A DNA stretch of 64,000 nt, taken from IMG/VR virus record IMGVR_UViG_3300023179_000029, positions 1 to 64,000 of that record; one strand, written 5' to 3'. The position numbers were made by a program, and so were the translations under genes. Source of the DNA: a virus. The notes beneath the pieces are model-generated. The model ran no database searches, was not told where the DNA came from, and saw only the letters and a list, made by a program, of their open reading frames with translations. Below, in pieces: positions 1-64,000 of this stretch; position 1 is the first letter of the stretch; every line of letters starts with the position of its first letter.

Positions 1-1804
1 GAGGCATCTGCTGACCGCCGCCCATGACCGAACGAACCTCGGCATCAAGATCGGGAGGAATAGGCAAGTTAGCCCTGTCAAGAGCCTTCCAAGTCTCAAC
101 CTTCGCCTGCTGCTGGTTAATAGTCTTATACATAAGTTCTTCGTTGTATTCATCAACGAGTTCACGAATATCGTACTTAACGCCAATCATAAGTTTTTGA
201 TCTGGGATTGGGAGGCCCATGGCGCGAAGGCTCTGGAAAAACTGACGCTGTGTGGCCTCGTCACGAAGGTCAAGAGTTTGGAACTCAAGATCAGGAATAA
301 GAAGCTTATGCTTGGTGACAATATGCTTATTGCCCTCTTCATCATACTCAACAACTTCTTCCATGACGGGAACGCGATGAAGTCCACGCTTTTCATACTC
401 CCAATGCTCCTGAGCCTCAGCGACAACATAAGCACGATCCATGTAATGCTTCTTAAGATAACCTTGGAAAGTCCTAAGAATCTGATTAAGGAATTCGGCC
501 TGTAGTGCTGATGATGCGTAAGGCTGCGATGATGAGCCAGCAGAAAGCAATGATGGGTTAACGCCGAAGATCTGCATGATACGGCGTTCAATGCGGTCAA
601 AGTCATCACCAAGGCGTGGCATCTGCTCACGACCAAATACATTTTCTACTTCAAGACCAAAGTGATGGACAAGAAGACGGAAATCAGATGACAGAGCGAT
701 GTCCATATCATCGCGGAAGGCGTCAAGCTCGTCTGGACCGGGAATCCATGGCCCCTGTCCATCCTGCAAGTCCATAATACCTAGACGAGCAAGAATAAGT
801 GGCGAATAAAGACGCTCGGCAATAGCGTCTTGAGACGCAAGGAGCTTCTCTTCGTGAATAAGAGTACGAAGGCCGCGAAGAAGGATTGGCGTACCGTGAT
901 CATCCCAATCAGTCAAAGTATTGGCGACCTGCTTAAGAAGAACATCAGAAATTGGAATATGTTCATTACGACGAAGGTAAGGAATAAGCTCAGGATAATT
1001 CATCTCAAGCTGTGCGAATTCCTTAGCAGGCGACTTAGTTTGCGCAAGCTTTTTAAGGTAATCGGGTGGAACAATCTTCATCTGGCGAGAGCCAAGAAGA
1101 GGGAAGTTTTCAATAACTACATCTTCGGGATTAAGTAACTCTTCGCGCTCCCAAATACCAAGATCCTCATCAAAAGAACCAAGAGGAAAGGCTTCGCCTA
1201 CAGTCCAATATTCACGCCCAAGGGACACAAGGAATTCTGGGTAATCAAGCTGATCAAGAAATAGATCTTCGTAAAAACGTTCAAGTTTTTTATCCTTACA
1301 ATCAAGTTCCATACCGACAAGTGGGAAACGGGTAAAAATGTCAATAAGAATAGGAACAAGATAATGAGTTGCATAAAATAGGCGAAGCCACTTATGAAGC
1401 TTATGCCTATGACCTTCATCAGCAATATTCCAAGGAAGGCCATTGAGATCCCAGAATTCAAGTGGATCATAAAAACGAGGGATTGCAGAATAAACGTCTC
1501 CGCCTGCGCCACCAGATGCGGTTACTCGCTTGCTTAGACGACGGCTATCTCCCATAGCGCGAATAAGTTCATTATTGCGCTCAATTTCAGATACGGTTTG
1601 AGAAACCTGAGTTTTGCCGATTCGTCCGCGAGACTGACCATAAGCGGCATCACCAACGGCGCTTTTAAGTGGACCACCGGGAGCGGTAGCCATTTCATGC
1701 ATGGTGGCCGCAGCTAATTGAGCGCGGGCAGGATTTTTAGGAAGCGCTACGCCTCGTTTCTTAAGATTCTCAACCTGCGCGTTTAACTTATCTGTATTAC
1801 TCAT
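1..1804 (-). CDS. portal protein, partial (3' end beyond window)
   Basis: About 601 codons are visible from an ATG at 1804 and the frame runs open off the left edge, so the C-terminus is missing. The protein would form the ring at the capsid vertex through which DNA is packaged. Support is architecture and position: a minus-strand operon with the terminase large subunit upstream, and a sequence of portal character (an N-terminal helical region, then FYDPLEFWDL, a middle YPEFLVSLGREYWTVGEAF strand-helix region, and a helical stretch with IERRIMQIFGVNPSLL followed by a QxxEF-like segment). The last visible part is helix-rich and charged, like a portal wing/stem. A promoter-like sequence and a 6-bp hairpin precede the start. 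No catalytic motif is expected. The call rests on recognition of the fold pattern, not on a search. Confidence 0.8.
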   Translation of the reverse strand, partial: MSNTDKLNAQVENLKKRGVALPKNPARAQLAAATMHEMATAPGGPLKSAVGDAAYGQSRGRIGKTQVSQTVSEIERNNELIRAMGDSRRLSKRVTASGGAGGDVYSAIPRFYDPLEFWDLNGLPWNIADEGHRHKLHKWLRLFYATHYLVPILIDIFTRFPLVGMELDCKDKKLERFYEDLFLDQLDYPEFLVSLGREYWTVGEAFPLGSFDEDLGIWEREELLNPEDVVIENFPLLGSRQMKIVPPDYLKKLAQTKSPAKEFAQLEMNYPELIPYLRRNEHIPISDVLLKQVANTLTDWDDHGTPILLRGLRTLIHEEKLLASQDAIAERLYSPLILARLGIMDLQDGQGPWIPGPDELDAFRDDMDIALSSDFRLLVHHFGLEVENVFGREQMPRLGDDFDRIERRIMQIFGVNPSLLSAGSSSQPYASSALQAEFLNQILRTFQGYLKKHYMDRAYVVAEAQEHWEYEKRGLHRVPVMEEVVEYDEEGNKHIVTKHKLLIPDLEFQTLDLRDEATQRQFFQSLRAMGLPIPDQKLMIGVKYDIRELVDEYNEELMYKTINQQQAKVETWKALDRANLPIPPDLDAEVRSVMGGGQQMP

Positions 1805-1812
1805 TAATTATT

Positions 1813-1873
1813 AAGGGCTTGTAATTGCCCTTCTTCCTGTTCTTAGAGTAGCAGGTTTTAATACTAAATGCAA
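1813..1873 (-). promoter_or_regulatory. putative promoter and leader hairpin of the portal gene
   Basis: On the minus strand TTGCAT (1873-1868), 17 nt, TGC, then TACTCT (1850-1845) matches the promoter form seen elsewhere in the window, although the -10 box is weak. Downstream, AAGGGC/GCCCTT (1832-1827 with 1818-1813) forms a 6-bp hairpin with an 8-nt loop just before the ATG at 1804. It may modulate translation of the portal gene. The promoter call is inference. Confidence 0.4.
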
Positions 1874-1878
1874 GAAGA

Positions 1879-3288
1879 CTATCGAAGGTAGTGAGCCGCG
1901 TCTTTAACGCCCTTGGATTCCCAATAGGTAACAAATCCATTAACTTTGTCTGCCCACTCCCGAGCGTGCTCCGGTCCATTATGAGCGTTATGCCAATTAT
2001 TTAGCTCTGCAACATTTAAATTAAAACTTGGGTCATTGGTTGCATCCGTAATATAATTAATTGCATCTCCTACTGCTCCTACGCCTTGACCAACTAAACC
2101 ATCGCCACCGGGATTTAATTCATTGAGAGCATTACCTACAAATCCAGATCCAGCGGGATTAATTTCATTCCAAATGTGAGGGGCTGCGTGAATTGCATCT
2201 GGAACCACTTGCATCATATCATGCAAAAATCCTGCCTCTTTTTGACTTTCGTGATCAGTAGTACCGAATTCTTTTTCATCTGGTTTGTCAAAAGAACTAT
2301 CGTTAATTAGATAACGGACGCGAGTGCGACCAGCAGACATGTAACCATGATTGCACTTGCCCTCTGGATGAGTTTCGCATCCTTCCGGACAATCAGTTTG
2401 CTTTAAAAGGTCTTTAGCGGCAGCTTCATCGCCTGATGCTAGTGCAGCAAAAACTGCTTGAGCCGCCTTGGGGGAAGGTTTATCCCCTTGAGAGGCAATT
2501 TTAGCAGTAATTTGTGTCTGACCGCTTCCACCAAGCAAAGTGGGGTCTTCTTGACCAAAAAAATTTATTCCTAATATAATTTGATCAACATCTTCTAATC
2601 CGATTTCGCCCTTTGACCATTTATCAAAAACTGGTTTAATGTAATTTTGTATTTGGCTAATTATGCCAACGTCAAACCCACCTTTTGCGGCTTGACCTGC
2701 GGCTTGACCTGCGGCACGAAGAACTTGAAATAAACTTCTAGCCACAGTTTGAGCAAACTCCGGATATTGGGCATACAAACCTACAATCTCATTAATGAAA
2801 TTACTATTTTTGATAGCGGCTTCTTTTTTAGAATGGCCATCACACTTTTCACAAGAACCGGGAGCGCAAGGCTTGGTGCCGGGAACGCGCTTGTAACCAT
2901 CCCAACACTGACATTTTTTCTTGCTTTCAAATGTATTGTTACTTTGTGGTACTTGAAGTTGTTCTGGAGAGCAATGTTCGCAACCTAGATTATTGCAATA
3001 AGGGCAATTAGGATTTTGAAAATCTGGAGAGCAGTACTCGCAACCTTGGCCATGGCAATAAGGGCAGTTAGGATCTCCGGGTGGAGGAGGCGGAGCAGCG
3101 GCAGGAGCGGGTAGCATTTCCCTTGGCTCGGGGGCAGGGCGGAAATGCTGATCCTCAGGAGTATAAGGATCAAGATCGGCGCGGCCAACTTGAAGGCCAG
3201 AGTCTGCTACTTTAGGAAGAAAAGGCAAACCCTCATAACGGGCAATGGCTTTTTCAATACTGTAATCATCTTCGGCAAAATGCTGCAT
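1879..3288 (-). CDS. zinc-knuckle protein between terminase and portal genes
   Basis: 469 aa, function unknown. The N-terminal third is rich in proline and holds tandem cysteine motifs: CPYCHGQGCEYCSP, then CPYCNNLGCEHCSP, then CQCWDGYKRVPGTKPC and CEKCDG (about residues 75-150). The CxxCxxxGCxxC spacing resembles the zinc-binding motifs of DnaJ-type and rubredoxin-like knuckles. The middle contains an Ala/Gly-rich helix region and the C-terminus a Gly/Asn-rich stretch with repeated NELNPGG/NEINPAG segments. The neighbour at 3334-5793 has a similar knuckle (CQNCGGHGCAQC), so the two probably share ancestry or a binding partner. It lies in the head-gene operon directly upstream of portal, which suggests a virion or morphogenesis role, but no known head protein is recognised. 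Confidence 0.7.
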   Translation of the reverse strand: MQHFAEDDYSIEKAIARYEGLPFLPKVADSGLQVGRADLDPYTPEDQHFRPAPEPREMLPAPAAAPPPPPGDPNCPYCHGQGCEYCSPDFQNPNCPYCNNLGCEHCSPEQLQVPQSNNTFESKKKCQCWDGYKRVPGTKPCAPGSCEKCDGHSKKEAAIKNSNFINEIVGLYAQYPEFAQTVARSLFQVLRAAGQAAGQAAKGGFDVGIISQIQNYIKPVFDKWSKGEIGLEDVDQIILGINFFGQEDPTLLGGSGQTQITAKIASQGDKPSPKAAQAVFAALASGDEAAAKDLLKQTDCPEGCETHPEGKCNHGYMSAGRTRVRYLINDSSFDKPDEKEFGTTDHESQKEAGFLHDMMQVVPDAIHAAPHIWNEINPAGSGFVGNALNELNPGGDGLVGQGVGAVGDAINYITDATNDPSFNLNVAELNNWHNAHNGPEHAREWADKVNGFVTYWESKGVKDAAHYLR

Positions 3289-3333
3289 GATTACCTACCT
3301 TTAATGCAAGTGCAATCTCCGCCGCAAGGACAA

Positions 3334-5793
3334 TTACTGCCAGTCATCTGGATTTTCCTCAATGTCTCTAAGCAAATCCTTAATTTCATCGTCGTCTGGT
3401 GAATCTACGAATTCAAATGGATCGGTGTCTTCAATGTCTTTAAAATCTTCGTCAATATCAAGGTCAACATCTTCATCACCTTCATCAACAACCTTTACGC
3501 GGTCGCCCTCTTTGTCTTCGCGCTCAATGATTCGCTCAACATCTTCTGGAGTTTCCTCAACGATTACTTCTTCTTCGACTGGCTCTTCAAGAGGCTCTTC
3601 AACAAGATCCTCAACAGAAGGCTCATCAACTGCTGGTTCATCAATAGGAGCGTCTTGACGTTCGCCAATTACATCATCTCCTTCTGCTGGTGCAGGAACG
3701 TCTTGAACGAACTGCTTCCAAAGTGAGCGAATAACAGGGCTTTCTTTAAGTAATTCTGGATCATCTAGCATTTCGATGCCATGATCGGCAAGCCAATTGC
3801 GGAACAATGAATCTTCACTGTACCAAGCAGCTAAAGCTTTGCGAGTTACAGGATCAGCTTGCCCTTTGTCGGGAAAAGTTTCGGCAGCTTTGGTGGGCTG
3901 CTCAATGTTGCGAGTGCCTTCAAATCCAGCCTCATCTTTTTTTGCAGTAGGAAGCTGCTCGCGCTCCCAAACATTATTATCATGCTCCCATGGATCATCA
4001 TTCTGGTAATCAGGCTTCTGCTTGATATCCATCTGACGAGAAGGAACGGGGGAGTTTTCACCTTCAGTGTCAATAGGCTCTAGGTTGCCGTCTGCATTAG
4101 TAGCGTTGGGAACCCACTTTTTCTTGTCAATCTTTGGAGAAGGTCCGCCAAGAGCAGATTCATCACCGGTTGGAAGCTTTTCGCGTTTTTCTGTCTTGTC
4201 ACCGGTATCGACTTCGGCAGCATGTTTAAGTTGAAGCGCTCTAGCCATAGCGGGAGTCACTGAAGTTTGTTTACGAGGCGCGGCAAATGGATCCTCATAA
4301 CCAAACTCAAATTCGTCATCAAGTGTAGGTTCAGGAGCGGCTGGTGTCTGGGGCTGAGGTTGAGGTTGTTGCTGTTGCTGTCCCACGCCAAAAAAATCTT
4401 TTGCCCTATCAACTAAACCGGGCTTTTGCGGAGGTACGAGATCTTGAGGCGTCAGACCAAAAGAACCGTCATGAGGCGCGGCAAATGGATCGTCATAATC
4501 AAACTCATCATCAAGTGTAGGATCGCTGATTGGAGGGACGCCAAGGGCCTCTCTAAATTTATTATATTCTTCAATTGGATTGATCTCAGGGCCGCCGGGA
4601 CGAGGAATAAATTTACGAGTAGCATAACTTGCAAAAGTTCCGTCGCATTCCGGAGAACAACGGTCGCCTTCTACCAACCCAGTCCCTTTATACATTATAC
4701 AATCTGGGCAAATATTTTCAATAACGGCTTTTTCCATAGTTTCTTTATTCAAATTTCTTAGGGCTTTTGTTCCTCCCCAAATGGCCTTACCAATATCGCC
4801 AAATATTCCGGCTTTCTTTTCAAGATTCTCAAGATCATTAAGTTCATTAGCGCGAGCATAAGCGTCTTCCTGAGAATCAAATGGGCCAGCAGCCTCTTCT
4901 CCCTTGTCCTCTACAACAACAAACTTATCGCCCTTCTTCTCTACTGTATGAGCAGCGGCTTCCTTGCCAGTTCCAACGGCGCTAGGGGCCTGCTCAAGAG
5001 CGGTTTCAATATCTTCGCCACCGGCGGTGTAGCCGGGGCGCTCAGCTAAAGGGACAGGATTGGCAATTGGCTGTGAATTAATTTCAGCAGTCTTATTTCT
5101 AAGATTGCCGCCGTCCTCTTGATCCTCATCTTGAATCTGCTTTTTAAGCCAAGGATTAACCTGCGAATGCTCTTCTGCAAGCTGAACTTCATCCTGAGCC
5201 TTGAGATGCTCTGGGCGATCTGAGGCAAACTTAGAGGGTTGATCTGAATCTCCGCTGCATTGTGCGCAACCATGTCCGCCACAGTTTTGGCATATGGATT
5301 GATCGCCATTAGGCGTTAAATCATAGAAAGTCTTAATAGCCTTGATAACGCTTTCTACGGGATGCTGAGTCGCGCCCTGAGGAATTGGTCCTAGTGTTGC
5401 AAGAATCTGATCCTTAACCTGATCAAGATGATATCGAGCGTTTTCTTCAGTCTCGTTCTGAGTACCATAAGTTTGAATAATATAATTTACTGCTTGATCC
5501 CAAGAATCATCTTGATTAATTAAATTACCTTCCATAGCTTCAAAGGCCATTTTGATAGACGTTGCGATCTTCTCAGCGTCTCCGCCATATTCGTAAGCTA
5601 CATCAGCAACCATGTTGTCGATATCCTGCTCAACAAGAGCTAGGCGGCTCTCAAATTCCTTCTTGCTTGAAGCTTGGCGAAGGAATCCAGCAAATTTGTC
5701 GTTAAAACGCTTGTTGGCAACAGCAATAGCCTGACGAGTAGCGACCTTATCGCCCTCATCAAACATTTCAAGTTCTTCAAAAATTCCGCTCAT
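3334..5793 (-). CDS. large acidic low-complexity protein with a zinc knuckle
   Basis: 819 aa, unrecognised. The N-terminal about 150 residues are helical. A CQNCGGHGCAQC zinc knuckle sits near residue 170, a second cysteine cluster (CPDC...CSPEC) near 370. Around residues 420-520 there is an internal duplication: PTLDDEFDYDDPFAAP and PTLDDEFEFGYEDPFAAP, separated by a short Q/P tract. The C-terminal about 130 residues are strongly acidic (runs of E, D and V such as EEPLEEPVEEEVIVEETPED). The composition suggests a largely disordered protein, possibly a scaffold, decoration or DNA-mimic-like factor; these are inferences. It lies 14 nt downstream of the 315-aa gene and 45 nt upstream of the next, so it is co-transcribed with terminase and portal. 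Confidence 0.7.
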   Translation of the reverse strand: MSGIFEELEMFDEGDKVATRQAIAVANKRFNDKFAGFLRQASSKKEFESRLALVEQDIDNMVADVAYEYGGDAEKIATSIKMAFEAMEGNLINQDDSWDQAVNYIIQTYGTQNETEENARYHLDQVKDQILATLGPIPQGATQHPVESVIKAIKTFYDLTPNGDQSICQNCGGHGCAQCSGDSDQPSKFASDRPEHLKAQDEVQLAEEHSQVNPWLKKQIQDEDQEDGGNLRNKTAEINSQPIANPVPLAERPGYTAGGEDIETALEQAPSAVGTGKEAAAHTVEKKGDKFVVVEDKGEEAAGPFDSQEDAYARANELNDLENLEKKAGIFGDIGKAIWGGTKALRNLNKETMEKAVIENICPDCIMYKGTGLVEGDRCSPECDGTFASYATRKFIPRPGGPEINPIEEYNKFREALGVPPISDPTLDDEFDYDDPFAAPHDGSFGLTPQDLVPPQKPGLVDRAKDFFGVGQQQQQPQPQPQTPAAPEPTLDDEFEFGYEDPFAAPRKQTSVTPAMARALQLKHAAEVDTGDKTEKREKLPTGDESALGGPSPKIDKKKWVPNATNADGNLEPIDTEGENSPVPSRQMDIKQKPDYQNDDPWEHDNNVWEREQLPTAKKDEAGFEGTRNIEQPTKAAETFPDKGQADPVTRKALAAWYSEDSLFRNWLADHGIEMLDDPELLKESPVIRSLWKQFVQDVPAPAEGDDVIGERQDAPIDEPAVDEPSVEDLVEEPLEEPVEEEVIVEETPEDVERIIEREDKEGDRVKVVDEGDEDVDLDIDEDFKDIEDTDPFEFVDSPDDDEIKDLLRDIEENPDDWQ

Positions 5794-5807
5794 GGGATTC
5801 CTTATCC

Positions 5808-6755
5808 TTAGATAAAGAGGGAATCATCGCCAATTGAATCATAATCTACGGATTCAGTGGCTGAAGCCTCTTTATGCATTTCTTCTTTGACATCTGCAAG
5901 AGAGGCACGACGCTGCTCTTCAACGCGGGCAAGCCATACCTTCTCGTACTTCTCGCGTACATCATCATCGGCTGCCGCTGTCTTAGAGCGGATCCAAGTG
6001 GAAGCGAGCGCCCGAACTGTACCTGAGTCAGCAAGTGTCTCGCGGTCAAGTCCAGCGGTGAAAGCCTCAGGGCCTTCATCCATAAGTTTTATGTAATCAG
6101 TGTTGTTGGCTTCTACAATCATTTCATTGATTGATTGATCTAGCCAAGTTGCCTCGCGACCACCAGTTGGACCGCCCTGTTCAACAACCTGTACCTTAAA
6201 TGGTGCGACAGGGGCTTCGTAAGCTGCAACGTGTCCCTCTTCAAGAGCGCGAACAACATCCTTAATTTCTTCAAGCTCGTAATTAGCCTGAGTGATGACG
6301 TTACCTACGCGGGCAAGGTCTTCGTCAGAAAGACCGGCATCGATGAATAGTGAAGCCTCAACCTTGATCTTGTCAAGTTCGCGAGCGCGGTTTTCAATAG
6401 TCTCAGCATCGTATACTGAAACTGAAGTTGCAACCTTATCCTCAAGCTCCTTGATCTCGTCAGTTTCTTCTTCATCCTCTTCCTTGGAGAATGTAAGCTT
6501 GCTGACCGGAAGAGAGGCAACGCGACCATTCTCAAAACGAATGGTAACCTCATCTTCCCAAAGACCTGCTACGCGGCCAAGGACCTTGCCCTTGAGGCCG
6601 TTAGGTGTTACAACATGAGTGGCGCCCTCTGCTGATGCTAGATGGGCGGCCTCTTCTTCTACAAACTCTCCCTCTGGTACAGAGGCGACAATCTTTCCAT
6701 CTTGGAAGGTGTAAACCTTGCCATTTTTGAAAATATAGGTGGGTTCTGAGTTCAT
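5808..6755 (-). CDS. hypothetical protein in the packaging operon
   Basis: 315 aa. The N-terminus holds a small beta-rich region (YIFKNGKVYTFQDGKIVAS, then a KGKVLGRVAGLWEDEVTIRF segment that resembles an SH3/KOW-like barrel, about residues 50-85). The rest is helical and acidic, with an EEDEEETDEIKELEDK run near residue 90, and the C-terminus ends in DSIGDDSLFI. No catalytic motif was found. It follows the terminase gene by 40 nt and precedes the 819-aa gene by 14 nt. The role is unknown; a head-assembly accessory is the likeliest reading from position. Confidence 0.65.
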   Translation of the reverse strand: MNSEPTYIFKNGKVYTFQDGKIVASVPEGEFVEEEAAHLASAEGATHVVTPNGLKGKVLGRVAGLWEDEVTIRFENGRVASLPVSKLTFSKEEDEEETDEIKELEDKVATSVSVYDAETIENRARELDKIKVEASLFIDAGLSDEDLARVGNVITQANYELEEIKDVVRALEEGHVAAYEAPVAPFKVQVVEQGGPTGGREATWLDQSINEMIVEANNTDYIKLMDEGPEAFTAGLDRETLADSGTVRALASTWIRSKTAAADDDVREKYEKVWLARVEEQRRASLADVKEEMHKEASATESVDYDSIGDDSLFI

Positions 6756-6795
6756 CTCAATGATTACAATGTTGCTTTATAAGTTTTTCTAGTTA

Positions 6796-8847
6796 TTATC
6801 TGTTAGGAAGTCTACGAGAAACTGGTCTACCGCCAACAAGCCTTCTAGTTGGAGATGTCGGGTTTTGTTTACGTCCCATAGTTCCAGAAAAATATTGGTC
6901 GCCTTGACGCCTGCCATAGAAATGTGAAATTTCATTAGGCGTGGCGCTATCTCTACCTCCCATAGCGTATCCGCCGGGAGAACCCATACGCACACCTTCA
7001 TTTAAATCAACCCTTGTTTGCTTGGCCATAGAGTCTCCAATACAAGCCTCTACGACTTCCATCATAGCATCTGCGATATCTTTTGTCTGAATTGGACCAA
7101 CCTCCTGTTTTTCCACTCTTGGTACTTTAGCAGATTTAATTTCTTGAAGGAATTTAAGTTCAAGACTTGCATATTGACAATCGGCTTCATCAAATGGGGC
7201 ATGCACTTTATTTTGATTAATAGCAGTTTTAAAAATTTCTGCTCTATGCCAATTACCTAATGAAGTGGCCGTTTTCTCAAACACTCTAGTATTAATACCT
7301 TTATTACGCAAAGTTTTACGAAGATAGGAAATTGGCCAAGAACTCTGATGTTGATCCATTGTTAATTGTACCGGATGAAAAATTCCGCAAAGCATGATAA
7401 TTTCTTCAAGAATCGGTTCCCAATCAATTGTTCCGTCCTCAAAGTCTGCCGGATTCCACCTTTGGATGATGTCGAATATGACATGCTCTTCTTCTTTGTC
7501 ATCAATTTTAAACATTTCTGTATGACCAAGGGCAAACCCAAATCCTGCGGTAGTTGAAGATGGATCAAGATGAGCGTAATATTGATACATATATGTTCCG
7601 TTGGTACGATTAGTTTCAAGAGGTTCATAAACTAAACCTTCGTCGTTTTGACCAATTGGTACACCCTTAAACATACGATCAACTTTGGCGGCGTCAAGAT
7701 ACGAGTCAATAACTTCAGCGAAGTTTGCGCGTCTCTCGACTTTAAACTTCTCAGGATCTTGGCGTTCATCTTCTCGCATCTGAATAATGGCTTGGCGATC
7801 CTCATTTGTATAAAAGAATTCATCAGAGCCGGGCTTGCGAAGATTGGCATCCCAATCGGGAGATACTGTAACGCATTTTTTAGGACCAATATAAAGAGGG
7901 TCTTCCCACCAACCATCAAACAAAGCCCAAGAAGGCAACTTGATGCCTAAAGTCATTGGAGATACAGGGTTGCCGTTATCCATCTCCATGGCATTCTCAT
8001 AACGCTCATAAAACTTACCAACCTTTGAATAAGGCGACGAGTTAGCAAAAATCATGCCCGCCGTGCCAAACTGAGCGAGAGCAGGAATGGCGGCTGCGTA
8101 TACTTCGTTATCAGATTGATCAGAGTCGCCCTGCATGAAGTGGGCAAATTCGTCGAATGCAAAAACCATAGTGGCAGAACCACGAATGGTACGGGAGTTA
8201 GCTGGAAGGGCCTTACCACGGATTGTAGCGGTGTCTCGCATGACCTTACGACCCTGTCTCTTCCAACTAGCGATTTTACGAAGGTCTGCCTCGGTATAAA
8301 GACTGAATTCAAGCTCCTGCATTTTGTTAATATAACGCTGCATAGACATGCAAGAGTTGACCATGCCAGAAACGTCAGCATACTGCTGGTCTTTGGCCTG
8401 ATCCTGAGCGGCGGCGATTACAGAGAAATAAATTTCTTTGTCTGCGTCAATACCATAATAAGCATTTGGATCTTGAAGCTGGAGCGTGTCATAGATCTTT
8501 TTAGCAATAGAAAGTCCGGTGATAAAACCCTTTGAGCAACGGCGGCCTCCAACTAAAACGACTTCACGAAAATGTTCATACCCATTATCTTTACACCATT
8601 GAATACGTTCACGAATATTAGGAGAAATCTCGATGTTATCTCCGGGGCCGCCGCCTTCAATCCATGAATCAAGGATGCGCTCTTCTTGCTCTGTTAAATC
8701 CTCAAGAAAGAACAGTTTGAGAAGAAGGCGCTGTCTTGGGTATAAAATTCTTCCGCAGAATTCTTTGCTTTCGGCAAATTCTACAATGCCAACTTTTCTG
8801 CGATTGAAATTAGCTTCTAGCTGTCCTAAAAGGTCTAATTCGCTCAT
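6796..8847 (-). CDS. terminase large subunit (ATPase-nuclease)
   Basis: 683 aa. It pumps phage DNA into the procapsid through the portal and cuts the concatemer. Seen in sequence: a Walker-A-like GGRRCSKG near residue 100, a Walker B MVFAFDEFAHF near 231 with the catalytic Glu after Asp, and a C-terminal RNase-H-like nuclease with the acidic residues of YAHLDPSS (about 425), LTMDQHQS (about 510) and DIADAMME (about 590). The deviant P-loop (GGRRxSKG in place of GxxxxGKT) is common in terminases. The start overlaps the stop of the preceding 128-aa gene by 4 nt (ATGA type), showing translational coupling. The C-terminus is basic and Gly/Arg-rich. Confidence 0.93.
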   Translation of the reverse strand: MSELDLLGQLEANFNRRKVGIVEFAESKEFCGRILYPRQRLLLKLFFLEDLTEQEERILDSWIEGGGPGDNIEISPNIRERIQWCKDNGYEHFREVVLVGGRRCSKGFITGLSIAKKIYDTLQLQDPNAYYGIDADKEIYFSVIAAAQDQAKDQQYADVSGMVNSCMSMQRYINKMQELEFSLYTEADLRKIASWKRQGRKVMRDTATIRGKALPANSRTIRGSATMVFAFDEFAHFMQGDSDQSDNEVYAAAIPALAQFGTAGMIFANSSPYSKVGKFYERYENAMEMDNGNPVSPMTLGIKLPSWALFDGWWEDPLYIGPKKCVTVSPDWDANLRKPGSDEFFYTNEDRQAIIQMREDERQDPEKFKVERRANFAEVIDSYLDAAKVDRMFKGVPIGQNDEGLVYEPLETNRTNGTYMYQYYAHLDPSSTTAGFGFALGHTEMFKIDDKEEEHVIFDIIQRWNPADFEDGTIDWEPILEEIIMLCGIFHPVQLTMDQHQSSWPISYLRKTLRNKGINTRVFEKTATSLGNWHRAEIFKTAINQNKVHAPFDEADCQYASLELKFLQEIKSAKVPRVEKQEVGPIQTKDIADAMMEVVEACIGDSMAKQTRVDLNEGVRMGSPGGYAMGGRDSATPNEISHFYGRRQGDQYFSGTMGRKQNPTSPTRRLVGGRPVSRRLPNR

Positions 8848-9230
8848 CCATTAGACTTTTCTTTTTGGCCAAGGTAAGCTTCGCCTTTTTTGTTGGCCTG
8901 CTGGACTTCCCAGTATTTGCGTTCATGGTCAAATCCATCCTTATGGAAAGAGTGTCCGGAGACCTTACCAACAATTTCTACAATTGGCGGCTCGCCATGA
9001 AAACATGGAGTGGGGTCCAGAGTAGCAAGAATTCCCATTTGTTCCGCAAGCTTAGTAACAACTTCATCCCTAAGTTGATCTAAAACTTCGGGGGTATTTG
9101 GCCTTTGAGCGTATTTGCGCTGAAGAGAGCCAATAATTTTACCAACTTCGCCAACTTCAATATCTGTTAAATCTTGAGCAAATCCTGCTAATTGCTCCGT
9201 GCTTTTAATAATATCATCCGTTTGTGACAT
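8844..9230 (-). CDS. small protein coupled to the terminase gene
   Basis: 128 aa, mostly helical, with an AAGGA ribosome binding site just before the ATG. A central LDPTPCFHGEPPIVEIVGKV segment separates an acidic N-terminal helix pair from a charged C-terminus rich in Lys, Glu and aromatics. Its stop overlaps the terminase start. Position matches that of a terminase small subunit, but no HTH is evident, so this remains unproven. Alternative: an unrelated small head-operon protein. Confidence 0.6.
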   Translation of the reverse strand: MSQTDDIIKSTEQLAGFAQDLTDIEVGEVGKIIGSLQRKYAQRPNTPEVLDQLRDEVVTKLAEQMGILATLDPTPCFHGEPPIVEIVGKVSGHSFHKDGFDHERKYWEVQQANKKGEAYLGQKEKSNG

Positions 9231-9240
9231 AATTATCCTT

Positions 9241-10146
9241 TTATACGTGACTTGTAATATAAATTGGTGTTACACTAATTGACATATTATCAATCGTTGG
9301 TACAGTTCCAGTAATCGTTGCAGCTTTGCTGTAAAGAGAATAAGTATTGTTAGAACTACTGTCAACGCTGACAATACGGGATTGCGCAAGATGCCTGTAA
9401 CCGGTAACCGTTGTGGTTGCAGTGGCGTATGTTCCAGAAGGAATGATTGAAGTTGTATCTGCGGCTAGATTGATAGTGTTTGCTCCGGAAGAGCCGGTTC
9501 CTGTGTTTGTTTCGGCAGAAAACGCTAAAAGATAAGCTCCGACATATGGCAAAGTCACGGTTGTTCCAGAAATTAAAGTGTAAGCAGAAGTTGAAGCAAT
9601 ATTTTGAGAAGTAAAGTTAACTACTGTTAATGGAGCACCGCCACTAAAATACCATTTAGTATCAGTACTTGAATATCTAAAGGACCAAAATGTTGAAAAA
9701 TTAAGAACACTCGCTCCAGTAGTATTATTTGAACTTGTTACGGTGGTCCAAAATTGTTTATTTTCCGTCCCTGTTGGCAGACTAGCGCTTGAAGCCTGAT
9801 ATGCAGGAAGAACCGTTGCATCAACTTTATCAGAAGTAACTGCATTATTAGCTAAAGTCCTTGTAATGACAGAGCTATTTGCAAGTTTGGCAGAAGTGAC
9901 ACCATTTGTATATCCGGGACTAGTGCTATTTTCTAATTTTGCGGTTGTAATATTAGAATCTGCAATTTTTACTGTAGTTACTGCATTAGTGGCTAAACCA
10001 GTGCTAGTAATTTGATTACCGCCACTTCCGCTACCTGAATGATCATGGTTTGCAATTTTTGTAAAATTAGAAGCGATTTCAGTATAAATAAATTGATCAG
10101 TTGGGCTATCCCATACAGTCAATTGCATTGGATTATTAGTATTCAT
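9241..10146 (-). CDS. tail-fibre paralogue 3 (receptor-binding candidate)
   Basis: 301 aa. The first 45 residues (MQLTVWDSPTD..., ending in NHDHSGSG) are the same attachment module seen in the two genes upstream. Next comes a stalk built of short repeats of the type AVTTVKIADS / NITTAKLENS / GVTSAKLANS (about 45-115), then a beta-rich C-terminal head of about 180 residues with ITPIYI near the end, also present in the paralogues. Such T-[TAS]-x-K-[LI]-A repeats are typical of trimeric fibre shafts. It is the shortest of the three paralogues and lies 1 nt after the second. It probably contributes to host recognition. Confidence 0.75.
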   Translation of the reverse strand: MNTNNPMQLTVWDSPTDQFIYTEIASNFTKIANHDHSGSGSGGNQITSTGLATNAVTTVKIADSNITTAKLENSTSPGYTNGVTSAKLANSSVITRTLANNAVTSDKVDATVLPAYQASSASLPTGTENKQFWTTVTSSNNTTGASVLNFSTFWSFRYSSTDTKWYFSGGAPLTVVNFTSQNIASTSAYTLISGTTVTLPYVGAYLLAFSAETNTGTGSSGANTINLAADTTSIIPSGTYATATTTVTGYRHLAQSRIVSVDSSSNNTYSLYSKAATITGTVPTIDNMSISVTPIYITSHV

Positions 10147-10147
10147 T

Positions 10148-11203
10148 TTATGAGGCCATTAGATAGATAGGAGTTGCTGTAATTACGCCCTTTGACATAT
10201 ATCCGCCCGATGTGTTTGAAGCGGCGTCTTCTGTCGCCGTTGTTGTTCGGCGGGCAAAAAGCTGAATTGGAGTTGATGCCGCAACACTAGAAGAAGTATT
10301 ATCATATATTGCGGTATGAGAAACTGGCATTCCCAAATCAGTTGAAGTTTTTGTGATTGGAGCTTCAAACCAAGTTCTTTGAGCGTAAGGAATTAAACCA
10401 AATGTACTAGTTTTAGGAGATCCAAGTAGAGTAGTTGAGGCAGTTGCAGCAAACCCCATTTGAAATTGAGCATTTGCAATAATTGCCGCATTTGAAGCAG
10501 TGCTTTGCGTCCAAGAAATATTTCCGTGACCGCTGATTGTAATTGTAAAACGGCCCTTTGGCAAAACAATAGAAGTGAAGCTTCTCCAACTGCCGTCAAT
10601 TTGACGACCAGCGGGAGGAAGAACCAATGTAGATCCAGAATAGTTATTTGCCGGTTGAGTACCTATTACAGACCTGCCACCTAAAAATTGCCATCTGCCA
10701 ATAGCACCATTATCACCAGCTTGATACCTTAAATGCCATACAACCGAATTATCTTTGTCAACTAAATAATAAATTTCGTAACCATCTGTAAGGGAACCGG
10801 CTGAAGGTAAAGTTTCTACTAAAGATGGCACAAATCCTGCACTTAATTTTGCTTTAGTAACAGAGCCGTCCAAAATTTGATCAGTTGTTACAGCATTCGT
10901 TGCTAATTTAGCAGTAGTAACAGATTGATCAGCCAGTTTGGTCGTAGTAACCGACAAATCACTAATTTCACTTGTTCCAACAGCGGCTGTTTCAATAGCA
11001 TTACTATTTACGCTATCAGCGGCTAATTTAGATTTAACAATAGTTCCGTCTTTAATTCCTAAAGAAGCGTCTATTTGTTTACCAATTTTAGAATGATCAT
11101 GTTGATCAATTTTTAGAAAATTATCTGCCAATTGTTCATAGTTATATGTGTCTGTAACTAAATTCCAGACAACAAGTTGCATATTTGGTGTTATTTGTGC
11201 CAT
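10148..11203 (-). CDS. tail-fibre paralogue 2
   Basis: 351 aa. The attachment module is MQLVVWNLVTD...DQHDHSK (residues 8-40). The stalk runs to about residue 130 with repeats such as SVTTTKLADQ, SVTTAKLATN and SVTKAKLSAG. The C-terminal region holds YEIYYLVDKDNSVVWHLRY, shared almost word for word with the paralogue upstream (YYYIVDATNFPGVIWHLRY), followed by a divergent jelly-roll-like head that ends in ATPIYLMAS. The head differs more between paralogues than the module and stalk, as expected if each binds another ligand. It lies in a tight operon: 2 nt after paralogue 1, 1 nt before paralogue 3. Confidence 0.75.
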   Translation of the reverse strand: MAQITPNMQLVVWNLVTDTYNYEQLADNFLKIDQHDHSKIGKQIDASLGIKDGTIVKSKLAADSVNSNAIETAAVGTSEISDLSVTTTKLADQSVTTAKLATNAVTTDQILDGSVTKAKLSAGFVPSLVETLPSAGSLTDGYEIYYLVDKDNSVVWHLRYQAGDNGAIGRWQFLGGRSVIGTQPANNYSGSTLVLPPAGRQIDGSWRSFTSIVLPKGRFTITISGHGNISWTQSTASNAAIIANAQFQMGFAATASTTLLGSPKTSTFGLIPYAQRTWFEAPITKTSTDLGMPVSHTAIYDNTSSSVAASTPIQLFARRTTTATEDAASNTSGGYMSKGVITATPIYLMAS

Positions 11204-11205
11204 AG

Positions 11206-13071
11206 TTATCCTACTCTAATTGGAGTGATCGAAAGGTGTCGATCATAAACTGTCAGCGTTCCGCCGCCAGTGACCTTGTACTGGGCGTAGAGGCTGCCTG
11301 CGGTCAAAGTTGCATTGACAATTCTAGACCCGTTATATAGATGCGAGGCAACATCAGTTTGAATATCAAGTTCAAGGCCGGTTACGGGGGTCGCACCGGT
11401 GGTGGTGACGGTGCAAAGTCCCATATAATTATTTCTAACGCTGTTGGAATCGTTTGCTGCCGACATACCAAATTCAACCTTGTAAGTTCCCGCAAGAGGA
11501 ACTGTAACAAATGGACCACTGACACCCGTTGCCATAGTATAAGTATATGATGCAGACGCAGTAGTGCCATTTCCAACATTTTGAACGACAGAGCCGCCGC
11601 CAAGAAAATCCCATTTGGTTGTTGTTGAATTGTACCTCAGATGCCAAATCACGCCGGGAAAATTAGTTGCATCAACTATATAATAATACTCAAGTCCATC
11701 ATAAAGAGAAACGCCCGATGGAAGAGTTTGTCCGTAACCAATAGTCGTAGCAGCGGTCACTCGGCCTTTAGTGTCGACCGTAACTTGATCATAAGTACCG
11801 GCGCTAACGCCAGTAGTGCTGAGCTTATCCGAAGTTATCGCAGCATTGCGAATATGATCCGTTGTTACCGCACGATTTGAATCGGTAACAGCATCGCTTT
11901 TAAGAATTGTGCTATCGACTGTTCCAGAATCAGCAGATGTAATTACATTAGCATTAACAGTTACATTGGGAAATGTAATAGTTTTATTTGGAGCCGCTTG
12001 AATAGATGTAATGGTTACAGGATTAGAAGTACCATTAAGTATTGGCGCAGAAATTGTTGGAGATGTATCAAGAACTGCTTTACCAGTGCCGGTTTTATCA
12101 GTAATCGACGTACCATTAATTTTAAATATATTGCCGGTGCTAGCAGTGTCGTAAGTTTTGTTGGTAAAACTATCTTGAGTTGCTTTACCAACAAGCGTGT
12201 CATTTGCGGCAGGAAGTGTAATCGTATAATCTGTTGCGCTAGAATTAGCTGATGAAATAGTAGTTTTACCCGTGCTAGATCCGTTGATCTTAGGAGTTTT
12301 TAAAGAGGGGGAGTCGTTAAATACCAACAAACCACTGCCAGTTTCATCACTAAGAGAATCAATTAAAATTGCCGAAGTTCCTTGATTAGTTGGACTAAAG
12401 GTAGCAATAGGTCCTAAACCGAGATTAGTACGAGCAGTTGATGCAGTTGATGTAAGTTCGTTTAAATTATTACTTAATCTAAGTACTCCGGCGTCGTAAA
12501 CCCAAGATGATGCGCCATCAGTAATGAATCTTCTAAATCCATAAGCTGTACCAATTGTGACAGTGCTATTAACTACGCCATTAATATTTTGGCCAGTCGT
12601 TGGAATAATATCGATTTTTATTGTATCGTTATTTAAACCAGCGCCAGCTTGAATGATAACCTCTGTACCGGCAGCTAAACTGCTGGCCGATGGCAATGTT
12701 ACAGTTCGGCTAGCACTAATTGTTTGAGTTTGTCTAACAATCGTGCTTTTTGTGACAGGAGTATTAGTGGGACCGGCATTATTAAGATTGATATTGCTAG
12801 TTCCATCCCAATTAACATCAATGAAATCTGGTGGCCGTCCATTAGACAAACGGGTGTCACTAGCTAAAACAAATTTTGTGCTGTCTGTGTCTGATGATGT
12901 TGCAATCGCGGCCGGATCGATTGCGGAAAATTTAATTTTAATACCTTTAGTGCCACCAGTATGATCATGAACATCAATTGTAGTCCAGTTTGCTGCAAGT
13001 TGAGTATGATTATATGCATCAGATAACTGATCCCATACATTTAAACTCATATTTGTTGTAGTAGTGGCCAT
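11206..13071 (-). CDS. tail-fibre paralogue 1 (long form)
   Basis: 621 aa, the first and longest of three paralogous fibre genes. The N-terminal module is MSLNVWDQLSD...DVHDHTGG. A long shaft of phage-fibre repeats follows (segments such as TKTPKINGS/ISSANSSATDYTITLP, SFTNKTYDTASTGN, TSPTISAPILNGTS), then NAAITSDKLSTT and the conserved YYYIVDATNFPGVIWHLRY, and a beta-rich tip that ends HLSITPIRVG. The repeated pattern TxPxIxG...TYTLP is found in many long tail fibres. A well-formed promoter (13153-13125) drives the three genes. Confidence 0.8.
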   Translation of the reverse strand: MATTTTNMSLNVWDQLSDAYNHTQLAANWTTIDVHDHTGGTKGIKIKFSAIDPAAIATSSDTDSTKFVLASDTRLSNGRPPDFIDVNWDGTSNINLNNAGPTNTPVTKSTIVRQTQTISASRTVTLPSASSLAAGTEVIIQAGAGLNNDTIKIDIIPTTGQNINGVVNSTVTIGTAYGFRRFITDGASSWVYDAGVLRLSNNLNELTSTASTARTNLGLGPIATFSPTNQGTSAILIDSLSDETGSGLLVFNDSPSLKTPKINGSSTGKTTISSANSSATDYTITLPAANDTLVGKATQDSFTNKTYDTASTGNIFKINGTSITDKTGTGKAVLDTSPTISAPILNGTSNPVTITSIQAAPNKTITFPNVTVNANVITSADSGTVDSTILKSDAVTDSNRAVTTDHIRNAAITSDKLSTTGVSAGTYDQVTVDTKGRVTAATTIGYGQTLPSGVSLYDGLEYYYIVDATNFPGVIWHLRYNSTTTKWDFLGGGSVVQNVGNGTTASASYTYTMATGVSGPFVTVPLAGTYKVEFGMSAANDSNSVRNNYMGLCTVTTTGATPVTGLELDIQTDVASHLYNGSRIVNATLTAGSLYAQYKVTGGGTLTVYDRHLSITPIRVG

Positions 13072-13124
13072 AAAACTCTCTAATATTAAATACTTGATCG
13101 TGGCTCTGTTAAAGCCTTTTATCG

Positions 13125-13153
13125 ATCATAGCAGATTACAATAAAATTTTCAA
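13125..13153 (-). promoter_or_regulatory. promoter of the tail-fibre operon
   Basis: Minus strand: TTGAAA (13153-13148), 17 nt ending in TGC, TATGAT (13130-13125). The -35 box lies in the last codons of the gene at 13136. The expected start near 13118 leaves a leader of about 47 nt with a GAGAG sequence before the ATG at 13071. The leader can fold TGATCG/CGATCA around a GGCT/AGCC hairpin. Confidence 0.7.
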
Positions 13154-13405
13154 GGCTAATTCGTGAGTGCAACCGCCATCAAGCATTTTCTTGACTTTAT
13201 GCCACGAAAGCGGAAAACTATATGACTTTCCATTAATGACATCGATATGGTTTGCGTTAGCAAGTTGCTCCGCCTGATCCTTAGAAAAACCAAGCGATAC
13301 AAAGGTTTCAACCCTATGATCTGATAGAACATCTTTGTCGGTTTCGGTGGTTGCCATATCTGACTCCCAAGGCCAAGGGTCGTATTTATATTGCCTCTTA
13401 TTCAT
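13136..13405 (-). CDS. small hypothetical protein, UBA-like helical fold possible
   Basis: 89 aa. The segment FVSLGFSKDQAEQLANANHID resembles the GFS..QA..AL pattern of UBA/CUE-like three-helix bundles, and the C-terminal half (SFPLSWHKVKKMLDGGCTHELALKILL) reads as a second copy of the same kind of helical unit. No function can be given. The gene sits between tRNA-Gln and the fibre operon, and its 3' end carries the fibre promoter. Confidence 0.6.
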   Translation of the reverse strand: MNKRQYKYDPWPWESDMATTETDKDVLSDHRVETFVSLGFSKDQAEQLANANHIDVINGKSYSFPLSWHKVKKMLDGGCTHELALKILL

Positions 13406-13431
13406 TAGTCTCCGTTTGTGAGTGTTTTAAG

Positions 13432-13502
13432 CTGGGGGACAGGGATTCGAACCCCAATTCCTCGGACCAGAACCGAGTGTCTTGCCGTTAGACGATCCCC
13501 CA
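13432..13502 (-). tRNA. tRNA-Gln (CUG)
   Basis: A full cloverleaf can be drawn: 7-bp acceptor TGGGGGA/TCCCCCA, an anticodon stem CTCGG/CCGAG with loop TTCTGGT (anticodon CTG), and a GGTTCGAATCC T arm. Discriminator G; no CCA is encoded. It lies between two small genes. Confidence 0.9.
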
Positions 13503-13509
13503 GTAAGAT

Positions 13510-13866
13510 TTACCTATCGAATTTTAACCAACGAATGATGCTTTTTTCAACAGGCTTAGCCAAATCTTCTACGGTCTTCTTGCCTTTTTCATCCATTCCA
13601 ACAGGAATTTTATGATCTTTAATGAATTTGACCGCCCAATCCTTGTTGTCTAATGTACTAGTGGATGTTTGAGATTTGCCAATATTGTATTGACGCAATA
13701 CATTTAATTCATTCTTTAGCCGATCTCGCTCGTCTTTAAGCTGATCAATCTCGTCTTCAAGAATGATAACTTGGAATATGTACCGATCCAGAGTTTCTTC
13801 AATTTCGTCAAAACGCTCACCAAGAGCCTTAGCTTCAGCCTTCCAATATTTCTTATTCTTCTTCAT
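13510..13866 (-). CDS. small coiled-coil protein
   Basis: 118 aa from the ATG at 13866 (MKKNKKYWKAEAK). A longer frame exists, but its extra N-terminus would overlap the upstream gene fully, while this start gives only a 14-nt overlap. Residues 10-65 form a strongly predicted coiled coil with heptad leucines, isoleucines and charged flanks (LEDEIDQLKDERDRLKNEL). The C-terminus is basic. Function unknown. Confidence 0.65.
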   Translation of the reverse strand: MKKNKKYWKAEAKALGERFDEIEETLDRYIFQVIILEDEIDQLKDERDRLKNELNVLRQYNIGKSQTSTSTLDNKDWAVKFIKDHKIPVGMDEKGKKTVEDLAKPVEKSIIRWLKFDR

Positions 13867-14152
13867 TATTTTCCTTTCTGCAACAACCGTCGCAGCCATG
13901 TATAGATTCAATACTAGCAGCCCTAGGGCCAACATTACGAGAAATCCAATTAATATGATCTAAATCGGGATGACCTATCCCATGCTTGCAAATTCTCTCC
14001 ATCATACCGCGATCATCGCGCCAATGAGTCGGCCAATCTTTCATATTATGATCCGAGGGGTTATGAATACAACAACCGTGCTTACGGCAATCTTCGGTTT
14101 CATTATGAACATTTAAGACTTTTTGTTTTGTTCCTGTAATATATTTATTCAT
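13853..14152 (-). CDS. small Cys/His-rich protein
   Basis: 99 aa. It carries CRKHGCCIHNPSDH, then DWPTHWRDDRGMMERICKHG, HPDLDH and CDGCC, a His/Cys pattern able to bind zinc. Similar small proteins with the phrase WPTHWRDDRG...C.HGIGHPD.D are familiar to me from actinobacteriophages, but their function is not known. The start follows the 3' remnant of the broken tRNA-Lys directly. Confidence 0.65.
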   Translation of the reverse strand: MNKYITGTKQKVLNVHNETEDCRKHGCCIHNPSDHNMKDWPTHWRDDRGMMERICKHGIGHPDLDHINWISRNVGPRAASIESIHGCDGCCRKENNEEE

Positions 14153-14154
14153 AA

Positions 14155-14179
14155 TGCCCCCGGCAGGACTCGAACCTAG
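14155..14179 (-). pseudogene. 3' remnant of a broken tRNA (probably tRNA-Lys)
   Basis: The minus strand reads as a T arm plus 3' acceptor strand: CTAGG-TTCGAGT-CCTGC followed by CGGGGGC and discriminator A. No 5' partner lies next to it. The acceptor strand CGGGGGC can pair over 7 bp (two G-T wobbles) with GCCCTTG of the orphan 5' half at 14772, so these look like the two ends of one gene. The T stem is imperfect, which suggests decay. Confidence 0.6.
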
Positions 14180-14184
14180 TTTAA

Positions 14185-14258
14185 TGGGGGCGGTAGGGAT
14201 CGAACCTACAAATCGTCTGATTAAAAGTCAGGTGCTGTACCAATTTAGCTACACCCCC
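14185..14258 (-). tRNA. tRNA-Lys (UUU)
   Basis: Intact cloverleaf: acceptor GGGGGTG/CGCCCCC (one T-G), D arm GTAGCTAAATTGGTACAGC, anticodon loop CTTTTAA (anticodon TTT), T arm GTAGG-TTCGATC-CCTAC, discriminator A. Its first 14 nt also encode the end of the HNH gene upstream. It lies between the two halves of another tRNA-Lys. Confidence 0.92.
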
Positions 14259-14694
14259 GAAATTGAAGCGTATACTTATAATAGTTATAAGTTTTTGCTG
14301 TGCGGCGTTTATGACAATTTGCGCATACTACTTCGCATTTGTCAATTTCTTCTAAAATACGTTCAAATGTATATCCTTGCATTATCATCTCTGATACATT
14401 TTTGAATTTGTCTCTTTGATGATCAAACTCAAGTACTATTATATCAGATTCATTGCAGTCAACGCAAGGGTGATTTTTTAAATACTCAACAACCTTGCTT
14501 TGACTATTGCCAATGTTTGCATTTTTGCGTTTTAAAATATCTTGTTTATGTTTCTCTCTATTTTCTGCGTAATATTGTCTAGACCTAGCCCGATTGCATT
14601 CACGACATACATTTTGTTTTCCATCGGGGCGACTAGTTTTTTTATTATACTCAGAAAGCGGTTTTTCTTGTTTGCAAAGTGTGCATTGTTTCAT
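14245..14694 (-). CDS. HNH homing-type endonuclease 1
   Basis: 149 aa from the ATG at 14694. Zinc-binding CTLCKQEK...CREC opens the protein; the HNH core is CVDCNESDIIVLEFDH (metal and catalytic His) and CEVVCANCHKRRT at the C-terminus. Such free-standing HNH enzymes cut DNA site-specifically and spread by homing. The stop codon TAA lies inside tRNA-Lys (positions 12-14 of the tRNA). The start codon is flush against an 11-bp perfect hairpin (14695-14725) and no ribosome binding site is exposed, so translation may be damped or leader-dependent. An upstream ATG at 14712 lies inside the hairpin and is less likely. Confidence 0.85.
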   Translation of the reverse strand: MKQCTLCKQEKPLSEYNKKTSRPDGKQNVCRECNRARSRQYYAENREKHKQDILKRKNANIGNSQSKVVEYLKNHPCVDCNESDIIVLEFDHQRDKFKNVSEMIMQGYTFERILEEIDKCEVVCANCHKRRTAKTYNYYKYTLQFRGCS

Positions 14695-14725
14695 AACTTT
14701 TAACTTGCGCAAATAGTTAAAAGTT
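14695..14725 (-). promoter_or_regulatory. 11-bp hairpin immediately before the HNH1 start codon
   Basis: AACTTTTAACT pairs perfectly with AGTTAAAAGTT around a 9-nt loop, and the ATG follows with no gap. It would occlude ribosome access on transcripts that contain it. Homing endonuclease genes of T4 are known to be silenced in some transcripts by hairpins over the ribosome binding site, so a similar role is plausible. Confidence 0.55.
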
Positions 14726-14734
14726 AGTAATAAA

Positions 14735-14772
14735 TTAAAAGTCCGCTACTCTACCAATTGAGTTACAAGGGC
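14735..14772 (-). pseudogene. 5' half of a broken tRNA-Lys (UUU)
   Basis: The minus strand reads acceptor GCCCTTG, a D arm (TAACTCAATTGGTAGAGTA), then GCGGA and the loop CTTTTAA, which has a TTT anticodon. The sequence then leaves the tRNA pattern and runs into the HNH1 leader. The missing part has a candidate at 14155-14179. A promoter places the transcript start about 4 nt upstream of the first base. Confidence 0.7.
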
Positions 14773-14782
14773 GAGCAGAGAT

Positions 14783-14819
14783 ATGATAGCAAAGCCCGGA
14801 CCATGTTTCAAGTCCGGGC
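14783..14819 (-). terminator. holin terminator with embedded promoter (module A)
   Basis: Hairpin GCCCGGAC/GTCCGGGC (14819-14812 with 14801-14794), loop TTGAAACATG, followed by TTTGC. The loop contains a TTGAAA -35 box (14811-14806); 17 nt later, through the 3' arm of the hairpin, lies TATCAT (14788-14783). It would end the tRNA-Thr-Ile-Met-holin transcript and start the next one near 14776, just ahead of the tRNA-Lys half. Confidence 0.75.
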
Positions 14820-14844
14820 CAAGCCAAGATAGGATCACCTCAAG

Positions 14845-15051
14845 TTAGTTCTTTGGGGGAAGTGCTGAACGAATACCAACTGCTGATGCAAACGCAATAA
14901 TGGTAGTGAGAATCTTCTGTGCCGATGAAGTGGCCGAACCGCCAAGAACACCAGACTGAATGATGAATGTAGCGGCGCCAACAAAAATACCATAAGCAAA
15001 TGATACTTGAGCCTTTGTAAGATGACGGAGCCAATTAATAAACTTTGTCAT
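14845..15051 (-). CDS. holin
   Basis: 68 aa with a strong AAAGGAGG ribosome binding site. The N-terminus is basic (MTKFINWLRHLTKAQ), followed by two likely membrane segments (about 16-36 and 45-60; FAYGIFVGAATFIIQSGVLGG and ILTTIIAFASAVGI) and a polar tail. Holins form the membrane lesions that release the endolysin at the set lysis time. Size, topology and the endolysin gene close upstream support the call. It is transcribed with tRNA-Thr, -Ile and -Met and ends at module A. Confidence 0.8.
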   Translation of the reverse strand: MTKFINWLRHLTKAQVSFAYGIFVGAATFIIQSGVLGGSATSSAQKILTTIIAFASAVGIRSALPPKN

Positions 15052-15085
15052 ATTACCTCCTTTCAGTTATTACTTGTCGCAATCA

Positions 15086-15158
15086 TGCCATGGACAGGGT
15101 TCGAACCTGTATAAAACCGATTATGAGTCGGGCGCCTAAACCATTCAGCCACCATGGC
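15086..15158 (-). tRNA. tRNA with CAU anticodon (Met, or Ile2)
   Basis: Acceptor GCCATGG/CCATGGC, anticodon stem CCCGA/TCGGT, loop CTCATAA (CAT), T arm ACAGG-TTCGAAC-CTGT. The initiator features of the second CAU tRNA at 17389 are absent. A lysidine-modified tRNA-Ile for AUA cannot be excluded, though a tRNA-Ile(UAU) is encoded next to it. Confidence 0.85.
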
Positions 15159-15162
15159 CTAT

Positions 15163-15233
15163 AGTCCCGCCGGGATTTGAACCCAGAATACGACTTTATA
15201 AGAATCGCGTGTTTACCACTTACACCACGGGAC
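15163..15233 (-). tRNA. tRNA-Ile (UAU)
   Basis: Acceptor GTCCCGT/GCGGGAC, anticodon stem CGATT/AGTCG (one T-G), loop CTTATAA with anticodon TAT, T arm CTGGG-TTCAAAT-CCCGG. Reads AUA directly, a codon used often in the AT-rich tail genes. It is 1 nt from tRNA-Thr and 4 nt from the CAU tRNA, so all three are processed from one transcript. Confidence 0.85.
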
Positions 15234-15234
15234 A

Positions 15235-15308
15235 AGCCGAAGGTCGGATTCGAACCGACGACATCTGCTTTACAAGAGCAGCGCTCTGGCCAACTGAGCT
15301 ACTTCGGC
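15235..15308 (-). tRNA. tRNA-Thr (UGU)
   Basis: Acceptor GCCGAAG/CTTCGGC, D arm TAGCTCAGTTGGCCAGAGC, anticodon stem CTGCT/AGCAG with loop CTTGTAA (TGT), T arm GTCGG-TTCGAAT-CCGAC. First gene of the Thr-Ile-Met-holin transcript. Confidence 0.9.
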
Positions 15309-15316
15309 GTAAGCCT

Positions 15317-15325
15317 ATTATACCA
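15317..15325 (-). promoter_or_regulatory. extended -10 promoter of tRNA-Thr-Ile-Met-holin
   Basis: TGG-TATAAT at 15325-15317 overlaps the last codons of the endolysin, whose stop TAA is part of the -10 box. The predicted start near 15310 lies 2 nt before tRNA-Thr. No TTG-type -35 box is seen at 17 nt. Confidence 0.65.
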
Positions 15326-16703
15326 GATAATTCATGTCACAATTGCCGATGCCCTTAGCCGACTTAGGGCTAAGAACACCTGTTGTGCCATCTGTGTATT
15401 GGCAAGCCCAAAGATGGGGTTTAGCAATAGCCGGAACAGTAGTTTCAGGTTTAGCAGTATAAGCAGCATGCCAATAACGAAGGGGCTTACCTTTATGATC
15501 TTTGGGCCACTTAGTTACGGTACCGGGGAGGTACCAGCCGCCACTATAAATAACGCGAACAGTATAACCTAAACGCCATGCTTCAGTAATAAAGTCTGCA
15601 ATCCACTTATCGCCGTTTTTATTTTGAAACTTGGGATCCTCCCAATCAAGAACAAGTCGATCATCAGGATTAAGCTTGCCAGCGGCCTTAATAGCATCAG
15701 TGAAATTCTTTGCCTCTTGCTGAGGGGTATTATTACTTGGACGGGCAAAATGATAAATAAAACGAGTAAGCCCAATGCGACCAGCTTCGCGAAAACGAGC
15801 TTGAAATGCAGAATCCTTAAATGTGCGACCTTCGCTAGCTTTTAATACAATAAGTGGATAACCGCCAGATTTATATTGTGAAAGGTTTACTGTCCTCTGA
15901 CCTTCGTAACAGTCCGCAAAATACTTAGCATTAGGATTCTTAGGCTTGGTAGGAGGCTTAGGTGTTGGCTTAACAGGGGGCTTGACTGGAGCAGGAGTTG
16001 GCTTAGAAGGCTTTACCGGAGGCTTGGGATTAACGGGGGGCTTAGGAGTAGGTTTAGACTTAACAGGGCCGTTAAGAGCCTTCCAAGTGCCGGGACCGAC
16101 AATTCCATCGGCAGTGAGTTTATAATCCTTCTGGAATTTCTTTACTTGACGAGTAGTTAGGGCGCCAAAACCATTATTGTTAATTGGGTATACGGCGGGC
16201 CAATAACCATGCTTTTTAAGGAGCTTCTTAAGAGTTACGCAATAACCATTTTTATCACCCTGCTGAATAGTAGGTTCGACCTTGTACTTATCAACGGCTG
16301 AATAATGGCCTTCCTTCCACTTGAAATGCCAAGGCTCAGAAGGAGCATCACTCCATGACTTTGACCAACCAAAATCCTTGCCGTAATTAGCAATAAGCCT
16401 TTGGGTCTGATAAGGAACGTCAAGAGCAAGACCCAATCCGTGATTAGAAGTGCCGGGACGCGCTGCAAGGTTGCCGCCGTTTTGGTAACGCTCCCAAGCG
16501 GCCCATTGGCTCCAACGATTAGCTCGCCAATCGCCGGGCTTACCGAGCGGACGATAAGAATCATTAACCTCTACGGTTTGACCGTGCTTTTCTTTTACAT
16601 AACGAGCAAAAGCATTCCAAGCATCAGCGGCGTCATGACGAAGGCGGCCACCGCCAGCAATATTAGTTAATTCGCTGTTTTTAAGTTGTCCGTTAGCACT
16701 CAT
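15318..16703 (-). CDS. endolysin: peptidase M15 + peptidoglycan-binding + GH25 lysozyme
   Basis: 461 aa from the ATG at 16703 (a GTG one codon earlier is possible). Domain order: a VanY/M15-type peptidase (about 15-135) with zinc-site motifs SNHGLGLALD (about 91-100) and PWHF (about 127); a peptidoglycan-binding repeat domain (about 145-215, GFGALTTRQVKKFQKDY...DGIVGPGTW); a Pro/Lys-rich linker (about 220-258); and a GH25 muramidase (about 260-461) with the catalytic DxE in LVLDWED near 353. It degrades host peptidoglycan at lysis by cutting both peptide and glycan. No signal peptide is present, so it depends on the holin. A TATAAT five nt before the ATG suggests a leaderless mRNA. Confidence 0.92.
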   Translation of the reverse strand: MSANGQLKNSELTNIAGGGRLRHDAADAWNAFARYVKEKHGQTVEVNDSYRPLGKPGDWRANRWSQWAAWERYQNGGNLAARPGTSNHGLGLALDVPYQTQRLIANYGKDFGWSKSWSDAPSEPWHFKWKEGHYSAVDKYKVEPTIQQGDKNGYCVTLKKLLKKHGYWPAVYPINNNGFGALTTRQVKKFQKDYKLTADGIVGPGTWKALNGPVKSKPTPKPPVNPKPPVKPSKPTPAPVKPPVKPTPKPPTKPKNPNAKYFADCYEGQRTVNLSQYKSGGYPLIVLKASEGRTFKDSAFQARFREAGRIGLTRFIYHFARPSNNTPQQEAKNFTDAIKAAGKLNPDDRLVLDWEDPKFQNKNGDKWIADFITEAWRLGYTVRVIYSGGWYLPGTVTKWPKDHKGKPLRYWHAAYTAKPETTVPAIAKPHLWACQYTDGTTGVLSPKSAKGIGNCDMNYLV

Positions 16704-16708
16704 CACAT

Positions 16709-16714
16709 ATTATA
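16709..16714 (-). promoter_or_regulatory. putative -10 box of a leaderless endolysin mRNA
   Basis: TATAAT at 16714-16709 ends 5 nt before the ATG, which places +1 at the start codon. The -35 region (TCAATA at 17 nt) is poor and there is no TG extension, so strength is uncertain. No ribosome binding site is visible. Confidence 0.45.
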
Positions 16715-16738
16715 TTCTTGATATACAATTTTATTGAG

Positions 16739-16812
16739 TAGGGGCGGTGGGATTCGAACCCACACTGTAGGGATTTTAAGTCCCCTTTCTCTGCCAGTTG
16801 GAATACGCCCCC
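16739..16812 (-). tRNA. tRNA-Leu (UAA) with a short variable loop
   Basis: Acceptor GGGGGCG/CGCCCCT (terminal G-T), anticodon stem GGGGA/TCCCT, loop CTTAAAA with anticodon TAA, T arm GTGGG-TTCGAAT-CCCAC. Bacterial tRNA-Leu normally has a long variable arm; this one has a short loop, so its aminoacylation identity deserves a check. Confidence 0.82.
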
Positions 16813-16818
16813 AAGATC

Positions 16819-16827
16819 ATTATATCA
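16819..16827 (-). promoter_or_regulatory. extended -10 promoter of tRNA-Leu
   Basis: TGA-TATAAT: the TGA is the stop codon of the deaminase gene. The predicted +1, 7 nt downstream, is the first base of tRNA-Leu at 16812, so the 5' end may need no RNase P trimming. No good -35 box. Confidence 0.6.
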
Positions 16828-17295
16828 GATGTTCATGCGCCTAGCATACTCTGACCATTCTCCATCAGACCTCTGCAAAAGAGATGTAATTGTTTCTGAA
16901 TTTACAGTCCAAGATCCATCATTATTCATTTCGCAATAAATGACCCTATCGACAATGGACAAAAGTTGTCTTGCACAAGACAAACATGGACGAGAATTTT
17001 TTGCAAAATTGCCAGCCCTTGTCAAAGTTACGATACATACTGTGTCAGCATCAAAATCTCTTGGCAAATTTGTAATAGCATCATGTTCTGCATGAACAGA
17101 AGCAATGGCCATACCGCCATTATGGTTATGCGAACAACCTTTAGCAAAAATTTCTGGCCTTTTACCATTTTTAAAAATTACTGCCCCAGTACGATGACGC
17201 TTGTGAGTAGAACGCCTCGCCTGTTTGCAAGTTTCTTCCCAAACGGTAAGAGGAGCAACTTCTGTAAGAATGCTTGTAGATGGAATGTTCTTCAT
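16825..17295 (-). CDS. deoxycytidylate deaminase-like enzyme
   Basis: 156 aa from the ATG at 17295; this start was preferred over an upstream in-frame ATG because the promoter places +1 on this ATG. The zinc site of the cytidine/dCMP deaminase family is visible: HAEHD (about 69, with the proton-shuttle Glu) and PCLSCAR (about 107). dCMP deaminases make dUMP for dTTP synthesis, and many phages carry one. The family also includes other nucleotide and RNA-editing deaminases; without a search the substrate is unsure. It is flanked by tRNA genes. Confidence 0.75.
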   Translation of the reverse strand: MKNIPSTSILTEVAPLTVWEETCKQARRSTHKRHRTGAVIFKNGKRPEIFAKGCSHNHNGGMAIASVHAEHDAITNLPRDFDADTVCIVTLTRAGNFAKNSRPCLSCARQLLSIVDRVIYCEMNNDGSWTVNSETITSLLQRSDGEWSEYARRMNI

Positions 17296-17301
17296 AACAC
17301 T

Positions 17302-17341
17302 AGTATAGCATAAGACAAAGACCGGCACAAGGCCGGTCTTT
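17302..17341 (-). terminator. terminator with embedded promoter (module B)
   Basis: Hairpin AAAGACCGGC/GCCGGTCTTT (10 bp) with loop CTTGT (minus strand). TTGTGC (17330-17325) begins in the loop and acts as -35 box; 17 nt later, ending in TGC, comes TATACT (17307-17302). The terminator would end the tRNA-fMet transcript, while the promoter starts the deaminase mRNA at its ATG (17295), leaderless. The hairpin is symmetric and would also work in the other direction. Confidence 0.75.
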
Positions 17342-17388
17342 GCTGACATGTATAGTTGAAATAATTCAACTTTTGTTCCCTTACGGGA

Positions 17389-17461
17389 TAGCGGAGGCGG
17401 GAATCGAACCTCGCGACCTCTAGGATATGAACCTAGCGAGCTACCACTGCTCCACTCCGCG
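17389..17461 (-). tRNA. initiator-like tRNA-fMet (CAU)
   Basis: The 5' end is CGCGGAG with an unpaired C1 facing T72, the hallmark of bacterial initiators (C1 mismatch). The D arm GGAGCAGTGGTAGCTC and the AGGTCGC variable region match initiator tRNAs closely. Anticodon loop TTCATAT (CAT), stem CTAGG/CCTAG. The three consecutive G-C pairs at the base of the anticodon stem, typical of initiators, are not all present (CTAGG), so initiator function is probable, not certain. Confidence 0.8.
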
Positions 17462-17471
17462 ATGTATACAC

Positions 17472-17500
17472 ATTATACCACACTCTAATGTGATTTTCAA
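17472..17500 (-). promoter_or_regulatory. promoter of tRNA-fMet
   Basis: TTGAAA (17500-17495), 17 nt ending in TGG, TATAAT (17477-17472). This is the best-matched promoter of the window. Predicted +1 near 17465, 4 nt before the tRNA. Confidence 0.8.
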
Positions 17501-17501
17501 G

Positions 17502-17573
17502 TAGCGGGTAGGAGAATCGAACTCCTATCGCGGGTGTGAAAAACCCGAATCCTGACCGTTAGACGAACCCGCC
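17502..17573 (-). tRNA. tRNA-Glu (UUC)
   Basis: Acceptor GGCGGGT/ACCCGCT (G-T end pair), anticodon stem CGGGT/ACCCG with loop TTTTCAC (anticodon TTC), T arm TAGGA-GTTCGAT-TCTCCTA. Discriminator A. Confidence 0.88.
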
Positions 17574-17583
17574 AAGTTTTGTC

Positions 17584-17592
17584 ATTATATCA
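17584..17592 (-). promoter_or_regulatory. extended -10 promoter of tRNA-Glu
   Basis: TGA-TATAAT; +1 near 17577, 4 nt before tRNA-Glu. No TTG -35 box at the usual distance. It lies in the 25-nt gap after tRNA-Asn. Confidence 0.55.
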
Positions 17593-17598
17593 TATTTA

Positions 17599-17670
17599 CT
17601 GGTCCGGTAGGATTCGAACCTACAACCGTCGCCTTAACAGGGCGCTGCACTGCCATTGTGCTACGGACCA
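17599..17670 (-). tRNA. tRNA-Asn (GUU)
   Basis: Acceptor TGGTCCG/CGGACCA, anticodon loop CTGTTAA (anticodon GTT), T arm GTAGG-TTCGAAT-CCTAC, discriminator G. The first 10 nt also form the end of the HNH2 gene, whose stop codon TAG covers tRNA positions 8-10. Confidence 0.9.
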
Positions 17671-18020
17671 ATGGTGGTAATACCATTTTCAACTTCTCTA
17701 TGGCAATTGGCACATAATAGCACACATTTATTAGCCTCTTCAAGAAGTTTATCAAATGATTTACTTAATCCTTTTTGACCTAAACCAAAATTTTTGTCAT
17801 TAGGATCAATATGATGAAACTCAAGGGCCGCTGAACATTTGTCGTATTTACAAATTTGACATTTGCCCCCAAAATGAGAAACTAATTTCAATTTGTTTTT
17901 ACGACGCTGCTCGGCAACTCTATCTTGTCTACATTGTTTGCATCTGTAATAACCACGACCCTCCAGAACAAATTCTGTTAGGCCGTGGTGTTTACATTCT
18001 TTTGTAATATATTTTTTCAC
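17661..18020 (-). CDS. HNH homing-type endonuclease 2
   Basis: 119 aa from a GTG at 18020. It has the same layout as HNH1: an N-terminal zinc pair (CKHH...CKQCRQD), then the core CQICKYDKCSAALEFHH (with catalytic His) and CVLLCANCHRE at the C-terminus. It would cut a specific DNA target, probably in tRNA DNA of related phages. The stop codon is inside tRNA-Asn, the same arrangement as HNH1/tRNA-Lys, though the two proteins are not close in sequence. TATAAT lies 4 nt before the GTG and a CGGTATA/TATACCG hairpin (18058-18034) just upstream; no ribosome binding site is seen. Confidence 0.85.
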   Translation of the reverse strand: MKKYITKECKHHGLTEFVLEGRGYYRCKQCRQDRVAEQRRKNKLKLVSHFGGKCQICKYDKCSAALEFHHIDPNDKNFGLGQKGLSKSFDKLLEEANKCVLLCANCHREVENGITTIGP

Positions 18021-18033
18021 ATATATTATATGT

Positions 18034-18058
18034 CGGTATATTACAAAATGTTATACCG
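18034..18058 (-). promoter_or_regulatory. hairpin between the structured RNA and HNH2
   Basis: CGGTATA pairs with TATACCG around an 11-nt loop. It may be the 3' boundary of the RNA upstream or a leader element of HNH2. No U tract follows directly, so it is not a clear terminator. Confidence 0.4.
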
Positions 18059-18065
18059 AAGAAGG

Positions 18066-18186
18066 TGAGTCGCCAATGCTTTTCCGCTTGCACATAGTAG
18101 ATCATCGCCTATTGATTAATTCTACTTTTTCATCAATAGGTTAGGCGGTTTCATTATTATTTATACCGATAATAATGGGCGACTCA
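18066..18186 (-). ncRNA. candidate structured noncoding RNA, 121 nt, with pseudoknot
   Basis: No gene fits here, yet the sequence folds well. Ends: TGAGTCGCC (18186-18178) pairs with GGCGACTCA (18074-18066), 9 bp. Inside are an 8-bp hairpin ATTATTAT/ATAATAAT; a CCGC/GCGG helix (18148-18145 with 18087-18084); and within it a 9-bp hairpin CCTATTGAT/ATCAATAGG with a 15-nt loop. The loop segment AGTAGA (18126-18121) is complementary to TCTACT (18101-18096), giving a 6-bp pseudoknot. A promoter (TTGCAC-17-TATAAT) puts +1 at 18186, the first base of the outer stem. Function unknown; T4 also encodes stable RNAs of unknown role in its tRNA cluster. Confidence 0.6.
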
Positions 18187-18192
18187 ACACTC

Positions 18193-18221
18193 ATTATAAC
18201 AGATTTTTATGGGCGGTGCAA
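18193..18221 (-). promoter_or_regulatory. promoter of the structured RNA
   Basis: TTGCAC (18221-18216) lies in the 3' end of tRNA-Val; 17 nt ending in TGT; TATAAT (18198-18193). Predicted +1 is 18186. It follows the same form as the other promoters. Confidence 0.7.
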
Positions 18222-18282
18222 GGCTCGAACTTGCGACCTACTCGGTGTAAACGAGTTGCTCTCCCAACTGAGCTAACCGCCC
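18210..18282 (-). tRNA. tRNA-Val (UAC)
   Basis: Acceptor GGGCGGT/ACCGCCC, D arm TAGCTCAGTTGGGAGAGC, anticodon stem ACTCG/CGAGT with loop TTTACAC (anticodon TAC), T arm GCAAG-TTCGAGC-CTTGC, discriminator A. Its 3' end holds the -35 box of the RNA promoter downstream. Confidence 0.9.
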
Positions 18283-18299
18283 TTATTTGTTTACTACAA

Positions 18300-18373
18300 T
18301 CGGGATGGTAGGATTTGAACCTACGACCCTTCGCTCCCAAAGCGAATGCGCTACCAGACTGCGCCACATCCCG
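18300..18373 (-). tRNA. tRNA-Pro (UGG)
   Basis: Acceptor CGGGATG/CATCCCG, anticodon stem TTCGC/GCGAA with loop TTTGGGA (anticodon TGG), T arm GTAGG-TTCAAAT-CCTAC, discriminator A. It starts 5 nt after the glycosidase stop codon. Confidence 0.9.
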
Positions 18374-18377
18374 TGAT

Positions 18378-21300
18378 TTATATTCTACCTTGATAATAAA
18401 GTGCTTTATCTTGATAAGTTTGTGCTGCAAATTTAGGTTGTATTGAAATAACTATTTTAGCATTAGTTAAATTAAGATTATTAATTTCATTATTTAAATT
18501 TGAAACTGAGTAAGCATTAATAATAAATGTGTTTGATAATGGTAAGCTTTGTATTTGAAAAGACCCATTGTATTTATTTGCATTTGTACCAGTAATACCA
18601 ATAATAGTTACTGAATCAAATTGTCCACTTTTACCTCTAATATTATGATCATTTGCAGTCGTAAATGTCAATTGTTTATAATTAGAACTTTGTTTAATAT
18701 CAATTATACTAACAAATTCTTCTAATTGCAACTTAGAATATAAAATTCTTTGACCGACTCCGTTACTGGTATCTGACCCTGATGATAATGAAAGACTCAA
18801 ATTTTCAAATGTAGCAGGATTATTTTTATCATTTAAAACAAGATAAGGAAAAGTATAATTCATTACTTTAGTAATAGTTCCCGTATTTTCATTGACCACG
18901 CCAGTCGGCGGATTTAAACCAAATTCAGAAACAGGAATAGTAAAAGTTTTAGTTTTAGAGTTTCCTGTTACAGTTATCGGTAAATCAGTTGATTTAGCTT
19001 GACCACTTTGAGTAGAGTTTGCAAGGGTAACAGTTTTTTCAATTGTAAATTGAGAATCGGTTCTTGTAGCAACGGTTCCAGTGATATTATATCCAGTTGG
19101 TAACATTCCTGTAATTGTTACTGTTTGACCAACAACAAATTTATTAGATGCAAAATAAGTTAATTTAGTTCCATTACTTGAAGCATTAGTAACACTTGTT
19201 GTGTAAAGCGTGTTATATTTTGTATCTCCAGTTATTCCAGAAATAATGACTCTTTGCCCGGTAATTAATTCGTGAGCGGATCTTGTCGTATATGTTACAG
19301 TATCGCCGCTGACAGATGCAGATGCAATAAGAATATTTTCCGTGGTAAAATACGGCATTTTAAATTTAACAGTTTTTCTGTCATCACTAATTGCATCATT
19401 TTCTGAACTAATTTCTATACCATTTGGAAAATTTTTTAAAATAGACTTAGAAGATCCATATAATCTGTAAATTTTAGTTCCCGTGGCCCACAAACTTGGA
19501 ACTGGAGTGGTAAATGTGGCAAATGTATCGCCTTTATTAACTGTAAAAGTTCCAGATTTTAAAGCCCCGTTTTTAGAACGATAAAGGCCTCTTTCGTTGT
19601 TAGTTCCGGCATCAGGATTAGAACTTGCGCTGCGAATAACGTAAGCAGTTTCATCACTAACCCAGTTAAAATACATTACATTTTCAATTTGCCAATTTGG
19701 CAATTCAAGTAAATTTTTAAAACTTGTGATGGAACTATCCCAAGACAACAATCTGTCTATGTATGTGTTTTGCTCTGTTTCAGATACAGCACCATCGCCA
19801 TAACCTATTTGATCAGTGGACCACCCATACTCGCTAAGAATTAGATTTGGACAAGTCAAATTATTAACTGTTGGGATGCCATAGCCGTTTTTATCTTGTT
19901 GGAAAATTGTTTGGTAATTCGGATCGTCTGTAAATTGTCTTATCAATACGGTTGATGCTTTTGCTCCATTATAATCACTTGGATATATATTTACACCAAA
20001 TTTATCATATGCATATTTTCCATTTTTAATTGCAAATATTTTTGGATAAGTCGTCTTTGGAATAGTTACCGCATTTGAAACAGCGTTTGCGTTTGGATCA
20101 ACGTCATGCATTTCTTTTTTGATAATTTTAATAAAATCGATAAAACTATATGCAAATTCATATGCATAATCTTTTACAGAAACAGATTTATTAAAAATAC
20201 CATCTGTAGTTTTTAATTTAATTTGTTTAGGATGAAAAGGCCAATTGGCTCCACGAACAAGTAATTCTTGATCCATTGTGTGCGTTGGACCGTCGTTAAT
20301 TCGAAATTTAAAATCTGCGGGATAATTTCTTTTTCCATAAGCAGCAGAATCGCACTCGTTCCAAATTTGATAATTGATCATTTTTGGAAAAATTAATTTA
20401 ACGGGTACACCCGCTGGCATTGTTTTATTTAAAGGTTTATCAATTGTAATTTGGTTTCCATTAATTGAACAAATTTTTGCATTTGGAGGAATATATGAAT
20501 CGTTACCATTTTGCGCAGTCGATGGGACAGATCCGTATGCATCGCTTTCTATTGTCATCCCGACAACAATATTTGATGTTGTCGGATAGCTACTATCAAT
20601 AATTAAATTAATAGTTTGATTATAACTTGTTGAAATAACGCTAGACGAAGCGGAAGTAACCGTAGTAACGTCGTTATTTAATCCGCTCCAAAAAGAACCA
20701 TTAGTGCCGAACCTTATTAACATTTTATTCATAAAATTAGCAAAATCATTATAATTTGAAGGAATTGACCCTCCTCTTCTTTGCAAATTAGTTGCAAATA
20801 TCACCGCATCATTAACTGAATCAAAAGTAAAAACATCACCATTAGATATACTTTTACTTTTACCATTAATAACATTGTTATTTTCATAATTAGCAATAGT
20901 ACCAATAACATAACCATCTACAACGCCAGTTATATTTTGATTTAAATTAATTTTCCAAGTATCGTTGACGCGAGTTAATGATGTAATTCGGGTATCATCT
21001 TGAATATTGGTACCGGTTATAACCATATTTGGAAGTAACAAACACCCTCTTTTTAAATCATCAATTATAATAAATGAATCACCAGAATTACCTGTTGCAT
21101 AAATTTTGACGCCTTTATTTTGTAATTGAGTTTTTGTTTCTGGGTCATTAAAAGAAAACAAATTGGTATTGTCAATTTTGTAATCCCAATCCATCGCCCA
21201 ATTAGGCGGAGATCCTAATCTTGGCATCACTTGAATTCCTACTTCGCTTGCTAATTTTAAATAATTTTCTAAAGGAAAAATTGAATTATTCCAATTAATT

Positions 21301-21761
21301 GAATGATTTAAAATTCCACCTACAACAGTTGGAGCATTAGGTTCAAAATCTTTCCAAAAAACAGATGTTCTAACTGACTCTACACCACTGGCCGCCATAT
21401 TGTGCAAAATGTATTCAATATTTTTTTGATTATTAAAAAAATAAATATTTAAATTTGTAATATTTTTATTTACATTTGCATTTAAAGTAATTTGATTACC
21501 AGTTTTACCAATAACTCTAGTCGGCTCTCCATTACTATTTAAAGCAGGAATGTTTACACCAGTTACAAACTGGCCAATTTCTATACCCGTTGAACTTGCA
21601 ACCGTAACAATATTTTGTCCGGCGGTGGCCGATTGACAAATAGTTTTAATTTTTGTAGATTCAACAGAACTACCATTGTACATGGTAAAACCGTTTGTCA
21701 AAAATGTAGTTGGAAGTAAATTACTTCCAATAAAAGTCACTGGGTATTTTCTTGTAGCCAT
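18378..21761 (-). CDS. tail-associated clan GH-A glycoside hydrolase (GH39/GH5-like)
   Basis: 1127 aa. A long TIM-barrel glycosidase region is recognisable: AASGVESVRTSVFWKDFEP (about 125) and EVGIQVMPRLGSPPNWA (about 175) match early strands of clan GH-A barrels; YQIWNEC (about 467) holds the acid/base Asn-Glu pair; LILSEYGW (about 643) the nucleophile Glu. Beta inserts interrupt the barrel. The last 300 residues have at least three modules of the type H.L..GQ.V.I.GI.G...YN..., also found in the adhesin at 39672. It probably degrades a host-surface polysaccharide or wall polymer from the tail. It stands alone among tRNA genes, away from the tail cluster, and its AT-rich codon use matches the tail genes. 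No ribosome binding site is evident. Confidence 0.72.
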   Translation of the reverse strand: MATRKYPVTFIGSNLLPTTFLTNGFTMYNGSSVESTKIKTICQSATAGQNIVTVASSTGIEIGQFVTGVNIPALNSNGEPTRVIGKTGNQITLNANVNKNITNLNIYFFNNQKNIEYILHNMAASGVESVRTSVFWKDFEPNAPTVVGGILNHSINWNNSIFPLENYLKLASEVGIQVMPRLGSPPNWAMDWDYKIDNTNLFSFNDPETKTQLQNKGVKIYATGNSGDSFIIIDDLKRGCLLLPNMVITGTNIQDDTRITSLTRVNDTWKINLNQNITGVVDGYVIGTIANYENNNVINGKSKSISNGDVFTFDSVNDAVIFATNLQRRGGSIPSNYNDFANFMNKMLIRFGTNGSFWSGLNNDVTTVTSASSSVISTSYNQTINLIIDSSYPTTSNIVVGMTIESDAYGSVPSTAQNGNDSYIPPNAKICSINGNQITIDKPLNKTMPAGVPVKLIFPKMINYQIWNECDSAAYGKRNYPADFKFRINDGPTHTMDQELLVRGANWPFHPKQIKLKTTDGIFNKSVSVKDYAYEFAYSFIDFIKIIKKEMHDVDPNANAVSNAVTIPKTTYPKIFAIKNGKYAYDKFGVNIYPSDYNGAKASTVLIRQFTDDPNYQTIFQQDKNGYGIPTVNNLTCPNLILSEYGWSTDQIGYGDGAVSETEQNTYIDRLLSWDSSITSFKNLLELPNWQIENVMYFNWVSDETAYVIRSASSNPDAGTNNERGLYRSKNGALKSGTFTVNKGDTFATFTTPVPSLWATGTKIYRLYGSSKSILKNFPNGIEISSENDAISDDRKTVKFKMPYFTTENILIASASVSGDTVTYTTRSAHELITGQRVIISGITGDTKYNTLYTTSVTNASSNGTKLTYFASNKFVVGQTVTITGMLPTGYNITGTVATRTDSQFTIEKTVTLANSTQSGQAKSTDLPITVTGNSKTKTFTIPVSEFGLNPPTGVVNENTGTITKVMNYTFPYLVLNDKNNPATFENLSLSLSSGSDTSNGVGQRILYSKLQLEEFVSIIDIKQSSNYKQLTFTTANDHNIRGKSGQFDSVTIIGITGTNANKYNGSFQIQSLPLSNTFIINAYSVSNLNNEINNLNLTNAKIVISIQPKFAAQTYQDKALYYQGRI

Positions 21762-21815
21762 TAAAAATTTGTTAATATTGGTTTATCAACTATTATTATC
21801 AAGTAATTGTGCAAA

Positions 21816-21897
21816 TGGTGGGGGCAGGATTCGAACCTGCGAACTCTGAGAGAGAGGTTTTACAGACCCCGTGCGTTGACCGCTTGCATACCCCACC
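21816..21897 (-). tRNA. tRNA-Tyr (GUA)
   Basis: Acceptor GGTGGGG/CCCCACC, anticodon stem GGGGT/ACCTC, loop CTGTAAA (anticodon GTA), long variable arm as expected for tRNA-Tyr, T arm GCAGG-TTCGAAT-CCTGC, discriminator A. Confidence 0.9.
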
Positions 21898-21931
21898 GTA
21901 ATACTTTATAAATTATCAATGTACTAGTAAT

Positions 21932-21970
21932 AGTATATCATAACAAAAGAGGCTCCACAAGGGAGCCTCT
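21932..21970 (-). terminator. nrdJ terminator with embedded promoter (module C)
   Basis: Hairpin AGAGGCTCC/GGAGCCTCT (9 bp), loop CTTGT, then TTTTGTT, a good intrinsic terminator for nrdJ. TTGTGG (21960-21955) starts in the loop; 17 nt on, ending in TGA, comes TATACT (21937-21932). The promoter would start near 21925 and drive tRNA-Tyr and probably the glycosidase gene. Loop, spacing and -10 box equal those of module B although the stems differ. Confidence 0.8.
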
Positions 21971-22002
21971 CCGTACTGCTAAACTATATGCTCAGACAAG
22001 TC

Positions 22003-23700
22003 TTAGGTCCCACACAGGCCTCCGACACAACGCTCTTCGGTCTCCTCAAATACGACGCCAACCTTGTCTTTAGCTTCCTCATAAGTAGAAATCGTAAGGG
22101 GCTGTCCGCCTCTTGACCCATCGGGGTAGCATGTGATGCCTCTGAGATGTGGTAGATAGCCGTACAGAAGATCTGCGAAATCTGCAACCTCTGTAGGATC
22201 CGTCATTGGATACGGGGTGTTAATTGTTGATGAAATACCATGGTCGACAAACTGCTGAACCCATGCTTGCATTGAAATACGACGCTCAACATCATAAGAA
22301 AGAGTATAAGCATCTTCAATCGCCTCTGGGTCAACGCCTTCATCAATTAAACGCTTAGCAGTAGGATCAATTACATACTGGTAACGAATGATATCCTCAC
22401 CATTGGGCTGAGCCTCCTTATAACGGCGCTTGAAAGCAACGCAGAAAATAGGCTCGATCCCAGTGGTGGTTTCGGCAATAATTCCAATTGTGCCGGTAGG
22501 AGCAATAGCGCGAGTTTTAATTGGAGCATTAAGTCCGTGCTTCTCAGCCCACTCTGCGGCAAACTCTCCGGAATCAGCGTATTCGCCAAGCCATTCGCCA
22601 AGCTCAAGATCGGGACCGTATTTCTTGCCCCTTTTAAGTAGCCATTCATGGATGCCCATGACACCAAGGCCAAGACGACGATTCTGGGCGCGAACTTCCT
22701 TCACCTTGTCGTAAGGAAGATCTGAATACACGGTTCCGGCAAGTAGGAATAGTGTTCCGTACTTAACGACCTCGCGCATTTCTACGATATCCTCAATCCT
22801 TGAAAGATTAATTGATCCAAGATTGCAAATATCCGAATCGTCATGTGATGTAACTTCGGTACATGCGTTACGAAGAGTTTCACCGGTATTCTCACCAATG
22901 TCTACGCTAAATCCGGGTTCAGCGGTCTTAACCATGTACTGAACGCCAAGATGGTAAATGTGATGGGCAATTTTGTGCTTAGGATGATCCTTGTTTTCAT
23001 AAGCAACAAAGAATTCATCATCAAGTAGAATGGAAATGTTTGTGAATTCCATATCTGCTGGAAAATTAAAATCTTTAGCCTTAATTTCACGAACTTCATC
23101 ACGCCAATCCTTGATGCGAATGAATTCCTCGCAATCTGGATGTGACCAATTGAGACCGGCCCAGATAGCAGAGCGACGAGCGCCACCCTGCATAACCCCG
23201 CGACCAATTTCATTAACCATCTTCATTAGAGGAATAGGTCCGGATGCGACTCCGCCAGTCCTTTTAATAGGGGTATTTGATGGGCGAATATCGGAATAAT
23301 CAATACCAATGCCAGCACCTGTCTGTAGAGCCATAGCTGACTTGGCAAGAAGATCCGCCCAACCTTCCCTAGAATCCTCTGCCCTAAGGAGAAGGCAATT
23401 CTGGGTCTGATGTAGATCCCTTCCGGAAGCGTAAAGATAACGACCACCGGGAATAAACTTCCTATCCCGAACGTAACCAAAAAGTTTATTGAACTCGACA
23501 CTATCCTCATCATAGCCAAGAGCACCAAGGACATTACTTACTACACGACGAGCAGTATCCTCCCAATTTTCAATTACATTACCTTCTTCATCCTTCCAAG
23601 CATATTTTTGTTCGTAAATGGTCTTAGCGAACTCACTCATCTCTAAAGATGAATCATGACTTACTTCATTAGTTGTATTTAGTTCTGTTACTTGATTCAT
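22003..23700 (-). CDS. nrdJ: adenosylcobalamin-dependent (class II) ribonucleotide reductase
   Basis: 565 aa, a compact class II enzyme that reduces ribonucleotides to deoxyribonucleotides for phage DNA synthesis. Seen: NCLLLRAEDSREGW region, QTGAGIGIDYSDIRP, GGVASGPIPLMKM, and the active-site NACTEV with Cys and Glu (about 280), followed by CNLGSINLSR; APTGTIGIIAETTTGIEP; and the C-terminal redox pair CVGGLC (558-563). No partner subunit gene is needed for this class. AAGGAAAG precedes the ATG. The gene is monocistronic, ends at module C, and is led by a promoter and a long leader, which allows for control by cobalamin or nucleotides. Confidence 0.93.
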   Translation of the reverse strand: MNQVTELNTTNEVSHDSSLEMSEFAKTIYEQKYAWKDEEGNVIENWEDTARRVVSNVLGALGYDEDSVEFNKLFGYVRDRKFIPGGRYLYASGRDLHQTQNCLLLRAEDSREGWADLLAKSAMALQTGAGIGIDYSDIRPSNTPIKRTGGVASGPIPLMKMVNEIGRGVMQGGARRSAIWAGLNWSHPDCEEFIRIKDWRDEVREIKAKDFNFPADMEFTNISILLDDEFFVAYENKDHPKHKIAHHIYHLGVQYMVKTAEPGFSVDIGENTGETLRNACTEVTSHDDSDICNLGSINLSRIEDIVEMREVVKYGTLFLLAGTVYSDLPYDKVKEVRAQNRRLGLGVMGIHEWLLKRGKKYGPDLELGEWLGEYADSGEFAAEWAEKHGLNAPIKTRAIAPTGTIGIIAETTTGIEPIFCVAFKRRYKEAQPNGEDIIRYQYVIDPTAKRLIDEGVDPEAIEDAYTLSYDVERRISMQAWVQQFVDHGISSTINTPYPMTDPTEVADFADLLYGYLPHLRGITCYPDGSRGGQPLTISTYEEAKDKVGVVFEETEERCVGGLCGT

Positions 23701-23983
23701 AACTTTCCTTCAGTTTTATTTGGTAGACATTATTTCGTTGGTTTACATTCATCTTTAGTGGAAGCCTGAGTTAATACTAATTACTCAATAACCCCTGTTG
23801 TAGCCCTCCGAGAATAGCACAAACTATCCAAGGCACCGCCTCCCTTTCGCTCAAAATACTGCAAAGAGCGAAAAACACATGTCCCTCTAACGGACTAAAT
23901 GACGTTTGGCAAAGTGGCGAGCTATTGGCCCTGTACTTTCAACGCCCGTTCGGTAGGGTACCACAATTTTTCTGAGATAACAA
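23701..23983 (-). promoter_or_regulatory. nrdJ promoter and long structured leader
   Basis: TTGTTA (23983-23978), 17 nt ending in TGG, TACCCT (23960-23955) gives +1 near 23948 and a leader of about 248 nt without a gene. It contains hairpins TTTCGCTC/GAGCGAAA (8 bp), GTCC/GGAC, GGATAG/CTATTC and GAGTAAT/ATTAACTC. A riboswitch or attenuator is possible. The B12-box of known cobalamin riboswitches is not seen. A second extended -10 (TGC-TATTCT) lies inside. Confidence 0.45.
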
Positions 23984-23998
23984 GTCGACTTGATAAAT

Positions 23999-24027
23999 TT
24001 GAAAAATCTTTTCCAATGTGATATGCT
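23999..24027 (+). promoter_or_regulatory. promoter of the replication operon, leaderless
   Basis: TTGAAA (23999-24004), 17 nt ending in TGA, TATGCT (24022-24027). The start codon at 24034 is 7 nt from the -10 box, at the expected +1, so the first mRNA is leaderless. It diverges from the nrdJ promoter. Confidence 0.75.
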
Positions 24028-24033
24028 CAACTT

Positions 24034-24339
24034 ATGGAAATTACACCTTATCAGATTTGCGTATCCGCAGATGCTTGGTATCCAATTCGGATTGAGTCCA
24101 GTAACCAAGATCAGTATTACACGGTCATGGTGTCTCCATGGGGAGAGCAACAAGATCATATTTGCGAATGCGCAGGTTACTCATATCGCGGTTCATGCCG
24201 TCATCAAGAACTTGCGCAAAGATATAGATGCGCGTGGAAAGAAAACGAGTCTAATACAATGCAGACTCAATCAGATAAAGAAGAAATGGTTTGCCCCAAA
24301 TGTGGCGGACCAACAAAATGGGCAATTGAGGTAAAATGA
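24034..24339 (+). CDS. small SWIM-type zinc-finger protein
   Basis: 101 aa, first gene of the plus-strand operon, with its ATG on the predicted transcription start. CECAGYSYRGSCRH fits the CxC...CxH pattern of SWIM zinc fingers (about 45-58). The C-terminus has a second pair, CPKCGG. SWIM domains bind DNA or protein partners. An early regulator or recombination helper is possible. The stop overlaps the next start by 4 nt. Confidence 0.7.
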   Translation: MEITPYQICVSADAWYPIRIESSNQDQYYTVMVSPWGEQQDHICECAGYSYRGSCRHQELAQRYRCAWKENESNTMQTQSDKEEMVCPKCGGPTKWAIEVK

Positions 24340-24878
24340 ACAAACTAGAAGAAATTACAAAAGAACTTGGACTCGCTCATTCAAGAGCAAAAGAGTGGGA
24401 CAAGGCTAAAACTCAATATCGAGCAGAGTTTTTCAAGATTGCAACCGAGAGCCATGAGACTCTTGCAGAGAAAATTGTCAACGTTGATGCAGAGACACTT
24501 GCAGACGCAATTTTGCAGGCTGAAAAGCTGTATCCAACTTGGACGCCTCTTTCGGCTACAGAAGTAGAGAATGGTTTTGATGTTCGTCTCAAAGAGAACC
24601 CAGAGTACATGCCTTTTACTTTTGTTAACCATGAAGATGGTATGGTTTATCAAAAGCAGATTGCATCTGGTCCAGTCATGTTTGATGATGAACGTTTTAA
24701 GCAAGACCATCCTATGCTTTATGAAGTGGTAACTCATATTCCAGAGCCTAAGCGCGAACTTCGTCCGTTAGATGATTTGTCAGATGAGCAAATTGCGATT
24801 ATTCAAGATTACGTTTATGAAGGAAAACCAACAATTAAACTTGCTGCCCCTAGAAAGGCCAAGGAAGACGAACTATAA
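24336..24878 (+). CDS. hypothetical acidic protein
   Basis: 180 aa, coupled to the SWIM protein gene by an ATGA overlap. Residues 1-70 are helical (ELGLAHSRAKEWDKAKTQY); the centre reads as a small beta domain (GFDVRLKENPEYMPFTFVNHEDGMVYQ cut into strands); the C-terminus is basic. No motif recognised. Early gene of unknown role. Confidence 0.6.
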   Translation: MNKLEEITKELGLAHSRAKEWDKAKTQYRAEFFKIATESHETLAEKIVNVDAETLADAILQAEKLYPTWTPLSATEVENGFDVRLKENPEYMPFTFVNHEDGMVYQKQIASGPVMFDDERFKQDHPMLYEVVTHIPEPKRELRPLDDLSDEQIAIIQDYVYEGKPTIKLAAPRKAKEDEL

Positions 24879-25139
24879 ATGACAGGGAGATTTTCTTTTA
24901 CTGTTACCGACCTTGCTCGATTTTTGGGCAAATCCTCTGTTACACTTAGGGGATGGGAGCGGCAGGGTCTTTTTGATTTTCCAAGAGATTCTAGCGGTGA
25001 CAGAAAATTTACCACTACAGATATTAGAGATGTTGCCCGTAAAGCAAGGGAATTAAAGCGCATTTCTAAACAAAGATTGCAATATGTCGAAGCATGTGTT
25101 ACCATGCTTGAAATTATCGAAAAGGAGAATTATAAATGA
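24879..25139 (+). CDS. MerR-like HTH regulator (DNA-binding domain only)
   Basis: 86 aa. TVTDLARFLGKSSVTLRGW followed by ERQGLFDFPRDSSGDRKF and TTTDIRDVARKA is the winged helix-turn-helix of MerR-family proteins, with the R-x-F/Y turn. The dimerisation coil is short and there is no ligand domain, as in many phage excisionase- or regulator-like proteins. It could control the operon or assist replication. It follows the previous gene without gap and overlaps the next by 4 nt. Confidence 0.75.
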   Translation: MTGRFSFTVTDLARFLGKSSVTLRGWERQGLFDFPRDSSGDRKFTTTDIRDVARKARELKRISKQRLQYVEACVTMLEIIEKENYK

Positions 25140-25747
25140 GAATTGGTTTATCAGGAGTTCCCGGTTCAGGCAAAACTGAATTAGCAAATGCTATTAAAAA
25201 GCATTTTGATTCTAAAAATGAAAAAACTTTAATTATTGATAATTATGTTCAAGATGTTGAACAAGATACGATTTTATCATTAGGATTTAATGCTGCTTAT
25301 GTAGGAAACATACATGTAGCATTAGAAAGAGCTGCTAGAGAAAGAAAGGCTTTTGAAAGCAAAGAATATGATCACATCATTACATGTGGAACATTTTATG
25401 AAACCTCATCATACGCCGTTCAATCATTAGAAACAGACTATAGTTTTTTACACACTGATGCTGAAAAATATGATTTTGCTCAAAGGGTAGAGGCGACCAT
25501 GAGAATTTTTGCATGTTTTTATATTGATTTGATGAAATATGATGATATTTTTTATCTAAGCCCTCTGGATATTTCAGAAGATGAGAGGGTTGTAAATTTA
25601 GAAAAGAATTTGCAATCTGCATTTAACGCATTTAATTTAACCGAATACACACCCCTGTTAACAGAGGGCGCCGATCATGAAAAAATTGTTAACAATCGAA
25701 TCAAAAAGGTATTAGAGGTTTTAAATGCAAATAACACTGAAGGATAA
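25136..25747 (+). CDS. P-loop NTPase, probable nucleotide or small-molecule kinase
   Basis: 203 aa. It opens with MRIGLSGVPGSGKTELANAI (Walker A GVPGSGKT). DHIITCGTFYETSSYA and a later YDDIFYLSPLDISEDERV segment fit the lid and base region of the adenylate-kinase/AAA_28 group. A deoxynucleoside kinase feeding dNTP synthesis is reasonable next to nrdJ, but the substrate cannot be told. Codon use is more AT-rich than in the neighbours. The stop overlaps the next start by 23 nt. Confidence 0.7.
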   Translation: MRIGLSGVPGSGKTELANAIKKHFDSKNEKTLIIDNYVQDVEQDTILSLGFNAAYVGNIHVALERAARERKAFESKEYDHIITCGTFYETSSYAVQSLETDYSFLHTDAEKYDFAQRVEATMRIFACFYIDLMKYDDIFYLSPLDISEDERVVNLEKNLQSAFNAFNLTEYTPLLTEGADHEKIVNNRIKKVLEVLNANNTEG

Positions 25748-26555
25748 AACTTATAAACTCAAGAATCTTACAGATCAAGAATATGATCTAGCTAACAAGC
25801 TTGCTAAGTCTAAGCAACCGCTAGACCAGTGTCCGACCTGTGATTCTAGAATGGAAGTTATCCCCGGCTCCGGCGGAGTTAGGGAAAGGATCAACGGTAC
25901 CTACCGTTACATGGGCGAAGAGCATAAATGCGACTGTGATGCACAAATGGCACTCCGCGCTCGTTACTTAGTTGCCAACATTGGTGAGCAGTACCAGCGT
26001 CTTTCGTGGGACGAATGGAACGGCTGTAAAGACACCAAGGCTGTGGTTGATACATATCTCAATGGTTGGGAACAGTTTTTCAAGCAAGGAATCGGAATCG
26101 AATTTTACAGTTCTGCCCTTGGAACCGGAAAGACTTTCGCAGCCACCCATATTGGCAAGCAACTAATTAAACAGAACCAGTCGGTATATTTCATTCCGTT
26201 TATTGAGATGGCGGCTGCATTTGATAGGCATGATTCAGATTACATTGCAAATCGTATTCGTGAATCAGGTTTTGTAATTTTGGATGAAGTAATACCTCCG
26301 ATTTCAGAGGCTCAAAGGGCTTTCTTTGGCGTTCAATTAGAAGCCCTTATCCGCCATCGGACAAACAATAACCTTCCTACTATAATGACTACGAACATGG
26401 ATCAGGAAACGCTACATGCGGCTTATCCTAGAACGTATTCGCTATTATCTGCAAAGCAGATTAGGCAGGAAGTAAAGGGGACAGATAGACGCGAGTCTAT
26501 TGGACTCCAAGAAATGGAAATTATTGCAAACGGAGAAACGAGGCCTATTACATGA
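25725..26555 (+). CDS. DnaC/IstB-like helicase loader ATPase
   Basis: 276 aa. An N-terminal zinc module (CPTCDSR...CDCD, about 37-75) precedes an AAA+ domain with Walker A ALGTGKTF (about 130) and Walker B FVILDE (about 185), and a sensor-like TIMTTNMDQE. This is the layout of phage DnaC-like loaders, which place the replicative helicase on DNA. The DnaB-like gene follows with a 4-nt overlap, in line with the role. Confidence 0.85.
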   Translation: MQITLKDKTYKLKNLTDQEYDLANKLAKSKQPLDQCPTCDSRMEVIPGSGGVRERINGTYRYMGEEHKCDCDAQMALRARYLVANIGEQYQRLSWDEWNGCKDTKAVVDTYLNGWEQFFKQGIGIEFYSSALGTGKTFAATHIGKQLIKQNQSVYFIPFIEMAAAFDRHDSDYIANRIRESGFVILDEVIPPISEAQRAFFGVQLEALIRHRTNNNLPTIMTTNMDQETLHAAYPRTYSLLSAKQIRQEVKGTDRRESIGLQEMEIIANGETRPIT

Positions 26556-27799
26556 GCATTACCCAGACGTACCTTGATCTTGATGAAGAGATTTTTCATC
26601 ATCTAGGAAAGCCAGAATCAATTGGCCACCTTCAAGCCGAACAAGTGTCTTCTGACATCATCGAAGACAAAAATATCAAGGCCATTTTTGATTGGCAAAT
26701 GAATTACATTCGGGATTATGGCACACCGGCCACTCCCGCAGTCATTCAAGATGAGTTCGGTATTGCTCCGGGTGATACTCAAACGGTTATTGGAGATCTA
26801 ATTAACCGTATGCGAGAGCGGTACATTCGCACCTATGGTCGCGACGTAATTCGTAATATCGCTGAGCTTGCAAATGTAGAGCCGCTTGCGGTGTCCAAGG
26901 AAATGCTTCGCGCTGGTCGGGATCTTGCCGACTTAACTTTGAAGCGGGGCGAGGTTTTTGGATCAGGCGATTATCACCGAGCTATGGCCATGTACGACAA
27001 GAAAGCTCTTCAGGGTCGCGGCCCAAGTCTTGGTTTCCGTGAAATTGATGATCACTTTAACGGCATGCAAGGTGTGACGTTCCTAATCGCGGCTCCTAAA
27101 ACTTATAAGAGTTGGATGACGATTAAGATGGTCCTTAACAACATTGTGTCAGAGGACGAGCATTTTCCTTATCTTTATTCATTGGAGCTTCCCGCAAACG
27201 AGAGTGATATGCGTCTTCGTTGCATGGCCGCAGATGTTCCATATTGGAAGTATCTCAAAAATTGTCTTATGCCAGAGGATCGCAGGGCTATCGAGGACGC
27301 TTCTGAATTTATGGACGAGCGTGGTCAGTTTAAGATTGAAAAGCCCGATCAGGGTGAGCGTGGAGTTCAGCGCATGGTTGAGCGCGCTATCAATGCTGGT
27401 GCATCTTGCATTTTTATTGATCAGCTTCAGTACATTGAAAATCGCAAGGGTCTAAACCTTGGAGCGCAGAATAATACGGGAGATTACTTTGAAGTCGTAA
27501 ATGATCTTCGTAATTATTCGGATGAGATTCCGATTTTCATTGTTCACCAGTTCAATCGTTCAGTTATGAATTCTAGTGAAATGCCCGAGATGCAACAGGG
27601 CAAGGGGTCATCGGCAATTGAAGAAGTTGCCACTCTCTCACTTGGTCTTTGGGCAAGTAAGGATATGCGCAATAGTAATATGCTTCAAGTTGGTACCCTC
27701 GCATCAAGAAATTATTCATACGAAACTTGGGAAGTAGGAGTGCAACTTTCTCATGGTTGTCGTTTTGACATGATTGGCCCGGTAGATAATGACGGTTGA
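26552..27799 (+). CDS. DnaB-like replicative helicase with altered P-loop
   Basis: 415 aa. The N-terminal 150 residues are helical as in DnaB; the C-terminal RecA-like domain has LIAAPKTYKSWM (about 180) in the Walker A place, CIFIDQLQYI (about 288) as Walker B, and IFIVHQFNR later. The P-loop lacks both glycines of GxxxxGK[ST] (A in the first, Y in the sixth place) but keeps Lys-Ser. It should unwind the fork with the loader upstream and the primase downstream. Whether it hydrolyses ATP normally is open. Confidence 0.8.
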   Translation: MSITQTYLDLDEEIFHHLGKPESIGHLQAEQVSSDIIEDKNIKAIFDWQMNYIRDYGTPATPAVIQDEFGIAPGDTQTVIGDLINRMRERYIRTYGRDVIRNIAELANVEPLAVSKEMLRAGRDLADLTLKRGEVFGSGDYHRAMAMYDKKALQGRGPSLGFREIDDHFNGMQGVTFLIAAPKTYKSWMTIKMVLNNIVSEDEHFPYLYSLELPANESDMRLRCMAADVPYWKYLKNCLMPEDRRAIEDASEFMDERGQFKIEKPDQGERGVQRMVERAINAGASCIFIDQLQYIENRKGLNLGAQNNTGDYFEVVNDLRNYSDEIPIFIVHQFNRSVMNSSEMPEMQQGKGSSAIEEVATLSLGLWASKDMRNSNMLQVGTLASRNYSYETWEVGVQLSHGCRFDMIGPVDNDG

Positions 27800-27995
27800 T
27801 GAACGTGAACAAAGAGCATATGATTTAGCTCTATCTTGTCACCGTTGCGAATTACCAACTGATGCAATTCTTGATCCAAAAACAAGAAAATGGAAAACAT
27901 ATTGCGAATGTGGTAAAACTGACGAGCATGACGCAAAACGCATTTTTGACGAAGTACAAGAGCTAATCAAAACTATTCCAGCAAAGAAAAAATGA
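27789..27995 (+). CDS. small zinc-ribbon-like protein
   Basis: 68 aa, overlapping the helicase end by 11 nt and the primase start by 4 nt. SCHRC...YCECGK gives four cysteines for one zinc. The C-terminus is helical and basic. It may assist the helicase-primase; no function is known. Confidence 0.6.
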   Translation: MTVDEREQRAYDLALSCHRCELPTDAILDPKTRKWKTYCECGKTDEHDAKRIFDEVQELIKTIPAKKK

Positions 27996-28993
27996 AAGCT
28001 TATTTTGACATTGTTCAAGATATTGATGTAGACGAGTTTGAGAACGCCATTGGATTTGAACCAATGGGTCACAATGAAAGCGGAGAGGATTGGGGCCAAT
28101 GCCCCGACCCTTGGAGCCTGCATAAGCACGGTGATCGCACCGGCAAATTTGCCATCAATCGTGAAAAGAAAGTGTACAACTGTTTCGTTTGCGGTGGCGG
28201 GAATTTACTTTCTCTTACGATGGCGATTCGCAATTGTGAAGAAAGTGAAGCCGTTGAATGGCTACGTCAATTTGCATCTAAGGCATTTCAAAGCGATGAA
28301 GATTTCCTCAGTGAGATAGATCGTTTGATGACTCAAAAAGATCGCGAGGAGGAATCTACGTTGCCATGGTTCAATGCGCATGTGCTTTGGATGTGGGAAG
28401 AAGTCGATCATCCATGGTTTGAAGAACGGGGTATCACTGAAAAAGTAAGAAAGACTTACCGCCTTGGCGTTAATACAAATACTGTTCGTAAATTAAATGA
28501 TCAAGAGTTTGTATCTGAATCAATTGTACTTCCTCATTTTTGGCAGGAAAAGCTAGTCGGCTGGCAAAATCGTTGGATTGGTGAAAGACCAAAGTGGGTG
28601 CCTAAGTACACTAATACTGGAGATTTTCCAAAAAAGACAACTTTGTACGGATTAGATTTGGCGATTCAGTACGACAAACCCATCGTTGTCGTTGAATCTG
28701 TTCCAACCGTTTTGTATTTGGCATCATTGGATATTCCCGCAGTAGCAACTTTTGGAGCCACTGTCAGTAAAGAACAAATGAAGTGTTTGAGACGGTGGCA
28801 ACCCGGCATCATTCTTGCTCAAGACAATGATCAAGCCGGTGATAAATGGCGCAATGACCTTATTGAATATTTAGATCGATACGTTCCGGTTATGGAAATG
28901 GAAATTGCATGGGAAGACGATATTGGCGAGACTCGCATGGTCGAAAATCCAGAAGTAACAATTGGGCTTTATAATCACCCCATTTTTATATAG
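27992..28993 (+). CDS. DnaG-like primase (zinc finger + TOPRIM)
   Basis: 333 aa. The N-terminal zinc region has CPDPWSLHKHGDRTGKF and CFVCGGGNLLSL (about 32-75, CHC2-type). A TOPRIM domain follows with the catalytic Glu in IVVVESVP (about 232) and the Asp-x-Asp of LAQDNDQAG (about 277). It makes RNA primers for the polymerase. It is shorter than bacterial DnaG and lacks the C-terminal helicase-binding domain, as in many phage primases. Confidence 0.85.
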   Translation: MKAYFDIVQDIDVDEFENAIGFEPMGHNESGEDWGQCPDPWSLHKHGDRTGKFAINREKKVYNCFVCGGGNLLSLTMAIRNCEESEAVEWLRQFASKAFQSDEDFLSEIDRLMTQKDREEESTLPWFNAHVLWMWEEVDHPWFEERGITEKVRKTYRLGVNTNTVRKLNDQEFVSESIVLPHFWQEKLVGWQNRWIGERPKWVPKYTNTGDFPKKTTLYGLDLAIQYDKPIVVVESVPTVLYLASLDIPAVATFGATVSKEQMKCLRRWQPGIILAQDNDQAGDKWRNDLIEYLDRYVPVMEMEIAWEDDIGETRMVENPEVTIGLYNHPIFI

Positions 28994-29011
28994 ATCTGAC
29001 ACATAATTTAT

Positions 29012-29176
29012 ATGAAAAAGTATACAGGTGTTGAAAAAACAGAACTTTTATCCGCTGAAAAACACAGCGTAATTAGTTCTGTCATGAAGAGGTTTAATAA
29101 GACCTCTGCGCAACAACTTTCTGATGATGAAAGGGTTGAATTAAATAAAGCCCTTGAATCTGATGAAAAAGTATGA
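29012..29176 (+). CDS. small unannotated protein, 54 aa
   Basis: ATG at 29012, TGA at 29174. The product is MKKYTGVEKTELLSAEKH followed by a charged helical region rich in Ser, Asp and Glu. It fills the gap between primase and SSB-like gene; no ribosome binding site is clear. Its last codons carry the -35 box and spacer of the next promoter, which could explain part of the sequence constraint, so coding is only probable. Confidence 0.45.
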   Translation: MKKYTGVEKTELLSAEKHSVISSVMKRFNKTSAQQLSDDERVELNKALESDEKV

Positions 29177-29182
29177 TATATT
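29154..29182 (+). promoter_or_regulatory. internal promoter before the SSB-like gene
   Basis: TTGAAT (29154-29159), 17 nt ending in TGA, TATATT (29177-29182). A leader of about 50 nt follows with a short GCCT/AGGC hairpin and an AAAGGAAT ribosome binding site before 29241. It would boost SSB and polymerase expression. Confidence 0.7.
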
Positions 29183-29240
29183 CATATTTGTAAATCGGTA
29201 AAGAGCCTCGTTGTAGGCCATAAATACGAAAGGAATTAAT

Positions 29241-30224
29241 ATGCCGAATTATCAGCCCCGTAGGGGCCTTGGTGCAGTTGAACAGGCTGCAAGCCGCAAG
29301 GGCGGCAAGAAGGTTCGTGGTTTTGCCCCCGAGATCCGTTGGCGCGAAGATGGCGAGAAGAAGTACATTCTTGTTCTCTCTAGTTTTGAGGCCGAGGATC
29401 CCAATGGCGTAGTTGTTGCCGACCTACATGAGTTTATTCCCGTAGGGACGGCAGAAAAGGCCAATGGCGAGACTTATACCCGTTATGAGTCTTTCATTTC
29501 CCGTAAGGATCCAATCTCAGGTAGTGAGGAATATGATGATCTTGAGGATCGTCTTGGTAACAAGCCTCGCACCCGTTGCATTGGTGTTGCCCTTGAGCTT
29601 GAGCCTGAGTTTGAGGTTATTAAGGGTCGTAAGAAGCCCGTTGGTTTTACAGTTAAGACCGACACATTTACCCGTAAGACCGATGATGGCGATGAGGAAG
29701 TCACTCAGCCGACTATCGGACTTATTATTCAGTCAGCATTTCTCGTATGGTCGCCCCTCGGCTCACTTGATGAGTCACAGGGTCCGCTAAGCGAGCTTCC
29801 CATTGAGGTAACTCGTCGTGGCAAGGATGTTAATTCTCGTTACGATTTCGTTCATTACCCCAACATGGAAGTTGATCTATCAGGTCTTTTTGAGAACCTT
29901 GATGGCATCACTTACATTTCTGATGAACTTCAGGATGTTAAGGGTGAAATTGCTGAGAAGGCTGACATTGAAGCTGCACAGCTTGTCGGACAGATTCTCA
30001 TGGACAAGCGCCTTCATGAGCTTTCTGATAAGGAACGCTACGAGGAGCTTGTTACTCCAATTGAGCATATTGAGCAGCGCTTTGGCGGAGGCCGTAAGAA
30101 GCCCGCTGCCAAGGCACCTGTAAAGGTTGCTGCACCTGTTAGCACCGCCTCTGGCGTAGAGGACAGCCGTCAGTCGTTTGATCGACTGAAGGAGCGCTTT
30201 GCTAACAGCGCAAATGCCAGTTAA
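29241..30224 (+). CDS. probable single-stranded DNA-binding protein
   Basis: 327 aa. The N-terminus is basic and Gly-rich (RRGLGAVEQAASRKGGKK), and the core has a beta-rich region (about 30-190) with IRWREDGEKKYILVLSSF. The C-terminal third is helical and ends in a Lys/Ala/Pro-rich tail. I recognise this general form from phage ssDNA-binding proteins placed between primase and polymerase, but no canonical OB motif can be pointed out, so the role is inferred from context, size and high-expression codon use (CGT, CTT, GGT rich). It is preceded by its own promoter and a strong ribosome binding site. Confidence 0.6.
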   Translation: MPNYQPRRGLGAVEQAASRKGGKKVRGFAPEIRWREDGEKKYILVLSSFEAEDPNGVVVADLHEFIPVGTAEKANGETYTRYESFISRKDPISGSEEYDDLEDRLGNKPRTRCIGVALELEPEFEVIKGRKKPVGFTVKTDTFTRKTDDGDEEVTQPTIGLIIQSAFLVWSPLGSLDESQGPLSELPIEVTRRGKDVNSRYDFVHYPNMEVDLSGLFENLDGITYISDELQDVKGEIAEKADIEAAQLVGQILMDKRLHELSDKERYEELVTPIEHIEQRFGGGRKKPAAKAPVKVAAPVSTASGVEDSRQSFDRLKERFANSANAS

Positions 30225-30474
30225 TAGATCGCATCTCCGTTTTGCCATGGATCGCATCGATGATTTCGGTGCGGTCCATGCTGGAGATGACATAGAAGGA
30301 AAAATTGATGCCCTAGCTCTCGTTTTAGAAGCAATTGGGTTAGATGAATCTGCCGTTTATGCTATGATGGAATGGATTCGCAGTAAAGACGGTCACGGAC
30401 AAGAAGGAGCATTTATTCTTGGTGTGATTGTTGGTATTATGGCTTACGAAAACATGATCGAAAAGGAAAATTAA
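30214..30474 (+). CDS. small acidic hypothetical protein
   Basis: 86 aa from the ATG at 30214, which overlaps the SSB-like stop by 11 nt (starts at 30199 or 30247 are possible). The sequence MDRIDDFGAVHAGDDIEGK...LVLEAIGLDESAVYAMMEWI is helical. The C-terminal GAFILGVIVGIMAY is hydrophobic and could be one membrane segment or a buried helix. Located directly upstream of the polymerase gene. Confidence 0.55.
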   Translation: MPVNRSHLRFAMDRIDDFGAVHAGDDIEGKIDALALVLEAIGLDESAVYAMMEWIRSKDGHGQEGAFILGVIVGIMAYENMIEKEN

Positions 30475-33400
30475 TTGTCAACATTTGCACCAATTCACAA
30501 TCACACAGAATATTCAGCACTAGACGGTCTAGCAACTGCGAGAGAAATTGCACAGCGTTGTATTGAGATTGGATGCAATTGTTGCGGCATTACCGACCAC
30601 GGCACAGTTAGTGGTCACCTTGAATTTGCCAAGACAATGGCAGAGTTTGATATTAAGCCCGTGTTTGGTTGCGAGCTTTATCACGGAACTAAAGCAAAGT
30701 TTGAAAAGCATGAGCGCGATCAGGCTCATTTCATTGCTGGTGCAATGACCGATGAGGGTCTTCGTAATCTTTGGCGACTTGTTGACGATGCCTCTGGCAA
30801 TTATCGATTTGTAGGCCGGGTTAATTGGGATATGCTTAAGAAGCGTAGCGAAGGTCTTTTTGCAACCTCTGCTTGCATTCAAGGATTGGTTGCTCAGGGT
30901 GTTATGAATGGTGATCCTTATGAGCCGCTCAATAAGTATCTTGAGATTTTCAAGGACAATTTTTATATTGAAATTCATACCTACCCCGGCGAAGAGCATA
31001 TGGCTCTTAACACCATTCTTGTCGGGATTGCGCAGGAGCGAGGCATCCCGCTTATTTATGCGACTGACGCGCACTTTGCCAGTCCTGAACAATACGAGGT
31101 ACATGACGCCTTTGTAGCTATGCAAACTGGCGAAAATGTTTATATGCCAACTGAGGATCGCAAGATGTGGCACCCTAAGTCGCTTTATATTCAAGACGAG
31201 GCCCAGATTCGTGAATCACTCAATTATCTTCCCGAGTCAGCGATTGATGAGGCGTTGCGCAATTCACAAGATCTTGCAGATAAATGTAATGCATCTCTTC
31301 CTGAGGTTAACCGCCACCTTCCAACTTTCATTCCTAAAGATTGCCCATGGACTAAAAACGATGGGTCAGCCGCAGAATTATTCTTTCAGTTGGTCGAAGA
31401 CGGTTTGCATAAGCGGTACGGAGATCCCGGCCCTGAGATTTGGGATCGCGCAGGCCGAGAGATGGAAGTATTCCTTGATGCCGGACTAGAGCATTACTTT
31501 TTGCAGGCATGGGACTTTTGCGAGTTTTGCAATAAGAACGGAATCAAGCGCGGCCCCGGTCGTGGTTCTGCCGCAGGAGCAATCGTGTCTTATGCCCTTG
31601 GCATTACAGATATCGATCCTATGAAGTACGGGCTAATTTTTGAAAGGTTTTACAATCCGGGTCGTGAAGATGGTTACCCCGATATTGATAATGATTTTCC
31701 CGTGGCTGAGCGTAAGCGCGTCCGCCAATACCTTATGGACAGATGGGGCGATGATAACGTCAAGACCATCGGTACAATTACCCGTCTTAAACCTAAGGCT
31801 GCACTAGACAGGACTTACAAGGCTTGCAATATTTCTTGGGACGAGAAGGAAGATCTTAAAAAGATCATTGACAAGGTTCCCGATATTGACATTCTTGGAT
31901 CAGACTCAATTGGTTGGTCAGAAGACGTTGATCCCGGCAAGACTATTTATGTTATGGATCATGTTGGCGATGAGGTTCTTGAATGGGCCGACAATGATCG
32001 CCGTAAATATTGGCTTGATATTGTTGAAATCATTACATCGCGTATTTCAGGATATGGCGTTCACCCATCAGGAGTTGTTGTTGCCGATGTGCCTCTTAAC
32101 GACGAGCTTCCATGCATGTGGAACCGTCAGCAGGAAGTACAGGTAACCTGTTTTCCAATGGCCGATGTTGATAAGCGCATGTTCGTCAAACAGGATCTTC
32201 TTGGTCTTCGCAACCTTGATACATTGCAGGAATGGGAGAATGAATCGGGCAATATTATTGATTGGTCAAAGCTTGATGACGGCCCAACTGAAATGTGGGA
32301 GATGCTTGATCAGGGATTGACTCTGGGCGTATTCCAAATTGAGAAGGGATACGCTAGGCAGCTTTGTAAGGAGTTCAAGCCGCGATCTATCGAAGACCTT
32401 GGGATTATTGTTTCTTTGAACCGTCCGGGTCCAATTCGCTCCGGTGCGCCGCAGTCATTCATCAATCGTCGTAATGGTGTTGAAGCAGTAAGTTACGATC
32501 ATCCAATTCTTGAGGATATCCTTGAGCCAACTTATGGATGGTTCTTGTATCAAGAGCAGGTTATTGCTTTCTTTAACAAGCTTGGCTATTCGCTTTCTGA
32601 ATCCGATGCAGTTCGTAAGATCCTTGGTAAGAAGAAGCCCGAGCAGATGGTCGCACTTTACAACGGTGAGGGTGAATGGAAGGATCGCGGGTTTGTTCAG
32701 GTGTGTCTTGAAAATTATATTGATCAAAGCACCCTTGACATCATTTGGAATAAGCTGGAGGATTTTGCTAAGTATTCATTCAATAAGTCACATGCTATTG
32801 CATATGCCACGATTGCCTTCAGGACGCTTTACGCTAAGTACACTGCGCCCGCTGAATTCTTGATGGCCTGTATTCGAACAAATCCCGATGCCGCTGGCGA
32901 GTATGTTGCCGAGGGTCGTAGAATGGGCATTAATGTTATGCCACCAGATATCCTTAAGTCGCAAAAGGATATCGCTGTCGTTGACAATCAAATCGTTTTT
33001 GGATTCTTCAACATCAAGGGAATCGGCAAGAATGCAGCAGAGCGGATTATTGAATTCAGAGAAAAGTATGACATTACATCGCCTGAAAAGTTGTCAGACG
33101 CTATTGATCAAGAGCAGGATCTTTGGGAGTGGGCCAAGCAGGATGCAAAGAAGAAAGGTGAGCCATATAATGTTCGCTCACCCCGACAGACAGTTACAGC
33201 AAACAGGATCCCTGCTTTGTACGACGCAGGCGCATGGGATAATTACGAAACCCGTGACATCTCTTTAAGCGAAAAGCAAAAGCTAGAGCGGCAGATGCTT
33301 GGCGTCATCCTTACCGATGAAACCAATCAGGTATTTGCAATCAATCAAGATATGGTTGACGAATGTGATGAGTATGTTGATCTGGAATACGGCGAAGATG

Positions 33401-33642
33401 GAATCATTGTTAAACTTCCGGGCGTCGTATCTAGTTGCGTTGAAAGGTACACAAAGAAGGATGGCAAAGCAATGGGTATCGTCAATATTGAATATCAAGG
33501 CGAGGCCGTAGAGTTTGTTGTTTTCCCGAAGGATTGGGATGCATATAAGTTTGTATGGAAGGAAATGACTCCGGGTATATTTAGCTTGACAAAAACAGAA
33601 AAAGGTGTTAAATTTAATGACGCCACGGTATTAAGGAAATAA
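30475..33642 (+). CDS. dnaE: DNA polymerase III alpha subunit (DnaE-type), phage replicase
   Basis: 1055 aa from a TTG start, with AAAGGAAAA upstream. The N-terminal PHP domain keeps its metal ligands: HNHTEYSALDG, DHGTVSGH, EIHTYPGEEH and TDAHFASP (up to about 210). The palm has the catalytic Asp-x-Asp in YPDIDNDF (about 402), and the RGSAAGAIVSYALGI and VFQIEKGYARQ segments are standard for family C polymerases. A C-terminal helix-hairpin-helix-like IKGIGKNAAERI follows. No exonuclease domain insertion; proofreading could come from PHP or the host. Phages with a DnaE replicase are a minority. RecA and resolvase genes follow in the same operon. Confidence 0.95.
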   Translation: MSTFAPIHNHTEYSALDGLATAREIAQRCIEIGCNCCGITDHGTVSGHLEFAKTMAEFDIKPVFGCELYHGTKAKFEKHERDQAHFIAGAMTDEGLRNLWRLVDDASGNYRFVGRVNWDMLKKRSEGLFATSACIQGLVAQGVMNGDPYEPLNKYLEIFKDNFYIEIHTYPGEEHMALNTILVGIAQERGIPLIYATDAHFASPEQYEVHDAFVAMQTGENVYMPTEDRKMWHPKSLYIQDEAQIRESLNYLPESAIDEALRNSQDLADKCNASLPEVNRHLPTFIPKDCPWTKNDGSAAELFFQLVEDGLHKRYGDPGPEIWDRAGREMEVFLDAGLEHYFLQAWDFCEFCNKNGIKRGPGRGSAAGAIVSYALGITDIDPMKYGLIFERFYNPGREDGYPDIDNDFPVAERKRVRQYLMDRWGDDNVKTIGTITRLKPKAALDRTYKACNISWDEKEDLKKIIDKVPDIDILGSDSIGWSEDVDPGKTIYVMDHVGDEVLEWADNDRRKYWLDIVEIITSRISGYGVHPSGVVVADVPLNDELPCMWNRQQEVQVTCFPMADVDKRMFVKQDLLGLRNLDTLQEWENESGNIIDWSKLDDGPTEMWEMLDQGLTLGVFQIEKGYARQLCKEFKPRSIEDLGIIVSLNRPGPIRSGAPQSFINRRNGVEAVSYDHPILEDILEPTYGWFLYQEQVIAFFNKLGYSLSESDAVRKILGKKKPEQMVALYNGEGEWKDRGFVQVCLENYIDQSTLDIIWNKLEDFAKYSFNKSHAIAYATIAFRTLYAKYTAPAEFLMACIRTNPDAAGEYVAEGRRMGINVMPPDILKSQKDIAVVDNQIVFGFFNIKGIGKNAAERIIEFREKYDITSPEKLSDAIDQEQDLWEWAKQDAKKKGEPYNVRSPRQTVTANRIPALYDAGAWDNYETRDISLSEKQKLERQMLGVILTDETNQVFAINQDMVDECDEYVDLEYGEDGIIVKLPGVVSSCVERYTKKDGKAMGIVNIEYQGEAVEFVVFPKDWDAYKFVWKEMTPGIFSLTKTEKGVKFNDATVLRK

Positions 33643-34721
33643 TGACAGCAAACACTAAAAAAGCACAAGATTTAGCAGCAAAGTTTGAAAAAAAGTACGG
33701 ACACAAGGCCGGTTCTACAGGAGATGCAGAATGGCCACTTGATGTAATTCCAACCGGTTCACTCAGCCTTGATTATTCTCTTGGCACTGGCGGTTGGCCG
33801 ATGGGTCATTTGATTGAGGTATTTGGACCACCGGACATTGGTAAGTCATCAGTTATTGGGCTTAATGCAATTGCTAACGCTCAGGCAATGGGCAAGTTTT
33901 GCGCCATTGTTGCAGTAGAGCCGGGGTTTGATCCCGCATGGGCCGAGCGTCACGGTGTTAATACTTCCGATCTACTAGTCGTTCGCCCAAACAACGGCCA
34001 AGAAGCATTTAACATGCTTGCAGAGATCGTTTCAGGCGGAGCTAATTTTATTCTGTTTGACTCAGTTGGCGCATTGCTTCGTGAGTCAGAGGCAGAAATT
34101 GATGGCAAGCCCGCACAGGGCGGTCGTTCTGGTCTTATTACTTGGGGCGTACATAATGTTCTACAGCCAGCTTGGAAAAACAATGTTGGCATCATGTTCA
34201 TCAACCAAATTAGAGATAAGATGAATGCTCGTATGGCTGGAGTAGTTGATTCACCCGGAGGACACGCACTTAAGCACAGTTGCAGTATCCGAGTTCAGCT
34301 AAAGGCCGCTGAGTTTTATAGAGAAAAGTTAGAGAACAAGGATGAGGCCGAGGTTGGTCATAGGCTTAAGGCTACTATCCTTCGTAACAAGTTCAGCGAA
34401 GGCTCTCGCCGTACCGCAGAATTTGATTATTACAAGATGGACACATCAACCCGTAAGGTTGGCATTGACAAGGGTGCAGATGTTGTTGATGTTGCAACTA
34501 GGCTTGGCTGTATTGAAACGGCAGGAGCTTGGTACAGACATCCTTCTTTTCCCGGCGAAAAGAATCAGCTACAAGGCAAATCTTCAGTTGCAGAATTTGT
34601 AATTGAAAATCCAAAAGTGCAAGAAGCTTTACGCAAGGAAGTTCTTGAAGCAATGGTTAAAGACTCTGGGCCAATTACAAATGTAAAACCATCAATGGAG
34701 GCCATTGAAGATGGCTCGTAA
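33642..34721 (+). CDS. recA: RecA-like recombinase
   Basis: 359 aa. Walker A FGPPDIGKSS (about 64), Walker B-type ILFDSVGALL (about 130), and FINQIRDKM with the NQI signature of RecA L2 region, followed by a GGHALKHSCS segment. N-terminal ITGDAEWPLDVIPTGSLSLD is the RecA start region. It would carry out strand exchange in recombination-dependent replication and repair. The start overlaps the polymerase stop by 1 nt and AAGGAAA precedes it. Confidence 0.92.
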   Translation: MTANTKKAQDLAAKFEKKYGHKAGSTGDAEWPLDVIPTGSLSLDYSLGTGGWPMGHLIEVFGPPDIGKSSVIGLNAIANAQAMGKFCAIVAVEPGFDPAWAERHGVNTSDLLVVRPNNGQEAFNMLAEIVSGGANFILFDSVGALLRESEAEIDGKPAQGGRSGLITWGVHNVLQPAWKNNVGIMFINQIRDKMNARMAGVVDSPGGHALKHSCSIRVQLKAAEFYREKLENKDEAEVGHRLKATILRNKFSEGSRRTAEFDYYKMDTSTRKVGIDKGADVVDVATRLGCIETAGAWYRHPSFPGEKNQLQGKSSVAEFVIENPKVQEALRKEVLEAMVKDSGPITNVKPSMEAIEDGS

Positions 34722-35079
34722 AGGTACTAAGAAAGCTAGGTCAGTAGAGCATGAAAAATTCATTGCTAAATGTTATGAAGGCCGTAGATCCCCAAGTTCA
34801 GGCGCAGCGGATCACGATGCTGGCGATGTCAAGGTCGGCAATGCTAGAGTCGGCGGTATACTCTTTGAATGTAAGACTACTGGCGATGCTGAGAAACCTG
34901 CTAAGTCAACCTTAGTAACTAGAATGGAAAAGATTGCAGACGAGGCTTGGGCGTCAGGTTTAGAACCAGCTCTTGCACTTCGTTTTTATAAACCAGACTC
35001 ACGGCTGGCAGACAGTAAGGGATTTATTGATCTGGTAGTTCGCAGGGTCGCAGACGATACGGAATCATATGGCGATTAA
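34711..35079 (+). CDS. small PD-(D/E)XK nuclease, Holliday-resolvase-like
   Basis: 122 aa from MARKGTKKA at 34711 (an ATG two codons earlier is possible); it overlaps recA by 11 nt. SVEHEKFIAKCYEG, then DAGDVKV and GGILFECKTTGD supply the E...D...ExK order of Hjc/archaeal-type resolvases or similar nucleases. The neighbours RecA, RecB-like nuclease and RuvC fit a recombination role. Substrate unknown. Confidence 0.65.
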   Translation: MARKGTKKARSVEHEKFIAKCYEGRRSPSSGAADHDAGDVKVGNARVGGILFECKTTGDAEKPAKSTLVTRMEKIADEAWASGLEPALALRFYKPDSRLADSKGFIDLVVRRVADDTESYGD

Positions 35080-35812
35080 GTTAACAAAACATAGCATGGC
35101 CCGCAAGTTAGTTTCAAAGACAAAGCTTGCAGTACACATTGACCGAGCCATTGAGCAAACGGGCGACTTTGAATGGAACTACAAGTATGAACCTAAGAAG
35201 GGGGATAACGCATGGCACCCTTCTGGCGACTGCACACTTTCTGCTAGAGAACTATTTGATAAGGCATGTGGTAATACTGAAAGCGACCCAATTGGCGCTG
35301 GACTGAGGAAAACTTTCCAAGTCGGGCATTTTTGGCACGGATATCTTCAACACATTGTTGTTGAACTACTTGGTTATGCTGATTGGGACGCCATTGAGCG
35401 TTCTGGTCAAAAGGTTTGGGCAGAAGAGGATGGCAAGCCTAAAGCTTACAATTGGTGTCGTGGTTCTGCCGATATCGCTCCGGTCAAGATTCCCGGACAA
35501 GGTGAGTTCCTTGTCGATTTTAAGACAATGGGCAGTTTTGACTTCAAGCGTACAGAACTTCCAGCATGGTCCGCAGCAAAGTATGAATGCCAGATGAATA
35601 TTTATATGGACTTCTTTGATCTTGATCAAGCAATTATCGTTGCTATAAACAAGGACTCTCCCCACGAACTAAAAGAGTTTATTTTTGATCGTAACCAGCC
35701 ATTAATTGATACCATTTATGACAAATGGCACTATGTTAGTGATTGTCTGGAGAACGGCACGATTCCTGATGCAACAGAAGAGTGGGAGTTACCCATCAGA
35801 GGTTCTTTATGA
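35069..35812 (+). CDS. Cas4/RecB-like PD-(D/E)XK exonuclease
   Basis: 247 aa. The nuclease core is GSADIAPV (Asp), FLVDFKTM (D-x-K) and YECQMNIYM (the QxxxY motif of RecB/Cas4 nucleases) at about residues 130-190. N-terminal FQVGHFWHGYLQHI holds the conserved His. Phages often use such enzymes in recombination with RecA. No four-cysteine iron-sulphur set is complete, so the Cas4 comparison is limited to the nuclease fold. It overlaps the genes on both sides by a few nt. Confidence 0.8.
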   Translation: MAIKLTKHSMARKLVSKTKLAVHIDRAIEQTGDFEWNYKYEPKKGDNAWHPSGDCTLSARELFDKACGNTESDPIGAGLRKTFQVGHFWHGYLQHIVVELLGYADWDAIERSGQKVWAEEDGKPKAYNWCRGSADIAPVKIPGQGEFLVDFKTMGSFDFKRTELPAWSAAKYECQMNIYMDFFDLDQAIIVAINKDSPHELKEFIFDRNQPLIDTIYDKWHYVSDCLENGTIPDATEEWELPIRGSL

Positions 35813-36354
35813 GAGTTTTGGCATTTGACCCCGGCGCTGACCGCATGGGGTATGCCTTGCTTGAAACTGGGCCTAAAGAGGTTATGTCCGGCATGGACCT
35901 ATTGCCGGGATCAGGAATTAAGGGCGTTGAAAAACAGGAGGATGAAACTTATCAGGCACATCGTTTGAGGATTATTGCCTATTGGGCGCATGCTACAAAT
36001 GATTTTATAAAAGAATTTAAACCTGATATGATAGTAAATGAAATTGTGCCACCTACGGGCGGCAATGTAGGTAATGTCATCCACAGACAAAAAGCTATGG
36101 CTGCTATTACAGCGGTACAAGTAGTTGCCATTCAAAGTGGAATAGAAATCAAGCAAATTGCAGCATCAACAGTAAAAAAGAACATTGGTGGAAGTGGAAA
36201 GGCGACTAAAGTTGCCGTAAGAAACGGGGTAATTGAATTATTACCTTCAGTTGAGAGATTTAAACCAGAGTGGAAAAAAGTGTTCGATCATAGTGATGCG
36301 TTCGCAGTTGGCCTTACAGCGTTAGGATACAAAATTGAAAAGCGAACTAAGTGA
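35809..36354 (+). CDS. ruvC: RuvC-like Holliday junction resolvase
   Basis: 181 aa from the ATG at 35809, which overlaps the previous stop in the form ATGA. Catalytic acids: the Asp of VLAFDPG (about 7), the Glu of VNEIVPP (about 77) and the Asp of DHSDAFAVGL (about 162), with the KQIAASTVKKNIGGSGKATK segment between, typical of RuvC. It would resolve four-way junctions before packaging. Confidence 0.9.
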   Translation: MRVLAFDPGADRMGYALLETGPKEVMSGMDLLPGSGIKGVEKQEDETYQAHRLRIIAYWAHATNDFIKEFKPDMIVNEIVPPTGGNVGNVIHRQKAMAAITAVQVVAIQSGIEIKQIAASTVKKNIGGSGKATKVAVRNGVIELLPSVERFKPEWKKVFDHSDAFAVGLTALGYKIEKRTK

Positions 36355-36715
36355 ACCGATCCCAAAGCATCGTGTTCTAAGAGAAGTGTATAGACATTAC
36401 TATACATTTAAAGAGTTATTTGCTCAAAATGGAACTCATACAATTGAACATTCATATTGGGCGCAAGACAAAGATGGAAATAAAACCAAAGAAACAATCA
36501 ACATTTCTCTATGGGATTTACATGACGCACTAGAAACGCTCTCTGCTAGAAAAAGAGAAGCTGTTTATTACAACGTCATTTTAGATAAGAAGCAGAAGGA
36601 CGTTGCAGAGATTATGGGTATTACTACTGTTTCTGTTGGTCAGTATGTTGAGCAAGCAATGATGCAGTTATCGGATCATTATTTTGCAGAGGAGAAGCTC
36701 AATGGCGTGGCATAA
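36335..36715 (+). CDS. sigma-region-4-like HTH protein
   Basis: 126 aa from a TTG that overlaps ruvC by 20 nt. The C-terminal half, LSARKREAVYYNVILDKKQ followed by KDVAEIMGITTVSVGQYVE, is a sigma-70 region 4 type HTH (the L..R.REV......G.....IA...G.S...V pattern). No region 2 is present. It may act as a phage sigma-like or anti-sigma regulator that redirects host polymerase, or as a simple DNA-binding protein. Confidence 0.72.
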   Translation: MKSELSEPIPKHRVLREVYRHYYTFKELFAQNGTHTIEHSYWAQDKDGNKTKETINISLWDLHDALETLSARKREAVYYNVILDKKQKDVAEIMGITTVSVGQYVEQAMMQLSDHYFAEEKLNGVA

Positions 36716-37178
36716 TCGATGGAATAATTATGAAGAAGGTCTTGAGTATGAAGAAGGACGCAAGTATACAAATACTCAATTAAACCAACTTGCAGATGAT
36801 TTTCTAAGAGAAGATGCAAAGAAGGAAATTTGCCGCGAGTGTGAAAAAGAAGGCAAGGAAACTGGTAATAAAAACCCCACCTCCCAAAAAATCAAAGACG
36901 AAGAGGGTAATGAACTCGTCATTGATTTTCCAGAGTTTGAATGCGAAAATGGACACAAGTGGTATCAGGGCGAGGGCAAGGTTAAAGGCATCAAGGGCGA
37001 AGATCCCATCCTGTTTGAAGAGCATCTGTATCAGCGCAAGAGAAGAGAGATTTACACTGCCATTGGTACGCCCGATCCTTCTATTGTCGCAGGCATCTAC
37101 AACCGAACGCATCCTGATGGTAGAAAAGTCAATAGCGATGCTCAGCGTAAAAAGAACGGGGCTTCATACTATCGCTAG
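36702..37178 (+). CDS. hypothetical protein with a Cys pair
   Basis: 158 aa from the ATG at 36702 (14-nt overlap). It is charged, with ICRECEKEG and FECENGHKW forming a possible zinc site. The C-terminus has GTPDPSIVAGIYNRTHPDGRK. No function recognised. It ends 16 nt before the next gene, in whose leader the -10 box lies. Confidence 0.6.
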   Translation: MAWHNRWNNYEEGLEYEEGRKYTNTQLNQLADDFLREDAKKEICRECEKEGKETGNKNPTSQKIKDEEGNELVIDFPEFECENGHKWYQGEGKVKGIKGEDPILFEEHLYQRKRREIYTAIGTPDPSIVAGIYNRTHPDGRKVNSDAQRKKNGASYYR

Positions 37179-37180
37179 TA

Positions 37181-37189
37181 TGGTATAAT
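37181..37189 (+). promoter_or_regulatory. extended -10 promoter, leaderless start at 37195
   Basis: TGG-TATAAT ends 5 nt before the ATG at 37195; +1 would fall on or next to the start codon. The sequence at -35 (GCTTCA) is poor. No ribosome binding site is needed in such a transcript. Confidence 0.6.
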
Positions 37190-37194
37190 GAATC

Positions 37195-37791
37195 ATGGCT
37201 AAATTCAATAAACCAGAATACGACAACAGTAACAAGATCGAAAAGGTCAAAGTCAAGACCCCGGTTCATCACAGGGATCCTAGGTGCAATGTTTGCTCTA
37301 GTGATTTTGCTAAAGCCATTGATCGCATGATTGCTCTTGGCACTAGTTATTCTGAAATCAGTAGAATTTTTGGTATTAATCGACAATCAATTGGTCGTCA
37401 TGCTAAAAATCATTTGAATTATGAAGAAGCCGCTATTCGTCAAATCATTGCCAAAGAAGCGGAAGAGGCACAGGCGGACATTGAAGAAGGTGTTCAAGGT
37501 GCCATCGCAAGGCGTGTTTATATCGATGTAGCTATCCAAAAAGGATTTGAAGCTCTTCTTAATGGCGATGTACCAGTTGAAGTCAAAGACGTTGCGACTC
37601 TGATACAATTGAAAGAGAAGATGGACAGCACCCATGATGGCGCTGCACTAGATGAAGTTAAGACTCAGTTTAATGCTTTTGTTCAAGCCATTAGAGAAGT
37701 TGCCCCTCCTGAGATGTGGGAAAAGATTTTAGGTCGCACCAAAGAATTGTTACAAACGCCCGGACTACCTTCAGCGGAGAGAGATAAGTGA
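37195..37791 (+). CDS. HTH DNA-binding protein with Cys pair
   Basis: 198 aa. RCNVCSSDFAKAIDRMI and then GTSYSEISRIFGINRQSIGRH form a helix-turn-helix domain with one CxxC; the rest is helical (about 80-190) and ends in a WEKILGRTKELL segment. Proteins of this form occur in phages as terminase small subunits or regulators. Its place far from the terminase favours a regulator. It has its own leaderless promoter and overlaps the helicase start by 4 nt. Confidence 0.65.
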   Translation: MAKFNKPEYDNSNKIEKVKVKTPVHHRDPRCNVCSSDFAKAIDRMIALGTSYSEISRIFGINRQSIGRHAKNHLNYEEAAIRQIIAKEAEEAQADIEEGVQGAIARRVYIDVAIQKGFEALLNGDVPVEVKDVATLIQLKEKMDSTHDGAALDEVKTQFNAFVQAIREVAPPEMWEKILGRTKELLQTPGLPSAERDK

Positions 37792-39680
37792 AATTATTAA
37801 CATCGGATCTTCTTCTTGAAATGGACGAGAAGGGAGCCGATTACATGAAGGATTTTGTAATCCTTGATCGCCATCCCGAATTTGTAGATCAATGGCTTGT
37901 CAATGCTTTTGACGAGTCATTTTTCTATGACGTTGAGAATTTCATTGGTCGATATCGCACAGTCTCAACTGCTCGTATTGATGAATTCACAGAGCTTTGT
38001 AAACAGCTTGGCAAAGAAATCGTTTGGACAGAGGACCCTACTCCAAATATTGATAAGCATTTATCATTGAACAATGTTCCAGAAGTTGCGATTGAATCTC
38101 CGTTTGAAAACACAATCAACGGATTTCTACCTTTTCAAGTTCAAGGATTCAATTTTCTTAAAGATCTTGATGGCGGAGTTATCGAATGGTCAACTGGTGC
38201 TGGCAAAACTATTTGCGCGTCGGCATTGATCAAATATCATTACGACAAGCACAATTTTGATCTTGCTCTGTTTGTCGCCAAGAGTCATAACAAGGTAAAC
38301 GTCCAGAGAAGCCTACAGACCCTAGTAGGAATTGATTCTGCGGTTATTACAGGGGATAAGACCAAACGTAAAAAACTTTACGCAGAGGCCGATTCTGACC
38401 GAGCCGTAATCATTCTTAACTACGAAAAATTCAGAACTGATACTGAGGACATCAAAAATCTTGTCGAAGGCAAGAAGGTGCTTGTCATTTGGGACGAAAT
38501 GCCCGTCAAACTTAAGAATCGTTCATCGCAAATGTATAAGGGGGTAGTTGAGTGCTTTTACACTACTCCGCCGCCACAAGTGTCTGCGGATAAAACTCGC
38601 GCCGAGCTTCGTCAGTACATGATGTCGGCCACGCCTATTGAGAATAACCCAGAGGATTTTTTCAATTGCGTTCGTCTTATTGACCCAAATATTTACGGGA
38701 CCGTCAAAGAATTTAGAAATGAGTACGTCAAGCGGTTTGATTACTTTGATCGCAATAAACCTGCTGAATGGCATAACCTTGACAAGATGGGGTTGAAAGC
38801 ATCTCATATTATTCATCAAGTAGATAAAACTCATCCCGATATTGCCAAGATGTTCCCGAGTGTTATTTCAGAAGTTTGTTACATCGATTGGGACGACAAA
38901 CAACGGTCACTTTATGAAAAAATTCGCAAAATTGTCAGAAAGGCGGATCCTGATGATATGAACATCCTTGCCGCAATTACCATTCTGCAAATGGTTTGTG
39001 ACCTTCCGAGTATGGTTACTAACTCTGCCGCCACATACGAAGCGTTTGAAGAGGCATTTGAATACGCCATCGAAAACGGAGGGGATCTGCCAGAGAAATC
39101 GGGATCTGAGATTGCAGCAAAGCTTTTGGCAGAAATTGGAGTTGACCAAATCACTAATGACGGTCACGCCAAGCTAGAAATGCTTCAATCATTGATTACA
39201 GATGTTCATGCCGATGAAAAGATTACGGTGTTTTCCGCATTCAATAATGGCCTTATGCCCGACCTTAGAAAGTACTTTGATGAGTGGGGCGTGTCGCATG
39301 TATATTATGGCGGCTCTTCTAAGCAACGTCAGGAGGCCGAGGACAAATTCAAATCCGATCCGAGTGTCAGAGTGTTCCTTTCTTCTGACGCAGGCTCAGA
39401 TTCGATTAATCTAGAAGTCGGCTCAGTGTGCATTCATTACGACATGCCATGGAAATGGTCTACCTACACTCAGCGAGAGAATCGCATTCACCGAGTAACA
39501 TCTGAATTTGAATCAGTCAAATTTTACACTTTGCTTATGGCTAATTCTGTTGAAGACAGAAAGCGCCAAGTTATTCTGGACAAAATGGGATATCACGATG
39601 CCATTTTTAATGGAGCTATTGCCGATCAGGCAATTAGTCAAAGAATGACTAAAAAAGATTTTATGTATATATTAGGTTAG
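37788..39680 (+). CDS. SNF2-like SF2 helicase/translocase
   Basis: 630 aa from GTG. SF2 motifs: I, WSTGAGKTICAS (about 137); II, VLVIWDEMP (about 235, DEMP in place of DEAH); III, MMSATPIEN (about 280); V, SSDAGSDSINLEVG; VI, QRENRIHRVT (about 562). It is the SNF2 type found in many phages, with roles in DNA remodelling or recombination. It closes the plus-strand operon and its last 9 nt overlap the end of the convergent adhesin gene. Confidence 0.88.
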   Translation: MKLLTSDLLLEMDEKGADYMKDFVILDRHPEFVDQWLVNAFDESFFYDVENFIGRYRTVSTARIDEFTELCKQLGKEIVWTEDPTPNIDKHLSLNNVPEVAIESPFENTINGFLPFQVQGFNFLKDLDGGVIEWSTGAGKTICASALIKYHYDKHNFDLALFVAKSHNKVNVQRSLQTLVGIDSAVITGDKTKRKKLYAEADSDRAVIILNYEKFRTDTEDIKNLVEGKKVLVIWDEMPVKLKNRSSQMYKGVVECFYTTPPPQVSADKTRAELRQYMMSATPIENNPEDFFNCVRLIDPNIYGTVKEFRNEYVKRFDYFDRNKPAEWHNLDKMGLKASHIIHQVDKTHPDIAKMFPSVISEVCYIDWDDKQRSLYEKIRKIVRKADPDDMNILAAITILQMVCDLPSMVTNSAATYEAFEEAFEYAIENGGDLPEKSGSEIAAKLLAEIGVDQITNDGHAKLEMLQSLITDVHADEKITVFSAFNNGLMPDLRKYFDEWGVSHVYYGGSSKQRQEAEDKFKSDPSVRVFLSSDAGSDSINLEVGSVCIHYDMPWKWSTYTQRENRIHRVTSEFESVKFYTLLMANSVEDRKRQVILDKMGYHDAIFNGAIADQAISQRMTKKDFMYILG

Positions 39681-42545
39681 ATTATTATTCCAATTATTTT
39701 CTGTGTCAGCCTTTGGATATACAACGGTGTTATAAACAAAATCTCGGTTATGATTATCGGTGCCTGTTAAAACAACATGCATAAAACCATTTTGACCACC
39801 GCCGCCATCGTATTTATAATAGTGAGAAGTTTGTATAACTCCATTAATAGGCTGTTGAGCTTGATAACCCGCCGCAGTTGTTGCAAAAGCGCCCCTTGTT
39901 ACATTTTTAAATGTGACAATTAGATCTTGATTATCAATTTTTAACCAATTGGAAGAATTTTGATTAGGAGTCGTTGTTGTGGCGGCATGAGCTTGTATTG
40001 ACACGTATGGAACATTTTTATAAATTGCTAATTCGCCAACCGAAGTACCTGCGTAATGATTCGCTGCAATTGTTTCTTGTTGACCTCTTGTGCAAGTCAA
40101 AGTCGTTAAAGTTGGCCCCGGAGTCCAAAAAGAAACATTTGAAGTGGTGCTGTTAACGGCTTTATTTAAAGTTAATTGCTGCCCATTTAAAATTTTATAA
40201 TTTTTATAAATTGGAAGCGCACCACCAGTAGAGCTTGTTAAATCAGAACCCAATGTTACTTCAACCATAACATTGGCATTTTTAGTTACAACTCCGTTAG
40301 ATCCGGTAACACCGTCAGTCAAAGGATCCATTGTACTAGGGTTGCTGGTTTTTCCAACTACATTAAATTGATTAATTATAGTTTGTCCATCTATGATTTG
40401 ACTTACAATCGCAGTTACTGTAAATGTACCATTATACGCGGCAATTCTTGCATCAGAAATTGTAACAATATCATTAACAGCTAAAGTATGATTATCTGTT
40501 GTATATATACTGTACGTAGTTCCTGAGGCCGTTGCGTAAACAATGTCAAATGATGGAGTTAAACCGTCATATTTTATTTTAAATGATTTTGACAAAGAAG
40601 TTGTCGACCCAGATTGTGTACAAACGGCAGTTATCGTATTTGCGTTTGTATATCCCGTAATTGTAAATACTGCCGTGTTTGCTGTTAAAGTTCCATTAAT
40701 AATTTCTTTTGTTTTAAATGCATTTCCGGTTGTATATAAAGTATAAGTGTTGTTTTTTAGAAAAGTAAGCTCGGTTGTTAAAGTGGCGCCCGTACTGGTT
40801 GTTAAAGTACCAATAATGACCGGTTGCCCCACATCTGTTACTTGATAAGAATTAGACGTTATATAGTCTCCTATTTCAATATTATGAGGAGCAGACGTAT
40901 AATAAAAATTTTTATAAACAGCGGGAGCTGCTTCAGATAAAATAGAATTTATAAAACTCCAATTATTATTCAATGATTTATTTGTATCAATTGTAAGTTG
41001 ATTTCTTGAAGAATCATAAGCAGTAATTTTTGCAGATGTTTGATCAGAAAATACAATTGTTTTATTAACCATATTTGAATTAAAAGCGGTCATAAAACCA
41101 GACACCGTTGTTCCATTGCAAGCAATTAAACCATCATTATAAATATTTTGTTTAATATTTGATATATAAGTTTCAGTTGGTATCACAGTATTTGATGCAT
41201 CTTTAATTTGCGAACCAATTTTAAAACTTCCTGAAGTTTCTATTACGTTATTAGCGGTTAAACATTTAACCGATGCATTTGCAGCGTGTACTGCGGGGAT
41301 TGTATTATTTGCTCCTCTAGTTAAATTGATTAATTTATTTCCAGCAGTAATAAGAGTGCCATCAACTAATTTTTCAATTGTCACTCCATTAGTTGAAAGC
41401 GGTGGCTCTATACCCACCGGATCAGGAAGTTTACTAATCCAATTAATTTGCGTTAAAACTATAACTGTATTTAAAATATTATTGGTAACTTGATACCATC
41501 CATTCCATATTTCCGACCCGGTTCCGGTTGCTGATCCAAAATTGCTTAATTTTAATATTGTGCCCAAAGGATAATTGGTTGCAGGTGAATCCAAGTTTTC
41601 AACCAGAAGATTTCCAAAGCCACTACCGGTTTCTGAAAGAGTAAAGGCATCCGAGATTGTTACAACAAAGTAATCGTAATTTATCTGTTCATTATCAATT
41701 AAAACAGTTCCTGATGGCGGCAAAGTAACGTTGCTGCTCAATGTTAAAAATTGGTCTGCATCAGTTTCGGTAGCGCGATCATCGGTAATAGGAGCAATGA
41801 GTGCGCTTGACAAAGCAACAGTTGGATTATAAAAATTACCAGTGCCAGTAGCAGGCCTATTATCGGTATCAGGATTACTAGTTGTTTTTGTATAAGACAT
41901 TACCTCTTTGTCAACAACAAGATATCCAGAACTAGAAAATTTGTCTGCGTTAGTTCCTAATTCTTTAATTTGAATTGTTGTGTCAGTTTTTGAAACATCC
42001 TTGTACAAAGTTCCGTAACCATAAGATTTGGTCGATGACCAAACGGGAGTAGTCAAATTAATATTCATTTGTGAATAATTAACGTACTCATCTCCCTGCG
42101 ATCCGTTTATTAAAAGCGTTCCGACACTAGGAATTTTTATAAAATCACCATTTAAATCTAATTTTGCTTTAATTTCTGTATCTGTGCTTGATAAATTTTG
42201 ATTAAGAATCAAATTTTCTGGTCCGGAGCCTTCAATATATTCTCCGTCTCCAAATTTTAATTGCCATTTAACAATTTTGTTTGTTTTATTAGAATTAAAA
42301 GAAATAAGATAATTTACCCTGCATAAAGTTGGGTCAGTAAATGTTAAATCAAATTTTGGAACAAAATAATAATCACCAAATTGTGAATTTCTAAAAGTTG
42401 GAGTACTACGAGAGGCAATGGTTCCATTATTATCGTAATATTCGTTTAAAGCAATTGAATATTTAGGAAAATTTTTATTTTTGATACTTTTAATTCCTAA
42501 TCGTGGTTGCAAATTAATTAACATTAAATTTTGAATTTTTTTCAT
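39672..42545 (-). CDS. large tail adhesin with repeated beta modules
   Basis: 957 aa, last gene of the tail operon. The protein is beta-rich and AT-rich in codons. Repeats of the type H.[IL]..G..V.[IV]......YNGTFTV (e.g. YTTDNHTLAVNDIVTISDAR) occur several times, together with short NVIETSGSFKIGSQ and LINLTRGANN-like units that recur as TTLTCTRGQQE and VTRGAFATTAAG. The same H-x-L module appears at the C-terminus of the glycosidase at 18378. A receptor-binding fibre or baseplate appendage is likely. It starts 4 nt inside the end of the upstream gene. Confidence 0.65.
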   Translation of the reverse strand: MKKIQNLMLINLQPRLGIKSIKNKNFPKYSIALNEYYDNNGTIASRSTPTFRNSQFGDYYFVPKFDLTFTDPTLCRVNYLISFNSNKTNKIVKWQLKFGDGEYIEGSGPENLILNQNLSSTDTEIKAKLDLNGDFIKIPSVGTLLINGSQGDEYVNYSQMNINLTTPVWSSTKSYGYGTLYKDVSKTDTTIQIKELGTNADKFSSSGYLVVDKEVMSYTKTTSNPDTDNRPATGTGNFYNPTVALSSALIAPITDDRATETDADQFLTLSSNVTLPPSGTVLIDNEQINYDYFVVTISDAFTLSETGSGFGNLLVENLDSPATNYPLGTILKLSNFGSATGTGSEIWNGWYQVTNNILNTVIVLTQINWISKLPDPVGIEPPLSTNGVTIEKLVDGTLITAGNKLINLTRGANNTIPAVHAANASVKCLTANNVIETSGSFKIGSQIKDASNTVIPTETYISNIKQNIYNDGLIACNGTTVSGFMTAFNSNMVNKTIVFSDQTSAKITAYDSSRNQLTIDTNKSLNNNWSFINSILSEAAPAVYKNFYYTSAPHNIEIGDYITSNSYQVTDVGQPVIIGTLTTSTGATLTTELTFLKNNTYTLYTTGNAFKTKEIINGTLTANTAVFTITGYTNANTITAVCTQSGSTTSLSKSFKIKYDGLTPSFDIVYATASGTTYSIYTTDNHTLAVNDIVTISDARIAAYNGTFTVTAIVSQIIDGQTIINQFNVVGKTSNPSTMDPLTDGVTGSNGVVTKNANVMVEVTLGSDLTSSTGGALPIYKNYKILNGQQLTLNKAVNSTTSNVSFWTPGPTLTTLTCTRGQQETIAANHYAGTSVGELAIYKNVPYVSIQAHAATTTTPNQNSSNWLKIDNQDLIVTFKNVTRGAFATTAAGYQAQQPINGVIQTSHYYKYDGGGGQNGFMHVVLTGTDNHNRDFVYNTVVYPKADTENNWNNNLT

Positions 42546-45310
42546 AGTTCATCTCTCCAAACAAAGTTGCCCAAGGTTGCATAAACGGGTAACGTTTTAA
42601 CGCTGTCTATAGAAGCGTAATGACTTTTAGCCCTTGCTCTAAATTGTAAATCAATATTTTTTTGATTAAAAATCACTCCATCGTTAATTTTATTTATTGT
42701 ATTTTCAAGATCTATCCAATTTTCTGAATCATAATTGATTAATGAACTTGAATCAGAGCGCATTTCCCAACTAATTAATCTTTTTTTAATTGATAAGTGA
42801 TTTATCCACCATTGGGTTTCATTTTTAGTGTAAGGTAATAAAATAGCCAATTTATAATTACCACATATAAAATCATTAGATTTAAAATAAACATTTACAT
42901 TATGCCAAGAATTTGTTTTATAATAACTTGGAATTAAAGAATGTGTCAATTTATTTTGAGAATTAATTAAAACAAATTGCAATTCATTTGTTGGAGACCA
43001 AAGATTTAAATTGATATATATATCTTGAACATCTTCAATATAAAATTCATTAGTAACTATACCTTTTACAAAAGAATTAGCGGATAAATAAGTTTTAGTG
43101 CTAATGGTATTGTTGTATTTTTCTTTATCTTCTGAAATTACGCTGTTATTATAACTAGATAAACTTTTAATTAATTCAATATTTTCTGAATAATCCGCAA
43201 ACAATCTTGCGCCTTTAACCGGGGTTCTGCTACGCATGGGCCTTGTCTTATATTCGCCGTAAACTAACCCTCTAGATTTAATTGAATTGATATAAGAATC
43301 TCCGTCTATTAAGGACGCCGACCAACCAATTCGGCTTCGCGATCTAGAAAATAATAATGTATTATAAATTTTATCCGTTTTATAAATCAATTTTGGTTGA
43401 TTATACTCGTTATACCTATACAAATAAATTTGTAATGCATCATCTTCTAAAATTGGATTAAAAATAATTTTTTGATTATTTAACAAAATTCCACTAGTTG
43501 CGGTAATTGCCGTTCCTGAAGAAATTGTACCAGTTGCGGCTGCTGACATTGTAACCGTTGTTGTGCCAATAATATTGGCAATTACAGTCCCAGAAGGAAT
43601 ATTTGATGATCCTGACAAACTTGCCCCGACTTTAAAAGTACTTGGAACAGAACTAAATGATAAAGTTTTAGAACCACTTGAGGTACTAGCACTTGTATTT
43701 GCCGCCGTAGATGTAAAAGTTGGAATTGTAAAACTATATAAAGCAGTTGATCCAGAATATGAATCTGATATTTCAATTGATCCAGCGTAACTTGTTGGAG
43801 AACTGCTGGCATTTTTATACCAATTAAAATTAATTTTTAAATAATCAATTTTATTTGAATTAATAATTTGCATTAATTCGTTTTGATTTTTTGCATCAAG
43901 CGCGCTTTGATTTAATAAATTTAAATCTTTTTGAGTTAAATTAATATAGTAATTGTCAAGCGTTTCTAAATTTTGACCAGCAGAGGTTAAATAACCTTGA
44001 TTGAAACTTGTTGGAATTGTTGCAGTAATTGATGTGTTTGAAGAGATGGTTGCAGTTGCAGGTAGAGACATGATTACTTGGTTACCTGTAACATAACTAA
44101 TTGTTGCGCCAGTCGGAACATTCGTTCCGGCAAGTGAAGCACCAACTACAAAATTTGTACCCGGAGCGCTTGCAAAATTCAAAGTACTTGAGCCAATTGC
44201 AGTTGCATTATTAGTATTTGCAGTTGTTGAAACCCCTGTACTTGGACCACCAAGATTCATTTGAGTAATTTTTTTATTATTTAAATTAAAATAAAATGCA
44301 AATTGGTTTGAATTAGCGCCGGTAGTACCGGTTTGACTTAAAGTTACGTCGCCCAATTCAATTTCAGCCGCAATCGAACCATTTAAAATTTTAGGATCAT
44401 AAGAAGTAAATAATTTATCAAAACTTCTTACAAAAACAGAATTATTATTTAATAAATCTGTACTAGGAAATGCAGCAAAATTATTTGGAAGAGTTTTTGC
44501 TATTTTATTATTAATAGTATTAATATCTAATTGGTAATTGCGCCAATCCGCGCTAACGGCACGTATACTTGCACATTGAAAATTGCAACTGCCAGTTGCC
44601 GTAATTCTAAATCTTACAGCAGTAATCGCAGAAAGGTCGCAATTTTTTAAAGTTAAATTATTTAAATCTGAAATCAAACATTTAAATTCATAATTACCAG
44701 AAGATCCAGTAATTGCAGATACTCGGCCAGTAAAAGGAATCGATGTTGTTTTATCATCTGCAAATGAGCCAGTTGCATCTGACGAAATATCTAAATAAGA
44801 AGTACTTGCAGTAATGCTTGAATTAGGGTAATTTGGAAAAGTGGCAATAATATAATCAGTTGAAGCAAAATTTGAAATATCAATTATATTTGAAGATAAA
44901 ATCGATGTTGCACTTTTTGTTCCAGACGCGCATGTTAAATTGATACCATAGAACCCATTTAATACTTTGTCATTTAGAACAGTTGAATCGCTACTAGTCC
45001 AATTTTCATTTGTTGTAGACCCAATTGATTGAACGCTACCTGATCCAGAGTTTAAAGTTCTTCCGCTTAAATAATAAACCGCATCTGTTGATGTACCAAC
45101 TTTATATTGATACAAATCATAAACAGAAATGCTATTTGTTGAAGATTTATAGAAAGATCGGATGTCTGTATGCTTTTGTAAAATTAAACGATCTGCTTGG
45201 GCAACATCATACATTGTATAATTATTCCAAAGTCCATTGTTATCTGAAAAATCATCAGAAATAGAGTCTTTGTAAATTTTTTCTAATTCTTCAAATGTGT
45301 TATAAGTCAT
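42542..45310 (-). CDS. tail/baseplate appendage protein
   Basis: 922 aa from MTYNTFEELEK at 45310 (a start four codons earlier is possible). Ser/Thr/Asn-rich and beta-rich. Two copies of one module are seen: GSSTLNFASAPGTNFVVGAS...GTNVPTGATI and GSKTLSFSSVPSTFKVGAS...SNIPSGTVI. Each is about 65 residues. A related unit opens the glycosidase (GQNIVTVASSTGIEIGQ). The C-terminal 250 residues look like a separate globular domain. Role in host binding or baseplate periphery is inferred from operon position. Confidence 0.6.
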   Translation of the reverse strand: MTYNTFEELEKIYKDSISDDFSDNNGLWNNYTMYDVAQADRLILQKHTDIRSFYKSSTNSISVYDLYQYKVGTSTDAVYYLSGRTLNSGSGSVQSIGSTTNENWTSSDSTVLNDKVLNGFYGINLTCASGTKSATSILSSNIIDISNFASTDYIIATFPNYPNSSITASTSYLDISSDATGSFADDKTTSIPFTGRVSAITGSSGNYEFKCLISDLNNLTLKNCDLSAITAVRFRITATGSCNFQCASIRAVSADWRNYQLDINTINNKIAKTLPNNFAAFPSTDLLNNNSVFVRSFDKLFTSYDPKILNGSIAAEIELGDVTLSQTGTTGANSNQFAFYFNLNNKKITQMNLGGPSTGVSTTANTNNATAIGSSTLNFASAPGTNFVVGASLAGTNVPTGATISYVTGNQVIMSLPATATISSNTSITATIPTSFNQGYLTSAGQNLETLDNYYINLTQKDLNLLNQSALDAKNQNELMQIINSNKIDYLKINFNWYKNASSSPTSYAGSIEISDSYSGSTALYSFTIPTFTSTAANTSASTSSGSKTLSFSSVPSTFKVGASLSGSSNIPSGTVIANIIGTTTVTMSAAATGTISSGTAITATSGILLNNQKIIFNPILEDDALQIYLYRYNEYNQPKLIYKTDKIYNTLLFSRSRSRIGWSASLIDGDSYINSIKSRGLVYGEYKTRPMRSRTPVKGARLFADYSENIELIKSLSSYNNSVISEDKEKYNNTISTKTYLSANSFVKGIVTNEFYIEDVQDIYINLNLWSPTNELQFVLINSQNKLTHSLIPSYYKTNSWHNVNVYFKSNDFICGNYKLAILLPYTKNETQWWINHLSIKKRLISWEMRSDSSSLINYDSENWIDLENTINKINDGVIFNQKNIDLQFRARAKSHYASIDSVKTLPVYATLGNFVWRDEL

Positions 45311-47115
45311 TTTGCTTTCCAAGATTCGTTAATTAAAACAAAATCATTGTGTTCAACATTTAACGATCCTTCGCCTATGCCATAAGTATACATTGCAGAA
45401 TCAGAAACAGAAACATGATTTGTTCTTTGAAATGCTATTTTATTAATTCCAACAAAATACGCCTTATTGTCTTCAAATTTTGCCAAAGCCTCTCTATATT
45501 GATGGCGGCATTTGATATAAAAAGACATAATCGGAAAATGTTTTTCAAATAATACGGAATCCCTGTCTAATGTTGATACAAGCATGGGATTCGCAACTGC
45601 TTTAGATGTTTGTTCAATCGGATAATTTTCAGCAGTCATAATTTTATAGCCAGTAACATTCATTCCTAAAGTAGTTGAAGCCAGTTGGTTAGCTGCTTTG
45701 CCAACAGTGGTATCCGTGTTTGCATTTGATGCAGGGTGAGAACCAAAGCGACTCAAAGATGTTTGAATTTGACTCAAAGTAGCCGAGTCAATTAATTGAG
45801 AATTATAATTATTTTTATCGGTAATAATTCCTAAAAGATCAGATTGATTTTTATCAAAATTATTAATTTCAATGGGTCCATTTGAAGTTTGTATGATGTC
45901 ACCTTTATAATAATTAAAAGCTAAATCATAAACGTCAAAATCGATTGTTGATTCGCCTTTAACAAATGGATCATATGTTTTATTACGTTCTGATTCATAA
46001 TCTGCAATAAAATAATCAAAAACCCATTGGGGGTATTTTTGATAAAGTATTGCCTTTTGAAAAGATCCTGCTGAATAGTACTGCTGTTGAAGATGAGAAA
46101 ATTCAATTTTAATAAATTTTGCAAAAACAGGCTCGGGAAAAACATAATTTTGACGTTTAGTAATTTTATAATTTCTTGGAATTCTAGTCCAAAGTAAATT
46201 GTCCCAAGATTGTCTGTCGATGCCGGGGCCGTTTTTGTCGTTAGAATAATAAACATTGCAATAGACATTTGGAGTAATGGGATCAATAAATACAGAATCA
46301 ATAGAGGTCGGAGCGTCATTTTTACTAACATCGAAATACAAACTTTCAACCGCAAATTTTGAAGGGTTTGGTTTAGATAACCAATATTCATCATCCTTTA
46401 ATGAAGTTACATTTGATGGATTTGCAACATAAATTGAAGAACGAATTTTATTATCAAAAGCATCATTTTTATCATCAACTGTTGATGATAAAATTCTAAA
46501 ACAAAAAGAAGCAGATTGATTCAATGGAGTAAATGCATTTACTCCATCAACTAATAAAGCTTTTCCATTGTTTAATGGATTGGGAGATTGATAATATAAT
46601 TTAGTAATATTGGAATTGCAAAAGATTCTAAATCTAAATTTGTTTATCAACCAATCTGAATTTAATGAAATTGGAGTAAATTTAATATTAAACCAATTAT
46701 TTTCGCTACTTGTATTAACATAGTTTCTAAATTCATTTTCAATAAATAATTGCTCTGTGCCGCTAGCAAGATTAACCCAACCACATTTTGCTGGATCATA
46801 ACGATCAAGGTAATACGTAATCGCAGCGGTATCATTTGATCCTATTAAATTATTAATAGATGAAACAAAAATTTGCAATCCATTTAATTCTGGAATAATT
46901 TGATCACTTCTGATATAATCAGAAGGAAGCATAAATTCTTGACAAGCTGAAATTAAACCATTTGTTGAAGAAATGTAATTATTTAATTGATTTTGACTTG
47001 TTGCAATGCCGCTTAATTTAATACTTGCAGTAGTTGGAGCACCCGTTGTAACGGGCACAGTGACAAGGCTGTGACCAACGCTAAATAAGCTAGCAGATCT
47101 TGAATAGCTAGACAT
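45307..47115 (-). CDS. baseplate/tail structural protein
   Basis: 602 aa, unrecognised by motif. It is rich in aromatic and Asn residues, with several discoidin-like segments (WVNLASGTEQLFIENEFRN, YSAGSFQKAILYQKYPQWV). It overlaps the genes on both sides by 4 and 8 nt, showing tight translational coupling with the adhesin and gpI-like genes. Probably part of the outer baseplate. Confidence 0.6.
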   Translation of the reverse strand: MSSYSRSASLFSVGHSLVTVPVTTGAPTTASIKLSGIATSQNQLNNYISSTNGLISACQEFMLPSDYIRSDQIIPELNGLQIFVSSINNLIGSNDTAAITYYLDRYDPAKCGWVNLASGTEQLFIENEFRNYVNTSSENNWFNIKFTPISLNSDWLINKFRFRIFCNSNITKLYYQSPNPLNNGKALLVDGVNAFTPLNQSASFCFRILSSTVDDKNDAFDNKIRSSIYVANPSNVTSLKDDEYWLSKPNPSKFAVESLYFDVSKNDAPTSIDSVFIDPITPNVYCNVYYSNDKNGPGIDRQSWDNLLWTRIPRNYKITKRQNYVFPEPVFAKFIKIEFSHLQQQYYSAGSFQKAILYQKYPQWVFDYFIADYESERNKTYDPFVKGESTIDFDVYDLAFNYYKGDIIQTSNGPIEINNFDKNQSDLLGIITDKNNYNSQLIDSATLSQIQTSLSRFGSHPASNANTDTTVGKAANQLASTTLGMNVTGYKIMTAENYPIEQTSKAVANPMLVSTLDRDSVLFEKHFPIMSFYIKCRHQYREALAKFEDNKAYFVGINKIAFQRTNHVSVSDSAMYTYGIGEGSLNVEHNDFVLINESWKAK

Positions 47116-49120
47116 TTCGACCTATCCTCAAATTTTTAATTAAAATTGGCCAAGGGTTGTCCGTTCCATCTAATTTTTTAGACAAAAATGAATCGTTTCT
47201 TCTAGTCAATTTAATTCTTAAATACCTAACAAAAGGAATTTGCCCATATTTATCTGTAAAATTATAAGTTAAATAATTCCATGGTAAACTTTTTTCACTA
47301 GGATTGAAATAAAGAGATGTTACAAATAAACTGTTAGCCTCTGGTATAACTGATTTAAAATCTCTTACAGAACCGGCACCAATTTGATCGTATGCAATTT
47401 CAATATCAATAGGTAATTTAAAAATTTGCATAGCAATAAAATTAATTGCTTTGGGAGATCCAAAATCAATTTCTAAATATTCAGACCCCGATGTTCTTTC
47501 TCCAGATGCCCAAAATTTGTAACTATTTGTATATGTATTATTATTTTGAATAATAGAATGTAAGTCGTCAGTTACAGGATACAAATCATTAATGTAGCTT
47601 GCATTGTATTCGTCTGATCTTGAAGTCACATCTAGTGGTTCTGCAAAATCGGCTAAACAATCCTTGGCTGTGTGTATTGTATTTGCATCCACTTTTTGTA
47701 AAAATGGAACATTGATAAACGCATCTGCAAACGCCTTGTTAAATGGACCAATATGTTGAGATGAATATCCGTCATTTGTAGCAATTGCAGAAAAATTAGA
47801 TAAATACGAACTATCATTTAAAGCGTTTTCTGTATAAGCAGCAACTTGAATCGGTGTATGAAAACTTCGATAATGTTGTTTTGACGCGCCTTGTACTTTT
47901 GGAGCCATTTGTTCAACATCTGATTTAATCCAATTTGTTTTACTTACAGATGGCCACGCGATTCTATTACTACCGGTTACATGGTCGATTACTTCATAGT
48001 ATGCGCTACTACTACTGACCTTGCTAACAATTTGATTTTGATAATTACTTTCACCAACAGTGTAACTGCCATAAGAATTTACTGGTTTGATTCGATCAAT
48101 TGCTTCATCAATTAAATGTCGATCATATTGATTAATACCAGCAATTTCATCTGAAGGATTATTAAATTGATAATTTTCAATGTCGACTTCAATTGAATTT
48201 TTTGTATCTAGAGCAGTAAATAATTTACTTATTACATTAAAACTTTGATCTGCTCTATCTGAGTAATTATTAAAAAACTTAATTTCAAATCCTGAAATCA
48301 AAGAACCTTTAACTGAAACATTTCCAGCGCCAATACTCGTAAATTTAATCATTGCATTATAAAAATCAAGTGATGTTATAGTTCCATTTTTTAAAAATAT
48401 TTCTTGAGATTCACCATTAAAATGAATAATAATAGAACCGGTACTAATCGGAGCAGAATTTTTAAAAGAAATTTTTTTATAAATAATTCGACTAATTTCT
48501 TGATTTGGAATCAATGTAAATTCATTCAAATCGTAATTTTTATATGATTTGTTTGTATGATAATTATCTAATCCAATCACATCGTCGCTATGTTGATCAA
48601 ACATATATTGATAATTTTCAATTAGATCTAATTCATAACCAACCGCAGATTTTGCAGCTAATTTGATTCCCTCTGTTGTTCCACCAAGTCTGGCTGCATG
48701 CAAAAAATCCAATACTCTATTTCTATAACTTTCGTCTTTTGCCCTTAAAGTATTCCATTGTTCCCTAGTTAAAACTCCAAAAGGGTCTTCAGAATAATTT
48801 TCATAAAATGGGGTACTTGTAATATTTTTACTAAATTTTAATGGATTAGTATAAAATTTTTCTAATTGATAATTTTGCAAATGAGTTGCTTCTAAAGCCA
48901 GTCTTGCTTCGTAAAAAGTTTTACGCAAAGATCCAACGCCGTTAATTCCCATTAAAGCTTCAAAGAATTTTGAAAGTACAGAATCCGGTGAAGTGTCATA
49001 AACTTCTTCAGGAAACCACCCTTGGTCAATCAACATTTTGACATTTGGAGAGCTTTTATTAGGCTCCACAAAAAATGTTTGATCTATAACCGCGCTATAT
49101 TTAGGATTATCATTTGCCAT
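47108..49120 (-). CDS. baseplate protein following gpJ (gpI-like place)
   Basis: 670 aa. The N-terminal 200 residues are helical with a run FFEALMGINGVGSLRKTF and SYRNRVLDFLHAARLGGT, of the kind seen in P2 gpI-type or related baseplate proteins; the middle and C-terminus are beta-rich, ending in a domain with WASGERTSGSEYLEIDFGSP that suggests a carbohydrate-binding or discoidin fold. The gpJ-like gene lies directly upstream, as gpI follows gpJ in P2-type phages. AGGAT precedes the start. Confidence 0.65.
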   Translation of the reverse strand: MANDNPKYSAVIDQTFFVEPNKSSPNVKMLIDQGWFPEEVYDTSPDSVLSKFFEALMGINGVGSLRKTFYEARLALEATHLQNYQLEKFYTNPLKFSKNITSTPFYENYSEDPFGVLTREQWNTLRAKDESYRNRVLDFLHAARLGGTTEGIKLAAKSAVGYELDLIENYQYMFDQHSDDVIGLDNYHTNKSYKNYDLNEFTLIPNQEISRIIYKKISFKNSAPISTGSIIIHFNGESQEIFLKNGTITSLDFYNAMIKFTSIGAGNVSVKGSLISGFEIKFFNNYSDRADQSFNVISKLFTALDTKNSIEVDIENYQFNNPSDEIAGINQYDRHLIDEAIDRIKPVNSYGSYTVGESNYQNQIVSKVSSSSAYYEVIDHVTGSNRIAWPSVSKTNWIKSDVEQMAPKVQGASKQHYRSFHTPIQVAAYTENALNDSSYLSNFSAIATNDGYSSQHIGPFNKAFADAFINVPFLQKVDANTIHTAKDCLADFAEPLDVTSRSDEYNASYINDLYPVTDDLHSIIQNNNTYTNSYKFWASGERTSGSEYLEIDFGSPKAINFIAMQIFKLPIDIEIAYDQIGAGSVRDFKSVIPEANSLFVTSLYFNPSEKSLPWNYLTYNFTDKYGQIPFVRYLRIKLTRRNDSFLSKKLDGTDNPWPILIKNLRIGRNV

Positions 49121-49134
49121 TGTTAAATCCTAAT

Positions 49135-52100
49135 TTAAACTTTGTTCCAAGTGTTTTGTGCTTTAACCCTAATGGTTATCATATTTGAAATATCGGTGCT
49201 ATCGGCCTGTGGTAAGGGCAACGAAGCCAATTGATTATCGCCAAGTAAGAAATCATTGTTAAAAACTGTACTTGATTCAATCATTAATTCAGGATTTGTA
49301 ATTGTCAACTCATTAATATCACTATTGTTGATGTAAGTAATTGTATATGGATTATCGACAGTCGGCATAGCAGATGGATCGGTTGCAGAAACTGTTGCAA
49401 AATAAGACAATTTTGCATTTAACGATGTTGCTGTAAGCCCAGCCAAAGTGACATCAATAATATTATTTAAATAATGAAATTTTAATTTACCAGAGGTATT
49501 TGAATTAGTTAAATAAAATAAATACGACGTTGGTTGAGTTCCGCCCAAATTGCCTTCGCCAATACTAACCTTTTGCAATGAATATTTTATAGTTTCTCCA
49601 TATTTATTAACTTCAGTCAATCTATTTCGAGGATTGCCATCATCGTCTGTAGAATTAGTTAAATCGTCTTTAGACCATTTAACATTGTCTACTCCACTAG
49701 TGTTGTGAATTACTTGTAAAATATCTGAAAGTTGAATGATAGAACCAAAGTATTGATTATCAAAATAAGATTTTAAACTGGTGACAATATTGTTGTTAAC
49801 AGTTGTTGGATTTTGCCCTTTATCATACATGACCGTAATATCTGGTTTAAAATATCTAATAACAGATTCGTGTACAAGTACATCCGTAGTTACCTGTTTT
49901 GCATTATCGATTGCAGCCTGAAGCGTAACAATATTTCCATTATATGTATAATTTTCAATTGAAAGGGTGTGCTCAGTAGCGTCAAATAATGTGTTAATAT
50001 TACTTTTTGCTAAATGCGCATCAGCAATTGTGGAATTGTCACCTCTAGTAGTCAAAAAGATGCGATTACCAATTTTTTCCCAATAGTAATTGTCTACATC
50101 AGGGGTTGTTGGAATTTGTTCTCCGCCAGAACCAGTGGTGTAACTGTATGAAGTTTTGCAGCGATATGCTCCATCGTTATAGCAAGCGAATGAACTGACC
50201 GTTGCTCCTAATGAATGAGCGGCGATTGTGGTTCCATTTACGCCTCTTGCTAATATTGTGAAAGTATTAGTGGAAAGCGATTTGTAAGAAATTAATTCTT
50301 CGTCAATTAACACAACAAAAGGTTTTGATTGATCGATAGGAACTGGAAATCCGGAACCTGATGTAACTGCAAATGTCGATCCATCACTTGCGGTCGCGGT
50401 TAAATTGGCAGACAAAGTGCTTGTTCCGTATTTTTGCAAAGTGTTAGTAGTCCCAAACCATATTCCCTGATCATTGGAGCTTGATGGTGAATCAATAAAT
50501 GCAAGCCACCCGCTATCTGATGGAGTTGGAGTAGCTGAAGCTTTTTTATAACCAATTTGTTCGCTATCAATAATCAGTTTTCCAAAATCTGGAAAAAGAA
50601 TTGATTCGTTGTATTTAATAATTGTGCCAATACCTGAAACAGAATCTGCACTTGCTCCAATTGACAAAGCTAGTGATGCGCTCGCCCCAGCACTATCTGT
50701 AATATATTGACCACTATACGGTCCCTCATCTGTATCTGTGCTAGACTTTGCTTTAATTTTAATTGCCCACTCAATGCCGTTCCTAGCCCGAATGGTCCCT
50801 CTTAAATCAGTGACATCTTCAACTTCCCAATAATGAACATTTTTAATAAATGTTCCATATTTGGTTGATATAGTATTTGGTAATTCGATAAGTGGCTGAT
50901 TTAAAATTGGCGTATAAACGTGCCCGGGAACTGGACAAGATTGCGTACTGTTTTTTCTTCTAAAATTTTTATAATAAAGGTAATTTGTCGCATCATCTTT
51001 AATAAATTTTTTAACAGGAACATAATTACCCGGCCGAGCCATTACAACATTTGCCAAAACCGCATCAAGGTTATCTACATAAATATCAACGCAATTGAGT
51101 ACTCCTCTTAAATAATCATTTCTTGAAGCAGAAGAAAGGTAAGAATATTCAAAAAATAAAACGTCTTTTGGACTAATTGTTTGAATATTATCTTCGTCAC
51201 CCGTGTAAACATTTGTAAATGTAATATTCGGTTGATAGATAACTGGAGTTGCTGTGCTTAAGGGATTGGAATTAATACCCTTTTGAAATTCTCGATAAGC
51301 GTCTCCTCTGTTTTTAGTAGAGGGGGTAACGTTCATTACAAAGTCGGCATCTTGTGTATATATTGTAATTAAAGAAGTTGTGTCATCAGATACATGGTAA
51401 GGCAAATTATCATAAACAAATTTTGCGTTTGTGTTTGTTGATAACGCGGTGGTATATTCTAAATCATTTCCATTTCCGCTAACATTGTCAGGCAAATCGG
51501 GCACCTGAATGTATTCTGTGTATTTTGACGACGGTCCAATAACTGTTGCTTTTTTCGACAATGTTGATAAAGCTAAAGCTAAATAATTATCCTTGGTCCC
51601 CGCTAGGTTTCTGAATGGCCCGGTAGCAGTAAATCTAGCTTTTAATTGATCATCAGATTCTTTATTAGTCCCTCCAACGATTGGAGCTTCGTTATTAATG
51701 CTGACAATGCTCCCGATGGCGGCTCCGTTCCAATCGGTGATTGTATTAGCGGGAACATTTCCTTTTTCTCCGGACTCAATGCATTCAATTGGCACAATGA
51801 CATCCTTGGTACCGGCAGCCATAATAACTGATCGGTTACTGATAAAAGTTACATCTGACCCATTGTTTACAGCTTTGGCTAAAAATTGTGTACCGGCAGG
51901 AATTCTCAATGGCGCATCGGCGTTTGTATTTCTAGATAATTTAAGAAATCCACTGGCCTTTGTGCCGACTTGTCGACCAAAACCAAAAAGGCCAAGCATA
52001 TTGTCAAGATCGGCGCCCACTTTTGCGTCAATATCAAGACCACCATTTAGAATATTTAAATCAATTTGATTTTCAGCAATGGCTTGCGCGACCGCTTCAA

Positions 52101-52200
52101 TAATTCTACGCTCAGGAGTTCCCTCAATGAGAGACATTGAGGGGACCTTAAATCTAAGGTCATTAATAATATTATCAATAATTTGCTGTTGCGTTGCCAT
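49135..52200 (-). CDS. baseplate assembly protein J-like wedge
   Basis: 1021 aa, longer than P2 gpJ. The N-terminal 250 residues hold the gpJ signature: GTPERRIIEAVAQAIAENQ, LDNMLGLFGFGRQVGTKASG, FLKLSRN...IPAGTQF, the GNVPANTIT turn, and VGGTNKESDDQLKARF. The insertion in the second half, including repeated beta units (ATASDGSTFAVTSGSGFPV and DEELISYKSL), looks acquired. The C-terminal domain returns to gpJ-like (VLVHESVIRYFKPDITVMY). It forms the wedges of the contractile baseplate. Its end is 1 nt from the start of the gp25-like gene's neighbour. Confidence 0.85.
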   Translation of the reverse strand: MATQQQIIDNIINDLRFKVPSMSLIEGTPERRIIEAVAQAIAENQIDLNILNGGLDIDAKVGADLDNMLGLFGFGRQVGTKASGFLKLSRNTNADAPLRIPAGTQFLAKAVNNGSDVTFISNRSVIMAAGTKDVIVPIECIESGEKGNVPANTITDWNGAAIGSIVSINNEAPIVGGTNKESDDQLKARFTATGPFRNLAGTKDNYLALALSTLSKKATVIGPSSKYTEYIQVPDLPDNVSGNGNDLEYTTALSTNTNAKFVYDNLPYHVSDDTTSLITIYTQDADFVMNVTPSTKNRGDAYREFQKGINSNPLSTATPVIYQPNITFTNVYTGDEDNIQTISPKDVLFFEYSYLSSASRNDYLRGVLNCVDIYVDNLDAVLANVVMARPGNYVPVKKFIKDDATNYLYYKNFRRKNSTQSCPVPGHVYTPILNQPLIELPNTISTKYGTFIKNVHYWEVEDVTDLRGTIRARNGIEWAIKIKAKSSTDTDEGPYSGQYITDSAGASASLALSIGASADSVSGIGTIIKYNESILFPDFGKLIIDSEQIGYKKASATPTPSDSGWLAFIDSPSSSNDQGIWFGTTNTLQKYGTSTLSANLTATASDGSTFAVTSGSGFPVPIDQSKPFVVLIDEELISYKSLSTNTFTILARGVNGTTIAAHSLGATVSSFACYNDGAYRCKTSYSYTTGSGGEQIPTTPDVDNYYWEKIGNRIFLTTRGDNSTIADAHLAKSNINTLFDATEHTLSIENYTYNGNIVTLQAAIDNAKQVTTDVLVHESVIRYFKPDITVMYDKGQNPTTVNNNIVTSLKSYFDNQYFGSIIQLSDILQVIHNTSGVDNVKWSKDDLTNSTDDDGNPRNRLTEVNKYGETIKYSLQKVSIGEGNLGGTQPTSYLFYLTNSNTSGKLKFHYLNNIIDVTLAGLTATSLNAKLSYFATVSATDPSAMPTVDNPYTITYINNSDINELTITNPELMIESSTVFNNDFLLGDNQLASLPLPQADSTDISNMITIRVKAQNTWNKV

Positions 52201-52664
52201 TATAAACCTAATATAATTTCAATTGTTTCAATAGACCCAGAAGCGCTTTTTAAATGCACTTTTACATCTAATTTATCTAAATTTTGTTTAATATCAATAG
52301 CTTCAATTCCGGCCAAAACCTCTCCCTTGGTCAAAGATTGGGAGTTATATTTCATTTTGTCAGCTTTCGCTCTAGCCAATTGTCTGGATTGATAATTTCC
52401 TACAATTCTTAAAATTTCAGACCTTACTCTTAAATCTACCATTGATAAGTCGGTATCGCCAATAATACTTTCGTAAATGACTCCATCAGAGTTTACGCCT
52501 CCATCAATTAACGAACCGTATGAAGGGTTGTTTAAATCAGATCCCATAGGTTGTTTTAACTCAAGAGTTAAATCTTGAATCATTTTGTTTTCGTTATCGA
52601 CGGTTTCTAAACCTTTTGGACCAATTGCTAAATCTCCATTTTGTAATTTTAAACTCCAAGTCAT
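52200..52664 (-). CDS. baseplate wedge protein, gp25/gpW-like
   Basis: 154 aa. LKLQNGDLAIGPKGLETV and MIQDLTLELKQPMGSDLNNP, then YGSLIDGG, match the T4 gp25/P2 gpW lysozyme-like wedge family. LRVRSEILRIVGNYQSRQLARAKADK follows. It initiates sheath polymerisation at the baseplate. The next gene encodes gpJ, as in P2-type clusters. Start codon overlap with the gpJ gene is 1 nt at its stop. Confidence 0.85.
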   Translation of the reverse strand: MTWSLKLQNGDLAIGPKGLETVDNENKMIQDLTLELKQPMGSDLNNPSYGSLIDGGVNSDGVIYESIIGDTDLSMVDLRVRSEILRIVGNYQSRQLARAKADKMKYNSQSLTKGEVLAGIEAIDIKQNLDKLDVKVHLKSASGSIETIEIILGL

Positions 52665-52703
52665 CCTATTAATTAACCTGTCGGAATATAATGTTCGGGA
52701 GTA

Positions 52704-54491
52704 TTATGGAATTAAAACTGTTAAAGTAATTTTTAAAGTACCGTAGCCAACAAAATTGTCACTTGTCGGATTCCAAATCCAGTAAAACAAATTTCCGCTT
52801 ACGTTTTTGCCTGCTCCGCAAAGAAGTGGAAAAGTTCCGGCTAATCTAAAATATTGAGCGCCATAATTAGCACTATTTGAAATAGGATCATATTCGTCAG
52901 GAGGATTGAAACCTCCGGAGTTATCATAATGTCCGCCTGCTAAACCTCTGGGAAAAGTTACAAAACCCGAAGTTGTCGTTCCAATGCTTAAAGGAATTGT
53001 TAATTCATAATATCGACAAATATCACTTGCACCGCTTGGATCAAAATCAACTTTTCGCCATATAGCATTAGATTGTACTCCTTCAACATTATTATTAGGA
53101 TTGGCATCATTTTTATAAGCGGTGCCAACATTTGAACTGTTGCTAGTAACATAAGATTGAGTTGCTAGTGGATTACTAGTTCCCGATCCAATGTAAAAAG
53201 CTCCACCTCTAATGTTTCCACTTCCCGCATCGATGCCGCCATTAGCGGTAACGACGTTTCCTCCGCTGGTATTTAATCCGCCAGTTGTTATCCCTTGAGT
53301 AGATGTAAAATCATTAGTTGTAATTGTTCCTTGAAAATTTGCATTACCGTTACTGGCATATAAATGAATCTTGTTAGTTTCCCCATTTTTAAGATAAACA
53401 TCTCCTTGAAAAGAGGCTGATCCATCATTTCCTTCAAGGTGAATCGTGTTACTGGCTCCATTTTTAAGATAAACATCTCCTTGAAAAGAGGCTGATCCAT
53501 CATTTCCTTCAAGGTGAATCGTGTTACTGGCTCCAACGTACATGTCATTTGTCGCTTTAACATAGTTACTAGCCGTAATGTTTCCACTCGCGCTAATATT
53601 GGTTGTGTCAATGTTACTAATATTGAGATCATTTGCAGAAATGTCACCGTAAATTGTAACACTGTCGTCAATTACTAATTGATCATTAATTTGAATTTTT
53701 GGTGTTTTATAAAATGTTATCGATGCCGTATTTGAAGCACCAATAAAAATTTCGCCTGCAACCGTAGAACTTGTATTTTCACTTGTTGAACTATTAAGAC
53801 GAATAGACGCTAAAGATTTAAATTCTATTGTTCCTTGTTTTGAAAATTGAATTAAACCATTGTTATCAAATACGATTGAAGATTTTTTAGCAAGTGCTTC
53901 TGGCGTTAAATCAGTCGGGTTTGCAGCAGCAAGGTTGATTTTGCCGGTTCCACCGTCTAAAATGATATATCTTGAATTTTGTGTTTCAATTAATTCCAAA
54001 CGTCCAGTGCCAAGGGTACCAGTTTGAGAAGTTGTAGAAATTTGAGCGCCACTTTCCAAAATCACTTTTTCAGTCACGCTAAGGCTATTAATTTTTAAAT
54101 CAATGCTTGGTTGCCAAGTTTCATCTATATAAGACAAAAGGGCATTATTGGCAGCATTTGTATCGTCAGTAATCACAACCGATTTGCCAGTAGGCGTTTT
54201 AACTACATCTGCTGCAATTTTACCGTGCCCGGGAGCAAGATCGTTAATTTTAACATCATCGGTGCTATCAGCGCGACGATCTAATACCCAAATACCGTTT
54301 GCTTGTTGAATGATCCAACTTTCGCCTACTTTTGGCCAAACAAAAAATTCGCGAGTATCAAAAACCGCAATTTGAACCACTGTTTGATCTTTTAAAGCTG
54401 CTTCTATTTTTCTAGTTTTTGGATGAACTGTAGTAATAGTGCATGCTCTTCGGGATCCATATCCCGGCTTCATATGATCTTGTACAGCCAT
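52704..54491 (-). CDS. baseplate spike or tail-tip protein with OB-like N-terminus
   Basis: 595 aa. The N-terminal 100 residues (CTITTVHPKTRKIEAALKD, VFDTREFFVWPKVGESWII) resemble the OB-fold of spike proteins such as gpV/gp5. The middle is a repeat-rich shaft including two exact 25-residue units (from a 75-bp DNA duplication at 53391-53535) and one diverged unit. A C-terminal beta domain (about 150 residues) ends at FVGYGTLKITLTVLIP. Its place between gp25-like and hub genes suits a spike or a central fibre. Confidence 0.65.
   Translation of the reverse strand: MAVQDHMKPGYGSRRACTITTVHPKTRKIEAALKDQTVVQIAVFDTREFFVWPKVGESWIIQQANGIWVLDRRADSTDDVKINDLAPGHGKIAADVVKTPTGKSVVITDDTNAANNALLSYIDETWQPSIDLKINSLSVTEKVILESGAQISTTSQTGTLGTGRLELIETQNSRYIILDGGTGKINLAAANPTDLTPEALAKKSSIVFDNNGLIQFSKQGTIEFKSLASIRLNSSTSENTSSTVAGEIFIGASNTASITFYKTPKIQINDQLVIDDSVTIYGDISANDLNISNIDTTNISASGNITASNYVKATNDMYVGASNTIHLEGNDGSASFQGDVYLKNGASNTIHLEGNDGSASFQGDVYLKNGETNKIHLYASNGNANFQGTITTNDFTSTQGITTGGLNTSGGNVVTANGGIDAGSGNIRGGAFYIGSGTSNPLATQSYVTSNSSNVGTAYKNDANPNNNVEGVQSNAIWRKVDFDPSGASDICRYYELTIPLSIGTTTSGFVTFPRGLAGGHYDNSGGFNPPDEYDPISNSANYGAQYFRLAGTFPLLCGAGKNVSGNLFYWIWNPTSDNFVGYGTLKITLTVLIP
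53391..53535. repeat. 75-bp direct tandem duplication
   Basis: Units start at 53391 and 53466; they are identical over the 70 nt compared and encode a 25-residue shaft repeat (GASNTIHLEGNDGSASFQ...). A diverged copy lies next to it (53320-53390). The identity at DNA level points to a recent slippage or unequal crossover. Confidence 0.9.
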
Positions 54492-54501
54492 AACCTATCC
54501 T

Positions 54502-55998
54502 TTAATATGCGCCTTTAGGAGCGCCAATTTCATCTGAACTTGGATTATCCCAAGCTCTAATCATTCCTGCGTGAACCCAAGATTTATTTGGATTATTTGG
54601 ATTACCCGAGGCGTCTTTTGTAGCAGCGGGCGCACTCAATTCGGCCGTAGTTGTAAACCCAGATTCATAAGATCCATTATGCACAACCCGTTCAATATAA
54701 CATTGCAATCCATGCTCTTCAAATTCAACAATCCCGCCGGGATAAAGTTCTGGCATAAAAGTAAATTCAAATGTTGTTTTAAATTGTTTGGCCCACATAT
54801 AACAAAACCTTTGATAAGCCAAAAAGGTTTCATAAATTGGCGACCTAATTGCCGCCACCTCTTCAGTCAACGGTCTAGCTCCATATTTTTGAAGAAATTT
54901 GATCGCATCTTCTTTTTTCTGCAAACTGGGCTTAGTAGAATCCATACCAGATTCGCTTGAAGAAGTTGATGGGCCGTTAACAAAATCTGCCATAAATGCA
55001 TTAAATACATTAATCACTCCGGCCGTATTAATCCTATCAATATAATCAATAGTTCCGTATCCAATTCCGCTTTCACTTCCCATTGTGTCACCAACTACAT
55101 ACATATGAGTAACTAATTCATCATCAGATAAATCGATTTTTCCATCCATGATTTCGATATCTTTAATGACCCAATATGCGGTTTTACCAAGTCCACCAAA
55201 ATAATCTGGGTAAAATGCGTAAAAATCGCCGTTAGGAAGAGACATAAATTCTCTTAAAGACCCGGCCGCAATTTGTTCTACGAATGGAAGAAGCGGTTTA
55301 TCATTAAGAAGACTCCTCTGCCCAGTGAGCAGAATTGCCTCTTTCATTTCCATAATGCTTGGCAATGTAAAATAGGAAGAAAATGCTGCGGCAGTAGCTA
55401 TTTCTCCGGGCGTTTTGCCACTGCCAGCTCCACCCGAACTCGGATCTGGGACTTGTGTTCCATCGACCTTTTCACCATAAATAGACGTATACAACGATGC
55501 CTCTCCGGCAAGTTCGTTATCAATTCCGCCGTTTGCACTAGATCCAAGGGCAACTCTAACATAGGCGACATCAGAACCGACTTCTCCAATAATATTGCCA
55601 GCGGTTACTCCAGCAAGATCAAAATTACGAGGTGGATCAATTTTTACCGGATTGTTGTTTTTATCAAAAGCAGTATAAATAACTTGATCGATCTCTACCT
55701 TTGCTTTTGAATTATGATCCGATGTATATACCAAAGGATTTGTTAAAGTTAAAGAAATACTCTTTGTTGAAGACGATCCATTATATTCTTGATACTCATA
55801 GCCCGTTCCAACAACCCCGTCGTACATTGCAAGTAAATGGTGGGAGCCATTATTTGTTGTATATGTTGACGCCCCGGCTCTGCCCAAACCAAATGATGGT
55901 TTTACACCAGATCCTTTTGGAAATGGATAAATTGTTCTAGCATCCTTACTATTTGGCGCTTTTGTTCTTAATCTTCCTTTTAAATTAGAAATTGCCAT
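54502..55998 (-). CDS. hub partner protein; degenerate M23-like N-terminal domain
   Basis: 498 aa. The C-terminal half (AYWVIKDIEIMDGKIDLSDD, then FEFTFMPELYPGGIVEF and GLQCYIERVVHNGSYESGF) resembles the second part of gpD/XkdQ-type hub proteins. Residues 30-190 recall an M23 peptidase in outline (HHLLAMYDGVVGTGYEYQEY, GVTAGNIIGEVGSDVAYV), but the metal ligands HxxxD and HxH are not seen, so enzyme activity is unlikely. It follows the three hub paralogues and may supply the ring half that they lack. Confidence 0.6.
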   Translation of the reverse strand: MAISNLKGRLRTKAPNSKDARTIYPFPKGSGVKPSFGLGRAGASTYTTNNGSHHLLAMYDGVVGTGYEYQEYNGSSSTKSISLTLTNPLVYTSDHNSKAKVEIDQVIYTAFDKNNNPVKIDPPRNFDLAGVTAGNIIGEVGSDVAYVRVALGSSANGGIDNELAGEASLYTSIYGEKVDGTQVPDPSSGGAGSGKTPGEIATAAAFSSYFTLPSIMEMKEAILLTGQRSLLNDKPLLPFVEQIAAGSLREFMSLPNGDFYAFYPDYFGGLGKTAYWVIKDIEIMDGKIDLSDDELVTHMYVVGDTMGSESGIGYGTIDYIDRINTAGVINVFNAFMADFVNGPSTSSSESGMDSTKPSLQKKEDAIKFLQKYGARPLTEEVAAIRSPIYETFLAYQRFCYMWAKQFKTTFEFTFMPELYPGGIVEFEEHGLQCYIERVVHNGSYESGFTTTAELSAPAATKDASGNPNNPNKSWVHAGMIRAWDNPSSDEIGAPKGAY

Positions 55999-56023
55999 TT
56001 AACTAACCTTTCGATCTTTATAA

Positions 56024-57205
56024 TTAATTGGTGGGTTCTTTACCATTGTATCGTTTATACAAACCATAAATGGCTTTTGCTGCTTCTTCCGCATCAGTAA
56101 CAAAGTCACCAGATGTTCCAACATATCTACTTTTTACGGGACCGAGATTGGTATTTCCGGGGTATTTATAAGTTAAACCAAAATTTGGGGTCTTTGCATA
56201 ATTTCCTTTGTATTTACCAAATTCACTTTCATGACCATATACTCCCCATAAAACGGTAAAAGGAATTTTCCATTTTTTGGCCTTTTCTGCAATGACCTTT
56301 CGATCATTTGGATTACCGCCATTCGCGCCGTTGCTCAATGCTTTTCTATAAACCTGTTCAGCATCATATTTTCCATCAGAATAATGGTTAACTGTCGATA
56401 TCCAATCAGAGCCTATATTTTTAACAGCGTTATCGCCCGAACCTTCACCAGAATTATTTGAACTTTGATCGTTATTGGCATAAGTTGAATTACCATATTT
56501 GGAAGCACCAATAATATTATTTAAATATTGATGAAATTCTTTAATAGAAGACGCGCTTTCTTTTGCCGCATCAGCGTATAATTTCCTAACAATTTCTGAA
56601 ATTTGTTCGCCCGGCAGTTCTTGAATATAAATATTATCACCGTTCCAACCTCCAATTTCAGTTAAAATTGAATAAAGTAAATTACCAATACTAGTGTCGT
56701 TTAAACCAGTCGTTTTGCGGGCTTCTTTTTCAGGGCTTAATGCCGTACCGTCAAGTGTCACTCCCCAACCATGTGCATCCATAAATGCTCTTACAAAAGG
56801 CAAAGCGGGGTCCCAGTATGTGTATTGCAATCTTTTAAGCGTACAAGAAGCATCTATGGCAACTATGCCCGGCAATAATTGCACATGCGGCGTTGTATCG
56901 CAATACCCCGTAAATACCTGAATGGGACGACCTTTTAATCTGGTCATTGTAATTGTAATCGGATCCATGGGATGAAACATTGGGCGAATGGATCCATCGC
57001 TTCCAATATGTTCTGTAAACATTGATCTTATTTGACCACTTGTTTCATCTGAAATTCTAGGATTTCTAAATTCGATTCTTGCATAGCTAGTTGCATTAAT
57101 CCTACGATCAACTTGTACATCCGTGATGTAAGGACTTAAATCAAAGACGCCCGAATCGGATTTAATCCAAACATTAACTGATGGTGAATAAACTAATCTC
57201 TTCAT
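56024..57205 (-). CDS. tail hub paralogue C with lysozyme-like domain
   Basis: 393 aa. Residues 1-235 (MKRLVYSPSVNVWIKSDSG ... IIGASKYG) are shared with the two genes upstream and look like the N-terminal domain of gpD/XkdQ hub proteins. After a Ser/Asn-rich linker, the C-terminal 130 residues (KWKIPFTVLWGVYGHESEFG with a candidate catalytic Glu in HESEF) form a lysozyme/glucosaminidase-like domain. It should cut the glycan strand during DNA delivery. It is the last of three adjacent paralogues, 6 nt after the second. Confidence 0.78.
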   Translation of the reverse strand: MKRLVYSPSVNVWIKSDSGVFDLSPYITDVQVDRRINATSYARIEFRNPRISDETSGQIRSMFTEHIGSDGSIRPMFHPMDPITITMTRLKGRPIQVFTGYCDTTPHVQLLPGIVAIDASCTLKRLQYTYWDPALPFVRAFMDAHGWGVTLDGTALSPEKEARKTTGLNDTSIGNLLYSILTEIGGWNGDNIYIQELPGEQISEIVRKLYADAAKESASSIKEFHQYLNNIIGASKYGNSTYANNDQSSNNSGEGSGDNAVKNIGSDWISTVNHYSDGKYDAEQVYRKALSNGANGGNPNDRKVIAEKAKKWKIPFTVLWGVYGHESEFGKYKGNYAKTPNFGLTYKYPGNTNLGPVKSRYVGTSGDFVTDAEEAAKAIYGLYKRYNGKEPTN

Positions 57206-57211
57206 TTTATT

Positions 57212-58369
57212 TTAAACCGGTGATGCTATGCCAAGTTCTTTGCAAATTTTGCGAACGTAAGCAATAGTTTCATTAATTGTTTTCCATGAACCATTATCTG
57301 CTCTTACAGGGCCAGCGTTATAGGCCGCTAAAGACAGCGGAATGTCCCCATTATATTTTTTCAAATATGTTTTGAATTCTATTACTCCAGCGTCAATGTT
57401 TTTAGCATTGTCTGTACGAATTTCATTTGCACTATATCCACTTTGCTCTTCTACAAATTGAGGCATTAGCTGCATCAGCCCAACTGCCCCCGCGCCCGAT
57501 CCCGCATTTGGATTGAAATCAGATTCTGCTCTAATGATTGCGCGGATAATATTTGGATCAACCCCATGTTTTCTACAAGCTTGGGATATTAATCGCTCTA
57601 CCCAATCCGGACCTCGGCTACCAGATTTAGTTTTTTCAGTAGACACGGGGCTGCCGGTATCTGGCTCGCTTCCACCGGCCGAACCATATGCAGAGGCTCC
57701 AATTATTTGATGCAAAAATTCATGAAATTCTTTAATAGATGATGCATTCTCTTTTGCTGTGTCACTATATAATTTTTTAACGATTTCTGAAATCTGTTCA
57801 CTTGGTAATTCTTGAATATAAATATTTTTATCGTTCCAACCGCCAATTTCTTTTAAAATTTGATGTAATAAATAACCGATGCTGCCATCGTGTAATGAAC
57901 CATTGAAGCGATTATCTGTATTAAATGCAGTCCCTTCCGCAGTGACCGACCATCCCGTTTTATTCATAAAATCTCTGACAAAGGGCAAAGCGGGGTCCCA
58001 GTATGTATACTGAAGCCTTTTTAAAGTACAGGAGGCAGTAAGTTCAGCGTTACCCGGTAATAGTTGAACGTATGGCGTTGTGTCGCAATATCCGGTAAAT
58101 ACCTGAATGGGCCTGCCCTTAAGACGAGTTAAGGTGATAATGATCGGGTCCATTGGGTGAAACATTGGACCAATAGAGCCATTGATTTCATGTTCTGTAA
58201 AAAGCATTTTATTGTCGACTTTAGGATTTCTAAATTGAATGCGGGCATAACTGGTCGCATTAATTCTACGATCAATGTTAAATCCTATAATATAGGGACT
58301 TAAATCAAAAACACCTGAATCCGATTTAATCCAAACATTTATAGAAGGAGAATAAACGAGTCTTTTCAT
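57212..58369 (-). CDS. tail hub paralogue B with SLT transglycosylase domain
   Basis: 385 aa. The N-terminal 225 residues match paralogues A and C. The C-terminal domain is a clear lytic transglycosylase (SLT): IIRAESDFNPNAGS with catalytic Glu, GAVGLMQLMP, and LAAYNAGP. It would open glycan strands as the tail crosses the wall. It begins 1 nt after paralogue A and ends 6 nt before paralogue C. Confidence 0.9.
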   Translation of the reverse strand: MKRLVYSPSINVWIKSDSGVFDLSPYIIGFNIDRRINATSYARIQFRNPKVDNKMLFTEHEINGSIGPMFHPMDPIIITLTRLKGRPIQVFTGYCDTTPYVQLLPGNAELTASCTLKRLQYTYWDPALPFVRDFMNKTGWSVTAEGTAFNTDNRFNGSLHDGSIGYLLHQILKEIGGWNDKNIYIQELPSEQISEIVKKLYSDTAKENASSIKEFHEFLHQIIGASAYGSAGGSEPDTGSPVSTEKTKSGSRGPDWVERLISQACRKHGVDPNIIRAIIRAESDFNPNAGSGAGAVGLMQLMPQFVEEQSGYSANEIRTDNAKNIDAGVIEFKTYLKKYNGDIPLSLAAYNAGPVRADNGSWKTINETIAYVRKICKELGIASPV

Positions 58370-58370
58370 T

Positions 58371-59606
58371 TTATAATCCTTCTATATGTCTAGGAGTAAA
58401 TCCGTTAGTTGGATAACTATCCATCCAACCAACTGTGTGAGTATGTCCGCCATGACCATCGGGATTTTTATTTTGAATCGAACTTGCTGTTCCAATAAAT
58501 TTAGACCCTCCATTTTTATCAGTTATTTCGGTAAAAACATGCCCGGCATTAGCCCAAACTGTCATGTACCTACCTTTTCCGGGAACACCCCAATTATTTT
58601 CAAACCAACCAGAAGTTTCGGCATAAGACAACCCGTATTTACCAATAAATTTCATCATATAAGAAGTAAAACTTGAACAATCAAAATAATAGGCGCCATT
58701 TAAAGCTTTTGGCGGATTTGTTAAATGATCCGGTGTTATTCTTGCGGCAACTTGCGAATAAACGGTCGTATGATTATGAATTCTATTCGCCTCATTAATC
58801 CATTGTTGCACTAATGCTGGGGCATCTTGCGGCGCTACCGGGCTATTACCCGGATTGCTACTAGACGACGAATTATCCGCTTGTCCAGATAACGAACCGT
58901 AAGCTGACGCTCCGATCAAGTTATGCAAAAATTCATGAAATTCTTTAACTGATTTTGCATTTTCTTTTGAAGTATCTTCGTATAATTTAGCCACAATGTT
59001 TTTTATGCTATCTGGCAACCCCTCAATATAAATGTTTTTATCATTCCAACCGCCAATCTCTTTTAAAATGTTTAAAAGTAAAGATCCCATGCTGCTATCT
59101 TTACTAGTATTTGCCTTTTCTTCAACACTAAAATTGATGGCCGTACCATCATCTTTGACACCCCATCCATTAGCGATCATAAAATCTCTGACAAAGGGCA
59201 AAGCGGGGTCCCAATATGTGTGCTGTAATCTTTTTAAAGTACAGGAGGCCTGTATTTGAGCCATTCCCGGCAATAATTGGATATATGGCGTTGTGTCACA
59301 GTAACCGGTAAATACCTGAATGGGCCTACCTTTTAAACGAGTTAAGGTGATGATGATTGGATCCATGGGATGAAACATTGGGCGAATGGATCCATCTGGG
59401 TAGATATGCTCGGTAAATAAAAATCTGGTCTGATTAGCATTCCTTTCATCAGCAACTTTTGGGTTTCTAAAATCAATAGAAGCATAGCTAGTTGCGTTGA
59501 TTCTACGATCAACTGCAAATGAAGTGACATAGGGGCTTAAATCAAAAACGCCCGTGTCAGATTTTACCCAAACATTAACCGATGGGGAATAAACTAATCT
59601 TTTCAT
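58371..59606 (-). CDS. tail hub paralogue A with NlpC/P60 peptidase domain
   Basis: 411 aa. The first 240 residues are the shared hub module (MKRLVYSPSVNVWVKSDTG...). A Ser/Asn-rich linker leads to an NlpC/P60-type cysteine peptidase: catalytic Cys in YYFDCSSFTSYMM (about 320) and His in NAGHVFTEI (about 355). It would cut stem peptides. It starts 4 nt before the end of the gene upstream, and is the first of the three paralogues. Confidence 0.88.
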   Translation of the reverse strand: MKRLVYSPSVNVWVKSDTGVFDLSPYVTSFAVDRRINATSYASIDFRNPKVADERNANQTRFLFTEHIYPDGSIRPMFHPMDPIIITLTRLKGRPIQVFTGYCDTTPYIQLLPGMAQIQASCTLKRLQHTYWDPALPFVRDFMIANGWGVKDDGTAINFSVEEKANTSKDSSMGSLLLNILKEIGGWNDKNIYIEGLPDSIKNIVAKLYEDTSKENAKSVKEFHEFLHNLIGASAYGSLSGQADNSSSSSNPGNSPVAPQDAPALVQQWINEANRIHNHTTVYSQVAARITPDHLTNPPKALNGAYYFDCSSFTSYMMKFIGKYGLSYAETSGWFENNWGVPGKGRYMTVWANAGHVFTEITDKNGGSKFIGTASSIQNKNPDGHGGHTHTVGWMDSYPTNGFTPRHIEGL

Positions 59607-60628
59607 TTATTATGACCACCATACCCACCCCTAGATCTATTGCTAGCATAGTGATTAGAATACTGAGGGCCTGTAGTATGTTTTCCAGACCCTACGGTGC
59701 CTTTTTTAATTGAATCTGCCCAGCGTTTACGATCTCTTATAATATTTGGATTGGCTTCACCAAAACTTCCAACCGGTACGGGCGATGCTCCAACCGTAGT
59801 TGACTGTGGATTTTTAACAGGTTGACCAGAAGCAATTGGTTGATTTGGATTTTTTTGTTGAGGACCAATAATCCTAAAAATTTCCATCCATGATGAAATT
59901 TGGCTACCATCATCTTCGACATCTTCATAAATACCAATTTTATCCGCTTTCATAGTAGAATACGCGGGAATAAATTCAAATTGAAAATCAGGAGCAAAAT
60001 TAAATTTTGTTGCCCCAGCTGCAATATTTGTGATATATCCTTCGACTTTTAAAGGTAGGTGTCCTCCCTTGGTATGCCTTGGAGCCGATTTAACAACTTT
60101 TGGTCCCGAGTCTTTAACCAATAGCGTGATCGTTTGAGCGCTAACACTTGCGCCTTTTCGTGCTTTATCTGGATTGCCGTCTTTATTATCATAAAGATCT
60201 TGGTTTCCGGTAACCGCAGCAAAATGACATTCTCTAATAAAAGATGCAAGCCTGTTATATTCTTTTTGATTTGGCATTGTGCCAGAAACTGTCATTTTTG
60301 GTTGATTAAATGCTCTTGGAAAAAATTGTCTACGATAACGACTTTGACCAGTCACCCCGGTCAAAGAAAAATCAATATTAATTTCATTTACCCAAAGTTT
60401 CATGTATGCCCCAAATGGAGCCAAAAGAGCAACATTCCAATTTTGCCCTTTACTATCAGGACTAACATTGGGAATATTAACTGCATAACCCTTATCGGAT
60501 CTATTTTCAAGAATTTTTAATTCTTTAGATTCATATTGATTTGATTGCCTGTATGCATTGTTTTTATATAGACCATCATTAATGCGTCTTTTTGGCGATC
60601 TAGGATGTGTTTTCTTTTCTTTTGCCAT
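59603..60628 (-). CDS. tail protein, hub-proximal
   Basis: 341 aa, unrecognised by motif. It begins with a basic stretch (KKTHPRSPKRR) and contains a beta core around LLAPFGAYMKLWVNEINID and KMTVSGTMPNQKEYNRLASF, and a Gly/Asn/Ser-rich C-terminal tail. It resembles proteins that sit at the tube-hub interface in other contractile phages, but this is inference. It overlaps paralogue A by 4 nt and the 231-aa gene by 1 nt. Confidence 0.55.
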   Translation of the reverse strand: MAKEKKTHPRSPKRRINDGLYKNNAYRQSNQYESKELKILENRSDKGYAVNIPNVSPDSKGQNWNVALLAPFGAYMKLWVNEINIDFSLTGVTGQSRYRRQFFPRAFNQPKMTVSGTMPNQKEYNRLASFIRECHFAAVTGNQDLYDNKDGNPDKARKGASVSAQTITLLVKDSGPKVVKSAPRHTKGGHLPLKVEGYITNIAAGATKFNFAPDFQFEFIPAYSTMKADKIGIYEDVEDDGSQISSWMEIFRIIGPQQKNPNQPIASGQPVKNPQSTTVGASPVPVGSFGEANPNIIRDRKRWADSIKKGTVGSGKHTTGPQYSNHYASNRSRGGYGGHNK

Positions 60629-61323
60629 TATGAACTCTTATTTTGTCCCCATTTAGGTATCGAAACGTCGGCTCCTAAAGATGAAAAATCTGCGTTGTCA
60701 AGCCAAGATGGAAGAATCTTGCCATAAAATTGTACGGTTTCATTATCCCATCTTTTGGGATCGTTTTGTTTATATTGTTTATTTGTCGGAGCGCTCCAAG
60801 GATTGTTTTCATGAAATCCTATTTCCGCAGTGGCTGTACCAAAGGGGCTAAATTCTCCTTCGGTGGAAACTCCTGCAAAATCTTGAGAAGATAAAACGGA
60901 ATCTTCAAATCTATCATCAAATTCAGAAACCGCCGCTTGTAATTCCCATGTAGGTGCAGTCACCTCTGTCCCATATTTAAAACCGGGCAAATTTTTAGGC
61001 CAAATAGAGAATTTCCAATCTCTATGTGGGTAATACATTTCCACGGGTCTGCTATCATATTTAGGATCACCAGCGCGACCCTGCGTTGCATTTTGCATGT
61101 AAGAAATAAACCATTTGTAAATAACTTCAATGTCTCTATATGTTCTAACCTCTCCACTAATATTTAAATCGTCAACATACATAGATAAAATTTGTACAAC
61201 TTCGCCGCCATATGTCGGATAATTAGCGGTATTTAATCCATATGACCAAACAATTTCATTCGGTTTAACACGAACAACTAAATCATCTGTCATAGAAGGG
61301 TGTTTAAAAATTAATTCATTCAT
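60628..61323 (-). CDS. tail protein (tube-end/LysM-place protein)
   Basis: 231 aa. A beta-rich N-terminal part (LVVRVKPNEIVWSYGLN, VVQILSMYVDDLNISGEV) and a C-terminal part rich in Trp and Pro. The place after the tape-measure-like gene is where P2/XkdP-type phages have a LysM-type tail protein, but no LysM motif was seen. It overlaps both neighbours by a few nt. Confidence 0.55.
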   Translation of the reverse strand: MNELIFKHPSMTDDLVVRVKPNEIVWSYGLNTANYPTYGGEVVQILSMYVDDLNISGEVRTYRDIEVIYKWFISYMQNATQGRAGDPKYDSRPVEMYYPHRDWKFSIWPKNLPGFKYGTEVTAPTWELQAAVSEFDDRFEDSVLSSQDFAGVSTEGEFSPFGTATAEIGFHENNPWSAPTNKQYKQNDPKRWDNETVQFYGKILPSWLDNADFSSLGADVSIPKWGQNKSS

Positions 61324-63050
61324 CAGCTTGAACCGCCCGTGGTTTTGCCTGTTCTTCTATAAGGCGGTGCGTGGCCACGCGAAGCGGTGCGAGCGCCTCC
61401 AGAACCTACAGTAACTTTAGTTTCTCCGCTGGGGTCCCCATCAATTTCGAGATATCTTCTAGAAGCATCTGATAATCTAATCGTCACAACATTATTCCCC
61501 TGTGGTACATTTTCTTCTTGCTCTTGATTTCCCAATATTTCTTCATATTTATGTTTTTGAGCGTAAGCTCTTTTAACCATTTGGCTGGCTGTTAAATTAG
61601 GTCCATGCGGGCCAGCAGCTAAAACTTCGTTAATTTGCTTAGTATCAAGACCAGAGGCTTGCATGGCTTTAACTAAACCGGAATTTGACCCCCCTTGACT
61701 GGTAATTAATGCTTTAAGCGCATTAGGATTGGTTTTAGCAAGTTGCGAAGCATTTTGAGAATAAGCTTGAAATCCGGATTCTACAGCAGCTCTTTTTTTA
61801 GAAATTTCTTCAGTCCGTCTCATTTTTTGTAAATCGGCAGTGTCGATGCCAAGCATATATGCAACATCGGCATCGCGCTTATCTTGACCAAATTGAGTTA
61901 CCTTAAGTCCAGTGACGGGATCTCTGCTTACTGTGTCCTTTGGTGCCGGACCCATTTGGTTATAAAGCATGTCAATAGTTTGATACATCGCGTTATTTCT
62001 TTGTGCATATGTCGCTAGGCCTAATTGCCATGGATTTAAATTTCCGCCTCTCATCAAATTTGCTTGCACTAATCCATTATTTTGTAAACGATTAATTGCT
62101 AAGGCGGGTACACCAGTGGTCAAAGTCATGGCGGTCATTGTTTTGACTCCATTTAAAAACGTTCCGCCCGTTTGTCTTGATAAATCTCCAAATTGATTAA
62201 CATCGTTCATCATTTGATTGACATTGACATGAGCAGCCCTAGCCGCAGGAACTAAATCTTTCATTGCGTCAGTAAAATCTCTAACGCTGTTGGACCCGTA
62301 TCTAACGCTTTTATCAAGCATTTCATGCACCAATGGGTCGCTCGCAAATCCCGCTCCGATGCTTTTATTTAATTCGACCAATCCTGAAAAAACAGAATTA
62401 AATCCAGAGGTTCCTTGATTGTATCCAAGACCTAGAGTTGCTTTACCAAGTTCTTCCGCCTGTCCAGTAGTAATTCCGCCCCGCCACCCAGTTTTTAAAG
62501 CGCTTAATTTAAATTTAAGACCTTCTACGAGCGCAGGATTAAAAGGCGAACGAAAACCAATATCGGTTCCGGGAATAGTAACGTCGCCACTGGCGCCACT
62601 AATCCCTTGCATCTCTCCAATACTATTTAATTCGGTGGCGATAGCTCCATATTTGGCTCCCGCTTTTGAAACTGTGTCTACAACAGCCTTTGCACGGGGT
62701 ACGTAATCTGATCCCGCTTTAGAGAAAAATTGGGCGCCTTTTTCAGCAGATCTTTCTATAGCTTTTGGCGGCCGACTAATACCATCTTCTTGTTCTTGTT
62801 TGCTTCTTTTCTTTTCTAATGAAGAACTTAATTTACTAAGTCCGGCAGAAGCCAGTTTGAACATATCATTACTTTTGCCTGCGGGTGTAATGCTAGAATT
62901 AGGGGGTGTTGATTGACTGCCTTCCTCGCCTTCTGCTGCGCCAACGCCACCGCTTTTAACGCTAATGTCAATATCGGATAAAACTCCCTTGATTTCCCCT
63001 AGGAGCTTAACGACTTCAGCGTTACCGATGGCTTCTATATTGTCTGGCAT
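61323..63050 (-). CDS. probable tape-measure-like tail protein
   Basis: 575 aa. It is helical, Ala/Gly/Ser-rich and without Cys or Trp clusters, with an N-terminal charged region (SSSLEKKRSKQEQEDG) and long helices in the centre (AIATELNSIGEMQG, FTDAMKDLVPAARAAHVNV). Tape-measure proteins set tail length and are usually longer, so this may be one of two parts or another internal tail protein. The frameshift gene pair lies upstream on the same strand, as tail-assembly chaperones normally do. A GGGAT ribosome binding site precedes the ATG. Confidence 0.5.
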   Translation of the reverse strand: MPDNIEAIGNAEVVKLLGEIKGVLSDIDISVKSGGVGAAEGEEGSQSTPPNSSITPAGKSNDMFKLASAGLSKLSSSLEKKRSKQEQEDGISRPPKAIERSAEKGAQFFSKAGSDYVPRAKAVVDTVSKAGAKYGAIATELNSIGEMQGISGASGDVTIPGTDIGFRSPFNPALVEGLKFKLSALKTGWRGGITTGQAEELGKATLGLGYNQGTSGFNSVFSGLVELNKSIGAGFASDPLVHEMLDKSVRYGSNSVRDFTDAMKDLVPAARAAHVNVNQMMNDVNQFGDLSRQTGGTFLNGVKTMTAMTLTTGVPALAINRLQNNGLVQANLMRGGNLNPWQLGLATYAQRNNAMYQTIDMLYNQMGPAPKDTVSRDPVTGLKVTQFGQDKRDADVAYMLGIDTADLQKMRRTEEISKKRAAVESGFQAYSQNASQLAKTNPNALKALITSQGGSNSGLVKAMQASGLDTKQINEVLAAGPHGPNLTASQMVKRAYAQKHKYEEILGNQEQEENVPQGNNVVTIRLSDASRRYLEIDGDPSGETKVTVGSGGARTASRGHAPPYRRTGKTTGGSS

Positions 63051-63078
63051 TGTAATCCCGTTCTATCTATGCTATCAT
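63050..63078 (+). promoter_or_regulatory. promoter of the inserted plus-strand gene, leaderless
   Basis: TTGTAA (63050-63055), 17 nt ending in TGC, TATCAT (63073-63078). The ATG at 63086 is 7 nt beyond, at the expected +1. The promoter overlaps the start region of the divergent tape-measure-like gene. Confidence 0.7.
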
Positions 63079-63085
63079 CATAGCT

Positions 63086-63622
63086 ATGAAACTAACTTTG
63101 AATAAAATTCTATTTTCAATTTGGATCGGATTTATATTGATTCAGAGCAATAATCCAAATCCCAATTCAACATCAAGTATGAACTTTTTGAAAATTACTG
63201 GTTTATTAATTGCTATTGCAATAATTAATTGGTGGATTTCAGAGACAATAGAGCAAAATAAGCGCTTGGAAGAACATGGAGGCGTCGACCCTTGGGAAGT
63301 TTATCGCAAATACGTTTATCAATACTATTACATGTCTGGTGAAATTGGTGGTTGGACGGTTACCTCCATTAATTTGCCGACGCCATTTGATTCAGAATAT
63401 TATAAGCACAAAGAAATATGGCATAAGCCCGGTTATTGGCAAGACGAATGGAAGGCTTTTTGTCTTGGCATGCCTTCAGTTTACACTGAAGCCAAGAGCT
63501 TGCCAGCACCTTGGCGCGGCCCGACCATGAGTTCAATCAATCCATCTATTTATTACAAGGGTACCGAACAAGAGATTCGCTCATGGCGCGAAAATCTACT
63601 TAATGACGCCCTCCCTCTTTAA
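63086..63622 (+). CDS. small membrane protein, moron-like insert in the tail operon
   Basis: 178 aa. Two hydrophobic segments (about 7-19 and 34-50; FLKITGLLIAIAIINWW) precede a soluble domain rich in Trp, Tyr and Pro (WEVYRKYVYQYYYMSGEIGGW, HKPGYWQDEWKAFCLG). It lies in the opposite direction between the frameshift gene pair and the tape-measure-like gene, has its own leaderless promoter, and its 3' end overlaps the convergent gene by 27 nt. Genes with these features are often expressed independently of lytic control (morons) and can alter the host envelope. Function unknown. Confidence 0.7.
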   Translation: MKLTLNKILFSIWIGFILIQSNNPNPNSTSSMNFLKITGLLIAIAIINWWISETIEQNKRLEEHGGVDPWEVYRKYVYQYYYMSGEIGGWTVTSINLPTPFDSEYYKHKEIWHKPGYWQDEWKAFCLGMPSVYTEAKSLPAPWRGPTMSSINPSIYYKGTEQEIRSWRENLLNDALPL

Positions 63623-63954
63623 TTCAGCAAGCAGCTTATTAACATCGTCCTCTGTTTCAGGGACAACGGCATCAATTTCAAAATCGCCTTCTTCGACATC
63701 GGCTTCATTAAATAGAGCGCCATACAAATCAGGGTTAGAAATAAAGATGCTATTTTTTAACTCAGCTTCTTTTTGCTGAAGCGCATTTTTGGAATCTACG
63801 GAAATTTTGTATATAAGAAGCCTGCGTTGAACAGCATTTAATCCTGTTCTTCGGCCTCCAACATGTTCATAATTTCCGATACTGTTGATGAATCGGCCTT
63901 CGGCATCGAAGAGTCTGGCGAGGCCGTAAAGGTACTCAGACTCTCTTGTGATAA
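63596..63954 (-). CDS. -1 frame extension of the frameshift gene (tail chaperone GT-like)
   Basis: This frame lacks a start codon; the frame opens after a TGA at 63991 and reads FITRESEYLYGLARLFDAE... to the stop at 63598-63596 (118 aa beyond the slippery site). Its composition is coding-like (Tyr, Leu, charged residues in phase). It is reached from the upstream frame by a -1 slip on A AAT TTA at 63958-63952. It would give the long chaperone form needed with the tape measure. The end is highly acidic (VVPETEDDVNKLLAELK). Confidence 0.6.
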
Positions 63955-64000
63955 ATTTTCCATTTCCTCCAAAACGTTCGCCTGTCTTTCAAGTAATTGC
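63838..64000 (-). CDS. partial upstream frame of the frameshift gene (tail chaperone G-like)
   Basis: The visible end is ANVLEEMENLSQESLSTF followed by an Ser/Asp-rich tail and the stop TAA at 63840-63838. The start lies beyond the right edge. In lambda-like and many other phages the short product and the -1 product of such a pair are tail assembly chaperones; the same arrangement and a downstream tape-measure-like gene suggest that role here. Confidence 0.6.
   Translation of the reverse strand, partial: QLLERQANVLEEMENLSQESLSTFTASPDSSMPKADSSTVSEIMNMLEAEEQD
63910..63958 (-). promoter_or_regulatory. programmed -1 frameshift signal (slippery heptamer + stem-loop)
   Basis: The heptamer A AAT TTA (63958-63952) has the X XXY YYZ form. 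After a 7-nt spacer comes an 8-bp perfect stem, AGAGTCTG (63944-63937) with CAGACTCT (63917-63910), and a 19-nt loop. The -1 frame is open on the far side. All parts needed for -1 slippage are present. Confidence 0.7.

Follow-up and report, generated by a model that had tools for sequence, protein, structure and literature searches.

Three short elements on the minus strand of a phage genome, termed T1, T2 and T3 here, are probably compact bifunctional stop/start junctions, in which a terminator and a host-type (sigma-70/SigA) extended -10 promoter are nested within ~40 bp and which separate small cassettes of genes. From their anatomy, geometry, compensatory conservation and recurrence in other phages, we infer that both activities operate in vivo and that the elements have an insulating function.

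Source record and gene context

The window, that is, the whole stretch of 64,000 nucleotides that was analysed, comprises bases 1-64000 of the 127,398-base IMG/VR virus record IMGVR_UViG_3300023179_000029 and has a G+C content of 41%. Judged by its sequence, the 127-kb contig is that of an actinophage-like myovirus. Distant relatives of its contractile-tail baseplate protein occur in Rhodococcus phages E3 and Finch, in Myrna and in other large mycobacteriophages, and the cultured phages with the closest ribonucleotide reductases are Tunturi_3 and Streptomyces phages. From both proteins, the host is likely to be an actinobacterium. Three relatives whose reductases are 85-87% identical, G001 (= L005), G002 (= L006) and G003 (= L007), were compared with the reference genome (G000). 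The search with the baseplate protein added one further relative contig, in which no units were found, and the search of viral contigs with the deaminase gave no matches.

The minus strand at ~13-24 kb carries 12 tRNA genes, two HNH endonucleases, an endolysin-type gene, a deaminase and the reductase. The genes next to the three elements are as follows:

14845..15051, minus strand: 68-aa ORF with no assigned function, which stops just upstream of T1
16825..17295, minus strand: dCMP-deaminase-like gene, with its ATG 6 nt past the T2 -10 and probably leaderless
21816..21897, minus strand: tRNA-Tyr, the first feature behind T3
22003..23700, minus strand: ribonucleotide reductase gene, upstream of T3

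The first-pass annotation had described one downstream start as a leaderless ATG and the others as preceding tRNA genes. The leaderless ATG is plausible at T2 (17295), whereas the tRNA-Lys behind T1 is not intact but split (window 14155-14770, minus strand), with the 5' portion running from about 14772 and the 3' portion, AGGTTCGAGTCCTGCCGGGGGCA, at about 14177-14155. The insert between them carries an HNH endonuclease gene together with a further tRNA-Lys that is complete (14185-14258), and looks like a homing element that would bring a replacement for the tRNA broken by its insertion; the tRNA-Lys is intact in G001. A second HNH endonuclease gene (window 17661-18020, minus strand) ends at tRNA-Asn (17598-17671) and is perhaps another such element. 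Matches of Rfam RF04354 (Plastid-ycf2 5UTR) to the antisense of two tRNA genes (window 15085-15158 and 14184-14258, plus strand), both below the gathering score, are probably an artefact of that model. A relative with a 67% identical reductase (L013:13744-14194) has a tmRNA gene and 28 tRNA genes, for one of which ARAGORN called a tta (stop-reading) anticodon.

Anatomy of the three elements

The starting observation, three minus-strand terminators with a TTG in the loop, exactly 17 nt and then a -10 box, was confirmed by direct reading and by script. The terminators listed here were identified from the sequence, a script scan and folding, and the extended -10 boxes from a pattern scan:

14794..14819, minus strand: T1 terminator hairpin, GCCCGGAC-TTGAAACATG-GTCCGGGC, then TTTG
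14806..14811, minus strand: T1 -35 box, TTGAAA, beginning in the loop and kept in G001-G003
14783..14791, minus strand: T1 extended -10, TGC-TATCAT, with a 17-nt spacer
17316..17342, minus strand: T2 terminator hairpin, CAAAGACCGGC-CTTGT-GCCGGTCTTTG
17325..17330, minus strand: T2 -35 box, TTGTGC, beginning in the loop and kept with a different stem in G002 and G003
17302..17310, minus strand: T2 extended -10, TGC-TATACT, with a 17-nt spacer
21949..21969, minus strand: T3 terminator hairpin, GAGGCTCC-CTTGT-GGAGCCTC, then TTTTG
21955..21960, minus strand: T3 -35 box, TTGTGG, beginning in the loop and kept in G001-G003
21932..21940, minus strand: T3 extended -10, TGA-TATACT, with a 17-nt spacer

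Read directly, the full units are GCCCGGAC-TTGAAACATG-GTCCGGGC-TTTGC-TATCAT for T1, CAAAGACCGGC-CTTGT-GCCGGTCTTTG-TCTTATGC-TATACT for T2 and GAGGCTCC-CTTGT-GGAGCCTC-TTTTGTTATGA-TATACT for T3. The earlier proposal that every unit combines a terminator with a promoter is borne out by the sequence patterns expected of each. All three have the stable G+C-rich hairpin and U-tract of intrinsic (Rho-independent) terminators; their RNA folding energies lie 4-6 SD below those of shuffled sequence, and their U-tracts are short (TTTG, TTTG-TCTT and TTTTG-TT). All three also match the sigma-70/SigA extended -10 promoter pattern (-35 TTGnnn, 16-18 nt, TGn-TAnnnT), including the TG of the extended -10, which had gone unremarked in the first reading and comes from the end of the U-tract. 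The distance from -10 to ATG at T2 (6 nt) and at T1 in G002 and G003 (7 nt) fits a transcription start 6-8 nt past the -10.

The two signals would fit together because each uses positions that the other leaves free. A terminator needs paired arms and a U-tract, leaving the loop and the downstream sequence free, and a promoter needs two hexamers, with the sequence of the 17-bp spacer largely free. The -35 can therefore lie in the loop, with the 3' arm and the U-tract acting as the spacer, and the TG that extends the -10 is given by the U-tract end. The promoter would work at the level of DNA alone and the hairpin at that of RNA alone, and as the length from a terminator loop to the end of the U-tract is ~17 nt, nesting would cost little.

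Promoter class and chance background

An accidental overlap of promoter-like with terminator-like sequence is one alternative, given that TTG loops are common in terminators and that promoter-like matches abound (70 in 16 kb, with 47 expected). However, TGnTAnnnT follows at a 17-nt spacer after 26 of the 6576 TTGs in the whole record (0.4%), as against 3/3 of the T loops, and this background, together with the conservation in relatives and the spacing peak at 17 nt described below, makes an accident very improbable. Measured against these sequence counts, the arrangement of T1-T3 is not chance.

By pattern counts, the promoters in question make up a genuine class: the 127 kb contain TTG-N17-TGnTAnnnT 26 times, versus 3 for a reversed control pattern, and three close relatives show a similar excess. 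Most of these predicted promoters lie outside hairpins (for example at 13153-13125, 17500-17472 and 18221-18193), which counts against the stop/start reading. In first-order Markov versions of the 127 kb, a less strict scan that accepted any TAnnnT at 16-18 nt produced 0-4 hits per genome, which means that an isolated weak case can arise by chance.

Beyond the window, the minus strand of the contig at 109009-123375 (L003:5309-19675) carries another class of promoter in about 20 copies, and G001-G003 have 7-8 copies each. The pattern is TTTAC-N6-TTTAC-N11-TAnnnT, mostly TGnTAnnnT, in which a pair of TTTAC-type boxes at a distance of 11 bp precedes an extended -10, a spacing that suggests an activator on one helix face. 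At four copies (121757, 111533, 110196 and 109009), a terminator hairpin overlaps the distal box.

Loop sequence

The identity of the T2 and T3 loops (CTTGT) had been taken as a sign of selection, a view that does not hold. In two scans of 2.9 million viral contigs for NTTGN-loop hairpins, CTTGN and TTTGN proved to be generic terminator loops, and the identical loops therefore say little. The patterns demanded some downstream TAnnnT, so that only the spacing distribution is informative; TAnnnT lay at 17 nt in 1/26 (CTTGN) and 2/23 (TTTGN) unique cases, with no peak or enrichment, and one of the latter two is the T3 of G002 itself. This suggests how a unit could originate, as a common loop would already hold a usable -35 and only the -10 would have to evolve.

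A natural control for T2 and T3 is found on the contig at 70145-70127, minus strand (L001:6227-6245), where a strong terminator flanked by two minus-strand ORFs shares their CTTGT loop but lacks a -10 at 17 nt. The first-pass statement that all clear minus-strand terminators carry the module thus holds within the window and fails for the contig. A co-directional hairpin whose loop has no promoter is also a point against the stop/start reading.

Conservation in relatives

Conservation of the loop TTG and of the 17-nt spacing in relatives had been proposed at the outset as a test, and both were found. The overlap is kept in 8/9 orthologous places (T1-T3 in G001-G003), with spacers of 17 nt and one of 16, while the stems diverge with compensation; selection on the geometry is supported by this comparison of sequences. 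T1 has a spacer of 17 nt throughout G001-G003, and three of the eight pairs of its stem are changed on both sides between G000 and G002/G003 with pairing retained. T2 in G002 and G003 has another stem, with the TTG in an inner loop, a spacer of 17 nt and an unchanged distance of 6 nt between -10 and ATG. T3 stands behind the reductase gene in all three relatives (spacers 17, 17 and 16), and in G001 its stem is shorter and the distance from TTG to -10 still 17 nt. The ninth place, T2 in G001, has lost the overlap, a terminator being followed there by an extended -10 without a loop TTG, and this argues against the junction reading.

The same comparison bears on the idea that the inverted repeat over the -35 and the spacer is the DNA-binding site of a regulator rather than a terminator. 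Inverted repeats over promoters are often operators, but T1, T2 and T3 have no stem sequence in common, their stems change in a compensatory way, and U-tracts follow them behind gene ends. An operator is thus highly unlikely, and it was rejected, as the differing stems hold no shared palindrome.

The feature after T3 varies by genome (G000-G003), being tRNA-Tyr, a gene with a Shine-Dalgarno leader, tRNA-Arg or a tail-protein-like gene. As far as these genomes go, the unit stays and the cargo changes. As stop/start junctions, the elements would separate cassettes of tRNA genes, the deaminase, and tail or lysis genes, giving every cassette a start of its own and keeping read-through out; separating small cassettes is their likely job. 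The same position between cassettes bears on interference, in which a promoter-bound polymerase would block an arriving one, or passing polymerases would occlude the promoter, so that neighbouring cassettes alternate. A promoter-bound polymerase would cover the hairpin with its footprint, but the units show no sign of opposed use, and interference is improbable.

Recurrence in other phages

Fourteen pooled phage genomes contain 109 U-tract hairpins with a loop TTG, after which an extended -10 was found at a spacer of 17 nt in eleven cases, at 18 nt in one and at all other spacers from 8 to 29 nt in four. The eleven cases include orthologues, the distinct loci being T1, T2, T3, an AT-rich hairpin in G003 (also in G002) and two in Myrna, at 30736 and 134621 on the plus strand. 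Both Myrna units are kept in Phabba and also in ScoobyDoobyDoo, partly with other stem sequence; in the latter, the unit at the SprT gene has a TTG in the loop, 17 nt and TGC-TAGAAT, and that at NrdH has an imperfect hairpin and a spacer of 18. In Tunturi_3, which infects an acidobacterium, TTGACA lies over a loop and is followed after 18 nt by TATAGT, with an ATG a further 6 nt downstream. One candidate each was seen in Streptomyces phage Alone3 (TTGACA-17-TATCGT) and in Felix O1, the latter with an imperfect hairpin and no clear U-tract. No convincing unit was found in the scans of BRock, SPO1, T4, P1 and lambda, and its absence from the last four counts against the junction reading. Cluster M mycobacteriophages, considered as a possible precedent, were dropped when a scan of Bongo gave no unit.

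The baseline scan covered T4, lambda, P1, SPO1, Felix O1, T5 and Staphylococcus phage K. In phage K (KF766114), five or six TTGACN-17-TATANT promoters begin in terminator loops directly behind genes, with -35 boxes at 5160 and 32921 on the minus strand and at 129226, 132831, 136385 and 137365 on the plus strand; 5 of the 42 such promoters begin in loops, compared with 0.13 expected, and relatives of phage K retain units with other neighbouring genes or stems. In the record of vB_SauM-fRuSau02 (MF398190), an annotated terminator (33416-33459) overlaps an annotated promoter (33413-33441), an overlap left unremarked in the corresponding paper, which predicted 43 promoters and 32 terminators. RNA-seq data exist for Kayvirus infections (PMC7698491, PMC11598898), and RNA-seq of a Kayvirus, with early promoters of the form TTGACW-17-TATANT and 42 terminators, supports these promoters in general.

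The Kayvirus units of phage K and vB_SauM-fRuSau02 resemble T1-T3 in that a -35 (TTGACA) in a terminator loop is followed after 17 nt by a TATA-box, directly behind a gene, and T1-T3 share this fused design, their -35 beginning in the loop and their spacer being 17 nt. They differ in belonging to an unrelated phage and host, in their consensus -35, in AT-richer stems with a common CCTA-TTGAC-TAGG core, and in the Shine-Dalgarno leaders of the genes behind them. The design is thus the same with no sequence similarity seen, and its origin was probably independent. Coliphage T5 likewise packs a terminator and the next promoter together in a tRNA-rich region, but its -35 lies behind the hairpin, whereas that of T1-T3 begins in the loop. 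T5, also considered as a possible precedent, was set aside after its scan showed only adjacent pairs and no fused unit. Morons of temperate phages resemble the cassettes of this phage in being small and exchangeable and in each having a promoter and a terminator; unlike in morons, one element here ends one cassette and starts the next, and the cargo includes tRNA and core metabolic genes.

The module had been thought undescribed. A literature search of main texts found no description of a nested module, and to that extent the claim stands, but the overlap turns up again in phage K, and both signals are annotated over each other in the GenBank record of a Kayvirus. The element is on record in pieces, as adjacent or overlapping terminators and promoters annotated in T5 and Kayvirus. 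Going by the scans, the module is not unique to this phage, as it occurs in Myrna-type mycobacteriophages, in Tunturi_3 and at least five times in phage K.

Significance of the overlap

Whether the overlap itself matters is what separates the stop/start junction from plain compaction, which denies only this. Under compaction, a promoter placed as close as possible behind a terminator would overlap it merely to save space, and the -35 would fall in the loop by geometry alone (loop to U-tract end about 17 nt). Adjacency without overlap does occur, in G006, whose terminator and promoter behind the reductase gene are separate, in the pairs of T5, and at one Myrna site where the two are adjacent rather than fused. 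A scan of bacterial contigs gave eight hits with extended -10s after such terminators at spacers of 17, 17, 20-22 and 24, the two at 17 nt being too few for a test, and loop TTGs are common without promoters. Set against this, the peak at 17 nt with an intact TTG, kept despite stem change, shows that the loop -35 is used as such, although peak and retention do not show the overlap doing more than adjacency. Compaction therefore has about an even chance of being correct.

A more active role would be a hand-off, in which RNA polymerase stays on the DNA after release and restarts at the promoter beneath, one polymerase serving successive cassettes. Single-molecule work has shown post-termination retention, diffusion and reinitiation at nearby promoters (PMC6978380, PMC6978322), supplying a mechanism by which termination could feed nearby initiation at T1-T3, and the fused geometry would make a search unnecessary. 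Such recycling, unlike T1-T3, is an enzyme property seen on test templates and by RNA-seq and not a nested DNA element. As reinitiation in that work reaches across hundreds of base pairs, a hand-off does not depend on overlap, and antisense restart was preferred in one study (PMC6978322). A hand-off is accordingly rather unlikely, and there is a similarly small chance that the units are an evolved device for it, a chain of cassettes transcribed by recycled polymerase and reached independently by phages of Actinobacteria, Staphylococcus and Acidobacteria.

Implications

Annotation usually handles terminators and promoters separately, and the nested unit is missed as a result. A stretch of ~40 bp can hold both a terminator and a promoter without much conflict between them, a fit at which unrelated phages have arrived. 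The nested unit is a ready compact insulator-plus-promoter part, and phage K and Myrna are natural, culturable substrates for an in-cell test of polymerase restart beneath a terminator. The value of the finding lies in this recurrence and in cultured examples that can be tested directly.
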